The position numbers and the translations under genes are program-made. Below, piece after piece: positions 1-64,000 of a stretch of 64,000 nt of DNA (position 1 is its first letter; each line of letters begins with the position of its first letter). The stretch lies in the IMG/VR virus record IMGVR_UViG_3300037487_001316, positions 1-64,000 of that record. One strand, given 5' to 3'. The DNA comes from a virus. The notes below the pieces were generated by a model, which was given only the letters and a program-made list of their open reading frames with translations, did not search any database and was not told where the DNA came from.

Positions 1-1
1 C

Positions 2-373
2 GACGATATATTTAATCATACACTAAGTTGGGCTCTTTCTCAACGACTCGCATCGTGGGTAAACAATAATCATCAGAAAAATATGATTTCTATATCAGAG
101 AATAGTCCGATTACTGTTGATCATATAGCATTCCGCGGGCTATTAAGAGAATTGTTACATTTTAATAAGAAATTTAATGATGGCAGGCCTGTTATTAGAT
201 TCGAAGATGTAATTGCACTAGATAACGCCAGGGATTTCTGTACTTTATTTAACTTAGATTTTGTAGATTTTGAATTTGTAAAAATAGGAGAAGAATTTGG
301 AAACCATAAATTGCAGATGATAGCCAATATAAATGAGCTTCACGATATTTACACCGAAGAAATAGAAGAATGA
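2..373 (+). CDS. Hypothetical protein, 5' end outside window
   Basis: The frame is open from base 2, before the first ATG at 83, and the upstream codons read as ordinary protein (DDIFNHTLSWALSQ). The gene therefore probably begins outside the window and only its C-terminal 123 residues are visible. No family is recognised; the tail is acidic (ends TEEIEE). Its TGA stop overlaps the ATG of the methyltransferase at 370 (ATGA), which suggests translational coupling. Confidence 0.6.
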   Translation, partial: DDIFNHTLSWALSQRLASWVNNNHQKNMISISENSPITVDHIAFRGLLRELLHFNKKFNDGRPVIRFEDVIALDNARDFCTLFNLDFVDFEFVKIGEEFGNHKLQMIANINELHDIYTEEIEE

Positions 374-1107
374 GTAATCATATTCATCAATATTATCCTG
401 TATTCACATATTTTGCAAATCAGTTAGATCAATCGTCAGAGTGGTGGACTGATAAAAAAGTATTAGATTTTGGTGGAAATTGTGGTAACATCTTAAGAGA
501 TCCGAATTGCACTATTAAGCACGAAAATTATTATTGTTTAGATATATCGTCGGCCGCTATAGAAAAAGGAAGAGAAGATTTTCCAGAAGCACACTGGCAT
601 CATTATAATCGATTTAATATCGCATATAATTTCGATGGTAATAAAGATGAACCGTTTCCTGTGTTTTCTGAAAAATTTGATGTGATTCTAATTTATTCAG
701 TTTTTACATCTACTTCTAGGTCCGAAATGATAAGATGTATAAACTTAGAATTATTACCGTTATTAAATCACGCCGGGATGCTTATCAATACATACCTAAG
801 TTTAAATAATTATGGAGTATTAAAAGGATTCTTAAATAAACGACAAACAAAAAAGGAAGACCAAATTAATATATTAAATGAAATTTATGGAAAAGAATAT
901 TTTTATTTAATAGGGGAAGATATAGTTAGCACAGAGGAAGATTTTATAAATTATAATAATCAAGGATGGGCATTGTCTTTTTATAAAGATGAGGAAATTT
1001 GCAGAATATTTCCTAATTGTGAAATTAAATCGTTTAAATTAAGTACTGACGGCCAAAGAACTAAATTAGTACATCATAGTATGCTAATTTGTGCCCGGGT
1101 CGATTAA
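370..1107 (+). CDS. Class I SAM-dependent methyltransferase
   Basis: A 245-residue protein with a Rossmann methyltransferase motif I near residue 31 (VLDFGGNCGN), an acidic strand-2 end (CLDIS) and a motif-IV-like strand (KFDVILIYSVF). It would use S-adenosylmethionine to methylate an unknown substrate. It starts inside the stop of the preceding gene, and its last 24 bases overlap the convergent PP-loop gene on the other strand. Since it opens the PP-loop/radical SAM cluster, it may act in the same pathway (inference). Confidence 0.75.
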   Translation: MSNHIHQYYPVFTYFANQLDQSSEWWTDKKVLDFGGNCGNILRDPNCTIKHENYYCLDISSAAIEKGREDFPEAHWHHYNRFNIAYNFDGNKDEPFPVFSEKFDVILIYSVFTSTSRSEMIRCINLELLPLLNHAGMLINTYLSLNNYGVLKGFLNKRQTKKEDQINILNEIYGKEYFYLIGEDIVSTEEDFINYNNQGWALSFYKDEEICRIFPNCEIKSFKLSTDGQRTKLVHHSMLICARVD

Positions 1108-1680
1108 ATTCAATTTTGAAAATGCCCATGCTCGTTCCTTACAGAAGAAGCATTCGTTGCATCGCCCAGCTACTTTCATGCAACATGAATGTGTAAGTTT
1201 AAGCATTTCTTCTATCTTGTATTGATAGTATAAAGAGATAACAAATGCCTTATCATAATTAAAGAATGGATGTTGACGTATATCTGTTCGAATAGTATTT
1301 TCTCTGGCCGGGTATGTAAAGGTTGTCTCTAATTGTATATCTGGGTTCTTAGTTGTGCCTGTAAGAAGAATATCGGCCTTATATTTAAGCAAAGCATCTA
1401 TCATCCCGGATCCGACAAATTTACTATGATGCACGTCTGCATCACCTACATAAATTACGTCTGGCAATTCTGTATTGAAATAACTTTTTAAATAATTTAA
1501 AACATTAGTTGTATGAGCGATAGTCCCGGTTCGTCAAGATACGGAGTAAGGTACAATTTTACAGTTTTTATTTTCTTCTATATTTTGTTTATGTATTAAA
1601 TAAAGGAGTATAGAACTATCTGCACCACCGGAAAACATTACACCCAGATGTTTATCATGATAGGAATCTATTATATTCAT
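1084..1680 (-). pseudogene. QueC-like PP-loop protein interrupted by in-frame TGA
   Basis: Read on the minus strand from the ATG at 1680, this 199-codon frame has a PP-loop (MFSGGADSS, residues 15-23). A TGA at codon 49 (1534-1536) interrupts it, and it then continues in the same frame to a cysteine-rich end (GRCNECFFCKERAWAF). It is homologous along its length to the intact 202-aa gene at 19143; both end in IDPGT. The family resembles 7-cyano-7-deazaguanine synthase (QueC). It may be a nonsense-mutated gene, a readthrough gene or an assembly error. It is the only minus-strand gene in this cluster and overlaps the methyltransferase end. Confidence 0.7.
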
Positions 1681-1710
1681 ATTCTTATTTATATAATAAC
1701 TATTGTCACC

Positions 1711-2178
1711 ATGATAAATACTTGTATAATGAATAATATTGAAGAAATTAATTTTAAAACTATATTACATATATGGAAAAACGAATTATGGCCCGGCAGA
1801 ATATCACCTATAGAAACGCATAGTGCTATGTTATATCTTCATAATCATGATATGAATAATTTTTCATTACCGAATTGGTACCATGGATGTTATATAGATA
1901 ACAAACTAATAGGAGTCAATAGTGGACATCTCTGTGTTAATAACAATGTAAGATCAAGAGGCCTATGGGTTTGCCCAGAATATCGTAAAAAAGGCTACGG
2001 AAAACAGTTATTATTGGCGACTGTAGACAAGGCAAAAACACTTAATGCGTCTTTTGTTTGGAGTTACCCACGGAAGTCATCCTGGGTGACATACAAATCT
2101 GTCGGATTCAAATTAACTACCGAATGGCAGAAAAGCGAGACAAGTGATGCGAATTGTTACTGTATACTAGATCTATGA
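1711..2178 (+). CDS. GNAT-family N-acetyltransferase
   Basis: About 155 residues. The acetyl-CoA binding motif A is visible as WVCPEYRKKGYGKQLL, and a later VGFKL matches the usual C-terminal GNAT strand. The frame is open upstream to 1648, but that region runs into the divergent PP-loop gene, so a start at 1711 or 1729 is preferred; neither has a clear Shine-Dalgarno sequence. The TGA stop overlaps the next start (ATGA). Substrate unknown; the context suggests acylation of a small molecule or a modified product. Confidence 0.7.
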   Translation: MINTCIMNNIEEINFKTILHIWKNELWPGRISPIETHSAMLYLHNHDMNNFSLPNWYHGCYIDNKLIGVNSGHLCVNNNVRSRGLWVCPEYRKKGYGKQLLLATVDKAKTLNASFVWSYPRKSSWVTYKSVGFKLTTEWQKSETSDANCYCILDL

Positions 2179-3110
2179 ATATTTACACATCCGAAGATAA
2201 TTGGTATAAATGGCGCTATAGTAATGGTCCACTTTTTGGCAGAAGAGAAAGAAATTTTAATTCATTGTTCGAGACGGAATATACCAAATATTACGGTCAG
2301 GTAGGCACCTTTAAAGAAGAATTACAGAAGGCAGCAAGAAGCACGCTAGATCATTTTCCTGGATTACGACCTTCTATATTATTCAGCGGAGGTATGGATA
2401 GCGAGGTTCTTTTAAGATCCTTTATTGATATTGGAGCAAATCCTGCTGTGTATGTTTTTAGATATGAAGATAATATAAATTATGAAGATGTGTTAATGGC
2501 AGAAACTGTATGTAGAAACTTGAAAATAAATTATAATATTATTGATTTTAAATTACAGAAATTCTTAGAGAATGAAGTAGAGAAGATATCAGAAGAGGCC
2601 GAAATAGATTATCCTACAGCCTTGACACATATGAAATTTTTTGAATTAGTTGATGGTTTGCCAATATTAGGTGGCGGCGACCAACGTTGGATAAGGAATA
2701 ATACCGATTACACTACAAGGGGTATATGGTCTGGGGTGTGCGACGAATTTGAGATAGGCTGGTCGAAATATATTCGACTACACAATTTACAGGCAGTAGC
2801 AGAATGGTATAAATGGAGTCCTGGATTAATAATATCATATTTAAGATTAAAATGGTTTAACGATTTAATCGATGATAAAATTTATGGTAAACTAAGTGTA
2901 AAATCAACCAAATATATCGGATATCAAACTGTGTATCCTGATATTATTGTAAGAAAGAAATTAACCGGATTTGAAACAATCCAGGATTTAGTTATAGAGA
3001 TTGAGGCAACACTTAAGGATAAATATTCCACCTTACCTTATCGAAATACATATAATAGAACTATAAATCAGGTATGTGAAGAACTGATAGGAGAACAAAA
3101 TGACAGTTGA
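2175..3110 (+). CDS. PP-loop ATP pyrophosphatase, paralogue 1
   Basis: A 311-residue protein with the N-type ATP pyrophosphatase motif SGGMDSE at about residues 71-77, the loop that binds ATP for substrate adenylation in QueC, asparagine synthetase B, TilS and related enzymes. The N-terminus (about 60 residues, aromatic, YKWRYSNGPLF) is shared loosely with the paralogues at 7552 and 8509. No glutaminase domain is present. The ATG at 2175 overlaps the GNAT stop and is preferred to the in-frame ATG at 2154. It overlaps the radical SAM gene by 11 bases. Substrate unknown. Confidence 0.75.
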   Translation: MNIYTSEDNWYKWRYSNGPLFGRRERNFNSLFETEYTKYYGQVGTFKEELQKAARSTLDHFPGLRPSILFSGGMDSEVLLRSFIDIGANPAVYVFRYEDNINYEDVLMAETVCRNLKINYNIIDFKLQKFLENEVEKISEEAEIDYPTALTHMKFFELVDGLPILGGGDQRWIRNNTDYTTRGIWSGVCDEFEIGWSKYIRLHNLQAVAEWYKWSPGLIISYLRLKWFNDLIDDKIYGKLSVKSTKYIGYQTVYPDIIVRKKLTGFETIQDLVIEIEATLKDKYSTLPYRNTYNRTINQVCEELIGEQNDS

Positions 3111-4653
3111 TATTTTATTATTTACAGATAATACACAAATACTATTTGTGAGATCTGCCGGTGCATACGCAGTTGCCACAACATTACGAGCTGCCGGTTA
3201 TAGCGTTCAGGTAGTAGATCATTTTTTATTACTGGGCGTGGAAAAAACACTGGCAATAATAGATAAATTTGTAGGGCCAAATACTTTATTTGTTGGATTC
3301 GGTACCACATTTATGAATCCAACATACAGACACCTTAAAGAGACCGAAGTTAATAATCAAATATTTACTTACGATGGCTATTGGACTACAACTTCAAATA
3401 GGAATATTTATGTTGACACCATAGCCTATAGAGTACCAATAAGCGATCCAGAGATGGATGCCATTAAAAATAGAATTACATCTATAAATTCGAAGACAAA
3501 ATTAGTAATCGGCGGATCTAAAGCAAATGACTTAAGACAGTCGCAAATGGATGTGTTTATTATCGGTTATGCTGAGCAGAGTGTTGTAGATTTCGCAAAG
3601 TATCTTCAGGGAAAAAATCCGTTTTTTCATTACAGAACTACACAAGCTGGTCAGATGATTGTTGATCACGATATTGATGCAAAAAATTATAATTTTTCAG
3701 AATCGGGTATAAGGTTTTCTTCAACAGACTTAATTGACAGTACAGAACTCTTACCGTTGGAGGTTGCTCGCGGTTGCATATTTAAGTGTAAATTTTGTTC
3801 GTTTCGACTCATCGGGAAGAAAAAGAATGATTACACAAAAACATTTGAGGCATTATATAGTGAGTTAATGTATAATTATGATAATTTTGGAGTAACAAGA
3901 TACACATTTGTTGACGATACATTAAATGAATCTATTTACAAACTTGACCATATATTAGGGGTGGTAAAAAAGTTACCATTTAAACTAGAAATTGCATCAT
4001 ACATAAGACACGATTTAATACATACCTATCCCGAGATGGCCGATATGTTATCTGAAATTGGATTAAAAGCGGCATGCTTTGGTATTGAATCTTTAAATCA
4101 TGAGACAGGAAAGCTTATTGGTAAGGGGTTGCATCCAGAAAAAACCAAAGAATTATTAACTTGGTTACGTAATGAAAAAAAATGGAAGAATAATATTCTT
4201 ATGTATTCGGGTTTTATAATAGGTTTACCTAAGGATACAGTAAATACGGTTACAACCTGGACAGAAGAAATATCGGACCCTAGTTATCCGCTAGATTCTG
4301 TCTATCTTATTCCATTAATGATGATTAGTGATTCTACTCGTTTAAAAAAATCAGAATTTGAGCTTAATTATGAGAAATATGGATACACGTACGAGACAGG
4401 TTCGACTGTTAGGTGGAAAAATAAAGACTGGACTTATGATAGTGCAACTGCCTTTGCAAAGAAATATACGCTCCGCAATTGGGAATCGAAACGAAATACT
4501 GTTACCTCATTTGCTTCTGTGGCATTAAGAAGTTATGGATATTCCTGGGAACAAATTTTTGCCATGCGTGAAAAGGATTATAATTGGCACAATATATTTC
4601 AGACGAACATTATTCGAACAAATACATATTATGATAACTTAATAGGAAATTAG
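3100..4653 (+). CDS. Radical SAM enzyme, B12-binding-like N-terminus
   Basis: A 517-residue protein. The N-terminal 200 residues look like a Rossmann B12-binding-type domain (LRAAGYSVQVVDHF, FVGFGTTF). The [4Fe-4S] cluster motif CxxxCxxC is in RGCIFKCKFCSF near residue 226, followed by a radical SAM barrel (FVDDTLNES, CFGIESLNHETGKLIGKG). It is not the short QueE type. It lies between two PP-loop genes with overlapping or 1-base junctions, so it is probably part of the same pathway. The reaction is unknown. Confidence 0.85.
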   Translation: MTVDILLFTDNTQILFVRSAGAYAVATTLRAAGYSVQVVDHFLLLGVEKTLAIIDKFVGPNTLFVGFGTTFMNPTYRHLKETEVNNQIFTYDGYWTTTSNRNIYVDTIAYRVPISDPEMDAIKNRITSINSKTKLVIGGSKANDLRQSQMDVFIIGYAEQSVVDFAKYLQGKNPFFHYRTTQAGQMIVDHDIDAKNYNFSESGIRFSSTDLIDSTELLPLEVARGCIFKCKFCSFRLIGKKKNDYTKTFEALYSELMYNYDNFGVTRYTFVDDTLNESIYKLDHILGVVKKLPFKLEIASYIRHDLIHTYPEMADMLSEIGLKAACFGIESLNHETGKLIGKGLHPEKTKELLTWLRNEKKWKNNILMYSGFIIGLPKDTVNTVTTWTEEISDPSYPLDSVYLIPLMMISDSTRLKKSEFELNYEKYGYTYETGSTVRWKNKDWTYDSATAFAKKYTLRNWESKRNTVTSFASVALRSYGYSWEQIFAMREKDYNWHNIFQTNIIRTNTYYDNLIGN

Positions 4654-4654
4654 A

Positions 4655-5491
4655 ATGGGCCTGTTAGTAACATTTGACCCGTTTAGGGTGATATACCCCG
4701 AGATTACTTCTGCTATTAAGGATTTTAAATCTGAGTGTATTTTAGCAGTCAACAAGATCGCAGATAAGAATACAGATAAATTACCCTACGCCATAATGGT
4801 TAGTGGTGGAATAGATAGCGAATTAGTTGCAGAATCATTTTTATTAGCAGGTGAACATTTTATTTGTGCCATAGGTAGATTAATGACCTCAATTAACAGC
4901 CATCGAATTGAGTTTAACCAGGATGATTATCGATATGCTGTAGATTGGTGTATTCGAAATAATGTTGAGATAATATTTATAGATATTGATATATTTAAAT
5001 ATAATGATTTAATATGTAAGTATACATTAGATTCTGCGGGATTTTCCCCGCAGTATGGCTGTCATATGTTTGTTATGAAACAATTAAGTGATATGGGTTA
5101 TTTTTTTGTTGCTGGGAACGGTGAAATGGATTTTGTATTAAGAAATAACAAATATTTTATGCTCGATGAACAACGAGAATTTACATTGTTAAATTTTTGT
5201 AAGAATAATAATTTATGCGGTGAATTTCAATTCTGGAAGCAAGATAGCAGATTAAGTGCTTCTTTTCTACAATTGCCTACAGTAAAAAAGTTAATGGAAC
5301 AGAAAGTTACGAATATACTAGATTTCAAACACGTTTGTTTCGCTGATGTCTTTAAATCTGTTGCCAGAATAAAACAGACTGGATTTGAATTAATTCAGCA
5401 ATGGGACTATATACATAGAAATTATTTAAAGACAATAAACGGGCAGTTTGATGAGAAATTTTATACACCGGCGGAGAAATTTATACTATGA
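4655..5491 (+). CDS. PP-loop ATP pyrophosphatase, paralogue 2
   Basis: A 278-residue protein with MVSGGIDSELVAESF, the PP-loop at about residues 49-55. It is shorter at the N-terminus than its neighbours. It begins one base after the radical SAM stop, and its TGA overlaps the start of the Bug-type binding protein (ATGA). ATP-dependent adenylation of an unknown carboxyl or amide group is inferred from the family; no second catalytic domain is visible. Confidence 0.7.
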   Translation: MGLLVTFDPFRVIYPEITSAIKDFKSECILAVNKIADKNTDKLPYAIMVSGGIDSELVAESFLLAGEHFICAIGRLMTSINSHRIEFNQDDYRYAVDWCIRNNVEIIFIDIDIFKYNDLICKYTLDSAGFSPQYGCHMFVMKQLSDMGYFFVAGNGEMDFVLRNNKYFMLDEQREFTLLNFCKNNNLCGEFQFWKQDSRLSASFLQLPTVKKLMEQKVTNILDFKHVCFADVFKSVARIKQTGFELIQQWDYIHRNYLKTINGQFDEKFYTPAEKFIL

Positions 5492-6381
5492 GACTGTTAA
5501 GTATTTTGATAATAGTATTAGCTTCGACGGTTGCTAACGCAGGCACAATAAATGCCGAACTAGCAAAATTACCTAGAGAATTTAATGTCTATTCGTCGCA
5601 GTCTTCGGGCACTAAAGATACTGTTTGCAGGTCAATTCTGGACCTATATTCCAAAAAATTTAATGCAGTTCCGGTATTTGTTGTTAAAAAGGGGGCTGGT
5701 GGGACAATTGCAATGGAAGAAATGCTGAAGGATAAGAAATTCTCAGTTTTATGTTCTGGGCCATCAGAGAGTATATACAATATAACAGTATTTTCGGGGC
5801 ACGAAAAAGAATATAAAATGTTAACCATGGTAATAATATTGGCTATCGGGCCAACAACAATTTACACAAAGACTGATGGTAAGTTTAATTCAATCAATGA
5901 TCTCCAGAAAAAGTCGTTTATAACCGTAGGGTTTAATGCTCAGGGGCCGAGATCGATAGCAGAAATAATATTTCAGAATAAAGATGTTGTCTGGGTACCA
6001 TTTATAAACTCGGTTGATTCGTTATCGTCGTTAATGGATGGTTCTTTAGATGTGTATATTGATAGTGGTAGCTTAGAAGAAATAGCAAGAGCCAACAAGA
6101 TTAAAAGTTTAGGACATTTTGGTGGGACACCCGACCTATTAGGGCGCGATCTGGGATTTGATTTCCCGCAAGCAGCAAAGTTGCCAGCATTCGTTGCCTT
6201 GACTACATCTATAAATAATTCTTTAGATGATATAGAGCAACTAAATGTTGAATTAAGAAGCATTATTAATTCAGCAGAATATGCAATAGCTATTGCGAAA
6301 ATAGGATGGGTACCGGTAAGTTTCACAGTTAAGAACTCTAACGAATTGGTAGAACAATTCAAATCTTTGTTAAAAAAATAA
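5488..6381 (+). CDS. Bug/TctC-type periplasmic binding protein, copy 1
   Basis: A 297-residue protein with a signal peptide (hydrophobic residues 4-15, cleavage after VANA). The body matches the Bug/tripartite tricarboxylate receptor family: FVVKKGAGGTIAMEEML corresponds to the conserved loop after the first strands, which in these proteins contacts a carboxylate ligand. It shares near-identical stretches with the gene at 9998. The next gene, a PP-loop protein, starts one base after the stop, an arrangement repeated at 9998-12096. No membrane transport subunits are present in the window. Confidence 0.8.
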   Translation: MRLLSILIIVLASTVANAGTINAELAKLPREFNVYSSQSSGTKDTVCRSILDLYSKKFNAVPVFVVKKGAGGTIAMEEMLKDKKFSVLCSGPSESIYNITVFSGHEKEYKMLTMVIILAIGPTTIYTKTDGKFNSINDLQKKSFITVGFNAQGPRSIAEIIFQNKDVVWVPFINSVDSLSSLMDGSLDVYIDSGSLEEIARANKIKSLGHFGGTPDLLGRDLGFDFPQAAKLPAFVALTTSINNSLDDIEQLNVELRSIINSAEYAIAIAKIGWVPVSFTVKNSNELVEQFKSLLKK

Positions 6382-6382
6382 A

Positions 6383-7555
6383 ATGCAGCATCACTATAAA
6401 CTCGGATTCTACAACGTCGGGGATAAAACTTTTCTAAATAAGGCCGATGCGTTAATAGAAGCAACCCGTCTTAATACTTCTGTATATTGGAATTTTAATG
6501 ATTCTGTATTCTCCTCTATAGACTGGAGTATACCGATAACAACCGGATTAAATGAACTCTATAGGAAAAGGGCATTGCAACTTAGGGAAAAATATGATTT
6601 TATTTCTCTATATTATAGTGGCGGAGTAGATAGCACAAATGTATTACACTCTTTTATTAATAATGGAATATTATTAGATGAAGTAGTAATGTATCGCCCC
6701 AGAATTTTAGAATCAGAATCTAATTCACTTGATAGAACAAATAAGAATATATTTTCGGAAATAGAATTTGCAGCAATACCTTACCTACAAAAAGTGCTAA
6801 AGGATAGTCGCACTAAGATTAGAATTATTTATATTGATGAATCTATAAACGATTATCTTTCAGATGATAAATTGGTAGACGAGTTTCAAACTATTAATTT
6901 GTTTATGCCTACCGGGGTCGGCCGATTATCAATGAATCTAACAGACTCGACATGGAATAATTTATTATCTAATGGCAAGAAGCTATGTCATTTACACGGG
7001 ATAGATAAACCTATACCCAAATTAGTAAATGGAAGATATACATTTCAATTTCATGATACTGCTGTAACTCCTGCAGTTAATATTCCTAAATATAATTCGG
7101 CACGTTCGGAAATGATGGACCATCAATATCATGAGTTATTCTATTGGACCCCAGACCTACCACAAATAGTAATTAAGCAGTGTCAGGTAGTTAAAGATAT
7201 TAACACAGACGGATCTTTAAATTCGCTGTTCGAAAACTCAGATAGATGGAAACAAGATAAATTTACCTTCATACATAAATTTATCTATCCGGTACAGGTT
7301 AATGCTGTTCGAGATCTATTTGTCACTGAAAAACCGGGACCCGATATTTATTCGGGACAAGGTTTTTGGTTCTACGATAAAATGAATGAATATTCAAAGG
7401 GAGTGTTTAGCGATATTATTAAGAACATGCAAGATAATATAGATACTAGATTCTTTCGTGGTTTTAATAATACCAATTATTATCTGGAAGACCCCGATAT
7501 AGGTAGCCCAAAAACGGGATTAAGAGCTATTAAAAGTAAGGCACATATACTATGA
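6383..7555 (+). CDS. PP-loop ATP pyrophosphatase, paralogue 3 (long form)
   Basis: A 390-residue protein with YYSGGVDSTNVLHSF (PP-loop about residues 79-84). It pairs with the 404-residue gene at 10882: shared features include an N-terminal GxxxFxNKxDAxxxAT element, VMYRP, EIxFAAIPY, FYWTPDxPxxVIKQCQ and a GRFF/TRFF-type end. This subtype is about 80 residues longer than the other PP-loop proteins here. It immediately follows a Bug-type binding protein and overlaps the next PP-loop gene by ATGA. Confidence 0.7.
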   Translation: MQHHYKLGFYNVGDKTFLNKADALIEATRLNTSVYWNFNDSVFSSIDWSIPITTGLNELYRKRALQLREKYDFISLYYSGGVDSTNVLHSFINNGILLDEVVMYRPRILESESNSLDRTNKNIFSEIEFAAIPYLQKVLKDSRTKIRIIYIDESINDYLSDDKLVDEFQTINLFMPTGVGRLSMNLTDSTWNNLLSNGKKLCHLHGIDKPIPKLVNGRYTFQFHDTAVTPAVNIPKYNSARSEMMDHQYHELFYWTPDLPQIVIKQCQVVKDINTDGSLNSLFENSDRWKQDKFTFIHKFIYPVQVNAVRDLFVTEKPGPDIYSGQGFWFYDKMNEYSKGVFSDIIKNMQDNIDTRFFRGFNNTNYYLEDPDIGSPKTGLRAIKSKAHIL

Positions 7556-8505
7556 AAATTGATTATACTCACAATAATTTCTTTAGGTGTGGTTGGGGGG
7601 ATAAAAACACATTTAATTTTAAAAATAAAAAAGATTTAGACTATTGGGTCACGTATGATTGTGCCAAACAGATGCCGGGTACCTTTAGGGAAGAGTGTGT
7701 ACGTGCTGCAAAACTAATAGGCGAACAATCGAAAAAACCGATATTAATATTCTTTTCAGGCGGGATCGATTCCGAGATAACAGTAAGATCATTTATGGAT
7801 GCAAATGTAGATTTTACAGTTTGCATTGTCAATTTGTATTATGATAATATCTTATCTAATACACACGATACTAATTTTGCTTTTTCTTTTGTTAAGCAGC
7901 ATAATCTGTCTGTGAAAGAGATTGATTATAATTTCAGCAATTTCATGAATGAAAGATATATCGATGGTGTATATACATACCAGACGTGGTTACCTGGATC
8001 GATAATGCATGCCGAATTAGTTAGTATGTTGTGCAAAGATTATCTATGCGTGTTCGGCCTCGGCGATATCCTGCTAAAACGGGCAAGACATAACGGGTAT
8101 CCCGATGTGGATGGTATCTCTGTTATATCGGACCCTAAATCAGTTACTGCTATTCATGCGGGAGCTCTGATGGCTGAGCCGGTAATTGCTGAATTTCTTG
8201 CTTATACACCTGAACAGATGTTGTCGTGGATGTTACATCCCGATATTCAAACTTTTATTAAGTATGAGAGAGCATTTCCTATATTAGACATATATAACTT
8301 AAAACCATTTATCTATTTTAAGATGTGGCCGGATATGGCAGTAAGGCCGAAATATTCCGGATTAGAAGGCATACATCGTCTTTCAAAAAAAGAAATCTGG
8401 ATGAATGACCCTGTTTTTAAAGAAGGTATGAATATAACTTCACAAATGAATGTGAAAGTTCACATCTCGAGCTCAGAATTAATTTCGATGCTATTGCCGA
8501 GGTAG
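7552..8505 (+). CDS. PP-loop ATP pyrophosphatase, paralogue 4
   Basis: A 317-residue protein with FFSGGIDSEITVRSF (PP-loop about residues 69-74), most like the genes at 2175 and 8509 in length and in the segment before the loop (GTFREECVRAAKLIG). It starts within the stop of the preceding gene and is followed after 3 bases by the next paralogue. Function is inferred from the fold only. Confidence 0.7.
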   Translation: MKIDYTHNNFFRCGWGDKNTFNFKNKKDLDYWVTYDCAKQMPGTFREECVRAAKLIGEQSKKPILIFFSGGIDSEITVRSFMDANVDFTVCIVNLYYDNILSNTHDTNFAFSFVKQHNLSVKEIDYNFSNFMNERYIDGVYTYQTWLPGSIMHAELVSMLCKDYLCVFGLGDILLKRARHNGYPDVDGISVISDPKSVTAIHAGALMAEPVIAEFLAYTPEQMLSWMLHPDIQTFIKYERAFPILDIYNLKPFIYFKMWPDMAVRPKYSGLEGIHRLSKKEIWMNDPVFKEGMNITSQMNVKVHISSSELISMLLPR

Positions 8506-8508
8506 ATC

Positions 8509-9453
8509 ATGTCTGTATATAATGATTATTTTCAGTGTTACTATAATAAAGATCCCACGCAGATTCTTAGAAAGAGTGTCGACGATAAATGGGGATTACA
8601 TCTTAACATTACAGGAAATTGTAAAATAAAGTCGTTTAAAGAAGAGGTATTGAATTCTTGTGAACTGATGTATGACGCATTCAAAATATATACACCTAAA
8701 TTGAATTTATTTTTTAGTGGTGGTATGGACTCTGAATGTATACTTAGATGCTTCACTGAACTCGAGATACCGGTAAATCCTGTTATTATCATTCACTATG
8801 GAGAAGAATCGGCACCTGAAGCGCAGCAGGCATTACGTATCTGTGAGGAATTATCATTGGTACCGACAATTATAAATATTGACCTATCCAAGCTTTTCGG
8901 TGCCGGGGTATGCCACGATATTGGAGAAAAATATAGAACTAAAGAGCTGGCAATGGTTGAATTACTATATGTAATGGAAAAATTACAAGAGCCTTCGATA
9001 CTATGTGATGATATTCAACTCTCTTATCATAGTTCTTCTAAGAATAAACTTTCTAAGAGCGAAACCAATTATCAACAATGGTTTTATTCTATAAGAGAAG
9101 ATCATGACGGTGTGTTTGATCGGTTCGAATATATTACGGGTATTCCTGTATTTTCTGATACATATAAGTTTACCAAGGAGTCATGGGCTGCGATGCTTAT
9201 GACCCCTGTTATTCGAGATATAGTCTCGAATAAAAGAGGAAAAGCAAGTGGAAGATCATCTAAGAATAAAATGATGTCAGCAGAATTCGGTGCGGAATGG
9301 AGAGAAAAGACTGCGGTATTTTCATCTGGAAATATTCTTCGCATCACGCGGGCATTACATAAAGATTTGGGAGAATTGATACCAGTCAGTGATACCCATA
9401 CTATTGAGTATTTCAAATTATTATCTTTATTGGGAGCATATGAGTCAATATAA
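8509..9453 (+). CDS. PP-loop ATP pyrophosphatase, paralogue 5
   Basis: A 314-residue protein with FFSGGMDSECILRCF (PP-loop about residues 70-75) and a preceding SFKEEVLNSCELMYDAF helix like its neighbours. The stop (TAA at 9451) lies 14 bases inside the next gene, which starts at 9440. Substrate unknown. Confidence 0.7.
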   Translation: MSVYNDYFQCYYNKDPTQILRKSVDDKWGLHLNITGNCKIKSFKEEVLNSCELMYDAFKIYTPKLNLFFSGGMDSECILRCFTELEIPVNPVIIIHYGEESAPEAQQALRICEELSLVPTIINIDLSKLFGAGVCHDIGEKYRTKELAMVELLYVMEKLQEPSILCDDIQLSYHSSSKNKLSKSETNYQQWFYSIREDHDGVFDRFEYITGIPVFSDTYKFTKESWAAMLMTPVIRDIVSNKRGKASGRSSKNKMMSAEFGAEWREKTAVFSSGNILRITRALHKDLGELIPVSDTHTIEYFKLLSLLGAYESI

Positions 9454-9988
9454 ACTATTGTCACAAGAAGACAGGCCGGCATTTAATGAGTTAATGAAAA
9501 TTGAGAGATCATCCAAGCATCTGATTTATAAAATACCCAATAATCTTCAATTAGAAAATTATTATTTCGATGATACAGAAGATTCTCATAAGATATTTGC
9601 CGCTATAACCGATGGTAATTTATGTTCTTGTGTATTTTCTGTATTTTCGATGCAATTGAGAACATGGCAAATAAGACATGTAGTGGGCGATTCCTTAAAC
9701 AGTCTTTTAAGCACTGTTAATTTCGTAATATCTTTCGCTGAATCGATAAACTATTATAGATGGAATGCTGCTTATTTTGGAAGACAAGATTTAGTGTGTG
9801 AGCGAATAATGAGATATAAAGTACCACTGTTCAGAAGGTATAATGTTGGAGTTGAAGAAATAATTCCTGCTTTTAGAAAATCGTCATTCGTAAACTATTG
9901 GAGCAGCTTTCAAGATTTTGAAATTACTTCGTCATCAAAGATAATTAAGGAGTATTCTTTAATTGATTGTTATAGAGATTTCGACTAG
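9440..9988 (+). CDS. Hypothetical protein, possibly GNAT-like
   Basis: A 182-residue protein starting MSQYKLLSQEDRPAF; the start at 9440 overlaps the preceding gene by 14 bases and is preferred to an in-frame start at 9389. Its opening strand-loop and central segment (FAAITDGNLCSCVFSVFS, then RTWQIRHVVG) are reminiscent of an acetyltransferase fold, but no clear acetyl-CoA loop is seen. The function is not recognised. Confidence 0.5.
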   Translation: MSQYKLLSQEDRPAFNELMKIERSSKHLIYKIPNNLQLENYYFDDTEDSHKIFAAITDGNLCSCVFSVFSMQLRTWQIRHVVGDSLNSLLSTVNFVISFAESINYYRWNAAYFGRQDLVCERIMRYKVPLFRRYNVGVEEIIPAFRKSSFVNYWSSFQDFEITSSSKIIKEYSLIDCYRDFD

Positions 9989-9997
9989 GAGAATTTA

Positions 9998-10885
9998 ATG
10001 ATTTTAAGAAATATATTGTTATGTGTGTTGGTATTGTTTGCCCCGTATTGCTGGGCATCCTTACCGAACGAATTTTTTGTTTATACGCCACATGCTGGTG
10101 GTAAAGATGCTGTGTGCAGGGTAATATTTAAGTTATATGCTGAAAAATATTTAGCAAATCCTGTATTTATAACTAAACAAGGTGCATCTGGATTAATTGC
10201 AATGGAAGAAATGCTGAAGGATAAGAAATTTTCTGTTCTTTGTTCAGGAAACTCGGAGAGTATGTTCAATAATGAACAATATCCGGGGCACGAGGAATCA
10301 CACAAATTATTAATGTTGGTATCAACTACAGCTCAGGTAACAACTGGTTTTTACACGGGGGTTAATAATCCTGCAAACGATATAAGAGAGTTATTAAAAA
10401 CATCGAAGCTAATAAAGGTGGGGTATCATACAAATGGTACTAAGTTCATAGCCCAGGTAGCATTTAAGGATTATCCGATAATGTGGGTACCCTATAAGAC
10501 ACCCGGGGACTCTCTGCCATCGTTAATAGACGGCTCGCTCGATTTATATACCGACGGTGGTTCTTTGGATATATTAGTTAAAGGGGGGAAAATAAAAAGT
10601 ATAGGACATATAAATGGTGCCGATAGTACATCCGGTCCTGATGTGACTAAAGATTTCCCCGACGCGGCAAAAATTAAGAGTATTCTTGCAATTTCGACTT
10701 CTTTATTAAACAACATGAAAGACATTGAGGAATTGAATCAACGGCTCAAGCCCTTAATCTATCATCCCGACGTTGTGAAGATCTTATCTGATTATGCTGG
10801 TATACCTTATTGGCTATCTGTGAAAGATTCGAATGATCTTATTATCTATATGAGAAGCAAATATAAATTGCTTGGTAACAGATGA
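9998..10885 (+). CDS. Bug/TctC-type periplasmic binding protein, copy 2
   Basis: A 295-residue paralogue of the gene at 5488, with a signal peptide (cleavage probably after CWA) and the family loop FITKQGASGLIAMEEML. A run of DNA around 10199 is nearly identical to 5710 in copy 1 (both encode AMEEMLKDKKFSVLCSG), so the duplication seems fairly recent or the copies still recombine. SD-like AGGAG lies before the ATG. Its TGA overlaps the start of the paired PP-loop gene at 10882. Confidence 0.8.
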   Translation: MILRNILLCVLVLFAPYCWASLPNEFFVYTPHAGGKDAVCRVIFKLYAEKYLANPVFITKQGASGLIAMEEMLKDKKFSVLCSGNSESMFNNEQYPGHEESHKLLMLVSTTAQVTTGFYTGVNNPANDIRELLKTSKLIKVGYHTNGTKFIAQVAFKDYPIMWVPYKTPGDSLPSLIDGSLDLYTDGGSLDILVKGGKIKSIGHINGADSTSGPDVTKDFPDAAKIKSILAISTSLLNNMKDIEELNQRLKPLIYHPDVVKILSDYAGIPYWLSVKDSNDLIIYMRSKYKLLGNR

Positions 10886-12096
10886 CAATATTATCTTTAA
10901 CAAAACACAAGAGATTGGGGCATTATAGGGCGGGCAGCAAAATATTTTTTAATAAAATTGATGCAGTATATTATGCCACTGAACAACTGAAGGAAGGGAA
11001 CGATCATTCCGTCTACTGGGAATTTAATAAGGATATCTTTTCTAAATTTGACTGGAAAGATCCGATTAAACAATCGTTGTCCGAGTTATATTACTGCCGA
11101 GCAAAACAATTACGTGACAAATATGATTATTTGTCCCTATTTTATAGTGGCGGCGTAGATAGTACGAATATACTTCGTGCATTTGTTGATAATGGTATTT
11201 TTTTAGATGAAATTGTAATGTATAGGCCCGTGGTTTTAGAACCTTCATTTAATAAGGAAAGCACAAAGACAGATAATGTTTATTCAGAAATTAAGTTTGC
11301 TGCGATACCGTATGCTGAAAAATATGCTGATAAGAGAACAAGTATTAGGGTATTAGATATGTGTGACCCGGTTGAAAAATTTCTAACTAACGAGGAATTA
11401 ATAAAGCAATATTGGGGAATTAATAAATGGTTCTCACCAAATTCTATAGCAAAGACAGCAATAGGTATTTTTGATCCTCACTGGTATTCTTTATATGAAT
11501 CTGGAAAAACAGTGGGACATATTCATGGTGCAGAAAAACCTAATATGGAAATAACGGATAATGACGAATATTATTTTCACTTCTATGATTGGCTCTCTCA
11601 TGTGGTTTCCCCGTCATTTGATACAGATAGATCATTAATAATAGAAAATCATCAATTTATTGAACCATTTTATTGGACACCGGATGTGCCCGAATTAGTT
11701 ATCAAGCAGTGTCAAACAATTAAAGAAGCGTGCCAAGATCCGGCAGTTAAACAGGTATTTAAAACACACCAAAAGTTAGATGCCGGTGCCAATCGCCGCA
11801 AATTTACAAATTCGGCCCTATATTCGCCAGATATATTAGCAGTAAGAGAAATGTTCAATGCTGAAAAGCACGGTCTCGGGTTACATGCACCACAAATGGA
11901 CTGGTTCTATAAGTACATGTCTAAACCAGTTCTTGATAGATTTTGGGGTATTGTCACTGACATACGAAGAGAGGTTGACGGAAGATTTTTCATGACAACC
12001 CTGCCATCGGGGCCCGTATTAGTAATGAACACGGGCGACGCCCCGACAAAAAAATGGATGTTTCGACATGCTACGTCAGACCCTTATTTTCTGTAG
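10882..12096 (+). CDS. PP-loop ATP pyrophosphatase, paralogue 6 (long form)
   Basis: A 404-residue protein with LFYSGGVDSTNILRAF (PP-loop about residues 89-94), the closest relative of the gene at 6383. Both directly follow a Bug-type binding protein, so binding protein plus long PP-loop protein forms a duplicated unit. It has no signal peptide, so it should be cytoplasmic while its partner is exported. Last gene of the cluster. Confidence 0.7.
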   Translation: MTILSLTKHKRLGHYRAGSKIFFNKIDAVYYATEQLKEGNDHSVYWEFNKDIFSKFDWKDPIKQSLSELYYCRAKQLRDKYDYLSLFYSGGVDSTNILRAFVDNGIFLDEIVMYRPVVLEPSFNKESTKTDNVYSEIKFAAIPYAEKYADKRTSIRVLDMCDPVEKFLTNEELIKQYWGINKWFSPNSIAKTAIGIFDPHWYSLYESGKTVGHIHGAEKPNMEITDNDEYYFHFYDWLSHVVSPSFDTDRSLIIENHQFIEPFYWTPDVPELVIKQCQTIKEACQDPAVKQVFKTHQKLDAGANRRKFTNSALYSPDILAVREMFNAEKHGLGLHAPQMDWFYKYMSKPVLDRFWGIVTDIRREVDGRFFMTTLPSGPVLVMNTGDAPTKKWMFRHATSDPYFL

Positions 12097-12125
12097 GTGA
12101 ATTTGGAAAATAAAATATCGATCAA

Positions 12126-12133
12126 GATAAATA
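12126..12133 (+). promoter_or_regulatory. Late promoter motif GATAAATA before spanin genes
   Basis: GATAAATA matches the T4-type late -10 octamer TATAAATA except for the first base. It lies 28 bases upstream of the spanin gene at 12162. Late expression suits a lysis function. Confidence 0.5.
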
Positions 12134-12161
12134 TTATTATAATTTAACATATGGGAATATT

Positions 12162-12566
12162 ATGGGTGTTGTGGCAATATTGTTAAAAAATAAAAGTTTG
12201 GTTATGATGGGTATTCTGTTATTAGCACTCGCCGGATCAAGTATCAGAATTAAGATACTGAAAAGTGATGTGGCAACTGTAACAGCAAAAGCCGAGGTAT
12301 TAGCTGGGGAATTGGAAGTTTCTCAAGCATCGGTAAGGAGTCTGCAACAGGCTATAAAAGATCAGAATTCGGCAATTGATAAATTGAAGGAGGATAGCGA
12401 CAAGCGTTTCGCCAAGCATCAAGCAGAAGTGAACAAGGCAAAGGCTGTTGCTGCATCCTATAAGAAACAAGCAGAACAAATAATGATTAGCAAAGTTCCA
12501 CCCGACCAGTCTAATTGTGACGCAGCAAATAATCTCTTTAATGGAGAACTGCAAAATGCAAAATAA
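12162..12566 (+). CDS. Inner-membrane spanin, Rz-like
   Basis: A 134-residue protein with one N-terminal membrane segment (about residues 12-26) followed by a long coiled coil (about residues 35-100, regular heptads, many E/K/Q). This is the architecture of Rz-type i-spanins, which link to an outer-membrane lipoprotein to fuse the membranes at lysis. Assignment rests on topology and on the overlapping lipoprotein gene at 12556. No holin or endolysin is seen nearby. Confidence 0.65.
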   Translation: MGVVAILLKNKSLVMMGILLLALAGSSIRIKILKSDVATVTAKAEVLAGELEVSQASVRSLQQAIKDQNSAIDKLKEDSDKRFAKHQAEVNKAKAVAASYKKQAEQIMISKVPPDQSNCDAANNLFNGELQNAK

Positions 12567-12825
12567 TATCATAATAGTTTCGGTTATTTTGTTAGCAGGC
12601 TGTGCTACTACCGAGCCAGTTATTAATACTGTTATACAACGTGTAGAAGTTCCGATTGCCGTACCATGTAAAGCAGTAGTTCCTGTGAAACCAGATTTTA
12701 ATTTTGATAAATTAAAAGCAGAACAGACGGTATTTGATAAGACAAAAGCATTGTTGGCAGATAGAAAATTACACTTAGGTTATGAAGGCGAATTATTAGC
12801 CGCATTAACTTCTTGTATAAAGTAA
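12556..12825 (+). CDS. Outer-membrane spanin lipoprotein, Rz1-like
   Basis: Starting at the ATG at 12556 gives 89 residues with a lipoprotein signal (VILLAGC, lipobox at residues 11-15) followed by a Pro/Val-rich segment. It overlaps the end of the Rz-like gene in another frame, the typical Rz/Rz1 arrangement. Longer than lambda Rz1 and less proline-rich, so the identity is by context. Confidence 0.65.
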   Translation: MQNNIIIVSVILLAGCATTEPVINTVIQRVEVPIAVPCKAVVPVKPDFNFDKLKAEQTVFDKTKALLADRKLHLGYEGELLAALTSCIK

Positions 12826-12837
12826 CTAAATATAAGA

Positions 12838-12949
12838 GTTACCGTATAGAATATATCATAAATTAGCTACCATAAAGAAATGGATGAACGGTCCCAGGCA
12901 CCAAATGGTTGCCCTTTTTAATTTATGGAACTATACTCTATAGGGTAAC
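12838..12949 (+). ncRNA. Structured RNA element upstream of release factor
   Basis: Ends pair as GTTACC/GGTAAC, TATAGA/TCTATA and ATAAATT/AATTTAT, closing a region with a CCAT-AAAGAA-ATGG hairpin and a GGC-ACC/GGT-TGCC hairpin. The first hairpin resembles GCAT-AAAGA-ATGC at 16485. It ends 17 bases before the release factor start, so it could be a cis-regulator or a separate small RNA. No known class is recognised. Confidence 0.4.
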
Positions 12950-12966
12950 AACTTTTGGAGAAAGTA

Positions 12967-13638
12967 ATGAAAAGAGTAATAGAAATTCGAGCCGCAGAGG
13001 GCGGCGAAGATAGCAAGCTATTTACGATAGATTTGGCGCAGGCCTATATCCGCATGGCCACTCGTGTTGGGTGAACTAACCGCCTGATAAATGAATGCTC
13101 GGGACAGATAGAGATAGAAGTTCAGGGTGTTGATTTATCTGATTTGGATAATGAATCTGGTGGTCTGAGGCTGCAACGATGTCCCCCGACCGAGCGGAAA
13201 GGTCGGGTACACACTTCTACAGTCACGGTGGCGATTATAGATCCGTCTATTCGTATACCTGTTGTTCAAGATGAAGACTTGAAAGTAGAATGGTACTCGG
13301 GCACCGGCGCCGGTGGTCAACATAAAAATAAAAAACAGTGCTCTTGTCGAATAACTCATATCTCCACAGGTGCAATTGCTACCGCACAAACCAGAGAAAG
13401 AACCAATAGTTATAAGTTAGCAAGAGCCGATATCGAAAAGCGTATTATCGAGCAGCAGGTAGCAATAGCAAATAAACATATATCCGTTGATCGAAAACAG
13501 CAGGTCGGTTCTGGTATGCGAGGCGATAAAGTAAGGACAATACGATTCCAAGATAATAGTGTGGTTGATCATATTACTGGGAAACGGACTACGGCTGAGA
13601 AGTTCATGAAGGGCAATATGGATCTACTTTGGCCATAA
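12967..13638 (+). CDS. RF1-like peptide chain release factor with in-frame TGA
   Basis: A 224-codon frame with SD GGAG 8 bases before the ATG. It has the class I release-factor start (EIRAAEGGEDSKLF), a codon-recognition loop CPPTERKGRVHTS with a PxT-type tripeptide (RF1 type, reading UAA/UAG, as opposed to SPF of RF2), and the catalytic loop GAGGQHKNK. The N-terminal domain of host RFs is missing, as in other short phage or rescue-type RFs. Codon 36 (13072-13074) is TGA, in the column where RF1 proteins carry Trp (AxRRW). The product needs readthrough or a corrected base; internal initiation at 13144 would lose the first part of the RF domain. Confidence 0.75.
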
Positions 13639-13676
13639 TAGTAGCAAGCCATAAAATACAGTGAATACCGCTTGAT

Positions 13677-13829
13677 TTGATAAACTATGAAATAAAAAGT
13701 TCTTATACATGGAATAGAATTGGCAAAGACTTAAATCTGGAAGAAATCAACAAGGCTAAGCTACGATTTGCTAAAAACCAGGGGTATGACGTGATTCTTG
13801 TATTAGATCACATTGAAATTATACAATAG
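13677..13829 (+). CDS. Possible small protein (TTG start)
   Basis: A 50-residue frame, INYEIKSSYTWNRIGKDL through DHIEIIQ, with protein-like composition (alternating charged and hydrophobic residues, GYDVILVLDHIEII). It has only a TTG start and no clear SD, so it may be a remnant of a longer gene. No family recognised. Confidence 0.3.
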   Translation: MINYEIKSSYTWNRIGKDLNLEEINKAKLRFAKNQGYDVILVLDHIEIIQ

Positions 13830-14048
13830 TTAATGTTTAGTGATATTACACCAGAGTATAGTATGAATTCGTTGATCTTATGTGGTAAGTATAGTATTAT
13901 AGAAACATACATATTGCAGTAGCTACACTGGAACACCGAAAGACTAATGCTTTAACCACTTTAACGTTGGTACAAGAGTTACTTAGGACCGGCCAGGAAG
14001 AGTAGGGCTACCGTGGATTCGAGCGCCACAATGTGTGTAAAAGAATTG

Positions 14049-14109
14049 TTGTAATCCCTTCGAAATGAAGGCAAGCAAGACGGGGATTCGAATTCCCCCA
14101 GGTCCACCA
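14049..14109 (+). ncRNA. ssrA: tmRNA acceptor piece (permuted tmRNA)
   Basis: A T-arm (GGGGA-TTCGAAT-TCCCC), the 3' acceptor strand CAGGTCC, discriminator A and an encoded CCA end at 14109, preceded by a CCTTC/GAAGG hairpin. Its acceptor partner GGGCCTG lies downstream at 14184, seven of seven pairs including one G-U. That order, 3' half before 5' half, is the circularly permuted arrangement of two-piece tmRNA. The 5' boundary is approximate. An alternative partner GGACCGG at 13986 pairs at six of seven positions. Confidence 0.55.
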
Positions 14110-14183
14110 TAAAGTATATTAGAAGCATAGGTCAAGCCCTGTCAAGTTGTAGTTTAGTGAAGAACGCTGGTATATTTTATAAT

Positions 14184-14400
14184 GGGCCTGCTCTGGTAAT
14201 CGATTGCGTGAGATAGTAGAGACGGCAACACGGTAGATGACGACCGTAAATCGCATAAAAATCGTAAATGCAAACGCATATACAACTGAGTCTTTTGTAG
14301 CTCTTGACCTTTCGGCTCTTGCTGATAGCGATATGGCTATGGAAATGGCTGCCTAAGAAACACCAACTCCGAGGTAGAAAGACCTTGTAACCAAACCAAT
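14184..14400 (+). ncRNA. ssrA: tmRNA coding piece with tag reading frame
   Basis: Begins GGGCCTG (acceptor 5' strand), then CTCTGGTAATCGA like the tmRNA D-region, a pseudoknot-like segment (ACGGT/ACCGT hairpin at 14230-14248), then an open tag frame from GCA at 14270 to TAA at 14354. The 28-residue tag starts ANAYTTES and ends MEMAA: Ala-Asn at the start and Ala-Ala at the end, as in tmRNA degradation tags, though unusually long. A hairpin (AGGT/ACCT) follows, then a terminator. The 74-base segment 14110-14183 would be the removed intervening sequence. Confidence 0.55.
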
Positions 14401-14401
14401 C

Positions 14402-14431
14402 AAAATAGGGATTTCGGTCCCTATTTTAATG
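14402..14431 (+). terminator. Terminator after tmRNA
   Basis: Perfect 10-bp hairpin AAAATAGGGA / TCCCTATTTT with a 6-base loop, ending in a T-rich arm. It separates the tmRNA from the porin promoter. Confidence 0.75.
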
Positions 14432-14441
14432 ATTATCAAAC

Positions 14442-14470
14442 TTGACAAACCAAAAATATCATTATATACT
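14442..14470 (+). promoter_or_regulatory. Sigma70 promoter of porin gene
   Basis: TTGACA at 14442, exactly 17 bases, then TATACT at 14465. Close to the bacterial consensus, so the porin can be read by unmodified host RNA polymerase early in infection. Confidence 0.8.
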
Positions 14471-14529
14471 TAAGAGGGTAGGTAAATAATTACTCGCTCA
14501 AAAGCGTACACAAAAAGGAAATATATACA

Positions 14530-15417
14530 ATGAAAAAATTAGTATTAGCGGCATTCTTAGCCGTGGCATCACTCGCAGCAACGGCTCAGGTCTCTGTTTA
14601 CGGGTTGGTTCGTGAATATGTTGACAACACTAAGGTAGGTAACACTACTGTTACTAGTATGGTTGATGACACAAGCCGTATTGGTTTCAAGGCAAACGAA
14701 GCACTCGGTAATGGTTTATCTGCTCGTGTAGTTGTTGAAACTGATTTTAGCGGCAATGATCCAGCATTAGGTGCAGACACTAAACTAGGAAATCGTCAAA
14801 GTACAGTTGGTTTAGCTTCAAAGAACGGCTCATTAGACTTAGGTCGTAAATTAAATAGTCACTTTTTAGCAATTACAAACAATGATGTATTTGATACAGA
14901 TTATGGTTCTATTGCAAGCGACATTCATAATGTTCGTACTGTCCGCAGCGGCAACGCAGTGTTCCTTAACTACAATTTAGGCCCAGCTTCGATTGCGTTT
15001 GATCGTACAGTAACTGGTGGCAATGAAGCAACTAGTTATAGCGGAACAGGTAAATTAGGTCCTGTTATTGCTACAGTAGCTCGCTTCGAACAAGGTGCAG
15101 CAAAGAGCACAGTATTAGCAGCACAAACAGCATATGCTGGTAATAAGTTATTCCTTAGCGCAAGTCAGGATGCCGATGTACTTGGTACAACACGCGGTAC
15201 CTTAGCAGGAATTGCTCTACCAGTATCGGGATTACCTTTAACTCTTAAAGGTTCGTATGGTGTAAAGACTAGCGATTTTGCTGCTAAGGTTAGCGCATAC
15301 GCAGTTGGTGCAGAATATGACTTATCTAAGCGTACTTCTGTAAATGTTGCTTTACGCAATGTTAGTGATACAGTTGATACACGCCAGTTCGGCCTAGGAC
15401 TATCACATAGTTTCTAA
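14530..15417 (+). CDS. Outer-membrane porin (Burkholderiales-like)
   Basis: A 295-residue protein with a signal peptide (cleaved after ATAQ or ATA) then VSVYGLVREYVDN, the typical first strand of Gram-negative porins of the beta-proteobacterial type. Further motifs are TSRIGFKANEALGNGLSARVVVETDF, a QSTVGL...LDLGRKL strand pair, and a last strand LGLSHSF ending in Phe for BAM recognition. It is slightly shorter than usual for the family (about 330-400). Flanked by its own sigma70 promoter, SD AAGGAAAT and a terminator. A phage-encoded porin could change host permeability or block superinfection. Confidence 0.85.
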   Translation: MKKLVLAAFLAVASLAATAQVSVYGLVREYVDNTKVGNTTVTSMVDDTSRIGFKANEALGNGLSARVVVETDFSGNDPALGADTKLGNRQSTVGLASKNGSLDLGRKLNSHFLAITNNDVFDTDYGSIASDIHNVRTVRSGNAVFLNYNLGPASIAFDRTVTGGNEATSYSGTGKLGPVIATVARFEQGAAKSTVLAAQTAYAGNKLFLSASQDADVLGTTRGTLAGIALPVSGLPLTLKGSYGVKTSDFAAKVSAYAVGAEYDLSKRTSVNVALRNVSDTVDTRQFGLGLSHSF

Positions 15418-15432
15418 ACAAAACTAAATAAT

Positions 15433-15454
15433 AAAAGGGACTTCGGTCCCTTTT
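15433..15454 (+). terminator. Terminator after porin
   Basis: AAAAGGGAC-TTCG-GTCCCTTTT, a 9-bp stem with a UUCG tetraloop and T-rich end, 16 bases after the porin stop. Confidence 0.8.
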
Positions 15455-15491
15455 CTGCTGAGTACTAACCGATAAAAAGGTAAATAACTTT

Positions 15492-15542
15492 GCTACACAG
15501 GGTAGCACCTAACAGACTTTAACAATTGATCGCTTAGTCTGT
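15492..15542 (+). other. Two hairpins in leader of zinc-ribbon gene
   Basis: GCTAC-ACAGG-GTAGC-type hairpin (15492-15506) and ACAGACT/AGTCTGT (15512-15542), just upstream of the SD of the gene at 15562. Possible translational control; nothing more is recognised. Confidence 0.35.
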
Positions 15543-15561
15543 GCGATGTATAAAGGAAAAC

Positions 15562-16446
15562 ATGAACATGTATCAAGATCGCTTCGCCGTGGCAATAAAA
15601 CATAACGGCAAAATCCTCCGTGAAAACAAAGACTTAGTCCACTTACCCTATGGTAGTGAATTCAGCGTATTAGTTAAAAACCTAAACTCAAGACGAGCAA
15701 AATTTACCTTACACATCGATGGCACAGATGTGCTCGATGGTGAAGAAATTATTGTTAAAGGTAATTCTGAAATAGAAATGAAACGTTTCATTCGCAACGG
15801 AAATATGACCGAAGGTAATGCCTTTAAGTTCATAGAAAGAACAAAATCTATTGAAGACGGCCCACGCGGTATTAAGGTTGACGATGGTGTTGTCCGTGTT
15901 GAATTTTGGTTCGAACAAGAACAAGCCGAAATTAAAGTTAAAGATATTTATTGGGAAAAACACCATTATAGAGATTATTATCCACAACCGACTTACTGGA
16001 ATACAACTGGTTTAAGTGGATCTAGTGGCGTAAGTGGATCATTGGGTGATTCACAGTATATGAATACATCGTGTGCATCAGCATTAAGAAATGTAGTAAA
16101 TCAAGTATCAGCGCAATCTGCTACGTTTAGTGCAACAAGTGCATCTGCTACTGCTGATCCGCATATGGGCTCTATATGTGCCGATAAAGGTGAAATCCCA
16201 GTGGGTGATATAGGTATTACTGTACCGGGATCTAAGGTAGAACAAAAGTTTACACCTGTATTTGGTTTTAGATCAGAACTCAATTCACATGTTATTATTC
16301 TAAGAATAGTAGGTATGATTGGGGCAGTTGAGGTAGTGGCACCAATTACTGTGAAAGCCAAGCCTAAGTGCTCTACTTGTGGAAAGATGAATAAAGCAAC
16401 ATCAGCATTTTGTTCCGGTTGTGGAACCAGTCTGACTCTGTTATAG
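15562..16446 (+). CDS. Zinc-ribbon protein of unknown function
   Basis: A 294-residue protein starting MNMYQDRFAV; the ATG at 15562 has SD AAAGGAAA and is chosen over an upstream GTG. The N-terminal half is a beta-rich domain (SEFSVLVKNLNSRRAKFTLHIDGTDVLDG). A low-complexity Gly/Ser/Ala stretch follows around residues 150-200. The C-terminus is a double-CxxC zinc ribbon (CSTCGKMNKATSAFCSGCG). It may be a virion or host-interaction protein. Confidence 0.65.
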   Translation: MNMYQDRFAVAIKHNGKILRENKDLVHLPYGSEFSVLVKNLNSRRAKFTLHIDGTDVLDGEEIIVKGNSEIEMKRFIRNGNMTEGNAFKFIERTKSIEDGPRGIKVDDGVVRVEFWFEQEQAEIKVKDIYWEKHHYRDYYPQPTYWNTTGLSGSSGVSGSLGDSQYMNTSCASALRNVVNQVSAQSATFSATSASATADPHMGSICADKGEIPVGDIGITVPGSKVEQKFTPVFGFRSELNSHVIILRIVGMIGAVEVVAPITVKAKPKCSTCGKMNKATSAFCSGCGTSLTLL

Positions 16447-16463
16447 TTGCTTAACTGAGACAC

Positions 16464-16559
16464 ACAAATAAACATATACCAAAGTAGCATAAAGAATGCG
16501 CTGTGAAAACAGAGAGCCTGGCAAGAGCGTTACCGGTAAGGCAATCTATGTTTATTTGT
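16464..16559 (+). ncRNA. Cloverleaf-like structured RNA A
   Basis: A perfect 13-bp closing stem (ACAAATAAACATA / TATGTTTATTTGT) encloses three short hairpins: GCAT/ATGC, CTGT-GAAA-ACAG with a GNRA loop, and GCCT/AGGC. The layout (long stem, arm, GAAA-capped arm, arm) is like the Y-RNA-type element at 32203, but T- and D-arm consensus is absent. First of three tandem elements. Confidence 0.45.
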
Positions 16560-16571
16560 ATCATCAGTATT

Positions 16572-16649
16572 TTTATCTATCAAGTATAGAGGTGTGTTAC
16601 ATACTGAGTACGAGGACGCTTGGAAATGAGTGGCTACTTGATAGATAAA
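16572..16649 (+). ncRNA. Structured RNA B
   Basis: A perfect 15-bp closing stem (TTTATCTATCAAGTA / TACTTGATAGATAAA) around a 48-base interior with a weaker CGCTT/GAGTG hairpin. It begins 12 bases after element A. No known class recognised. Confidence 0.4.
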
Positions 16650-16650
16650 G

Positions 16651-16707
16651 ATTGAGTATAAGAGTGTTTAAGCATATCCGGATTTGAGCCGGAAGGATTT
16701 ACTCAAT
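16651..16707 (+). ncRNA. Structured RNA C
   Basis: A perfect 8-bp closing stem (ATTGAGTA / TACTCAAT) around a TCCGG/CCGGA hairpin. It starts one base after element B and ends just before a TATAAATA motif. Confidence 0.35.
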
Positions 16708-16708
16708 A

Positions 16709-16716
16709 TATAAATA
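16709..16716 (+). promoter_or_regulatory. Late promoter motif TATAAATA
   Basis: Exact T4-type late octamer, followed by an SD-bearing (AGGAG) five-codon frame MTEQ-stop at 16743 that may be a leader peptide or a gene remnant. The next full gene starts at 16844. Confidence 0.55.
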
Positions 16717-16843
16717 CAGTTACAACTTAATAGGAGTACAACATGACAGAGCAATAGGTGTTGAATAATGGTCCGCCATAAAACTAATCAAATGTTAGTA
16801 AGTTAGAAAACAAATTTGATTACATTTTATAAGGACAATAATC

Positions 16844-17215
16844 ATGAATTTCATCATCAATAAAGAAGAGTACCTATGCACAAAGGCTGCATGGAACAAA
16901 ATTGCAAACCGTAACGCTACGGATCACATTTTTTACAACGCTCTTCGCGGACACGACCTTAAACGCGGTTTTAGTCCGGTTCAATCAGAAAACAAAATAG
17001 CAGCAGGTATAAGGCCGTGGCAATCTTTTGACGCAGCAAAGCATGACGCATGGTGGAAAATCCGCGACAATGCATCAATGTGGTCGCATGATACACCAGA
17101 ACGCAGAGCAAGACGCGAAGCGGAAGAAAAAGAACGAATCGATTCCTTAGGTAAAAAGTACGGCGCGACTTTTACACCGGAACTTATTACAACATTAAGG
17201 GAATTACTTAAATGA
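16844..17215 (+). CDS. Hypothetical protein
   Basis: A 123-residue basic protein with a repeated aromatic pattern (RPWQSFDAAKHDAWWKIRDNASMW) and a charged helix (TPERRARREAEEKERID). It has SD AAGGA and overlaps the next gene by ATGA. Not recognised. Confidence 0.6.
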   Translation: MNFIINKEEYLCTKAAWNKIANRNATDHIFYNALRGHDLKRGFSPVQSENKIAAGIRPWQSFDAAKHDAWWKIRDNASMWSHDTPERRARREAEEKERIDSLGKKYGATFTPELITTLRELLK

Positions 17216-17538
17216 ACTCATATATCTATACTTTTATCCGGGAGGATATTTCTCCTACTCAAAAGATTGTGCAGCTCGGCCACGCATGCCATGAAGCAGG
17301 TAAACTATTACATCATCAAGAACACAAACACGTATCGAGTTTGATTCTTCTATCTGCCAAGGATGAGGGTGATTTATTAGATATCGCGGCAAGAATTGAT
17401 TGTGCAGGTATTCAGTTCTACATATTTCATGAGCCCGATAATGACATGGGCTATAGTGCAATCTGTACAAGACCTGTAAGTAGTGCAAAGGAACGAGCAT
17501 TCTTTCAGAAGTGGGATCTATATAGACCCGCCGATTGA
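17212..17538 (+). CDS. PTH2-like small protein
   Basis: A 108-residue protein with QKIVQLGHACHEAGK, which recalls the conserved QxxHA segment of type 2 peptidyl-tRNA hydrolases, and a compact alpha/beta size that fits the fold. The C-terminal family motif (DAGxTQ...GIGP) seen in the gene at 23927 is not visible. It may be a PTH2-fold relative with another role. Confidence 0.45.
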   Translation: MNSYIYTFIREDISPTQKIVQLGHACHEAGKLLHHQEHKHVSSLILLSAKDEGDLLDIAARIDCAGIQFYIFHEPDNDMGYSAICTRPVSSAKERAFFQKWDLYRPAD

Positions 17539-17549
17539 CAATAAATAAA

Positions 17550-17570
17550 TGTGCCCTTATAATGGGCACA
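17550..17570 (+). terminator. Hairpin between PTH2-like gene and tRNA
   Basis: TGTGCCC/GGGCACA, a 7-bp stem with a 7-base loop and no clear T-run. It could be a weak terminator or a processing site just before the tRNA at 17576. Confidence 0.45.
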
Positions 17571-17575
17571 TACTT

Positions 17576-17650
17576 GCCTTGTTAGCTTAGTGGAAAAGTA
17601 CAGGCCTCTAAAACCGTGGGTCATCGGTTCGATTCCGATACAAGGCACCA
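17576..17650 (+). tRNA. tRNA with CUA anticodon in canonical register, poor anticodon stem
   Basis: 75 bases with encoded CCA, a perfect acceptor (GCCTTGT/ACAAGGC), a D-stem and a perfect T-arm (ATCGG-TTCGATT-CCGAT). Standard numbering puts CTCTAAA in the anticodon loop, i.e. anticodon CUA (amber), but only two of five anticodon-stem pairs form. Either an amber-reading tRNA with a damaged stem or a decaying tRNA. TAG is used as a stop in this genome. Confidence 0.6.
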
Positions 17651-17662
17651 ATTTAGGATATT

Positions 17663-17845
17663 ATGAGAACACCACAAAATTTTGCTGATGAACGTGAAAA
17701 GTTAAATAAACTTATCGATGATACAAATGCCCCTATTATGGATCGTATTTTATCTTTATGTCACCTTTATCATTGGTATCAGGGCGATGTTCATATGCAG
17801 GCAAGAACTGTAACGCGGATAGAAGATCTCATTAGGTCACTATGA
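17663..17845 (+). CDS. Small hypothetical protein
   Basis: A 60-residue, mostly helical protein starting 13 bases after the tRNA and overlapping the SLOG gene by ATGA. Not recognised. Confidence 0.55.
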   Translation: MRTPQNFADEREKLNKLIDDTNAPIMDRILSLCHLYHWYQGDVHMQARTVTRIEDLIRSL

Positions 17846-18231
17846 AAATAGGATTTACAGGTACTCGTCAAGGTATGAGCCAAAATCAAAAAGAGCAATT
17901 TGTTCTTAAGTTGTTTGAACTCGGCATCACAGAATTTCATCACGGTGACTGCATCGGTGCGGATGCCGATGCACATGATATTGTTAGAGAATTCTTCCCC
18001 GAAGTAAAGATTATAATTCATCCACCCGAGAGAACATATACACGGGCATTTAAGAAAGGTGATTTTAGTTATCCTCTAAAGCCTTATATTGAAAGAGATA
18101 GAGACATTGTAGATGACAGTGAACACCTAATAGGTTCGCCATTAGATGTAGAAGTAATTCGTAGCGGAACATGGACGACCATTCGCTACGCAAGAAAGAT
18201 AGGTCGCATACATACAGTATTGGAGAGATAA
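17842..18231 (+). CDS. SLOG-superfamily nucleotide-binding protein (DUF2493-like)
   Basis: A 129-residue Rossmann-like protein opening MKIGFTGTRQGMSQNQ, the GxTGxRxGM nucleotide-binding loop of SLOG/YspA-type proteins, with HHGDCIGADADAHDI as the second conserved segment. Such proteins bind nucleotide-derived ligands; the phage role is unknown. Its TAA overlaps the next start. Confidence 0.7.
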   Translation: MKIGFTGTRQGMSQNQKEQFVLKLFELGITEFHHGDCIGADADAHDIVREFFPEVKIIIHPPERTYTRAFKKGDFSYPLKPYIERDRDIVDDSEHLIGSPLDVEVIRSGTWTTIRYARKIGRIHTVLER

Positions 18232-18416
18232 TGAATAAAGCTTGGACAGTTACAGTCGAAGAAGATGAAGATGGCAATGCCATTCTACCATTACCAAAAG
18301 AGATGATTGATGAACTTGGCTGGTTAAATGGTGATATTCTTGATATGGATATTGAGGGAGATACAGTTATTGTTAAAAATATCACCTGCGATGAACGTAA
18401 AGGTAAGGTTGTATAA
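18231..18416 (+). CDS. AbrB/MazE-like DNA-binding protein
   Basis: A 61-residue protein. The ATG at 18231 has SD GGAGAG and is chosen over an upstream in-frame start. The sequence ILPLPKEMIDELGWLNGDILDM with a following beta hairpin matches SpoVT-AbrB swapped-hairpin domains used by antitoxins and regulators. No toxin partner is next to it. Confidence 0.6.
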   Translation: MNKAWTVTVEEDEDGNAILPLPKEMIDELGWLNGDILDMDIEGDTVIVKNITCDERKGKVV

Positions 18417-18419
18417 ATA
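18412..18419 (+). promoter_or_regulatory. Late promoter motif TATAAATA
   Basis: Exact T4-type late octamer, 30 bases upstream of tRNA-Leu(UAG). Confidence 0.5.
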
Positions 18420-18449
18420 ATTGATCTAAGCTATAATAGCTTAAGATTT

Positions 18450-18534
18450 GCCCCTTTGGCGGAATTGGTAGACGCACTGGATTTAGGTTCCAGCACCGAA
18501 AGGCGTGGGAGTTCGAGTCTCCCAGGGGGCACCA
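18450..18534 (+). tRNA. tRNA-Leu(UAG)
   Basis: 85-base class II tRNA with encoded CCA, acceptor GCCCCTT/AGGGGGC, anticodon stem CTGGA/TCCAG with loop TTTAGGT, and a normal T-loop TTCGAGT. Confidence 0.9.
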
Positions 18535-18819
18535 AGTTTAGAGTGACCAGTACGGCCTGACCGATACTAAGAACGTTTTGAAATTTTCGACCCTAACTAA
18601 TATCGGTTATCGACCGAGGTAGATATTTCGAAGTGCCCTATTGTGTTTGTTCGAATCCTGTACAAAAGGGCGAATGGTAGGAGAGAGGGAATAATTGGCC
18701 CTCCGGTTGCAGGTAGGTGTTGAGCGTACATCTTAAGATCCTAAGAATCCTGCTGCAATGTCAATTTAGTGAAAAAGCGGTTTAAGTCATTCTAATTTAA
18801 TTTTGTTGTAATAGATGGT
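18535..18819 (+). other. Non-coding stretch with inverted repeats
   Basis: No gene seen. Holds a TCGGT/ACCGA hairpin near 18605, a GCCCT/AGGGC pair closing a TTCGAAT-containing loop near 18637-18672 followed by a D-arm-like AATGGTAGGA, and a strong TTGCAGG/CCTGCTGCAA pair at 18707-18758. The pieces look tRNA-derived or like the other orphan RNAs of this phage. Confidence 0.35.
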
Positions 18820-18827
18820 GATAAATA
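18820..18827 (+). promoter_or_regulatory. Late promoter motif directly before tRNA-Pro
   Basis: GATAAATA ends 6 bases before the first base of tRNA-Pro. In T4 late promoters the start is about 6 bases after the octamer, so the transcript would begin at about the mature tRNA end. Confidence 0.55.
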
Positions 18828-18833
18828 TAGATT

Positions 18834-18907
18834 CAGAGTGTGGTGAAATGGTATCATGCGACGTTTGGGACGTCGTGGCCAAGGTTCGATTCCTTGTACT
18901 CTGACCA
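18834..18907 (+). tRNA. tRNA-Pro(UGG)
   Basis: 74 bases with encoded CCA, acceptor CAGAGTG/TACTCTG, perfect anticodon stem CGACG/CGTCG with loop TTTGGGA, and T-arm CAAGG-TTCGATT-CCTTG. Confidence 0.85.
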
Positions 18908-19142
18908 ATCTTGAGGATGGTACACCCAAAAGGTACCTCAATACCTGGCTAGGGGATAATAGCTGATGGTCACTCTCATTGATGTGGCGGTACCGGAAAC
19001 CAGAAATCCGGCGGTCACGCTTTTGACCGGTAGTCTTAGATTTGTCCAATCACGGGTACCCGGGGGTTGGTTGTTGTGAAACATCGGCGTAAATACTTCT
19101 AAGATATGGATTTACCATCCGTAGCACTAATTTATAAACTGT
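18908..19142 (+). other. Non-coding stretch with hairpins before PP-loop gene
   Basis: No gene seen. TTGAGG...CCTCAA (from 18911) encloses GTAC repeats; CCGGA/TCCGG and GGTCA/TGACC hairpins follow near 18995-19030. Possibly another structured RNA; no known class. Confidence 0.3.
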
Positions 19143-19751
19143 ATGCATGATAAAATTATTTCGGATTTAGAGTCGGTATTATCGCAGTATAAAACTATAG
19201 GTCTTCTTGTTTCCGGGGGATTTGATAGTACACTACTCGCGTATCTTGTGCATGAATTACGCGAAAAGAATCAAACTAATAACACATTTGAATTCTTTAC
19301 TGTGCCGAGATATGATGATTCATTAGTTCATGCTAAACGAATTATCGATTATATTGATATTAAATTTAATAAGATGCCTACAGTATGGCATATGGTAGGC
19401 AATCCAGATCTACATTTTACTCAACAGGTTAGTAGCGGCATAGGCGAAGCATTAAGAAATTTTAAGTTTGATATATTGCTAACCGGCGATAATATAGTTC
19501 CTCCTATAGATGAAGTGCCCGGCGGACCTCCACGTAAGAGAGGCGATTATCCTAGACTGTATAAGCCTTTCTTTGACTATACAAAAGATGTTATGTTACA
19601 ATTATGTATAGATCGTGGACTAACCGATATTATGGAAATAACACATACTTGCACAGAATCGAAAACATTAAGGTGCAATGTATGCTGGCAATGTAGAGAA
19701 CGTGATTGGGCATTTAAGAAATGTGGATATATCGATCCAGGCACAATGTAA
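19143..19751 (+). CDS. QueC-like PP-loop ATPase (intact copy)
   Basis: A 202-residue protein with LLVSGGFDSTLL (PP-loop residues 23-30) and a C-terminal cysteine cluster (CTESKTLRCNVCWQCRERDWAF) like the zinc site of 7-cyano-7-deazaguanine synthase. It keeps a TGDN/PP segment in mid-protein. It is the intact homologue of the TGA-interrupted minus-strand gene at 1084. QueC adenylates 7-carboxy-7-deazaguanine; whether this protein does so is not known, since no QueD, QueE or transglycosylase gene is in the window. Confidence 0.75.
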   Translation: MHDKIISDLESVLSQYKTIGLLVSGGFDSTLLAYLVHELREKNQTNNTFEFFTVPRYDDSLVHAKRIIDYIDIKFNKMPTVWHMVGNPDLHFTQQVSSGIGEALRNFKFDILLTGDNIVPPIDEVPGGPPRKRGDYPRLYKPFFDYTKDVMLQLCIDRGLTDIMEITHTCTESKTLRCNVCWQCRERDWAFKKCGYIDPGTM

Positions 19752-19757
19752 AAGATA

Positions 19758-19952
19758 TTAGGTAAAGGGCTCGTAGAAAGAGATATGCCGGTGGATATGC
19801 AGCAGCAGGTTGATAAACTGTCAGGGCCGCTTTCCTGTCTTAAGGTATCTCCTCCCGGGTGTCGGGAAAATGCGTCACAATGAGACTTAGGATTGGCAAT
19901 CTGTTGAAGTCCGATAGTAGCTAGATTACCGGTTAGCAAGACACTCACCTAA
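19758..19952 (+). ncRNA. Possible 195-nt structured RNA
   Basis: TTAGGT (19758) can pair with ACCTAA (19947) around a GC-richer interior with several local hairpins (for example CCCGG..TCGGG around 19853). It fills the whole gap between two genes. Size and layout recall the 186-nt element at 40589. The evidence is only pairing and base composition. Confidence 0.3.
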
Positions 19953-19959
19953 ATTTATT

Positions 19960-20664
19960 ATGAAACAATCGATTGTAAAATACTGTGTTGGTACACCATT
20001 CTATATAGAATGTTTTACTATAGAGAATCAGCCCGGCGAATGGAATTCAACTAAGGTTGCTATCTTTAGAGACGAAATACTCATTGGTGAATATATCCGC
20101 AACTATGCGAATTATGCTACGACAACATTTTCTCCGTTCTCAATCGGTGAAGATTGGTATGCACTTTATAGTGCTGATTATACTGCTACTCGTGTGATGA
20201 AATTACATAAAGATAGCATAGAAGATTGGTGCGGAGAAGAAAGATCATCTGTCGGATTCTGTCCTGTTGAAATATATGTTCCTCGATATAGGATGGTAAA
20301 AGGTTCTTTTGAATCAGACGGTAAGACACACGAGTTTGAAACATACGCCGTAGATTGTGATTATAAAACAGAAGGCGAATTCTTAAAAGATATGCCCGAA
20401 TTTGATTTTGAACATCATACTGATTTTGGATTTCTATGTGGATGCGTGTGGGGAGATGATTCCAACTGGAAATTATTATATATCGACCTATCAAATATTC
20501 AGAATAAAGAACTTAAAATATCTGACAAATTTGGTTATTGGGAATTACCTGTAAATACGAAATTAAAAGAATGTATTAATATGTCTAATTGGGAACCTAA
20601 TCATGCATGGGTAGAACTGACACGTATAGAACATATTAATCTTAAGACAGGCGAACGCTGCTAA
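19960..20664 (+). CDS. Hypothetical protein
   Basis: A 234-residue protein rich in aromatic and acidic residues (DDSNWKLLYIDLSNI, EFDFEHHTDFGFLCGCVWGDD), beta-rich, no signal peptide. Not recognised. Followed after 7 bases by the next gene. Confidence 0.6.
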   Translation: MKQSIVKYCVGTPFYIECFTIENQPGEWNSTKVAIFRDEILIGEYIRNYANYATTTFSPFSIGEDWYALYSADYTATRVMKLHKDSIEDWCGEERSSVGFCPVEIYVPRYRMVKGSFESDGKTHEFETYAVDCDYKTEGEFLKDMPEFDFEHHTDFGFLCGCVWGDDSNWKLLYIDLSNIQNKELKISDKFGYWELPVNTKLKECINMSNWEPNHAWVELTRIEHINLKTGERC

Positions 20665-20671
20665 ATACGAT

Positions 20672-21037
20672 ATGAAAATACAATATCAAGATGAATACGG
20701 TGAATCATTACATATAGCTGATGCATATGTAATTCCGTCAGTAGGCCATTCTGTAATATTTGCTGATGAAGATTATAGAGTTAAAAGTGTGACATGGGTA
20801 ATCGAACACGGTTATATTATTGTCGAAATAACACAGAACGCAGTAAAATCTGTACAGAAAGAATCCGACAATTCTGGTAGACTTAACGAGATGCATAATG
20901 CTATACTTGCTGTTAATAAACGACAAGATGCCAGCGAGAAAAAAGGTAGGGCTATTACCGAGAAAGTAAGTTCTATCAGGAAACATATTAATACACGTAT
21001 TAAACAAGAAAAGAAAGATACAAATGACACCAGATAA
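20672..21037 (+). CDS. Hypothetical protein with C-terminal charged helix
   Basis: A 121-residue protein: an N-terminal beta domain of about 65 residues (DEDYRVKSVTWVIEHGYIIVEI) and a long charged helix rich in K/E. It overlaps the next gene by 14 bases. Not recognised. Confidence 0.55.
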   Translation: MKIQYQDEYGESLHIADAYVIPSVGHSVIFADEDYRVKSVTWVIEHGYIIVEITQNAVKSVQKESDNSGRLNEMHNAILAVNKRQDASEKKGRAITEKVSSIRKHINTRIKQEKKDTNDTR

Positions 21038-21233
21038 AAATTTCAGAATCAAGAAATCAATCAAAACTATGGTTGCCCTATTTAAGGGTACAGCCGAATC
21101 CCGCAATGGATTTAGACATGCTATGATTGATGCACAACTTTGCGAAGAAGCGGCTAGACGTGCAGCATTGAAGTCAAAGGATAATAAAGACAACAATCGC
21201 GGTCGTGGTGCGGTAGCACCGGCATCAGAATAA
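21024..21233 (+). CDS. Small basic hypothetical protein
   Basis: 69 residues, basic helical body with an Ala/Arg-rich segment (EEAARRAALKSKD) and a Gly/Arg tail. Could bind nucleic acid; not recognised. Confidence 0.45.
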   Translation: MTPDKNFRIKKSIKTMVALFKGTAESRNGFRHAMIDAQLCEEAARRAALKSKDNKDNNRGRGAVAPASE

Positions 21234-21314
21234 TTAATAAGGTATGCTAGGCAAACTCGAGTAGTCTGGCCCGTATATAATACAAACTAAAATCCTATAT
21301 TCTACCTTATTTGT

Positions 21315-21322
21315 TATAAATA
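21315..21322 (+). promoter_or_regulatory. Late promoter motif before tRNA fragment
   Basis: TATAAATA ending 7 bases before the 5' end of the tRNA-like fragment at 21330, the same spacing as at 31143 and 31793. Confidence 0.5.
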
Positions 21323-21329
21323 CATTATT

Positions 21330-21372
21330 GCCCCCATAAGCTAGTGGCAAAACTGCTATTATATTGTAATGA
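21330..21372 (+). pseudogene. tRNA 5'-half remnant
   Basis: GCCCCCA-TA plus a D-arm (AGC-TAGTGGCAAAACT-GCT) then an AT-rich anticodon-like segment, but no matching T-arm or acceptor 3' strand follows. The HNH gene starts 34 bases later. It looks like a tRNA truncated at an HNH insertion. Confidence 0.5.
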
Positions 21373-21380
21373 ACTTATAG

Positions 21381-21388
21381 TATAAATA
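21381..21388 (+). promoter_or_regulatory. Late promoter motif before HNH gene
   Basis: TATAAATA 17 bases upstream of the HNH gene; SD AGAGGAA follows. Confidence 0.5.
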
Positions 21389-21405
21389 AAAGCAGAGGAA
21401 CTATT

Positions 21406-22008
21406 ATGCGAAAACTATCAAGGGTAGAGTCAGGTAAATTAGGTGCAGCTAAAAGCAAAATTATATTGGCCGCAGCTAAACAAACACGAATAGACGAGTA
21501 CAACCTAAATCCAAAACACTGCAAGCATTGTGGTGCGGCACTGAGCTACCAGGATAATGTACTGAAGAAAATATTTTGTAATCACCATTGTTCGGCAACA
21601 TACAACAATCTAAAAAAGGCACAAGAAGTCAAGTGGGAATGTCTATCGTGTGGAAAAGAACATAACTCATTACCGCACAAAGTGGGATCATACTGTGGTA
21701 TATCCTGTTTCAATGAAGCAAGAATGGAAAAAACATTCACTAAATTGTTATCAGGAGAACTCACTGATCGCGGAATGATGCGAAGCGCAATAATTCGCAA
21801 GTACGGTTCGGTCTGTGCTGATTGCGGATTGTCCGAGTGGAGAGGCGAGGAGCTTCCACTTGAACTTCATCATAAAGATGGAGACGCTGGAAATAATGAA
21901 TATAGTAACATTAGTCTGTTATGCCCCAATTGTCATGCAATAACTGATACTTGGAAAGGCAAAAACAGAGGTAATGGCCGAGCAGCAAGAGGGCTGCCGT
22001 TAAATTAA
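21406..22008 (+). CDS. HNH endonuclease with zinc-finger N-terminus
   Basis: A 200-residue protein. Two CxxC zinc modules (CKHCGAALSYQ..CNHHC; CLSCGKE..YCGISC) precede an HNH domain (CADCGLSEWRGEELPLELHHKDGDAGNNEYSNISLLCPNCHA). This is the layout of free-standing phage homing endonucleases. It is flanked by a tRNA remnant and tRNA-Thr, with its TAA directly abutting that tRNA. Confidence 0.85.
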   Translation: MRKLSRVESGKLGAAKSKIILAAAKQTRIDEYNLNPKHCKHCGAALSYQDNVLKKIFCNHHCSATYNNLKKAQEVKWECLSCGKEHNSLPHKVGSYCGISCFNEARMEKTFTKLLSGELTDRGMMRSAIIRKYGSVCADCGLSEWRGEELPLELHHKDGDAGNNEYSNISLLCPNCHAITDTWKGKNRGNGRAARGLPLN

Positions 22009-22082
22009 GCTCGCATAGTAAAAAAGCATTACACGACTTTGGTAAAGTCGAGTCCAAGGGGCGGTACCTTGTGTGAGCACCA
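22009..22082 (+). tRNA. tRNA-Thr(GGU), atypical D- and T-loops
   Basis: 74 bases with encoded CCA. Acceptor GCTCGCA/TGTGAGC, D-stem GTAA/TTAC, anticodon stem CGACT/AGTCG with loop TTGGTAA, and T-stem CAAGG/CCTTG all pair. The T-loop reads GGCGGTA instead of TTCRANY, and the D-loop lacks the GG pair, so the usual elbow contacts cannot form. Confidence 0.6.
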
Positions 22083-22088
22083 AGTTAT

Positions 22089-22224
22089 GTGGTAAGTTAG
22101 GTTGACAAGTTTGTGCCTGTATGTGAGTAGGAACTGATCACCTGAGGGGCATACAGCGGCAGTGAGTAATTACTCTGTTGTAAAATGACAAACCAGTTGG
22201 GTTCGAATCCCAATTACTACACCA
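22089..22224 (+). tRNA. tRNA-like element with hairpin insertion
   Basis: The 3' end has a perfect T-arm (TTGGG-TTCGAAT-CCCAA), acceptor strand TTACTAC, A and CCA. A matching 5' strand GTGGTAA (7 of 7 with one G-U) lies 136 bases upstream. Between them an insertion closed by CTGTATG/CATACAG (22116-22156) makes it far too long for a normal tRNA. The anticodon cannot be assigned with confidence. Could be an interrupted tRNA or another tRNA-derived RNA. Confidence 0.4.
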
Positions 22225-22269
22225 GATTCGTAGGTATTAAATAGCACCGAAAATATAGATAAGTATGCT

Positions 22270-22689
22270 ATGCCTAAACAACTTTTTTACTGGAAAACTT
22301 TAGCTCTGAATATGCTTTTTGCATTTCAGGGACTATTTATTATTTCAACTGCTGTTGATTTTTTCTTAACAGTTCTTTCCAATTCTGCCAGATCTCAGGT
22401 ATTGACAGAGTTATCACCACTGGCTTCTATGATTATTATACTTCCGTGGATAGCCGGTATATTTATTTTAGCACTGATGCTAATTATATTTATAGCAAAT
22501 ACAAGTAATAAACCCTGGATACCCGGTGTAGATATTGAATATAGTGGCATGTTATTACTCTACCTGGCATTATTTTTTATTGCTATATTTAATCCTCTGG
22601 TTATTTGGCCTGTTGTGGTAAATTATCTGGCACATATTATATGGGTTTGTGCTATTATGTATTTTAGAATTGCTGTAAATACGGCATAA
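22270..22689 (+). CDS. Four-helix integral membrane protein
   Basis: A 139-residue protein with four predicted membrane segments (about 13-33, 50-75, 93-110, 112-135) and short loops. Unknown role; it is not of a holin type I recognise. Confidence 0.6.
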   Translation: MPKQLFYWKTLALNMLFAFQGLFIISTAVDFFLTVLSNSARSQVLTELSPLASMIIILPWIAGIFILALMLIIFIANTSNKPWIPGVDIEYSGMLLLYLALFFIAIFNPLVIWPVVVNYLAHIIWVCAIMYFRIAVNTA

Positions 22690-22695
22690 GTATTC

Positions 22696-22772
22696 GCGGA
22701 TGTGATGAAATTGGTAAACATAGCGGTCTAAGAAGCCGTCAGCTGGGGGTTCGAGTCCCTTCATCCGCACCA
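22696..22772 (+). tRNA. tRNA-Leu(AAG)
   Basis: 77 bases with CCA. Acceptor GCGGATG/CATCCGC, anticodon stem GCGGT/GCCGT (two wobble pairs), loop CTAAGAA and T-arm GGGGG-TTCGAGT-CCCTT. Anticodon AAG reads Leu, but the variable loop is short (class I), unlike normal tRNA-Leu, so identity may differ. Confidence 0.7.
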
Positions 22773-22861
22773 AAGATAAAACCCTATATGGTAAATATGC
22801 CCTTCTTTGGTAAATATTGATTAGAGAGAAACTCATTCTTTCAATATTCGGGGAAAAAGGA

Positions 22862-23530
22862 ATGCCAAGTCTTAATTACAGTATAGAGGATGTCCGTAAA
22901 TTTCTAAGTGTACTGACTTGGAAGAAAATAATTCAATTAATAGTATTTCTATTTATTATGGGTCTAACATGGGCTACATACGAAAATAGAGGAGCTATAT
23001 ACGGTTTCGCAAGTCAGAAAAGAATCGACCCAACTTCCCCTCATGTAAGGGAGTTATCAAAAGGGCCGCAAAAAGAAATTGGTACGGTCGTAGAGAAATC
23101 AGCAAGTATTGTGGCAATGCAGGTTGTTCTAGCAGATTTTCAAAAGAATGAACGTGTTATTATTTACACATACATTGAGGACGAAGCAGTTGAATTAAAG
23201 AATATCTGGTTAAAATATTCAAGTAATGCTGTAGGAAACATGGCATTATTTACAAATAATGTTGCAGATAATAAGGTTGTTGTTGATCTTATTAATGGTG
23301 AATTTAACTGTAGACCGTATATTGAAACAGTAAATATTAGACTTGCACCGGAATCAGGAAAATACATTAAATATACATGCTCAAATGGTATTCCAGCATC
23401 ATTCGGTAGATTTACCGGTATAATAGTGGTATACTTAAAACATCAATTAACTCCAGAAGAATATGATCAGATTAAATCAATCTCTAGATCATTAGCAACA
23501 AATATATTTGAAAAAGATTTAAATAAATAA
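22862..23530 (+). CDS. Membrane-anchored protein of unknown function
   Basis: 222 residues from the ATG at 22862 (GGGGAAAAAGG upstream); one membrane helix at about residues 22-42 (IIQLIVFLFIMGLTW), then a probably periplasmic domain of about 180 residues. The TTG start at 22817 is less likely. Not recognised. Confidence 0.55.
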   Translation: MPSLNYSIEDVRKFLSVLTWKKIIQLIVFLFIMGLTWATYENRGAIYGFASQKRIDPTSPHVRELSKGPQKEIGTVVEKSASIVAMQVVLADFQKNERVIIYTYIEDEAVELKNIWLKYSSNAVGNMALFTNNVADNKVVVDLINGEFNCRPYIETVNIRLAPESGKYIKYTCSNGIPASFGRFTGIIVVYLKHQLTPEEYDQIKSISRSLATNIFEKDLNK

Positions 23531-23534
23531 CGGT

Positions 23535-23783
23535 ATGATTAAAACAAGTTTAGATTGGTCAAAGTATGAGGCTAATCTTTTACGCAAAACGTTGAAACTC
23601 GAACATGGTAGAGAAGTTCGAAGAATGATTCAAAATATTCGTAGTGAGGTAACTGCACTATCAAAAGCAGAAGTTGAATTACGCCGTGGCAACAAACATG
23701 CCACAGAAGAAATATTAATTAGAATTAATCAAGATATAGAGATGGTTGAAGAATACCTATTGGTGGCCGCACTAATAGGTTAA
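23535..23783 (+). CDS. Small coiled-coil protein
   Basis: 82 residues, helical and charged (LRKTLKLEHGREVRRMIQNI). It follows the membrane protein after 4 bases and precedes a sigma70 promoter. Not recognised. Confidence 0.5.
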   Translation: MIKTSLDWSKYEANLLRKTLKLEHGREVRRMIQNIRSEVTALSKAEVELRRGNKHATEEILIRINQDIEMVEEYLLVAALIG

Positions 23784-23785
23784 GG

Positions 23786-23814
23786 TTGACATTAGTATAG
23801 CGTTCGCATATACT
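23786..23814 (+). promoter_or_regulatory. Sigma70 promoter of PTH2 gene
   Basis: TTGACA, 17-base spacer, TATACT: a near-consensus host promoter placed 112 bases upstream of the PTH2 start. Confidence 0.75.
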
Positions 23815-23926
23815 ATCAAAACGGAAAGTAAAGTAGCCAGGGTGCTGCCGCTCATTGGAAATGAGATGGATTTATCGCAAGATAGGTTTGATTTCGAGTA
23901 TCATGCTTTCCTCCACAGGATTATCA

Positions 23927-24319
23927 ATGCCAGCCAAACAAGTATTAGTGATGAAAAAGTTCCCTAAAGATAGGAACATGCGAATCGGGAAATATGTGGC
24001 CCAAGGTGCTCATGCGAGTTTAGGAGCATTACTATCATTAGGCAGTTTAATAGATAATGACTTTGTAATACCGATGAATAATCCTTTTGTGAGAGAATGG
24101 ATTGTTGGTAGATTTACAAAGATTGCGTTATATGTAGAAACCGATGAAGAATTAGTTGCTATATACAATGCGGCACAAAAGGCAGGTATAGCATCAGCTA
24201 TAATACAAGATGCCGGCCTTACCGAATTTAACGGTATTCCTACGCTTACAGCAGTTGGGATCGGTCCGGATGATGAAGAAGCCATTAACAAGATTACAGG
24301 TCATTTAAAACTATTTTGA
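23927..24319 (+). CDS. Peptidyl-tRNA hydrolase, PTH2 family
   Basis: About 130 residues from the ATG at 23927 (MPAKQVLVMKKF). PTH2 hallmarks are GKYVAQGAHASLG near the N-terminus and QDAGLTEFNGIPTLTAVGIGP near the C-terminus. The enzyme releases tRNA from peptidyl-tRNA that has dropped off ribosomes, which complements the tmRNA and release factor of this phage. PTH2 is mainly archaeal and eukaryotic, with scattered phage members. An open frame extends upstream to 23855 but is not needed by the family. Confidence 0.8.
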   Translation: MPAKQVLVMKKFPKDRNMRIGKYVAQGAHASLGALLSLGSLIDNDFVIPMNNPFVREWIVGRFTKIALYVETDEELVAIYNAAQKAGIASAIIQDAGLTEFNGIPTLTAVGIGPDDEEAINKITGHLKLF

Positions 24320-24384
24320 TTTCGGTTGTTTTTAAATAAAGATAACAGTATAGTAGAGCTTGTCTAACACAGAAAGGACACATA

Positions 24385-32202: not shown

Positions 32203-32315
32203 AAGTATAGTTTCAGCAAAATAAAATCTTATCATAAAAGACCGGACGTGGTTCGATTCCACGGTTCTTCGAAAGAGGAATTATTGTAATGGTAGCATGT
32301 TAAAAAACTATACTG
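32203..32315 (+). ncRNA. Y-RNA-like element 5, permuted tRNA module
   Basis: A 10-bp closing stem AGTATAGTTT / AAACTATACT, the shared TTTCAGCAAAATAAAATCTTA, then a perfect T-arm (CGTGG-TTCGATT-CCACG), acceptor strand GTTCTTC, a GAAA tetraloop, acceptor strand GAGGAAT (7 of 7 with wobble), then a D-arm (TTGTAATGGTAGCA). The acceptor is capped by a GNRA loop and the closing stem takes the place of the anticodon arm. This is the architecture of YrlA Y RNAs. Confidence 0.7.
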
Positions 32316-32354
32316 AATATATAATCGTGATTTAATACAAAATATTTTAAACTA

Positions 32355-32362
32355 GATAAATA
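32355..32362 (+). promoter_or_regulatory. Late promoter motif before HNH gene
   Basis: GATAAATA 23 bases upstream of the HNH gene at 32386. Confidence 0.5.
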
Positions 32363-32385
32363 GTTTAGATATAAGGTGCTAAATT

Positions 32386-32805
32386 ATGGGTAAGAAAGGC
32401 GTATATAGTGATCCTCTGTGCAAAACATGTGGAGACACTGATCCTTCACATTTCTTCAGAAGAATGAAATCGATGTGTGGAAAGTGCCATTCGAAGGACA
32501 TAGGAAGAAGGTTAATAAATTCGAGAGAAAAGGCAATAGAATATAAAGGTGGAAAATGCGAAAGTTGTGGGTATGATAGGTACCGTGGAGCATTAGAATT
32601 TCATCATAAGGACCCTGCTGAAAAGGATCCTTTAGGATTAAGAGCGTATAAACTTGAGAGACTGTATGCTGAGGTTGATAAGTGTATTTTACTTTGTGCA
32701 AACTGCCATAGAGAGGAACACGGGAGACTCCGGCTAGAAGAAAAGGAAGATAGGCTGCATGGCGCGGAAACGGTCTTGAAAACCGTCCCATTTAGTAATA
32801 GGTGA
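32386..32805 (+). CDS. HNH endonuclease overlapping tRNA-Ser
   Basis: 139 residues: N-terminal zinc module (CKTCGD...CGKCH), then HNH (CESCGYDRYRGALEFHHKDPAEKDPLG...LLCANCHREEH). The domain is complete by residue 115; the last about 20 residues are encoded inside tRNA-Ser(UGA). Probably a tRNA-associated homing endonuclease. Confidence 0.8.
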   Translation: MGKKGVYSDPLCKTCGDTDPSHFFRRMKSMCGKCHSKDIGRRLINSREKAIEYKGGKCESCGYDRYRGALEFHHKDPAEKDPLGLRAYKLERLYAEVDKCILLCANCHREEHGRLRLEEKEDRLHGAETVLKTVPFSNR

Positions 32806-32831
32806 CAGTTCGATTCTGTTATCTTCCTCCA
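32745..32831 (+). tRNA. tRNA-Ser(UGA)
   Basis: 87-base class II tRNA with CCA, acceptor GGAAGAT/ATCTTCC, anticodon stem ACGGT/ACCGT with loop CTTGAAA, long variable arm, T-loop TTCGATT. Its first 61 bases are also the end of the HNH frame. Confidence 0.9.
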
Positions 32832-32851
32832 CATTTTCCTCCATCTGTTAT

Positions 32852-32859
32852 GATAAATA
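32852..32859 (+). promoter_or_regulatory. Late promoter motif 5 bases before KTSC start
   Basis: GATAAATA ends at 32859; the expected late start is about 32865, exactly the ATG chosen for the KTSC gene, which would make the mRNA leaderless. Confidence 0.5.
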
Positions 32860-32864
32860 TGCTA

Positions 32865-33095
32865 ATGAAAGCATCAGAAATATTATGTGAGAAGCCAGTT
32901 GAATCAAGTTGGATTACTGACTTGGTATATAACAGGCCGAATAAGACTCTCACTATGAGATTATCAAATGGTATGTCTTACTCGATCCCGGGTATTACAA
33001 GGACAACATTTGAGAGATGGGTTAAATCACCATCAAAGGGTAGATATTTCCAAGAGAAGATTAGAGATACCTATCAAGTAAGTAGATTAAAATAG
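32865..33095 (+). CDS. KTSC-domain protein
   Basis: 76 residues from the ATG at 32865 (alternatives 32850, 32859). SSWITDLVYNRPNKTLTMRLSNGMSYSIPGI...F..W..SPSKGRYF matches the KTSC domain, a short beta-rich module common in phages and near DNA- or RNA-processing genes; function unknown. Its stop overlaps the first base of tRNA-Val. Confidence 0.7.
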   Translation: MKASEILCEKPVESSWITDLVYNRPNKTLTMRLSNGMSYSIPGITRTTFERWVKSPSKGRYFQEKIRDTYQVSRLK

Positions 33096-33169
33096 CATCT
33101 GTAACTCAATGGTAGAGTCCTACATTGACATTGTAGTGGTAGAAGGTCCGATTCCTTCCAGATGCACCA
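33095..33169 (+). tRNA. tRNA-Val(GAC)
   Basis: 75 bases with CCA, acceptor GCATCTG/CAGATGC, D-stem ACTC/GAGT, anticodon stem CTACA/TGTAG with loop TTGACAT, T-arm GAAGG-TCCGATT-CCTTC. Confidence 0.9.
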
Positions 33170-33174
33170 AATAA

Positions 33175-33249
33175 CTGGCGTTCGTATAGTGGAGAATACA
33201 AGAGTCTTCTAAGCTCTTAACAGTGGTTCGATTCCACTACGCCGGACCA
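33175..33249 (+). tRNA. tRNA-Arg(UCU)
   Basis: 75 bases with CCA, acceptor CTGGCGT/ACGCCGG, anticodon stem AGAGT/GCTCT with loop CTTCTAA, T-loop TTCGATT. Confidence 0.9.
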
Positions 33250-33269
33250 GTTTTAAATGAAAGAAATAA

Positions 33270-33749
33270 ATGACACACAATTTTACATTTTTTTGGCAAA
33301 ATAGATCACCGTTCTCTAATTGGTATCCTAGTATTTTTACGCATAACGGTATTACCTTTTCACGAGGCGAACAATACATGATGTATCAAAAAGCTATTAT
33401 GTTTGGCGATATTAATACTGCTCATGCCATTTTATTAACAGGTAATCCTAAAGAACAAAAAGATTTAGGCAGAATGGTATCTAATTACAATGATGCTGTC
33501 TGGTCAGCGAAAAGAGTTGAAATAATGGTAGAAGGTTTATTTGAAAAATTTAACCAAAATCCTTTATTGAAAGAAGCATTGTTAAATACAGGCGATACAA
33601 TAATTGTAGAAGCAAGCCCTGTTGATAAGATCTGGGGAATTGGTCTAGCCGAAGATGATCCACGTGCATTAGATCAATCAAAATGGTTAGGCCAGAATCT
33701 ATTAGGCATTACCTTAATGCAGGTTAGAGATGCAATCAGAAAACTTTAA
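33270..33749 (+). CDS. NADAR-family protein (YbiA-like)
   Basis: A 159-residue protein with FWQNRSPFSNWYPSIF, FSRGEQYMMYQKAIMF (family Glu) and a C-terminal ASPVDKIWGIGL...WLGQNLLG, the NADAR signature. NADAR proteins remove ADP-ribose from guanine bases or process NAD-derived products, and some counter DarT-type defence. Overlaps the nuclease-like gene by 20 bases. Confidence 0.85.
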   Translation: MTHNFTFFWQNRSPFSNWYPSIFTHNGITFSRGEQYMMYQKAIMFGDINTAHAILLTGNPKEQKDLGRMVSNYNDAVWSAKRVEIMVEGLFEKFNQNPLLKEALLNTGDTIIVEASPVDKIWGIGLAEDDPRALDQSKWLGQNLLGITLMQVRDAIRKL

Positions 33750-34203
33750 AGAAAAATTAGATATGGGGATAGACGCAGAAAATCTCGTCTATCCTTACTT
33801 AGTGGCACATAATAGTTATGTAGAAGACTTGCGCCAACAGAAACATGGCGAGTTTGCCGGTCCACGTTTATGTGGCACAGAAGGTAAAGTAGTTCTTCCT
33901 GATTTCCTAGTTTACAATAAAAATCCTTCTAAAGGTACCTTTGCTGTAGATGTTAAATCTAAAAATTCTATCTATACAATAAACGGTAAGAAATGTTTTA
34001 CAGTAGATGACAAATACGAAGATTATAAAAAAGCAGCACAAATCAAACGATTAGATTATCTAGCAATTATCTTTGTCTATGAAGACAGGATGTATATGTA
34101 TAAAGAATCTGATTGCAAAGGCATGCATCAATATACACCTGGCGCATATGGAAATGGCCGTGTATATTATTTCGAATTTGATAAATCCACGATGGTGTAT
34201 TAA
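33730..34203 (+). CDS. PD-(D/E)XK-like nuclease domain protein
   Basis: 157 residues (or 146 from the ATG at 33763). LPDFLVYNKNPSKGTFAVDVKSKNSIY carries the PD...D-x-K pattern of restriction-like nucleases. It overlaps NADAR, so the two may act together on modified DNA (inference). Confidence 0.55.
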   Translation: MQSENFKEKLDMGIDAENLVYPYLVAHNSYVEDLRQQKHGEFAGPRLCGTEGKVVLPDFLVYNKNPSKGTFAVDVKSKNSIYTINGKKCFTVDDKYEDYKKAAQIKRLDYLAIIFVYEDRMYMYKESDCKGMHQYTPGAYGNGRVYYFEFDKSTMVY

Positions 34204-34204
34204 C

Positions 34205-34471
34205 ATGGAAGGGAGTTATGCGCCTGGCCCCAGAAGCAACAGAGATTCATTCTTTAATAAGATGAAGAAGAAAACAGATGTTCAGGCTGTGCTTGATAAT
34301 CTAGATGGTTATACTGTTGAACAACTTACTAATTTAGAAGGATCTCATTTCCCACAATGGATAAGAGATGCACTAGTAAGAAAGAAAGAAGGTATGACTA
34401 AGGCTGATATACAGGCTCGTGTAGAAGAAATTGCCGCAAGAATGATAGCGGCAAGTAATAAGGATAATTAA
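34205..34471 (+). CDS. Small hypothetical protein
   Basis: 88 residues from the ATG at 34205, one base after the previous stop. Helical C-terminus (KADIQARVEEIAARMIAAS). Not recognised. Confidence 0.5.
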   Translation: MEGSYAPGPRSNRDSFFNKMKKKTDVQAVLDNLDGYTVEQLTNLEGSHFPQWIRDALVRKKEGMTKADIQARVEEIAARMIAASNKDN

Positions 34472-34472
34472 G

Positions 34473-34685
34473 ATGGCATCGTTTTTTAAGGAGGGCGATA
34501 AATTGTCCTTCGAGGGTTTTAAAGGTAATATAATTAAGATAACAGAAACATATCGGAAGAATGTTATTGTATTAAAGGTTACAGAATTATCTAGACATAA
34601 ATCGTTTATTGGTAAGAAAATTGAGACAATTGGTTTATTTGAATACCCTGATGGTACATTAGAATTTATGTCTATCATAGATTGA
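34473..34685 (+). CDS. Small hypothetical protein
   Basis: 70 residues, beta-rich (LSFEGFKGNIIKITETYRKNVIVLKV), one base after the previous stop; SH3-like barrel possible. Not recognised. Confidence 0.5.
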   Translation: MASFFKEGDKLSFEGFKGNIIKITETYRKNVIVLKVTELSRHKSFIGKKIETIGLFEYPDGTLEFMSIID

Positions 34686-34710
34686 CTTTTATAAACAATA
34701 TCTATATAAT
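34682..34710 (+). promoter_or_regulatory. Sigma70 promoter of glutaredoxin
   Basis: TTGACT, 17-base spacer, TATAAT, 45 bases upstream of the ATG at 34756. Confidence 0.75.
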
Positions 34711-34755
34711 TATAGTACGGAACAAGATAAGTAATACCGTATAAAGGGATATTAA

Positions 34756-34989
34756 ATGAAGGTAGAAATTTACGGTAAAGATTTATGCACCTATTGCGAT
34801 CAAGCAGTTGCATTATGCGAAAGTAAAGAGATAGAATATAATTATATAGATGTTGCTGTCGGAGAAAATCTAAAATTCTTGACAGAAAGAATGGGTACCA
34901 GGCCACGTACTGTTCCACAGATATTTTTAGACGGAATGTATTTGCCCGGTGGTTTTAGTGGACTTAAACAGGAACTAGCTAAAAGCTAA
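34756..34989 (+). CDS. Glutaredoxin
   Basis: 77 residues with the CTYC active site (residues 12-15), TVPQIF (cis-Pro) and GG near the C-terminus: a complete glutaredoxin. In T4-like phages such proteins reduce ribonucleotide reductase; no RNR is in this window. Confidence 0.85.
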   Translation: MKVEIYGKDLCTYCDQAVALCESKEIEYNYIDVAVGENLKFLTERMGTRPRTVPQIFLDGMYLPGGFSGLKQELAKS

Positions 34990-34998
34990 GAAACAGAT

Positions 34999-35172
34999 AT
35001 GCCGAAAAGATCACCGTACGAGGACGATTACGAATACGATGATAACGACGAATACGATGAAAAACATCGTACTCACCGTTATAAGAAAGAAGATAGAGAA
35101 CCCGAAAAGAAAAAGAGATGGGATCGGGAAAATAATTATGATCATGGTAATAATCACAATGATCGTAGGTAA
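34999..35172 (+). CDS. Low-complexity charged small protein
   Basis: 57 residues made of Asp/Glu/Tyr/Lys/Arg/Asn/His runs (YEDDYEYDDNDEYDEKHR). Starts 9 bases after glutaredoxin. Probably unstructured; may not be expressed. Confidence 0.4.
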   Translation: MPKRSPYEDDYEYDDNDEYDEKHRTHRYKKEDREPEKKKRWDRENNYDHGNNHNDRR

Positions 35173-35182
35173 ATAGTTTATA

Positions 35183-35271
35183 GGAAGATAGATTGCTTGG
35201 AGCATAAACAGCCTCGAAAACTGCTCCACTTTGAAATATAGGTGATGGTTCGATTCCATTATCTTCCGCCA
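35183..35271 (+). tRNA. tRNA-Ser(CGA)
   Basis: 89-base class II tRNA with CCA, acceptor GGAAGAT/ATCTTCC, loop CTCGAAA (anticodon CGA) with a C-A mismatch closing the anticodon stem, as in the CUA tRNA at 17576. A TAAATA motif ends 7 bases upstream. Likely a duplicate of tRNA-Ser(UGA) (same acceptor). Confidence 0.8.
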
Positions 35272-35276
35272 AATAA

Positions 35277-35351
35277 CTCGCTATAGTTCAATGGATAGAA
35301 TAGGAGTTTCCTAAACTTTAGATGTAGGTTCGATTCCTACTAGCGGGACCA
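35277..35351 (+). tRNA. tRNA-Arg(CCU)
   Basis: 75 bases with CCA, acceptor CTCGCTA/TAGCGGG, anticodon stem GGAGT/ACTTT with loop TTCCTAA, T-arm GTAGG-TTCGATT-CCTAC. Confidence 0.88.
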
Positions 35352-35357
35352 CACATT

Positions 35358-35675
35358 ATGGATACAGTTCTACAAAAAGAAGTTACTATCCCTGCACAGC
35401 AAGTAAATTTTCTTGAGAGGCAGTTGGTTATCAACGGCTTTAAGAATTTCTCAGTATGTGTTTCAAATAATGGAACTACAGCGGTAATATCTTTCGAAGA
35501 TGAAGCGGAATATACAGTTTTCATCCTAAAAGATATACTTAGGAAAGCTAAAGAAGAATCCGGATACTATTTAATAGGTCCGGATTTTGATTTTATGATT
35601 CGTTTAGAAAAGAAATTAAAATCCTATAGTAAATTTGATGAATTCTTTATTAGAAAGAAAACAATAGATTTATAG
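35358..35675 (+). CDS. Hypothetical protein
   Basis: 105 residues, alpha/beta (FSVCVSNNGTTAVISFEDEAEYTVFIL). No SD of note; starts 6 bases after tRNA-Arg. Not recognised. Confidence 0.5.
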   Translation: MDTVLQKEVTIPAQQVNFLERQLVINGFKNFSVCVSNNGTTAVISFEDEAEYTVFILKDILRKAKEESGYYLIGPDFDFMIRLEKKLKSYSKFDEFFIRKKTIDL

Positions 35676-35681
35676 ATCATA

Positions 35682-35708
35682 AAAAAGCCCACATAAAGTG
35701 GGCTTTTT
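35682..35708. terminator. Bidirectional terminator
   Basis: AAAAAGCCCAC / GTGGGCTTTTT hairpin between two convergent genes; A-run on one side and T-run on the other serve both strands. Confidence 0.85.
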
Positions 35709-35725
35709 GTTGAGCAAAATTTCTG

Positions 35726-36838
35726 TTAGACAGAGAATGTTGCACTTAGAGTAGCTTGAACAGGTGCCACATCAGGATCGGGGACAGTTACACTAGGTGC
35801 TACAAAATAACCAGTTCCGGCCACACCACCTATTGATGTAACTCTGTTACCGGTAAGCACTGTACTACCAGCGCCGGCTACAGGTGCAGGTGGTGCGTCA
35901 ATAGTAAAGGCAACCGGGGTAGTATATCCTGTACCCGGGGCATCTATCACTATAGATGTAACTCTATTGGCAGTAAGAACAGCGTGTGCAGTAGCATCGC
36001 TATTTCCACCCACTACAGCTACATTAGGTGCAACAGGATAAAAACCATTTGCAGCAGGATTTCCTACTACGACTGCTGCGTCAACAGCACCGGCGGTCGC
36101 GGTACCGGTGGCGGTAGCAGTTACGGCAGCAGGTGGTGGAGTAATTATAAGCGCCGCAGTGCCGGCATAAAAGCCGTTTGTAGCAGCATTGGTAACTGTT
36201 AAACCCAATACACCGTTTGTTAATGTTCTTGCGACAGTGACAGTGACGGGTGCCGGCGGGGCAGTAAGCGACACGCCCGAATACCCCATACCTGCTGAAT
36301 CGATAACAGCAGTAGCCACCGAACCACCTGCAATGGTAGTATGTGCAGCACCACCACCACCACCGCCAGTAAGTGTTACCGCAGGAGCAGTAAAATATCC
36401 TGCACCGGGGTCATTAACAGCAAGTGTTAACAATGCCCCGACAGAACCGGTACCTGTAATTAAATCAGCTTCGCCTAACGCAGCAGCAGGAATTGTCGAC
36501 CAGCTATAACTAGCGACTGAACCATCTGCCTCAAATAGATCTAATCTATACTGTGCAATTTTTGCACACGGACGAGCCGAACCGCCAAATGGTGTAGCAA
36601 GAATGAAACATTCGCCCGGATTTAATGCGCCAACACCGGTTGCATTAACCATAAACACAATCTCTGGTTCGTGTGTTAAAGCAGAGTCTTGAACAACATA
36701 TGCATTAGAACCTGTTTGTTTAATGATAAAATCGCCTGTTGCTGTAGTTCCATCAGCAAATTTAACTCCGCTAACTACAATTTGTGTACCTGGTGTTGTG
36801 GCAGGTCCAAACCACTTTTTCTGTATAGGTCTTCCCAT
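35726..36838 (-). CDS. Repeat-rich virion-type protein
   Basis: 370 residues, Ala/Gly/Thr/Val/Pro-rich. N-terminal about 115 residues are non-repetitive (KKWFGPATTPGTQIVVSG). The rest has about seven repeats with a GxGYxxxPxVT-like core and Gly-rich turns (LTGGGGGGAAH), a pattern known from phage structural and fibre-like proteins. The only intact minus-strand gene in the window, ending at the shared terminator. Confidence 0.65.
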   Translation of the reverse strand: MGRPIQKKWFGPATTPGTQIVVSGVKFADGTTATGDFIIKQTGSNAYVVQDSALTHEPEIVFMVNATGVGALNPGECFILATPFGGSARPCAKIAQYRLDLFEADGSVASYSWSTIPAAALGEADLITGTGSVGALLTLAVNDPGAGYFTAPAVTLTGGGGGGAAHTTIAGGSVATAVIDSAGMGYSGVSLTAPPAPVTVTVARTLTNGVLGLTVTNAATNGFYAGTAALIITPPPAAVTATATGTATAGAVDAAVVVGNPAANGFYPVAPNVAVVGGNSDATAHAVLTANRVTSIVIDAPGTGYTTPVAFTIDAPPAPVAGAGSTVLTGNRVTSIGGVAGTGYFVAPSVTVPDPDVAPVQATLSATFSV

Positions 36839-36926
36839 AATATTTTCCTTGAATAGGTCCCCTTAAATAAGGATCTCCATTATTCAGTGTGGAACTATTT
36901 CCACAATGTAAACTATTTATCACCAC

Positions 36927-36955
36927 TTGACACAAAATGCGTTTTGTGGCATAAT
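36927..36955 (+). promoter_or_regulatory. Sigma70 promoter of rIIA-like gene
   Basis: TTGACA, 17-base spacer, CATAAT; five of six matches at -10. Early transcription of rII genes is expected in T4-like phages. Confidence 0.75.
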
Positions 36956-36989
36956 ACAAAGACGTTGTTAAATACAGAAAGAACACACA

Positions 36990-39134
36990 ATGAAGTTAGA
37001 CGTAGCAGTTAACGAAGTAGTCCTATCAAATGTCGGCACTACAGGCGAATTTAGAATCCGTAATTCAGCTAAAGCATTTGCTATTCTGTCAAGCGGGTTA
37101 TACAGCAATAAAATCAAAGCAATTATTCGTGAACTTAGCTGCAACGCGGTTGATAGTCACGTAGGTGCAGGAAAAGCAGAGGTGCCTTTTGAAGTGCATC
37201 TTCCTACATTCCTAGAACCTTGGTTCTCAGTTAAAGATTTTGGACTTGGTTTAGATGGTGACCAGGTTGTAAATATCTATACCACATATTTTGAATCTAC
37301 AAAGACTGATTCTAATGCATTTATTGGTGCATTAGGCCTTGGTTCAAAATCCCCATTCAGCTACACAGAAAACTTTACTGTAACAGCAATCAAGAACGGC
37401 ATTAGACGCATCTATAGTGCGTTTATTAACGAAGTGGGTGTGCCATCTATTGCTGAAATGAGTGAAGAACTTACAGATGAAGGTAATGGAGTTGAAGTAA
37501 AATTTAGTGTTACTGATCGTTATGACTATAATAGTTTCCGTAACGAAGCGCATAATGTGTTCTATTGGTTTGAACATAAGCCAACTATTACAGGTGATAA
37601 TGCTTTCGAACATCGCGGTGTAAAGTATAAAGAACAGAATGTTGTTCCTGGAGTACACGTTCGCAGTGATTCCGAAAGAGAATGCATTGCAATCATGGGT
37701 AATATCGCTTATCCATTAAATAATGTTCCAGAAGCAGAAAAGCACTTTGGTGAATTATCGTCTCTTTTAGATTGCGGACTGGTACTTGAATTTGGAATTG
37801 GTGATCTTGATTTTGCAGCATCTCGTGAACAACTTAGTTATATTCCGCTTACTATCAATAGTATTCGTACCAAACTTGAACAATTAAATGCTAATTTAGC
37901 TGCTCACTTGGCAACCAAAGCTGATGCAATAGTAGATGAATGGGATCGTGCAGAATTTCTGTATACCGAACATCGCACAAGATTGTATGCTTCTGCTGTG
38001 AAGAAGTATGTAATTGATACTAAATTTCCGTTATTTGACCCAGCATCATATCATGGCAAGAAAGATTTTACATTTCAGCTACCGGATCTGGAATCAAGAA
38101 AATTAGATATGAAAGCATTTCATGTGCGTGGTGATCGATCTAGTAAAATAGGTGAAAGTAGTACCTATATTAATAATACCCATGTTAGAACAATGCTTAT
38201 TCCGGTGGATAAGAATGTCGTTATTGTATTAAATGATTTGAAAACAGGGTGCGTAGCCCGTGCCCGATATCACTTTTCAAGTGATAGCAGATATTACGAT
38301 AAAATGGTATATTGTGTATCTCATACAGATACAGATTTAGCAGTTCGTCAGGCAGAATACAATAAGATTATTCAAGAATTGCATAAACCGCCTGTTGTGT
38401 TAAAGGCAAGCGAATTATCGATAAAGGAACGGACAAAACCATTATCTACAAATGGTATCGCAATCGCCGATCTTAAATCAAATGGCCGGCGTGGCTATGC
38501 AGATTCATATACTTGGTCGCCTTATTCGCAGGAGATTGATGAAAACGAAACATATTATTATGTATGTTTATGTAATCACGAATCTATTGACGTTAATGGT
38601 AAACCATTTAATATATTTAAGATTAAATCATTAATGGATGAATGTGGTGTCAAAGAAATTGAAAATATTAAGATCTTTGGTGTTCGTAAGAATCGTATTA
38701 AAGAAATTCAGAAGTTAGATAACTGGATTTGGATTGAAGATATTCTTAAGGAAGAAACAGCAAAAGTAGCTGATTCGCACATTGCATCATTGGTTGCATC
38801 AGAGATGCTTGACGCTTACTACAATAGAGTTTATACTAATACAACTGTCGCAAAACAAGTTGGACCAGACTCGGCCTATGCTAAGTATGTCAAAGAAGTA
38901 GGTAGTATTAAACGTGCATCAGGGAATGTAACTCAACTTGTTCAACTATGCGATATGTATGGTAAGAAGGTTCAGGTTGAAGCAGTTAAGAAAAGAATTC
39001 AAGACGCAAAAGATGAGATGTATACGAAGTATCCTTTAATGAAATATTTCAAAGATGCGTCTGATAAGGCAACCGAAAAAGATGCGATAGAGTATATTAA
39101 AATGGTAGATAAACAGGAGAAAACAAATGAGTAA
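36990..39134 (+). CDS. rIIA: rIIA-like protein, GHKL ATPase
   Basis: A 714-residue protein. Bergerat-fold motifs: RELSCNAVDSH (about 47), FSVKDFGLGLD (about 78) and FIGALGLGSKSPFSY (about 111). Size (T4 rIIA 725) and the overlapping rIIB-like gene support the name. In T4 it is membrane-associated and affects lysis timing and exclusion by lambda. Confidence 0.88.
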   Translation: MKLDVAVNEVVLSNVGTTGEFRIRNSAKAFAILSSGLYSNKIKAIIRELSCNAVDSHVGAGKAEVPFEVHLPTFLEPWFSVKDFGLGLDGDQVVNIYTTYFESTKTDSNAFIGALGLGSKSPFSYTENFTVTAIKNGIRRIYSAFINEVGVPSIAEMSEELTDEGNGVEVKFSVTDRYDYNSFRNEAHNVFYWFEHKPTITGDNAFEHRGVKYKEQNVVPGVHVRSDSERECIAIMGNIAYPLNNVPEAEKHFGELSSLLDCGLVLEFGIGDLDFAASREQLSYIPLTINSIRTKLEQLNANLAAHLATKADAIVDEWDRAEFLYTEHRTRLYASAVKKYVIDTKFPLFDPASYHGKKDFTFQLPDLESRKLDMKAFHVRGDRSSKIGESSTYINNTHVRTMLIPVDKNVVIVLNDLKTGCVARARYHFSSDSRYYDKMVYCVSHTDTDLAVRQAEYNKIIQELHKPPVVLKASELSIKERTKPLSTNGIAIADLKSNGRRGYADSYTWSPYSQEIDENETYYYVCLCNHESIDVNGKPFNIFKIKSLMDECGVKEIENIKIFGVRKNRIKEIQKLDNWIWIEDILKEETAKVADSHIASLVASEMLDAYYNRVYTNTTVAKQVGPDSAYAKYVKEVGSIKRASGNVTQLVQLCDMYGKKVQVEAVKKRIQDAKDEMYTKYPLMKYFKDASDKATEKDAIEYIKMVDKQEKTNE

Positions 39135-40161
39135 CGCAGTTCCGTATCTAATTCAGGGTAAGAATATTATCCTTGTTATCGATGGCAAAAGCCACACAAT
39201 CAGCAAAGACACACACATTGCCTATGGCAAGATTGTTGATGCGTTAAAAGCCCAAGACTGGGACGCATTGCGCGAACATGTCGAGCCCGCAAAAGCAATT
39301 GTTAACTTTGGCAGAGGTTATGTAGCAATTAATGGTGGTAATGTATCTTGGAAAGGTCAGCCATTCCATAACGCACTTGCAACACGCATGATCGAAATGT
39401 ATCAAGATGGTTTCCCAATTGACCCAATGGTTCGGTTCATGGAAAACCTTATGCAGAATCCATCTAAGCGTTCTGTGGATCAAGTGTATGGCTTCCTGGA
39501 AAAGAATAGTCTCCCGATTACAGAAGACGGTTATTTCCTTGCTTATAAGAAAGTCCGTACAGATTATCTCGATATTTACACAGGCACTGTTGATAACAGC
39601 ATCGGCCAAGTAGTTCAGATGGATCGTAATTTAGTCGATGATAATCCTGAATCGCACTGTTCCACCGGTCTGCATTTCTGTAGTGAAAGCTACCTTAATG
39701 GTTTCGGTGGCGGCGGTGATCCAGTGATGATTCTAAAGATTAACCCGGCTGATGTAGTTAGTATTCCAACCGATTATAATGGTGCTAAAGGTCGCTGTAT
39801 GCGATATGAAGTAGTTGCACAAGTCAATGGTGATCCGAAAGATGCATTCGCTTCAGTAGTAAATGGTGAATATAAATCTACCACTAAGTTAAGTCCTATG
39901 TCATCCTGGCCTTTCCCAACAGACGAAGCCAGAGAAACATGGCCACCAGCAGGTAGTTGTCCAGGTACCTGTACAGATTGTACCTGTGACGAAGAATTCG
40001 AAGATGATGAAGAACTTTATGACTTAGTTCGTGTCTACGGTGGCTGGGTAGAATGTTCTGATTTAACATTAGAAGAAGCACGTAATAAAGTTGCCAGAAA
40101 TATGGCACAGAAGAAAGCAATGTTGAAGATCGTTAAGGCCGGAACCGACGAAGAGATTTAA
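39127..40161 (+). CDS. rIIB: rIIB-like protein
   Basis: A 344-residue protein overlapping rIIA by 8 bases. Central RSVDQVYGFLEKNSLPITEDGYFLAYKKVR and CSTGLHFCSESYL are typical of phage rIIB. A Cys-rich/acidic linker (CPGTCTDCTCDEEFEDDEE) precedes a C-terminal helix. Partner of rIIA. Confidence 0.85.
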   Translation: MSNAVPYLIQGKNIILVIDGKSHTISKDTHIAYGKIVDALKAQDWDALREHVEPAKAIVNFGRGYVAINGGNVSWKGQPFHNALATRMIEMYQDGFPIDPMVRFMENLMQNPSKRSVDQVYGFLEKNSLPITEDGYFLAYKKVRTDYLDIYTGTVDNSIGQVVQMDRNLVDDNPESHCSTGLHFCSESYLNGFGGGGDPVMILKINPADVVSIPTDYNGAKGRCMRYEVVAQVNGDPKDAFASVVNGEYKSTTKLSPMSSWPFPTDEARETWPPAGSCPGTCTDCTCDEEFEDDEELYDLVRVYGGWVECSDLTLEEARNKVARNMAQKKAMLKIVKAGTDEEI

Positions 40162-40165
40162 GGAA

Positions 40166-40184
40166 GAAGGGCATTATGCCCTTC
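40166..40184 (+). terminator. Hairpin after rIIB
   Basis: GAAGGGC-ATTAT-GCCCTTC, 7 bp, no clear T-run; weak or attenuating terminator. Confidence 0.45.
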
Positions 40185-40193
40185 CCTTGTATA

Positions 40194-40583
40194 ATGAGAA
40201 GAATAATATTTTTTCTTCTATTAATTAGTTCTATAAATCTATTTGCTAAAGGTAACGATATATTACCCGAGTCGGTAACACCGTTGCAAATAAGTCAGCT
40301 ATTTGTAGAACAGAATAAGATAGATATCAAGAATCTTATTGATTTAGTAGATAAAGAAGAAAAGATTGTGTTTTGTATCAACGAATATATACAGAAACAA
40401 TCTAAATCGTATTCGAAAATTGTGCAGAATAACCTATATGATTTGATACATAACTTTGATCGTATAGCTTCGAGAATTTATGGTAAGAAGCAACCGGTAG
40501 ATGAAATACCATATGAGGATAAGATAGAAGCCTTGGCAAGAGTACAATGCGAAGCGTATTATGCGTTAAAGGTGTTAAAGTAG
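40194..40583 (+). CDS. Exported hypothetical protein
   Basis: 129 residues from the ATG at 40194, with a signal peptide (RRIIFFLLLISSINLFAKG). The mature part is helical and charged. An upstream in-frame start at 40176 is less likely. Not recognised. Confidence 0.55.
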   Translation: MRRIIFFLLLISSINLFAKGNDILPESVTPLQISQLFVEQNKIDIKNLIDLVDKEEKIVFCINEYIQKQSKSYSKIVQNNLYDLIHNFDRIASRIYGKKQPVDEIPYEDKIEALARVQCEAYYALKVLK

Positions 40584-40588
40584 TTTAA

Positions 40589-40774
40589 GTATGTGGCTTT
40601 GTAGAGCCGGTCGAGTACCTGCAATCAACAAGTAGCGCCAATGTGAAAAATGCTGTGCATAGCATACATGTGTCTATTAAGGATGGTGCGGCACTTTCTT
40701 CTACAGAAGGAATGTAACCGCGGAGGTTCCGCAATGTAGGACGGGGAACTTAGGTGGGGTGCCTAAGTACATAC
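40589..40774 (+). ncRNA. 186-nt orphan structured RNA
   Basis: GTATGT (40589) pairs with ACATAC (40769). Inside are GGCT/AGCC, CTTCT/AGAAG, GCGGA/TCCGC and ACTTAGG/CCTAAGT hairpins; a strong terminator follows after 4 bases. It fills the gap between an exported protein and the UDP-glucose dehydrogenase-like gene. No known RNA class recognised. Confidence 0.5.
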
Positions 40775-40778
40775 TTTG

Positions 40779-40815
40779 ATACGGTGGCAGGGCAACTTGC
40801 CACCGTATTTTTTTG
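40779..40815 (+). terminator. Terminator of structured RNA
   Basis: ATACGGTGGCA / TGCCACCGTAT, 11-bp perfect stem followed by seven T. Confidence 0.9.
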
Positions 40816-40824
40816 GAGTAAGAA

Positions 40825-41685
40825 ATGTTAAAAAATATTGCGTTTATAGGTTATGGTTTTGTCGGAAAAGCTTGTCATAAAGCATTTGAACATAATACCG
40901 AAGCTATTATAATTGACCCGAAATATTCAACCACAACAATAAGTGATTTACAGATAAGTAATCCACCGCTTGTTTTTGTATCGATTAATGCTCCAACTTT
41001 AGATGATAGGTCAGTGGATGCATCGGTAATTTACAATATATTTCAACAGTTAGCAGATATAGAATATGCAGGGTTGGTTGTTTTAAAGAGTACTTTGCCG
41101 CCAGCAATAGTAGAAGACTTATACATTAAATTTGGTAAAGATTCGATAATGAATAAGGAAGGCGCCTTGCGGTATATTTATTCACCAGAATTTTTAAGAG
41201 AAAAAGAATGGGAAAAAGATGCTTTAGAACCGGATCAAATAATTATGGCTGGAAATTATCATGATTGTATAGCGTTAGAGATAATATATAGAAATCATTC
41301 TAATATTAATTGTATTGATGTTATATTTAATAAAGTAGATTATAGGGCAGCAGCATTGGCTAAATATGCTATAAATTCCTATCTTGCAAGCAAGGTTGTA
41401 TTTATGAATCAGCTTCAGCAGTTGTATAGAGACACATATGACGAGTATAATCATTTACCGTCAATGGATTGGGCAGAATTTATTAATATGATCGCCTCTG
41501 ATCCAAGGATAGGTGATTCTCATTTAGATGTGCCTGGTCCCGATGGAAACTTTGGTTATGGTGGCACTTGTTTTCCTAAGGATGTAAAAGCAATGATTGG
41601 GTTTGATAAAGAGAATAGATTAACAGTATTAAGAGAAGCTGAATTAGCTAATACAAAGATTAGATTGGTTGGAAATAGTAAATGA
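40825..41685 (+). CDS. UDP-glucose 6-dehydrogenase-like, short form
   Basis: A 286-residue protein with the NAD loop IGYGFVGKA (residues 8-16), a KSTLPP segment, YSPEFLREKEW and the catalytic Cys loop GYGGTCFPKD near 255. The C-terminal UDP-binding domain of the usual 390-450-residue enzyme is missing. Similar short forms occur in T4-like phages. It may act on nucleotide sugars for surface or DNA glycan changes. Confidence 0.8.
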   Translation: MLKNIAFIGYGFVGKACHKAFEHNTEAIIIDPKYSTTTISDLQISNPPLVFVSINAPTLDDRSVDASVIYNIFQQLADIEYAGLVVLKSTLPPAIVEDLYIKFGKDSIMNKEGALRYIYSPEFLREKEWEKDALEPDQIIMAGNYHDCIALEIIYRNHSNINCIDVIFNKVDYRAAALAKYAINSYLASKVVFMNQLQQLYRDTYDEYNHLPSMDWAEFINMIASDPRIGDSHLDVPGPDGNFGYGGTCFPKDVKAMIGFDKENRLTVLREAELANTKIRLVGNSK

Positions 41686-42050
41686 AATATTTATTTTTAG
41701 ATGACGAAAGAATGCCGAAAGATGTTAAATGGATACTTATCGGTGGTGTCGGTTCTTGGGGAGCAGACTGGCAAATTGTCAGATCTTACGACGAAGCAAT
41801 TAAATGGGTAAAAGACAATGGATTTCCAGATGTCATCTCATTCGACCATGATTTGGGTTTGATGCATTATGCTAATGATTACTCTGATGGAAAGACGGGT
41901 TATGATTTTGCCAAATGGTTGGTCGAATATGATATGGATACAAATAGCATGCCAGAAACTTTTTCATTCACAGTGCATAGTAAGAACCCACAAGGAACAA
42001 TAAATATAGAGTCACTATTAAATAATTACATAAGATATAAGAGGAAATAA
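41682..42050 (+). CDS. cREC-like receiver-fold protein
   Basis: 122 residues with YLFLDDERMP, VISFDHDLGL and a C-terminal TVHSKNPQGTINI: the pattern of the cyclic-phosphate-processing receiver (cREC) family, predicted to work with RNA ligases on RNA 2',3'-cyclic phosphate or ADP-ribose products. Starts inside the stop of the dehydrogenase. Confidence 0.65.
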   Translation: MKYLFLDDERMPKDVKWILIGGVGSWGADWQIVRSYDEAIKWVKDNGFPDVISFDHDLGLMHYANDYSDGKTGYDFAKWLVEYDMDTNSMPETFSFTVHSKNPQGTINIESLLNNYIRYKRK

Positions 42051-42051
42051 A

Positions 42052-42216
42052 ATGAGCGCTGGAATAATGAGAAATTGGCAAGTATCTAAACTATTAAAGT
42101 CTAAGAATCCTATCGAATATTTTTTTGCGATGCAAGAATATATGGTATATGAACTTAGTGTTATTAGATTTAATACGAGCGAAAAATTTAAAGAGTTTTT
42201 CGATAAATATAATTAA
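42052..42216 (+). CDS. Small hypothetical protein
   Basis: 54 residues (MSAGIMRNWQVSKLL...), SD GAGGA 9 bases before ATG, helical. Not recognised. Confidence 0.5.
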   Translation: MSAGIMRNWQVSKLLKSKNPIEYFFAMQEYMVYELSVIRFNTSEKFKEFFDKYN

Positions 42217-42262
42217 CAACTACCTTTAGGACCGTTGTGGCTACTGCCGAAATGCAGGCGTC

Positions 42263-42298
42263 AGGGGCAAATAATTCGCTACTATTTGCCCCTAATTT
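42263..42298 (+). terminator. Terminator
   Basis: AGGGGCAAATA / TATTTGCCCCT 11-bp stem followed by AATTTT; preceded by a CTGC/GCAG hairpin at 42243. Confidence 0.75.
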
Positions 42299-42313
42299 TA
42301 CATCGGATACATT

Positions 42314-42475
42314 ATGAGACTATTTGAATTATTTGAAGCAAAGCCTGCCAAGAAGCCTGTTGTACCATCTACGACACCACGAAACTTTGTTGCCAAGAAT
42401 GCTCCTACATCTGGTGCAGGTCCTCATACAGCCAAAAAATTTACCCGCAAAGAAAAACATAAGAATAAAGTTTAA
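42314..42475 (+). CDS. Small basic protein
   Basis: 53 residues: MRLFELFEA start, then Pro/Thr/Lys-rich (KPVVPSTTPRNFVAKN) ending KEKHKNKV. The opening matches the metallopeptidase at 27867. Similar short proteins occur near phage head genes; function unknown. Confidence 0.5.
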   Translation: MRLFELFEAKPAKKPVVPSTTPRNFVAKNAPTSGAGPHTAKKFTRKEKHKNKV

Positions 42476-42597
42476 TACTGTTAATTCTTAGAGTTTTTAT
42501 CCTTTCTCACTAAATACCCTCTTAGTAACAACCAAGATTAGTTGCTATTCTGTTTTAGTCTCAGCTAAAATAGTCACATATCACGAGGATAACATTT

Positions 42598-43761
42598 ATG
42601 GCAGTTAATAAGCAGACAGGAAACTTTGAAATGTGGTCTAGACCTACCTTTTCAATCATAACAAAATCTGATAAAAATTTCAAATCAAACTTTCATGGAG
42701 CAATGATGTATGCTCATTATGAGCTATCTGCCGCCCAGTTAAAACAGGAAGTTGTTAAGTATATAAAACACATAGATCCGAAACATCGGTTATTGGCTCG
42801 CATTACAGATATGCATGAAAATAGATTTGTCACGGTCGGTAAGTATATGTATGTATTAAACCATGGTGCTGATATACCAGATGATGTTATGGCTAAATTA
42901 ATGCCGGCACTTGAGAAGGTAATAAATGAGGAAAACGCGAAAATCGCTGAGATCAATAAGGAGGCAAAGTATCTCGCCTCTAAAGAAGACGGCACTAAGA
43001 ACATTAACCCAGTTCCTAAAGTGGTTATCTCTATCCAAGATAGACTCCGCGAAAAGGCACGAGAGGTTTCGGGGGAAGTGGAAGGGTGGATAGATGACTT
43101 CTGTATGGATAAGAAACTTCCAGTGAAGACTGTAGATGATTTTGTAAATCTATTCAAAACATATGATTTGAAGGCACAACATATGCGGCACATAAAGGAA
43201 ATATTTACTCGTCGTAAAAATGAGATTTCTGAAGCTGTAGAAGGTAAAGATAAGGATCTAACAGAAGCATATTCGAATTATACAAAGGCAGAACTTAAGA
43301 AGAGCGATCTGTTTAATAAGAATTTATTTAAAGCCTGTGATATGCTTCAAGAAGTCGCCAAGGTAGAACGAGCACCACGCAAGAAGAAACCTGTTTCTCA
43401 TGATAAAGTTATTTCTAAGCTTAAATTTAAGAAAGATGATTCTTCATTGGGTATTGTGAGTCTTAATCCTGTACATATTATTGGAGCAAAGGAAGTATGG
43501 ACCTATAATGTTAAAACACGCAAATTGTCTCAGTATAAAGCGGTCGAAGGCGTTGGACTAAGTGTTAAAGGGGCTAGTTTGTTGAATTATTCTGCAGATT
43601 CTGTAGAAAAAACACTACGTAAGCCTGTAGAGATGCTCGCAGACTTTAAGAAGGCTAGTAAGGTTAAACTTCGCACTTTTTTAAAGGATCTAAGCACATT
43701 AGATATTCCATGTAGCGGCAAACTAAACGAGCACCATGTTATTCTAAGGATTGACAAATGA
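42598..43761 (+). CDS. Hypothetical protein
   Basis: A 387-residue, Lys-rich protein with a helical centre (KKLPVKTVDDFVNLFKTYDLKAQHM) and a beta-rich end (KEVWTYNVKTRKLSQY). SD GAGGATAAC. Overlaps the exonuclease by 4 bases. Not recognised. Confidence 0.6.
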   Translation: MAVNKQTGNFEMWSRPTFSIITKSDKNFKSNFHGAMMYAHYELSAAQLKQEVVKYIKHIDPKHRLLARITDMHENRFVTVGKYMYVLNHGADIPDDVMAKLMPALEKVINEENAKIAEINKEAKYLASKEDGTKNINPVPKVVISIQDRLREKAREVSGEVEGWIDDFCMDKKLPVKTVDDFVNLFKTYDLKAQHMRHIKEIFTRRKNEISEAVEGKDKDLTEAYSNYTKAELKKSDLFNKNLFKACDMLQEVAKVERAPRKKKPVSHDKVISKLKFKKDDSSLGIVSLNPVHIIGAKEVWTYNVKTRKLSQYKAVEGVGLSVKGASLLNYSADSVEKTLRKPVEMLADFKKASKVKLRTFLKDLSTLDIPCSGKLNEHHVILRIDK

Positions 43762-44231
43762 TATTATTTCTTGACACAGAGTTTACAGATCTTGTTCCAG
43801 GTAACAAACTTATCAGCATTGCATTAGTTAATGAGTTTGAAGACTTCTTCTATGCCGAATTAACCGATACATATGAGTTGAAAGATTGTTCGGAGTTTGT
43901 CAAGAGTTTTGTATTGCCGTTCCTAAAAGGCGGCGAATATCGTATGTCATCCTATGATTGTGCTTTAAAATTGGGTGCGTGGATAGAGAATCAATCGGGT
44001 CAGTGTATATTAGGATGCGATAATCCTGGGTGGGATACACCACATTTACATCGTTTGCTTGATCCGTTGTGGCCTGCTAATCTACACAGAAATCAATACC
44101 TGCCTGTATGTGTTCCGGCACACATTGAAGAAGATCTTGTGCTAGAAAACAACTATGATATTCATAATGCCCTAGATGATGCTATGGTAATGAAGAAGGC
44201 CACGGACTTGCAGAAGAAGCTCAAGTATTGA
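43758..44231 (+). CDS. DnaQ-like 3'-5' exonuclease
   Basis: 157 residues with DEDDh motifs: LFLDTEFT (Exo I), LGCDNPGWD (Exo II), HNALDDA (Exo III). Stand-alone proofreading-type nuclease acting on DNA or RNA; similar short forms are common in phages. Confidence 0.75.
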   Translation: MILFLDTEFTDLVPGNKLISIALVNEFEDFFYAELTDTYELKDCSEFVKSFVLPFLKGGEYRMSSYDCALKLGAWIENQSGQCILGCDNPGWDTPHLHRLLDPLWPANLHRNQYLPVCVPAHIEEDLVLENNYDIHNALDDAMVMKKATDLQKKLKY

Positions 44232-44237
44232 TAAATA
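44230..44237 (+). promoter_or_regulatory. Late promoter motif overlapping start-site hairpin
   Basis: GATAAATA followed at once by GTGTATC (44238), which pairs with GATACAC (44254-44260) two bases before ATG; SD GGAG is in the loop. A late transcript starting about 44243 loses most of the 5' arm. Confidence 0.6.
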
Positions 44238-44262
44238 GTGTATCACTGGAGTTGATACACAT

Positions 44263-45015
44263 ATGTCCTCACAAATTACGCCGAGAGTTTTGTTAATGAA
44301 GCAAATCGAGCTACAGCTCGGTTCGCAAATGGTTGATGTTGAATTAGATGTCGAGCACTTAAATCTTGCAATTACAATTGGTATCCAGAAATTGCGTCAG
44401 CAATCAGATGGGGCTAATCTTGAGAAGGATATTTTTCTACACATTACACGGGACATAACGGAGTATACTCTTCCAGATGAGGTGCAAGAAGTTAGGCGTC
44501 TATACCGCCGTGGTGTTGGTGCATACACTAATGGTGGGGTAAATTTTGACCCGGTTGATGCTGCATTTTACAATATCTATTTGTTACAACCAAATAGATC
44601 AGGTGGATTAGCAACCTGGGATATGTATAATCAGTTCCTAGAAACCACAGAAAGATTATTTGCAAGTCAATTAAACTTTACATGGGATGTCAATTCACAT
44701 AACCTAACAATTATTCGTCGTCCAACAGCCGATGAAGAAGTTGTAGTTCGTGTGTATGCTAGTAAATCCGAAGATGACATATTGAATGACCCTTATACAG
44801 GTCCTTGGTTGCGTTCCTATTCTACAGCATATTCTAAATATATGCTAGGTGAGGCAAGAGATAAATTTCCGGGAGGATTTCCTGGACCAAACGGTAATGT
44901 TACGTTGAACGGTGCATCTCTTAAACAAGAAGCACAGACAGAGATGGATAAACTTGAATTACAACTTCAGAATCTAGTAACTTCATCGGATGGATATTCA
45001 TTCGTGATAGGTTAA
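44263..45015 (+). CDS. Neck protein, gp13-like
   Basis: A 250-residue protein (DVELDVEHLNLAITIGIQKLRQQSDG, TEYTLPDEVQEVRRLYRRGVG, YSTAYSKYMLGEARDKF) resembling neck/head-completion proteins of T4-like phages. Position before dNMP kinase and sheath is as in T4-like genomes. gp13 versus gp14 identity is not certain. Confidence 0.6.
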   Translation: MSSQITPRVLLMKQIELQLGSQMVDVELDVEHLNLAITIGIQKLRQQSDGANLEKDIFLHITRDITEYTLPDEVQEVRRLYRRGVGAYTNGGVNFDPVDAAFYNIYLLQPNRSGGLATWDMYNQFLETTERLFASQLNFTWDVNSHNLTIIRRPTADEEVVVRVYASKSEDDILNDPYTGPWLRSYSTAYSKYMLGEARDKFPGGFPGPNGNVTLNGASLKQEAQTEMDKLELQLQNLVTSSDGYSFVIG

Positions 45016-45047
45016 ATCCTATCACAAACTATTTGTAATTGGTTAAC

Positions 45048-45206
45048 ATGAAAAATAAAGAGTATCCTACAGATTTAAGGCATTTGCCTATTGAGGAACA
45101 GCGCAGAATTGCTCACGAAATGTTTGATAATATAAAGAGAAAATACGACCAACTTTTGGAAGATTTTCCCGAAATACAAGAAATATTGAGTAAAGAGAAA
45201 CATTAA
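45048..45206 (+). CDS. Small charged protein
   Basis: 52 residues, helical (HLPIEEQRRIAHEMFDNIKR). No clear SD. Not recognised. Confidence 0.45.
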   Translation: MKNKEYPTDLRHLPIEEQRRIAHEMFDNIKRKYDQLLEDFPEIQEILSKEKH

Positions 45207-45281
45207 AATTCCCTAACAAAATCATTTAACCCCTAAGCTGTCTCTGTATAACTACATAGACTTTAACTTAGGGGTTTTCTT

Positions 45282-45914
45282 ATGATTCTTGGCCTACTTG
45301 GATTTATTAATAGCGGAAAAGGCACGGTTGCATCGCAACTAGTTAGTGGATATAATTTCAGACAAGATAGTTTTGCAGCAGGTTTAAAAGATGCCTGTGC
45401 AGTAATGTTTGATTGGCCACGACATATGCTTGAAGGCGACACAAAAGAATCCCGAGAATGGCGAGAAATCGTTGACCCATGGTGGTCTGAACAATTAGGT
45501 ATGCCCAATTTCAGCCCAAGGCTTGCCTTACAGGTGATCGGGACAGATGTTATGCGTAATAATTTCCATCAAGATATGTGGTTCTTAACACTTCGTAATA
45601 GAATCCGTAAAAATCCTAATCAAAATGTAGTTATTAGCGATGTCAGATTTCCAAATGAAATAAAATTTATACAAGAACAAGGCGGCACTTTGATTAAAGT
45701 AAATCGTGGCCCTGCACCTGTTTGGTATGAAACGGCCATATTAGCGAATAAGGGAAATTCTATTGCTAAGGATGTAATGACTCAGACTTATTCAAATGCC
45801 CATCTTAGTGAATGGGCATGGGTGGGTTCTAAAATAGACTACGAGATAAATAACGACAGTAGTCTAGATTCCCTTGAAGGTCAGGTTCGGGAAGTGTTAT
45901 CCAATATATTGTAA
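45282..45914 (+). CDS. Deoxynucleoside monophosphate kinase, T4 gp1-like
   Basis: A 210-residue protein with a P-loop variant GFINSGKGTVA (residues 7-17), FAAGLKDA, LEGDTKESREWRE, RLALQVIGTDVMR and VISDVRFPNEI, all typical of phage dNMP kinases. It phosphorylates dNMPs from host DNA breakdown for phage replication. Confidence 0.85.
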   Translation: MILGLLGFINSGKGTVASQLVSGYNFRQDSFAAGLKDACAVMFDWPRHMLEGDTKESREWREIVDPWWSEQLGMPNFSPRLALQVIGTDVMRNNFHQDMWFLTLRNRIRKNPNQNVVISDVRFPNEIKFIQEQGGTLIKVNRGPAPVWYETAILANKGNSIAKDVMTQTYSNAHLSEWAWVGSKIDYEINNDSSLDSLEGQVREVLSNIL

Positions 45915-45952
45915 TATTGGTTTTTGTTTGTCGTATATTTAATGGCCTTCTA

Positions 45953-45960
45953 GATAAATA
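45953..45960 (+). promoter_or_regulatory. Late promoter of tail sheath
   Basis: GATAAATA 40 bases upstream of the sheath ATG; SD AGGAGTT. Confidence 0.65.
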
Positions 45961-46000
45961 CTAGCAACAAGAAGTAATATCTTCATAGGAGTTAAATTAT

Positions 46001-48763
46001 ATGGCAGTTTTAGTATCCCCAGGCGTAAGCGTATCAGTTATCGATCAGAGCATTAATGTTGGTGCCGGTCCAGGAACAGTTCCGCTAATTTTTATCGCCA
46101 CACAAGAGAATAAATCTACCCCAGACGGATCTGCAGTTGCCGTAGGTACAACCAAGGCAAATGCTGGTGTAGTTTGGTCTATCACTTCTCAGAGAGATTT
46201 GGTACAGACATTCGGCGATCCAACTTTCTATTCAGTAAGTGGCACATCGTTAAATGGTTATCCGTTGAACGAATATGGTCTACTTGCAGCTTATTCATAT
46301 TTAGGTATTTCTAATCTATGTAGAGTTGTTAGAGCAGATGTTAATACAGCACAATTAGAACCAACACCTATTGAGCCAACAAGCCCTGCAGCAACAGGTA
46401 CATATTGGCTCGATGAATCCTCGAGTGGTTCTTCATATGGCTTGTTTGTTCGTTCTGGTATATTCCCTAATGAAATATGGACTACCATAACACCGACATT
46501 TGTATTATCAAGCGCGCCGACAGCAGGTACAGGTGTTGTGGGTGATTATGCAGTAGTATTTCTAACAGCAACCGGCGCATTATCGTATTGGGTAAAGGTT
46601 TCGAGTACGGTATGGGCACAGCTAGGTGATAATACTTATACGTCTGTAGCAGGCGCAATTTCTTCAGGCACCACTGTGACAGTAAGTACAACTGCTGGAT
46701 TAAAAGTAGGTATGGTTCCGGAAGTTACTGCAGGTACAGGCATATTTGCTGCAGGTACAACTATCACAAATGTTTCTTTAGATGGTATGACATTTACTGT
46801 ATCGGCAACACCTTCTGTTGCTTTATCGGGCGGTGGATCAATAATTAAAGCAGGATTTGGGGTTGCTATTCAATCTGTATGGCCTGATTTAACAAGTGCT
46901 TCATTAACTGAAGAGTTTTGGGTTAAAACAACATCAGCAGCACAAGGTGCAAATCTTGTATTAAGAAAGATGAGCGCATCAACTGAATCGTTTATTCAAG
47001 TTGAAGCACCGATTTTAGCGGATGATGCAGCGGCTAATACATATTACGGTGCGAATGCAGCTGGTTCAGCAGGTCAGATTTATATCGAACCTGTGTCAAC
47101 AGGTGCTGATCCGATATCACTAACTGACTCATTAAGATTTAACTTAGGTGCGACTGCAACTACCTGGGCACCATTAGAAACTATCATAGATTCGGCTTCT
47201 GTTCCAACTCAAGGTCCTGATAACGGTCAACTATGGTTTAATGCCTTACTAGGTTTAAATGATAATGCTGAATCTACTATAGATATTTTAATTGCAGACG
47301 GTATCGGTGCTTGGCAGAATATTAATCTTCCTGGATTTACTTATACAGTATTACCGGGATCGCCTACATTGTATCCACAACCAGCTGATCCACAAGATAA
47401 CGTTCCTGCCCCTTCATTGGCAACGGGCGATATCTGGGTAAACACTGACGCTGCTCCATATCCGGTTATTAGCCGTTGGAATGGCGCTGTTTGGGTTCTG
47501 GTAGATAATACAGATGAAACAACACCAAACGGTATTGTATTCCAGGATGCTCGTCCAAACCCAATGTACCATGATGGTACATATTCCGGTGAAAATAACG
47601 AAGGTGGATCAAATCCTGACTTAGATCCTGATGCTCCACAGGCTGCATTGTATCCTAAGGGATTCTTATTGTGGAATACACGTTACTCAACTAACAATGT
47701 TAAGGTATGGGAAGCACCGTATGTATTTGATGGTGTAACTGCAGAACCAGATGATACAAACAATGGTTCAACAGGCCGTTGGTCATCAACATCTGGTAAT
47801 AATCCAGGCGGCGTACCTTACATGGGCGCAGCAGCACAACAAATTGTTATCGTGAAAGGTATTCAATCTGCTATTATTTCTAATGAAGATATTCGCGCAG
47901 AAGACTTGTATTTTAACTTAATTGCTGCTCCAGGTTTTGTTGAAGCAATTGACGAAATGCTTGTACTAAACGACGATCGTAAGGATACAGCGTTTGTGGT
48001 CGGTGATACACCGTTTACATTGAGTTCCACTGGAACATCATTACAGAATTGGGCAACAAATCATAGCTCTGCATTCGGTAATGGTGCTGACGGCCTTACA
48101 TCAGCAAGTAAGTATTTTAGTGCTTGGTATCCAAGTGGTTTAAGTACTAACGTTGATGGAACTGACGTAGTTGTTCCACCATCACATATGGCATTACGCA
48201 CTATCGCTTATAATGATCAAGTTGCTTATCCTTGGTTCGCTCCAGCAGGTTTACAACGTGGTGTTGTTAATAATGCGGCAGCAGTTGGATATGTTAACGC
48301 ATCTGGACAGTTTGTTTCAGTTAAATTGAATGAAGGCCAGCGCGATATCTTATATCAAAACGGTATTAATCCGATTCGCGTTATGCCACAAGGCGGTATT
48401 GTAGTGTTTGGACAAAAGACACGTCAGCCTTACGCAAGCGCAACAGATCGTATCAATGTAGTTCGTTTAGAAAACTATCTACGTTATATGTTAAACAACT
48501 TAGCACAACCGTTCTTGTTTGAGCCTAATGATACAACAACACGTAAATCAGTGAAAGACGCATTTGATAGAGCTCTATCGGAACTTATCACATTACGCGG
48601 TTTATATGACTTCTTGGTTGTTTGCGATTTAAGCAACAATACACCGGCTCGTATCGACAGAAACGAACTATGGATTGATGTAGCAATTCAACCAGTTAAG
48701 GCAATCGAATTCATCTATATTCCAATCAGAATTAAGAATACAGGTGCAAGTTTATCAGCTTAA
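46001..48763 (+). CDS. Tail sheath protein, gp18-like
   Basis: A 920-residue protein. The N-terminus VLVSPGVSVSVIDQS and the C-terminal half (RAEDLYFNLIAAPGFVEAIDEML, AYPWFAPAGLQRG, NGINPIRVMPQGGIVVFGQKT, FEPNDTTTRKSVKDAFDRAL) are typical contractile sheath. It is about 260 residues longer than T4 gp18 (659); residues about 130-480 hold Ser/Thr/Ala-rich beta domains, probably surface-exposed. Own terminator downstream. Confidence 0.92.
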   Translation: MAVLVSPGVSVSVIDQSINVGAGPGTVPLIFIATQENKSTPDGSAVAVGTTKANAGVVWSITSQRDLVQTFGDPTFYSVSGTSLNGYPLNEYGLLAAYSYLGISNLCRVVRADVNTAQLEPTPIEPTSPAATGTYWLDESSSGSSYGLFVRSGIFPNEIWTTITPTFVLSSAPTAGTGVVGDYAVVFLTATGALSYWVKVSSTVWAQLGDNTYTSVAGAISSGTTVTVSTTAGLKVGMVPEVTAGTGIFAAGTTITNVSLDGMTFTVSATPSVALSGGGSIIKAGFGVAIQSVWPDLTSASLTEEFWVKTTSAAQGANLVLRKMSASTESFIQVEAPILADDAAANTYYGANAAGSAGQIYIEPVSTGADPISLTDSLRFNLGATATTWAPLETIIDSASVPTQGPDNGQLWFNALLGLNDNAESTIDILIADGIGAWQNINLPGFTYTVLPGSPTLYPQPADPQDNVPAPSLATGDIWVNTDAAPYPVISRWNGAVWVLVDNTDETTPNGIVFQDARPNPMYHDGTYSGENNEGGSNPDLDPDAPQAALYPKGFLLWNTRYSTNNVKVWEAPYVFDGVTAEPDDTNNGSTGRWSSTSGNNPGGVPYMGAAAQQIVIVKGIQSAIISNEDIRAEDLYFNLIAAPGFVEAIDEMLVLNDDRKDTAFVVGDTPFTLSSTGTSLQNWATNHSSAFGNGADGLTSASKYFSAWYPSGLSTNVDGTDVVVPPSHMALRTIAYNDQVAYPWFAPAGLQRGVVNNAAAVGYVNASGQFVSVKLNEGQRDILYQNGINPIRVMPQGGIVVFGQKTRQPYASATDRINVVRLENYLRYMLNNLAQPFLFEPNDTTTRKSVKDAFDRALSELITLRGLYDFLVVCDLSNNTPARIDRNELWIDVAIQPVKAIEFIYIPIRIKNTGASLSA

Positions 48764-48780
48764 TAACAGCTTAATAGAAG

Positions 48781-48809
48781 ATACCGGGTTAATTGCCCGG
48801 TATTTTTTT
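48781..48809 (+). terminator. Terminator after sheath
   Basis: ATACCGGG / CCCGGTAT, 8 bp, 7-base loop, then seven T. Confidence 0.88.
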
Positions 48810-48812
48810 GGC

Positions 48813-48820
48813 GATAAATA
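48813..48820 (+). promoter_or_regulatory. Late promoter 6 bases before protease ATG
   Basis: GATAAATA ends 6 bases before the ATG at 48827 and right after the sheath terminator; the mRNA would be leaderless and no SD is present. Confidence 0.55.
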
Positions 48821-48826
48821 TCCCAT

Positions 48827-49498
48827 ATGACTATATTACCATCTGCCGTCTCATTAAGAAAATACATAGATTATGTTCAACCTCAAGAAAATGTAGGATG
48901 CTGTACATCATGTGCTGTCTTATTAGCCGCAGAAATTATATCAGCAATAGCAGGTCATAAGATAAATTTTTCCAGATTATACCTATATTATATGACTCGA
49001 AAAGCGCAGAATAGATTAGGTCAGCATGGTGCAGAATTAAAAGAGACATTAAATGCATTGGTAGAGAACGGAGTACCGTTAGATAAATCCTGGCCGTTTA
49101 CTTTGCATAGAGTCGATATAAGGCCGTCTCGAGCAGCCATGGAAGAGGCGATTTCGTATAGACAATTTTCCTATCAGATATTAACACCTGGTGATTATAA
49201 AAATTATCTGAATCTAGGTATTCCCATAATAATCGGGTTAAAGACAGGTAAACTTTTCTGGGAATTAAGTGGTGAACTTAGCGAGCAAGCATATAAACCG
49301 ATAAATAATAAAGATAACAGGGAATCTAATGGTCATGCTGTGACTATTATAGGGTATGATGATACTCTGAATGGCGGATCTTGGATTATAGCAAATTCTT
49401 TAGGATTAAGATGGGGTAGTCAAGGTTTCGGGGCTATACCTTATATATGCAACAATGATATATGTGAATCTTATGCTATTACCTATTTGCCAAAATAA
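48827..49498 (+). CDS. Papain-like (C1A-type) cysteine protease
   Basis: A 223-residue protein. Catalytic Cys in NVGCCTSCAVLLAAEI (about 24-39), His in NGHAVTIIGYDD (about 168) and Asn in WIIANSLGLRWGSQGF (about 189): the Cys-His-Asn order of papain-fold peptidases. No signal peptide or propeptide. It lies between sheath and tube, so tail or head maturation is possible. Confidence 0.8.
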   Translation: MTILPSAVSLRKYIDYVQPQENVGCCTSCAVLLAAEIISAIAGHKINFSRLYLYYMTRKAQNRLGQHGAELKETLNALVENGVPLDKSWPFTLHRVDIRPSRAAMEEAISYRQFSYQILTPGDYKNYLNLGIPIIIGLKTGKLFWELSGELSEQAYKPINNKDNRESNGHAVTIIGYDDTLNGGSWIIANSLGLRWGSQGFGAIPYICNNDICESYAITYLPK

Positions 49499-49524
49499 CC
49501 GCCGATAAAAAATTTCGGAAATTT

Positions 49525-49532
49525 GATAAATA
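49525..49532 (+). promoter_or_regulatory. Late promoter of tail tube
   Basis: GATAAATA 29 bases upstream of the tube ATG; SD AGGAGAAA. Confidence 0.65.
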
Positions 49533-49561
49533 GTATTAGCTTTTATAGCAGGAGAAAAAAG

Positions 49562-50179
49562 ATGGCAAATGCACAACCAACAATAGCCAAATTCGGTATA
49601 CCGTTAAATGGTAACAAACTTGGTATTTTACAACCTAAACAGAAATATCGTTTTAGAGTGATTTGGACAAATTTCGGTGAAAATAGAGACCCTAACCAAA
49701 TGACAGCCAGTGTAATGACTTGTACCCGTCCTAAAATTACATATGACGAAGTTAAATTAGATTCATATAATTCTGTAGCATGGATTCAGGGTAAACACAG
49801 TTTTGAAACAATTGAAATTAAATTACGTGACGATATTACAAACTCAGTAGTTTCCTCGGTCGGTGCTCAAGTTCAGAAACAAATGAATCACTTTGAACAG
49901 ACAAGCGCATCAGCAGGTATTAATTACAAGTTTAGTATGGAAATTCATTCGTTGGATGGTACAAATAACGAAGAACTAGAATCATGGTTCCTAGAAGGTT
50001 GCTGGATTAATTCGGCAGCATACAGCGATGGTGATTACGCTAGTGGAGATCCTCAAGAAGTTACATTAACAATTCGTTATGATAATGCAACAAATATTGC
50101 AGGTACTGATCAAGCATACGGTGGTACTGATCCATACCCAAGTACACCAAGCCCAACTGGTGGTACTACTTTCGCTTAA
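49562..50179 (+). CDS. Tail tube protein, gp19-like
   Basis: 205 residues from the ATG at 49562 (MANAQPTIAKFGIP). FRVIWTNFG, SVMTCTRPKITYDEVKLDSYNS and WIQGKHSFETIEIKLRDDITNSV are typical T4-type tube strands. Ends in a Pro/Ser/Gly tail. Polymerises as the inner tube within the sheath. Confidence 0.88.
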   Translation: MANAQPTIAKFGIPLNGNKLGILQPKQKYRFRVIWTNFGENRDPNQMTASVMTCTRPKITYDEVKLDSYNSVAWIQGKHSFETIEIKLRDDITNSVVSSVGAQVQKQMNHFEQTSASAGINYKFSMEIHSLDGTNNEELESWFLEGCWINSAAYSDGDYASGDPQEVTLTIRYDNATNIAGTDQAYGGTDPYPSTPSPTGGTTFA

Positions 50180-50202
50180 TTTCGAAAGTTTGGAGGTGGC
50201 TT

Positions 50203-51432
50203 ATGGCTAACTCGAGCGCAAATAATGGCGGGAAATTCTATTATGAAAAGAGTTCCCGCCATGCTTCTTATAATTTCAATCAATCAGGGCAATCTTTATT
50301 TGTAAATCAGCCTCGGTTTCCGTTTGAGTATTATATCAATATTAATTTGAATAATGTTACAACAGCAACTACGTTTATTTCTGAATTTTTTCTTCCTGAT
50401 GATCTAAAACAAATCATGCCACTTGTTAAGACTGTCGACATGCCAGCCTTTAAGATTGAAACTACGCCATTAAATCAGTATAACAGAAAACGATTGAGTC
50501 AGACAAAGATAGCATTTGAACCAGTTAAAATGGTATTTCATGATGTTGCCGATGGTAAGACCTTAAAATTCTGGGATATGTATTATAGATACTATTTTGC
50601 CGATGGTATTGAACCGGGTATGAATTACGATAAGCCGATTCCGCAAATTGGTGGAACTTACTATACAGAACCAACGGGTGCGGCCGGCGGCCAGAGTACA
50701 GCAGATTTTGCTGCTACAGACCCTAGAAGATTAGATCTAGCAAGTGGATCAGCGACAAATACAAACGGTGATAAGAAAGCACTTCAAAATATTGTATCAG
50801 ATACACTGGATAATCATAATTTTGGTTTTAATTTACCCACTGTGCAGAATGTAAGAAATTTAATTCAATCCATAGACATATATCAGGTACATGGCGGCCG
50901 TTTCAACCAAGTTACATTAGTAAATCCCAGAATCTCAGCATTCACACATGATGTATTAAATTATGCATCAAGTGATAAGACTCTTGAAATGACATTTGTG
51001 TTTGAATATGAATATGCATTTTATACAATACAAAATATGGAATTAGGTAATCCGGGTAATCAGTCAAATAACAATTCGACTATAGAGCAATTTGAGCATG
51101 GTAATTTTTTAGAATTACCCACACTTTCGTTTAAAAGATTTGATCCGGCTTATGTTGAATCAAAAAATCCTTCCCCAGCTTTTACTGCTAATTCTGGTTC
51201 ACAAAACATAGGAAATAATACGCAAGCTTCATTAAGTTCGGTGAAGAGTCAGTATGTAGATACAAATGTGCCAGTAAGAACAAGTTCTAGTTCGTTAGGT
51301 GGGATGGTAGATGTAACACCTGGCCCGGCTAACATACCGTTTACTCCTAATATACAGACTAGACCATTTAACTCTGAAGCAACACCTAATACAACAATGT
51401 ACCCCGATATGAATCGTATAGGCGGTGTATAA
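50203..51432 (+). CDS. Tail tube-like / baseplate-associated protein
   Basis: A 409-residue protein with a tube-like core (FPFEYYININLNN, VKTVDMPAFKIETTPLNQYNRKRLSQ, FNQVTLVNPRISAFTHDVLNY) and an extended Ser/Asn/Pro-rich C-terminus. Probably a tail-tube initiator or cap relative; exact T4 counterpart not assigned. SD GGAGG. Confidence 0.6.
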   Translation: MANSSANNGGKFYYEKSSRHASYNFNQSGQSLFVNQPRFPFEYYININLNNVTTATTFISEFFLPDDLKQIMPLVKTVDMPAFKIETTPLNQYNRKRLSQTKIAFEPVKMVFHDVADGKTLKFWDMYYRYYFADGIEPGMNYDKPIPQIGGTYYTEPTGAAGGQSTADFAATDPRRLDLASGSATNTNGDKKALQNIVSDTLDNHNFGFNLPTVQNVRNLIQSIDIYQVHGGRFNQVTLVNPRISAFTHDVLNYASSDKTLEMTFVFEYEYAFYTIQNMELGNPGNQSNNNSTIEQFEHGNFLELPTLSFKRFDPAYVESKNPSPAFTANSGSQNIGNNTQASLSSVKSQYVDTNVPVRTSSSSLGGMVDVTPGPANIPFTPNIQTRPFNSEATPNTTMYPDMNRIGGV

Positions 51433-51902
51433 TGGCTAATTCACTTTCGTCAATTGGCCGATTTAGTTCTCAGATGCTTACCTATCTGGGTACGCAAAGA
51501 ACTGTTAAGATAGTACCGGGCAGTATAGATAATACATTTAAGTATGCTACAGGAACCACTGTATTTCCTAACCCGGGTTCCATATCTCAAGCAGCATTAG
51601 GTGCAGGCGTTGTTGGCAATTATTCAGCGGCAACATATAATTCAACCAAGTGCTATTTTTTATCACGTGGTGCGACGCAGGTATATGCTGATACAATGAC
51701 CGGCTTAACAATAGATATAGCAAACATGTTGGGTATATCTACAGCAAATTTATTAGTACAATCCGAAGTTAATGGTGTAACGACATTGACACCCGATGCA
51801 TACAGATCTTTTAACATGCTCAGAGATACCGGTAATCAGGTAGGCACAGCTACTAGTGTTAATAATAGATACAGTCTCCAGTCTAGGCAAATAAGGTCTT
51901 AA
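51432..51902 (+). CDS. Hypothetical virion protein
   Basis: 156 residues, Ser/Thr/Gly-rich, starting at the last base of the preceding stop. Contains MTGLTIDIANMLGISTANLLVQSE, possibly a peptidoglycan- or tail-tip-associated fold. Not recognised. Confidence 0.5.
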   Translation: MANSLSSIGRFSSQMLTYLGTQRTVKIVPGSIDNTFKYATGTTVFPNPGSISQAALGAGVVGNYSAATYNSTKCYFLSRGATQVYADTMTGLTIDIANMLGISTANLLVQSEVNGVTTLTPDAYRSFNMLRDTGNQVGTATSVNNRYSLQSRQIRS

Positions 51903-52340
51903 ATGAGATCCTATGTACAAGGCCAGTATAAACCTATAAATCCTAACAAATATGTAGGGACTTATCCTATAATCTTTCGTTCTTCGTGGGAACATAAAGT
52001 TATGGTAATGTTTGATACAAACCCAAATATATCGAGTTGGGCAAGTGAATCCTTAAAAATCCCCTATCAAAATCCATTCACTGGTAAGTATACTGTGTAT
52101 GTGCCTGATTTTGTAGTTACTTATGTGGATGCTAAAGGTAATCAAAAAGCAGAGATTATTGAAGTAAAGCCAGCCAAGGAGACTTTCTTAGAACAAGCAA
52201 AGTCCCAACAGGCTAAGGCAGCGGTCGCATTGAATACTTTCAAGTGGGCAGCAGCACAAGCATTTGCGAAGCATCAGGGCATGACGTTCAGGGTTATGAA
52301 CGAAGGTAATATTTTTAATAACCCGAAAGGTAGAGCCTGA
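51903..52340 (+). CDS. Head completion protein, gp4-like
   Basis: 145 residues: RSSWEHKVMVMFDTNPNISSWASE, YVPDFVVTYVD and IIEVKPAKE give the E...PD...E-x-K nuclease pattern of T4 gp4-type head completion proteins, which trim or seal packaged DNA ends. Abuts neighbours without gap. Confidence 0.8.
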   Translation: MRSYVQGQYKPINPNKYVGTYPIIFRSSWEHKVMVMFDTNPNISSWASESLKIPYQNPFTGKYTVYVPDFVVTYVDAKGNQKAEIIEVKPAKETFLEQAKSQQAKAAVALNTFKWAAAQAFAKHQGMTFRVMNEGNIFNNPKGRA

Positions 52341-52846
52341 TGACTAAGAAAATGGAAGATTTTTTCAACTTACCTCCCACTGAAAAGCCGGCGGTGGAAG
52401 AAGAGTTGCCTACAAAATCTAGAGAGCAACTAATGATCGAAGCTACTGAAATTAATAACGCACTTACTACTGCAGAAAAGATAGATTTCGCATTACCCGT
52501 GGTTGTCGGCCTCGAATCGCACGATAACGAGATGGATGAAGTTGCTAAACGTGCGATGGCAAAATTTGAGGATCTTTGCGATTTAGGCGGTAATGTACCT
52601 GACATGCACGCTGGGAAGATCTTTGAAGTAGCGGCACAATTTCTTAAGATAGCAGCAGATTCTAAGATATCTAAAGCAGATAAGAAATTAAAGATGATTG
52701 ATCTTCAACTCAAGAAAGTTCGTTCAGAACAAATAGATTTAGAACAGGGCAACGGTGATAAACGTCAACTAGGTGGCGGAGAATTCGATAGAAACGAACT
52801 TCTAAAATATATAGTGTCCAGTAAATCAGAAAACTCTGATAAATAG
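52340..52846 (+). CDS. Terminase small subunit, gp16-like
   Basis: 168 residues (T4 gp16 is 164): a central helical pair (KRAMAKFEDLCDLGGNVPDMHAGKIFEVAAQFLKIAADSK) typical for T4-like small terminases and a basic C-terminus. Starts on the last base of the gp4 stop. Confidence 0.78.
   Translation: MTKKMEDFFNLPPTEKPAVEEELPTKSREQLMIEATEINNALTTAEKIDFALPVVVGLESHDNEMDEVAKRAMAKFEDLCDLGGNVPDMHAGKIFEVAAQFLKIAADSKISKADKKLKMIDLQLKKVRSEQIDLEQGNGDKRQLGGGEFDRNELLKYIVSSKSENSDK
52838..52845 (+). promoter_or_regulatory. Late promoter motif
   Basis: GATAAATA over the end of the gp16 gene, 22 bases upstream of the gene at 52868; a short ATAGT/ACTAT pair spans the SD GGAG. Confidence 0.55.
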
Positions 52847-52867
52847 TCGTAACACTGGAGTCACTAT

Positions 52868-53533
52868 ATGGCAGAAAAGAAATCATTTACCTCATATGTT
52901 GCAGATGCAAAGACAGACTATAATTATGTCTTGAAATTTGCAGTGCATGAAATGACCGACGACATGATTGATATGCTCGAATCGTGCTTAAAGAAATACG
53001 ATCTAAAATCAGCATCCTCGTTTAGAAAAACACCTATACAAGAAAGTCCGCTAGATTTTCCTAATATAAAAAATACAGCCGTATTTATTTGTGATTTAAA
53101 GCTTGGCTATCCCGGCTCACTAGATTTCCTTAGAACTTATATCTGTAATAATTTGGGAATTTCCCCACAGCAATTAGCTGTATATTCTGAAAACGATCCA
53201 CGTCAAATTGAGACAGATTTATACCTAGATAGAAATTCTCCAGAATACAAGAAGAAATATAAAACACGCCTTGGCAGCGATCCAGATGATACTGAAACAG
53301 TACCATATGGTGCAGCATATAACACTGATTTCCTAAAGGCTCTTGATAAAGTTAGCAAGGAACGTCAGTCCACAATAGTAATAAATCCGTTAAGTCCAGC
53401 AGAGACAATCGATCATACTACCTTAACAAAGGGGTATGATAGTTTCAATGATCCTAAGAATTTAAAGAAAGACGATTTAGGACTGTTCGGCCGTGTTAAA
53501 AAGCCTAGTCTAACTAGAGCAGGAGTCCTATAA
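52868..53533 (+). CDS. Hypothetical protein in packaging operon
   Basis: A 221-residue protein (YNYVLKFAVHEMTDDMIDMLESCLKKYDL; QLAVYSENDPRQIETD). The position between gp16 and gp17 suggests a head or packaging role. Shares one base with the next start. Not recognised. Confidence 0.6.
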   Translation: MAEKKSFTSYVADAKTDYNYVLKFAVHEMTDDMIDMLESCLKKYDLKSASSFRKTPIQESPLDFPNIKNTAVFICDLKLGYPGSLDFLRTYICNNLGISPQQLAVYSENDPRQIETDLYLDRNSPEYKKKYKTRLGSDPDDTETVPYGAAYNTDFLKALDKVSKERQSTIVINPLSPAETIDHTTLTKGYDSFNDPKNLKKDDLGLFGRVKKPSLTRAGVL

Positions 53534-55107
53534 TGAATTTACAAAGAATGAAACAATTAGCCGGTATTAAGCTTAACGAAGGTGTTGTAGCTATTCCCGG
53601 CGTCGGTCAAGGCAGTGAGTCTAACATGCAAACCGCTGGGACAGTGGGGCGCAATCAAGCTTATGCAGCATACGATGCATCACAGCAACTTGATGAGCTA
53701 GTACGAGTAGGCTCAAATATAGATCCGAAGTCCGGTCGAGTTGCCCCCGACAATGCTGAAGGAAATCCTGATCTGTATAGAAAAAGTAAAGGAACTCAAG
53801 ACTCCAGGACTTGGCGCGATTCTACAGCAAGTGCTATGCGGGCCGCCCGAAAAAATCCTGCAAATAAAGGGGTAAAAGCAGATCAAGAAGGCTATACTTC
53901 TATGAAGTCGGGACAGGATGCTCTAGGAAATTCAAGGAAATTTTCTGACCGGCCTGAAGTACAACTGTCGGTACATCGACGCCCGAGTATGGAGAGTAAA
54001 ACACTAGATGAAAAATCTACCTCTGAAAAACAAGCAAGATTTATGGCTGCCGCAGCACATAATCCTGCATTTGCTAAAAGAGCAGGAATAGATGCAGGCG
54101 TAGCAAAAGAATTCAACAAGGCCGATACTGGCACCTCACAACTTAGTAATGCTATGAAACATAAGACAGAAGAGGGTCTAGGACAGTGGGTTAAAGATAA
54201 GGCTCGTGAAGTATTTAATACTCCTGATAAAAATGGAAATGTAAATTGGTCTAACGGTATGGGTAAGACTACTAAAGCACCTGGAGTAACTCAAGATAAA
54301 TTATCAAAGAATCCTATTAGTCCTGATAGAATGAGCGAAGAAGTAAAGAAGAGCGAGATTCCTGCAGTTCAGCGAAAGGCTGCACAACCGCAGGGGAATT
54401 GGAATATGTCGACTGCTGATTTGAAGCAAGAAAATCCATCAAATAAAGAATGGATGGATCAACGTGCTCAGCAAGTTGGTATTAAACCACGTACTCAAGC
54501 AGATGAGGGTGAAATGTTTCACCCAGATCATGATGCTGTGCATGGTGCAATGTCTGATTCGGATTATAATCAACATCAAGAAATGCAGCAGGATGCACGT
54601 GATGCATTTAACGACTATGTAAGAGGATATCTAACACAGCATTATTCAGCTGATTCTAGATTTTCCGATGACGAAGTTAGCGAGGTGGCCGCTGCTATGG
54701 GTTGTGATGAAGGCGAAGTATGGCAGGCTATGGAAGATATGGGCTTATTAGATGGCAGTGATAGCGAACCCGGTGAAGGCGGCCCTGACAATTATATGGA
54801 TGATGCCGAAGCCTTAGCAAGTGCTGGTCATGGATCTGATGAAGATTACGGCGATTACGGCAATGATGAATTTGAAGAAGCATTAGATTTAAATAATGGC
54901 TACGGTGGCACTAAAGCTGATGGTGAAGATTTCTTCCCTGATGGTGCAGATAGTCCTGTTGTAGATAATGTTGGACCGTCAGGTTCCCGTCAGGGCGATA
55001 ATCCAGAGCAGAAGAAGATGCAGGTTGCAGAAGTTCATAAAGAATTAGTCTATGGTTACAGAAATTATCTAAAAGAATCGGCCTTAACAGCCAAAAAAAA
55101 AAGTTAA
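53533..55107 (+). CDS. Large hypothetical head-operon protein (0-frame product)
   Basis: A 524-residue, low-complexity, acidic protein starting MNLQRMKQLAGIKLNEG. It has a charged helical centre and an Asp/Glu/Gly-rich end (EDYGDYGNDEFEEALD), possibly scaffold- or core-like. It stops 5 bases after a run of ten A (55093-55102), where a -1 shift would continue into the frame of 55203-55604. Confidence 0.6.
   Translation: MNLQRMKQLAGIKLNEGVVAIPGVGQGSESNMQTAGTVGRNQAYAAYDASQQLDELVRVGSNIDPKSGRVAPDNAEGNPDLYRKSKGTQDSRTWRDSTASAMRAARKNPANKGVKADQEGYTSMKSGQDALGNSRKFSDRPEVQLSVHRRPSMESKTLDEKSTSEKQARFMAAAAHNPAFAKRAGIDAGVAKEFNKADTGTSQLSNAMKHKTEEGLGQWVKDKAREVFNTPDKNGNVNWSNGMGKTTKAPGVTQDKLSKNPISPDRMSEEVKKSEIPAVQRKAAQPQGNWNMSTADLKQENPSNKEWMDQRAQQVGIKPRTQADEGEMFHPDHDAVHGAMSDSDYNQHQEMQQDARDAFNDYVRGYLTQHYSADSRFSDDEVSEVAAAMGCDEGEVWQAMEDMGLLDGSDSEPGEGGPDNYMDDAEALASAGHGSDEDYGDYGNDEFEEALDLNNGYGGTKADGEDFFPDGADSPVVDNVGPSGSRQGDNPEQKKMQVAEVHKELVYGYRNYLKESALTAKKKS
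55093..55102 (+). other. A10 slippery run, candidate -1 frameshift site
   Basis: GCC followed by ten A then GTTAA. The 0 frame ends at the TAA at 55105; the -1 frame reads on without stop into the ORF at 55203, which has no good start of its own. Either programmed slippage or a homopolymer length error (A11). Confidence 0.6.
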
Positions 55108-55202
55108 ATGAAAATCAACAGGTCTCTGATATATCTATAAACGATTATTACGGAGACTTTAATGTTTCTACTGACAGTATTGACTACGATAGTACTATTA
55201 GC

Positions 55203-55604
55203 GTGGCAGGAAAAGCATTAGATAGGGAAGGTAATGTTGCAGAGATCGGGTTTGATCTTGATATTGTAGCATCAGCAGGTTGGGAATGGGAACAAGACGA
55301 AAGTCCTACAGGATGGAATTATAAGTCCGATTCTCCAACATATACCACTACTACTTTTGCGTCAGTTAATACACCTGTGGTAAGTTCAGTATCATTCTCC
55401 CCAGAACAAGATTTCACTATAAACGGCGAATCTCATTCTATTCGCAATGCACAGAAGTATATAGATCCTACTGTTCTTAAACAATTACTAAATCCTGTAT
55501 TATATGCGAAGCTAATGGGTTCTGCATTTGAAAAAGAAGCCGAGAATATGGAACAGCCGGAACCAGATTTTGATGAGCCGGATTATAGTAGGGATGAATA
55601 TTAA
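55203..55604 (+). CDS. C-terminal extension reached by frameshift
   Basis: The frame is open from the A10 run through this stretch (LNENQQVSDISINDYYGDF...). The only local start is GTG at 55203 without SD, so it is more likely the -1 frame extension of the preceding gene than a separate gene. It ends 2 bases before gp17. Acidic tail (EPDFDEPDYSRDEY). Not recognised. Confidence 0.55.
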   Translation: MAGKALDREGNVAEIGFDLDIVASAGWEWEQDESPTGWNYKSDSPTYTTTTFASVNTPVVSSVSFSPEQDFTINGESHSIRNAQKYIDPTVLKQLLNPVLYAKLMGSAFEKEAENMEQPEPDFDEPDYSRDEY

Positions 55605-55606
55605 TC

Positions 55607-57181
55607 ATGGCAATATATCAAGATGATACGCTTGTAAAGCGTGCTCATAAGAAACTTCATTATACAAAAGAACAAACAGATGAATTAAGACGTTGTCTTG
55701 ATCCTATCTCTGGACCCGAATATTTCATAACAAATTTTATGTATATTCAGCATCCGACACAAGGTAGACAAAAATTAGCATTATATCCGTTCCAGATAGA
55801 ACTGATTCATACATACCATACATATAGAAAATCTGTAAACATGGTTAGTCGTCAGATGGGTAAAACCACTGTAGCTGCAGGATATCTTCTATGGTTTGCT
55901 ATGTTTAATGAAGATTCGACTATCCTTATCGCATCTAACAAATATGATGGTGCCCAAGAAATTATGCACAGAGTTCGTTATGCGTATGAATCTATACCAG
56001 ACCATATTCGTGCAGGTGTAAAGACTTATAATAAACGCTCTATTGACTTTGACAATAATTCTCGTATTGTAGCAACGACTACCACAGAAAATACAGGTCG
56101 AGGCATGTCCTTATCGCTTGTTTATCTAGATGAGTTTGCATTCGTTGAACCAAATATAGCGAAAGAATTCTGGACTTCTTTATCTCCTACATTATCAACA
56201 GGTGGTAAATGTATTATCACATCAACACCTAACACTGACGAAGATCAGTTTGCTGATATATGGTTTGGGGCGAATAAGCTAGTTGATGCAAATGGAAACG
56301 AAACAATAATCGGTGTGAACGGTTTTAGACCGTACATGTCAACATGGGAAGCTCACCCAGATCGTGATCAAGCATGGGCAGATTCAGAATTTGCAGCACT
56401 AGGCGAAGATAGATTCCTACGAGAACATAAGTGTCAATTCATTACATTTGAAGAAACCCTTATTAATCCTGTTAAACTTGCTCAACTTGAACCATCTCAA
56501 CCTATAAGAAAATCGGGTCAAGTTCGTTGGTATTCTGATATTCGCCCTCATATGACCTATGTTGTTTCTTTAGATCCTTCTATGGGTACCGGCGGCGATA
56601 ACTCTGCAATTCAGGTATTGGAATTACCTTCATTGGTACAGGTAGCCGAATGGAGCAGTAATAAGACTCCTATTGAAGAACAAGTAAGAACAATGAAGCG
56701 TATCTTAGAAGAATTATATGAAGCAGGTAAACCCGAAATATACTGGTCTGTTGAAAGTAATTCTTTAGGTGAAGCCGCCCTGGTTGTTATTCGAGATACA
56801 GGTGAAGAAAACTTCCCCGGTACTATGTTGCACGATCCTAAGAATAGATTGCAAGGTAGAACAGGTCGTAGAGCAGGGTTTGTTACAACAAATAAATCAA
56901 AATTAGAAGCATGTGCTAAATTAAAATTCCTTATAGAATCTAACAAAATGAAAATAAATTCGAGAGGGTTACTATCAGAACTTAAGGTATTTGTTTCTAG
57001 GGGAAACACCTTTGAGGCTAGAATTGGCCAGACAGATGATTTAATTATGGCAATGATATTAGCGATAAGAATGACAGATTATATTTCGACCTGGGATGAT
57101 AAATCGCAGGCAGCAATTAATAGTAATGTTGGTTCGAATAATGATTCTAGTTTCTTATCACCCATGCCGATATGCATCTAA
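55607..57181 (+). CDS. Terminase large subunit, gp17-like
   Basis: A 524-residue protein. Walker A MVSRQMGKTTVAAGY (about 81), Walker B LSLVYLDEFAFVE (about 172), coupling motif ITSTP, then an RNase H-like nuclease domain with VVSLDPSMGTGGDNSAI (about 325) and DDLIMAMILA near the end. Shorter than T4 gp17 (610). It packages DNA into proheads and cuts concatemers. Confidence 0.93.
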   Translation: MAIYQDDTLVKRAHKKLHYTKEQTDELRRCLDPISGPEYFITNFMYIQHPTQGRQKLALYPFQIELIHTYHTYRKSVNMVSRQMGKTTVAAGYLLWFAMFNEDSTILIASNKYDGAQEIMHRVRYAYESIPDHIRAGVKTYNKRSIDFDNNSRIVATTTTENTGRGMSLSLVYLDEFAFVEPNIAKEFWTSLSPTLSTGGKCIITSTPNTDEDQFADIWFGANKLVDANGNETIIGVNGFRPYMSTWEAHPDRDQAWADSEFAALGEDRFLREHKCQFITFEETLINPVKLAQLEPSQPIRKSGQVRWYSDIRPHMTYVVSLDPSMGTGGDNSAIQVLELPSLVQVAEWSSNKTPIEEQVRTMKRILEELYEAGKPEIYWSVESNSLGEAALVVIRDTGEENFPGTMLHDPKNRLQGRTGRRAGFVTTNKSKLEACAKLKFLIESNKMKINSRGLLSELKVFVSRGNTFEARIGQTDDLIMAMILAIRMTDYISTWDDKSQAAINSNVGSNNDSSFLSPMPICI

Positions 57182-57192
57182 CGGACAGATAA

Positions 57193-57200
57193 GATAAATA
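57193..57200 (+). promoter_or_regulatory. Late promoter motif
   Basis: GATAAATA 20 bases upstream of the ATG at 57221; SD AAGGA. Confidence 0.6.
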
Positions 57201-57220
57201 AGAGAAACAAGGATTTGTAT

Positions 57221-58510
57221 ATGGTAGAGATGGATGATATGGCAGGGAAGATATTTGCATTGCTAAAAGGTAATAATTTTCAAATTAAAATCTTTGATGG
57301 CGAAGGTGCAGAAACTACAGACCCAAAAACTGGTCGTCGATTCTTTGTGGTCGATCCCAACATAATGGTAACCATTAACGAACCATCAGACGAGAACAGC
57401 GGTAATATAGAGTTCAGCAAAGGGTCTTCTGTGGATGATTCTGTGGATTCATTACAAGATAATATTCGTAAGATAGCAGACGAATTCCAATTAAATGCAA
57501 ATATTAAAGTCTTTGGTAAAACTATTCAACCAAGAGATTATGCCTATCAGGCGAAGATGAAAAAGGAAACTAACATGAATACACTGGCCGAAAGTTTAAG
57601 CAGGATGTTTGGCTCTGCAAGAACATCACAACAGACTCTTGAGAATGTTAGAATTCTGGTGAAGCATAAAACAGCAGTTGACGAAAATGTTCGCGGATCT
57701 CGTTCACGCCATATAAGCGCAATTTTCCTAGAATGCAATGGTGAACGTATTCGTTTCCCACATAACTATCTACCCGGCGCAAGAGCAGGGGCACAACATA
57801 TGGCACACGGTGGATCCATGAGCGATAAAGTTGGTGCATATATAATTGAAAGCACAGGTCAACTTCTAACACTTCAGTCGTTTAATCGTTATGTGACTAC
57901 AAACAAACTTATTAACGAAGATAGTTCGAGTATTGTTGATACAGTTAAAGAAAATATCGAAACACTTCGTACTGAATTAAAGAAACTCACAGGTTCGAAG
58001 ACCTATGAAACAGTTAAGGCACGCTTAGAAACATTTGAGCGTGAACCACTTGCTGAAGATGATACAAGTCAATTAAAGGAACTTTTTACTATTCGTCGCT
58101 TCGATGAAAAGTTTGAAGGAGTATTACCTATCATTAAACAACTTGTTCAAGAGAAAGATACCTTCCATAAACGCATTGAAGAAGCTGCCGGGAATATTAT
58201 CTTGCTTCGTCGTGAGGCACTAAGTACAACACCGATGTTTGAGTTCGCGAGCGATAATGCTCGTATTGGATTTAAACTAAATGAATTTGCATTGCGTATT
58301 ATAGAAAATGATGAGCTATCTAGTTTTGTTAATAAGATTGGTACAAAATTATGTAAAGAGGGTATGGTAAACGATTTCGAACGTGCTGTACTTAAACAAG
58401 TTTTAGAAAATGCTAAGATAGTGGAAAAGGCTGTCGAAGCTAGGAAAGATATCAAAGAAACAACCGACCTGACTGCTTACTTTGATAAATATGATTACAA
58501 CTTCTTTTAA
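57221..58510 (+). CDS. Hypothetical protein
   Basis: A 429-residue protein from the ATG at 57221 (TTG at 57215 also possible). An N-terminal beta domain (FQIKIFDGEGAETTDPKTGRRFFVVDP), a middle domain (RHISAIFLECNGERIRFPHNYLPGARAGAQHM) and a helical C-terminus. Late promoter and position suggest a structural or packaging-linked protein. Not recognised. Confidence 0.6.
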   Translation: MVEMDDMAGKIFALLKGNNFQIKIFDGEGAETTDPKTGRRFFVVDPNIMVTINEPSDENSGNIEFSKGSSVDDSVDSLQDNIRKIADEFQLNANIKVFGKTIQPRDYAYQAKMKKETNMNTLAESLSRMFGSARTSQQTLENVRILVKHKTAVDENVRGSRSRHISAIFLECNGERIRFPHNYLPGARAGAQHMAHGGSMSDKVGAYIIESTGQLLTLQSFNRYVTTNKLINEDSSSIVDTVKENIETLRTELKKLTGSKTYETVKARLETFEREPLAEDDTSQLKELFTIRRFDEKFEGVLPIIKQLVQEKDTFHKRIEEAAGNIILLRREALSTTPMFEFASDNARIGFKLNEFALRIIENDELSSFVNKIGTKLCKEGMVNDFERAVLKQVLENAKIVEKAVEARKDIKETTDLTAYFDKYDYNFF

Positions 58511-58517
58511 GAAGTTC

Positions 58518-58546
58518 TTGACAAACACACAAGGTTTTCGTACACT
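58518..58546 (+). promoter_or_regulatory. Sigma70-like promoter of gp32 gene
   Basis: TTGACA, 17-base spacer, TACACT. The 115-base leader that follows (58547-58661) has no gene and could hold a translational operator, as in T4 gene 32. Confidence 0.65.
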
Positions 58547-58661
58547 AACTACATACGAAGACCTTAGCAGGTAAGATGCGAAAGGGCCTAACGTGACCCG
58601 AGTAGATCGTAGTTCAAATAAAAGCGTTTAAATTTTAACCAAAGCATAGGAAATAAAAATC

Positions 58662-64000: not shown

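What the first reader, a model, noticed from the sequence alone, without database searches (positions are those of the whole stretch)
12967..13638. RF1-like phage release factor with TGA at a conserved Trp position
The 224-codon frame has GGQ and a PxT-type recognition loop, a good SD and one internal TGA at codon 36, where RF1 proteins have Trp. RF2 genes of bacteria are autoregulated by an in-frame UGA with frameshift; here no shift is needed and the RF is of the UAA/UAG type. The enzyme would be made only when UGA is read through, for example when RF2 is limiting, giving a translation-state switch. A phage-supplied RF1 would fit a phage that tolerates UGA readthrough.
Basis: partly seen in the sequence, partly recalled or inferred. 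Interest (0 to 1): 0.75.

Follow-up and report, generated by a model that had tools for sequence, protein, structure and literature searches.

The report
Phage release factor behind conserved UGA
Many phages, and a few bacteria, carry a shortened translation release-factor gene whose reading frame is cut by an in-frame stop codon kept in the same place across the family, which suggests that the protein is made only when the cell fails to stop at stop codons; specialists predicted such control but reported that they had not found it in bacterial-type release factors.

Summary
Window 12967-13638 is a short class-I release factor (RF1-like domains 2-4, PPT loop, GGQ, no domain 1) with one in-frame UGA at codon 36, where solved RF1 structures have Trp. 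It is not an error or a pseudogene. In the first 80 IMG/VR relatives, 80/80 keep UGA at exactly this codon, and no TGG was seen in 92 distinct sequences. Both sides of the UGA are under purifying selection. A covarying RNA hairpin starts 7 nt after the UGA in most of the clade, and the window folds it. The genome otherwise uses UGA as an ordinary stop and carries no UGA-reading tRNA. Huge-phage relatives have one or two in-frame stops nearby. A sister clade of phages and myxobacteria uses a prfB-like +1 frameshift (CUU UGA or CUU UAG) at the same site. Only UGA or UAG was seen at these sites, never UAA. Best explanation: programmed readthrough (probably Trp) makes this extra RF1-type factor when termination capacity, chiefly RF2, is short. 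Atkins et al. 2016 state that no such in-frame case was known in bacterial RF genes; the nearest precedent is mimivirus eRF1. Readthrough, its regulation and codon specificity are inferred, not demonstrated.

The parts
12957..12960 (+). Shine-Dalgarno-like GGAG, 6 nt before the ATG
   Evidence: sequence
12967..13638 (+). short RF1-type release-factor gene (domains 2-4, no domain 1), interrupted by one in-frame UGA
12967..13071 (+). 35-codon leader part, the product if translation stops at the UGA; the start of the PCRF domain under purifying selection
   Evidence: pN/pS 0.26
13072..13074 (+). in-frame UGA at the RF1 Trp position, conserved in all 92 distinct sequences of this type; context UGA-A
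13086..13139 (+). RNA hairpin, putative readthrough stimulator: 13086-13092 pairs with 13133-13139, 13094-13100 with 13125-13131
   Evidence: covariation in relatives and fold of the window itself
13183..13191 (+). PPT codon-recognition tripeptide (RF1 PxT type)
   Evidence: translation and alignment
13312..13320 (+). GGQ peptidyl-hydrolase motif
   Evidence: translation

Best explanation
The gene encodes an extra RF1-type release factor, without domain 1, whose synthesis needs programmed readthrough of an in-frame UGA at codon 36. Normally host RF2 ends translation there and only a 35-residue peptide results. When UGA termination is slow (RF2 scarce or saturated, as could happen late in infection), a near-cognate tRNA, most likely tRNA-Trp, decodes the UGA, helped by a downstream hairpin and a non-U fourth base, and restores the native Trp. 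The full-length factor then terminates at UAA/UAG; taking UAA work off RF2 would free RF2 for UGA and close a negative loop. Shown here: conserved UGA, purifying selection on both sides, covarying hairpin, avoidance of UGA-U, standard code elsewhere, and a sister clade with a +1 frameshift at the same site. Inferred: readthrough itself, the Trp inserted, RF2 sensing, the feedback and the codon specificity.
For: 80/80 first relatives and all 92 distinct sequences keep the UGA. pN/pS is 0.26 before and 0.29 after it. The hairpin has 93% of cells paired and 72 cells changed on both sides against 19.7 +- 5.1 in shuffles, and folds in the window. UGA-U: 0 of 92 here against 38 of 156 neighbouring UGA stops. 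Standard code and no UGA-reading tRNA. Huge-phage relatives carry in-frame UGA or UAG nearby. The sister clade carries the prfB cassette CUU UGA/UAG at the homologous site, so the stop recurs while the way past it differs. Codon 36 is Trp in RF1. RF2 defects raise UGA readthrough in B. subtilis from 6% to 19-54% (quoted in PMC7918605).
Against: No expression data. A PPT-loop factor should not read UGA, so feedback on UGA must be indirect. The hairpin is weak in the tmRNA-linked subclade and not found downstream of position C in the huge-phage clade. UGA-G occurs in about a quarter of the sequences. Some relatives have no internal stop at all (L007, L149, L163).
Confidence: 0.7

Rival explanations
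1. Direct autoregulation: despite the PPT loop, the short factor also reads the stop codon in its own gene (UGA, or UAG in some members), so the in-frame stop is classic self-repression as in RF2.
For: UGA dominates even in members with RF1-type loops, in both the in-frame and the frameshift clade, exactly as in prfB. Some recognition-site residues vary, e.g. GRxQTS in place of GRxHTS. Members with UAG would be ordinary RF1-type self-repression.
Against: The window has the RF1 set PxT, Q two residues before it and HTS, which by established RF1 structures reads UAA/UAG. RF1 models score about twice RF2.
Confidence: 0.2
2. Split factor: termination at the UGA and a separate downstream start give two polypeptides, and the C-terminal part (or the pair) is the functional product.
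For: An open frame of 164 codons with a TTG start exists after the UGA (13144-13638).
Against: Both sides are under similar purifying selection as one PCRF domain; the codon always sits at the RF1 Trp position; the frameshift relatives join the two parts into one protein.
Confidence: 0.05
3. Selenocysteine: the UGA is decoded as Sec through a SECIS-like hairpin.
For: UGA with a hairpin shortly downstream.
Against: The site is Trp in RF1; the apical loop is large and variable and the hairpin is not universal; no selenocysteine RNA element of Rfam was matched in the window or in 20 relatives. Host selenium genes were not examined.
Confidence: 0.03
4. Assembly error, local mutation or pseudogene.
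For: The window copy is somewhat divergent (long end branch).
Against: The same codon is TGA in independent assemblies from many sites and in bacterial genomes; selection holds on both sides.
Confidence: 0.02

Closest known systems
Autoregulatory +1 frameshift of bacterial RF2 (prfB)
   Same: An early in-frame UGA makes synthesis of a class-I release factor depend on slow UGA termination; the sister clade here uses the same CUU UGA cassette with an SD-like element.
   Different: Here the frame is the same on both sides and no shift is needed; the factor is RF1-type and lacks domain 1; the stop is in domain 2, not domain 1; UAG also occurs in the family, whereas 0 of 8,164 prfB motifs have UAG (PMC12421855).
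Mimivirus R726 / megavirus mg280 eRF1 (Jeudy et al. 2012, PMC3521657)
   Same: A virus-encoded class-I release factor whose synthesis needs UGA readthrough, probably as Trp; there followed by a frameshift.
   Different: Eukaryotic eRF1 type, unrelated protein, amoeba host, two obligatory events in one gene, known from two viruses; here bacterial RF1 type in many phages and some bacteria, with a covarying hairpin.
PrfH (RFH), partner of RtcB
   Same: Class-I release factor without domain 1.
   Different: PrfH scores only 39 bits against a cut-off of 167, RF1 models score 162; RtcB was not found in the neighbouring genes tested; the PrfH genes described have no ORF interruption (PMC1586002).
RF1 of UGA-recoded (code 4) phages
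   Same: A phage-encoded RF1-type factor in a UGA-related setting (PMC10746230).
   Different: Those phages recode UGA across the genome with a suppressor tRNA and TrpRS; here UGA is an ordinary stop and only the RF gene carries an in-frame UGA.

Membership tests
Class-I bacterial release factor, RF1 type | GGQ motif and PxT recognition loop in the RF fold | tested here: met
Class-I bacterial release factor, RF1 type | N-terminal domain 1 and full-length NCBIfam score | tested here: not met
   match starts at model position 107; 161.6 bits against a cut-off of 400
Class-I bacterial release factor, RF1 type | peptide release at UAA and UAG but not UGA | not testable with these tools
   needs a biochemical assay
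prfB-type autoregulatory frameshift | CUU UGA slippery site with the rest of the gene in the +1 frame | tested here: not met
   window codon 36 has the same frame on both sides; met in the sister clade
Programmed stop-codon readthrough | conserved in-frame stop with coding selection on both sides | tested here: met
Programmed stop-codon readthrough | stimulatory context or 3' structure | tested here: met
   covarying hairpin in most of the clade and no U after the UGA; not universal; effect on readthrough not measured
Programmed stop-codon readthrough | full-length product observed | not testable with these tools
   no expression data
PrfH (RFH) | score above the family cut-off | tested here: not met
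   39.1 bits against 166.65
PrfH (RFH) | operon with RtcB | tested here: inconclusive
   not seen among the neighbours scanned in the window or six bacterial loci, but not all neighbours were scanned
UGA-recoded (code 4) phage | UGA used as a sense codon across genes, UCA-anticodon tRNA | tested here: not met
Selenoprotein | SECIS element and Sec/Cys site | tested here: inconclusive
   no selenocysteine RNA element matched in Rfam and the site is Trp in RF1; host selenium genes not examined

The most novel reading that the evidence does not exclude
A release-factor family in which one site has been bridged in evolution either by in-frame readthrough (UGA, sometimes UAG) or by prfB-type +1 frameshifting, and in which an RF1-type factor is switched on by failure of the other factor (RF2): a cross-factor termination sensor carried by phages and now resident in some bacterial chromosomes.
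Probability: 0.45. Interest if true: 0.9.

Novelty: new variant of a known kind. Interest (0 to 1): 0.85.

Why it matters
[quoted passage not shown] Atkins et al. 2016 (sections 29 and 45) report that no bacterial RF gene of this in-frame kind was known, only the RF2 frameshift. This family appears to be the missing case, with about 90 distinct sequences, a hairpin signal that can be tested by mutation, a sister clade that uses frameshifting at the same site, and a copy in a sequenced bacterial isolate. If confirmed it gives a natural sensor of termination capacity, shows that readthrough and frameshifting are interchangeable solutions at one site, and suggests that termination becomes limiting during infection by large phages.

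Tried and rejected
Sequencing error or pseudogene: rejected, the UGA is universal in the clade with pN/pS about 0.26-0.29 on both sides. Genome-wide recoding: rejected. Suppressor tRNA: no UCA anticodon in the 134-kb record or among the tRNAs of the relatives' flanks. PrfH membership: rejected by score. Nucleotide search of phage records with 45000-62000 of the window: no match. A first search of viral contigs with the post-UGA part alone confirmed nothing; the alignment query succeeded. Spread in bacteria: only the Jiella genome itself among 397 genomes of its order, and nothing in 300 genomes of another order (that query had no positive control there), so chromosomal copies look sporadic. 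RNA structure in the huge-phage clade: none found downstream of position C; the upstream test stopped with an error.

Full report
What is there. The frame at 12967-13638 has a GGAG element 6 nt before its ATG, 223 residues, one in-frame TGA at codon 36 (13072-13074) and a UAA end. The protein matches class-I release-factor domains: PCRF 60.4 bits (cut-off 24) and RF-1 53.8 bits (cut-off 35). Against solved structures the best matches by sequence are RF1 (E 6e-35), then RF2 (5e-18), then PrfH (3e-6); codon 36 aligns with the Trp of T. maritima RF1 'RKGWNLEV'. With Trp at 36 AlphaFold2 gives mean pLDDT 88.8, and Foldseek matches ribosome-bound RF1 with TMq 0.80-0.86. The factor begins at RF1 model position 107, so domain 1 is missing. 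It is the only release factor found in the 134,154-bp viral record.

Is the TGA real and selected? A profile search of IMG/VR gave 374 relatives; the best 80 were kept, and all 80 have TGA at exactly codon 36 and no other internal stop. A second seed brought more divergent members with the same pattern. In 92 distinct sequences the codon is always TGA. Nei-Gojobori counts give pN/pS 0.26 for codons 2-35 and 0.29 for codons 37-96 with the window as reference, so both sides are held as protein. Some loci come from the same contig fetched twice; distinct-sequence counts are used where it matters.

Not a recoded genome. UGA ends 36 of 161 own ORFs, 152 of 460 neighbouring ORFs in the window's group and 23 of 114 in the huge-phage group. 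ARAGORN finds no UCA-anticodon tRNA in the record, and the tRNA-Trp genes in the relatives' flanks are all CCA. A scan of the whole record for other genes with a short start, an in-frame UGA and a long open continuation gave this gene as the only clear case; the other hits are mostly next to ordinary gene starts and were not followed one by one.

A signal after the UGA. Codons +1 to +9 and +19 to +23 show unusually little synonymous variation. A consensus fold of 37 sequences puts a 15-pair stem at columns 11-29 with 54-72, starting 7 nt after the UGA. In 74 distinct sequences 93.0% of cells are paired (shuffled 86.7 +- 0.5; slid by 1-3 columns 28-43%), with 72 cells changed on both sides (shuffled 19.7 +- 5.1; none of 500 shuffles reach it) and a covariation score of 0.301 against 0.197 +- 0.009. 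RNAalifold on 68 sequences gives -7.63 against -0.66 +- 1.03 for column shuffles; the 84 nt before the UGA also gave a low energy in that test (z -5.9), but through one short 4-bp hairpin. The window folds its own version: 13086-13092 with 13133-13139 and 13094-13100 with 13125-13131, -18.6 kcal/mol, z -1.7 to -2.2. A subgroup, L110-L116, has a strong hairpin of different sequence at about the same place. The hairpin is weak in the tmRNA-linked subclade (L089) and was not found in the huge-phage clade, so it looks like a frequent aid rather than a strict requirement. The shuffle controls do not remove relatedness; the slid controls do, in part. The base after the in-frame UGA is A66, G23, C3, U0, whereas neighbouring UGA stops have U in 38 of 156; in the huge-phage clade the position-C stops are UGAA 12, UGAC 9, UAGC 4, while neighbours have UGAU in 12 of 23. 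This fits selection against strong termination, without correction for phylogeny.

The wider family. Relatives in huge-phage records (L002, L004-L006) have one or two in-frame UGAs in the same stretch, at three sites; L129, L143 and L145 have UAG at one of them. A third clade, in phages and in Myxococcota, bridges the homologous site by a +1 frameshift: CUU UGA C in 25, CUU UGA G in 9, CUU UAG in 7, mostly with an SD-like purine stretch upstream and mostly with an RF1-type PPT loop. UAA was not seen at these sites. A quick maximum-likelihood tree of 97 sequences supports the short-factor superfamily (98), the in-frame clade with the window (99), the huge-phage clade (98) and the frameshift clade (96), with at least seven changes of mode (SH-aLRT only, short search). 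A few members have no internal stop (L007, L149, L163).

In bacteria. The in-frame type occurs in Jiella sp. LLJ827 (L199), where it lies near RNase H, redoxin and AlgH-like genes, in a Rhodospirillales assembly (L198) near a prolyl oligopeptidase and carbamoyl-phosphate synthase, and in Rhodovibrio sodomensis (L200). The first two look chromosomal. The five bacterial genomes that could be searched also contain longer frames similar to RF1 and RF2. It was found in no other of 397 genomes of Jiella's order, so such copies are sporadic.

How it most likely works. In bacteria UGA is read by RF2. Published work quoted in PMC7918605 shows that B. subtilis prfB mutations raise UGA readthrough from 6% to 19-54%. 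An in-frame UGA in a weak context followed by a hairpin is therefore expected to let through more ribosomes when RF2 is short. Near-cognate tRNA-Trp would restore the native Trp. The product, an RF1-type factor, would take over UAA and UAG and release RF2 for UGA, a negative loop acting through the shared UAA codon. The readthrough, the amino acid, the sensing of RF2 and the codon specificity are inferences. The main rival keeps the same architecture but lets the short factor read UGA itself. The family rule (UGA or UAG, not UAA) fits both, because UAA would be terminated by both host factors.

Compared with what is known. Atkins et al. 2016 (PMC5009743, sections 29 and 45) state that no RF2 gene with an early in-frame UGA and the rest in the same frame was known, that the UAG counterpart in RF1 was also unknown, and that regulatory readthrough had not replaced the RF2 frameshift in any known organism, noting one giant-virus release factor. 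That case is mimivirus R726 / megavirus mg280, an eRF1 with a UGA readthrough and a CUU UAG/UAA C shift, tested experimentally (PMC3521657). A 2025 survey of 8,164 prfB genes with the motif found no UAG (PMC12421855). The huge-phage paper reports RF1 and RF2 genes, but the passages found by search do not mention an internal stop (PMC7162821). Searches of the held open-access library found no report of the present family; subscription papers and preprints were not searched. It is filed as a new variant of a known kind: stop-codon-controlled synthesis of a release factor, here by in-frame readthrough in bacterial-type factors.

Limits. All viral sequences are metagenome assemblies; no reads or expression data were available. 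Host assignment is open; the tmRNA match to a betaproteobacterial model and the porin next door hint at a Gram-negative, perhaps betaproteobacterial, host.

Noticed in passing
window 14000-14447: A tmRNA gene lies just downstream of the release factor; it matches Rfam's permuted tmRNA and betaproteobacterial tmRNA models. Permuted tmRNAs also lie within about 2 kb of the RF in several divergent relatives (L063, L068, L089, L093-L097, L103).
   Followed up: partly
window 14530-15417: The phage encodes a Gram-negative outer-membrane porin (Porin_4, E 2e-23), next to the tmRNA.
   Followed up: no
window 17576-17650: A tRNA with an enlarged anticodon loop, read by ARAGORN as 'ctaa' (sequence). The loop contains CUA after a U, so an amber-reading tRNA is possible; one huge-phage-group locus has a similar odd tRNA ('ccta').
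   Followed up: partly
window 25331-26275: NMT1/TAXI-like periplasmic binding protein on the phage.
   Followed up: no
window 26784-27839: RNA ligase with a PHA02142 OB-fold domain.
   Followed up: no
L223 1720-3933: In Novimethylophilus the short RF lies directly downstream of a kinase-phosphatase-ligase RNA-repair gene (AAA_33, Metallophos, RNA_lig_T4_1), reminiscent of the PrfH-RtcB pairing and a hint at a ribosome-repair link in that branch.
   Followed up: no
L112 1137-1599: A GOLLD RNA upstream of a window-type RF gene.
   Followed up: no
L143 and L145, RF gene: Two different in-frame stops in one RF gene, UGA then UAG ten codons or fewer later.
   Followed up: partly
L230, L233, L235: Patescibacteria/Microgenomates RF1-like genes without an internal stop that appear to begin near the start of domain 2; possibly RF1 without domain 1.
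   Followed up: no
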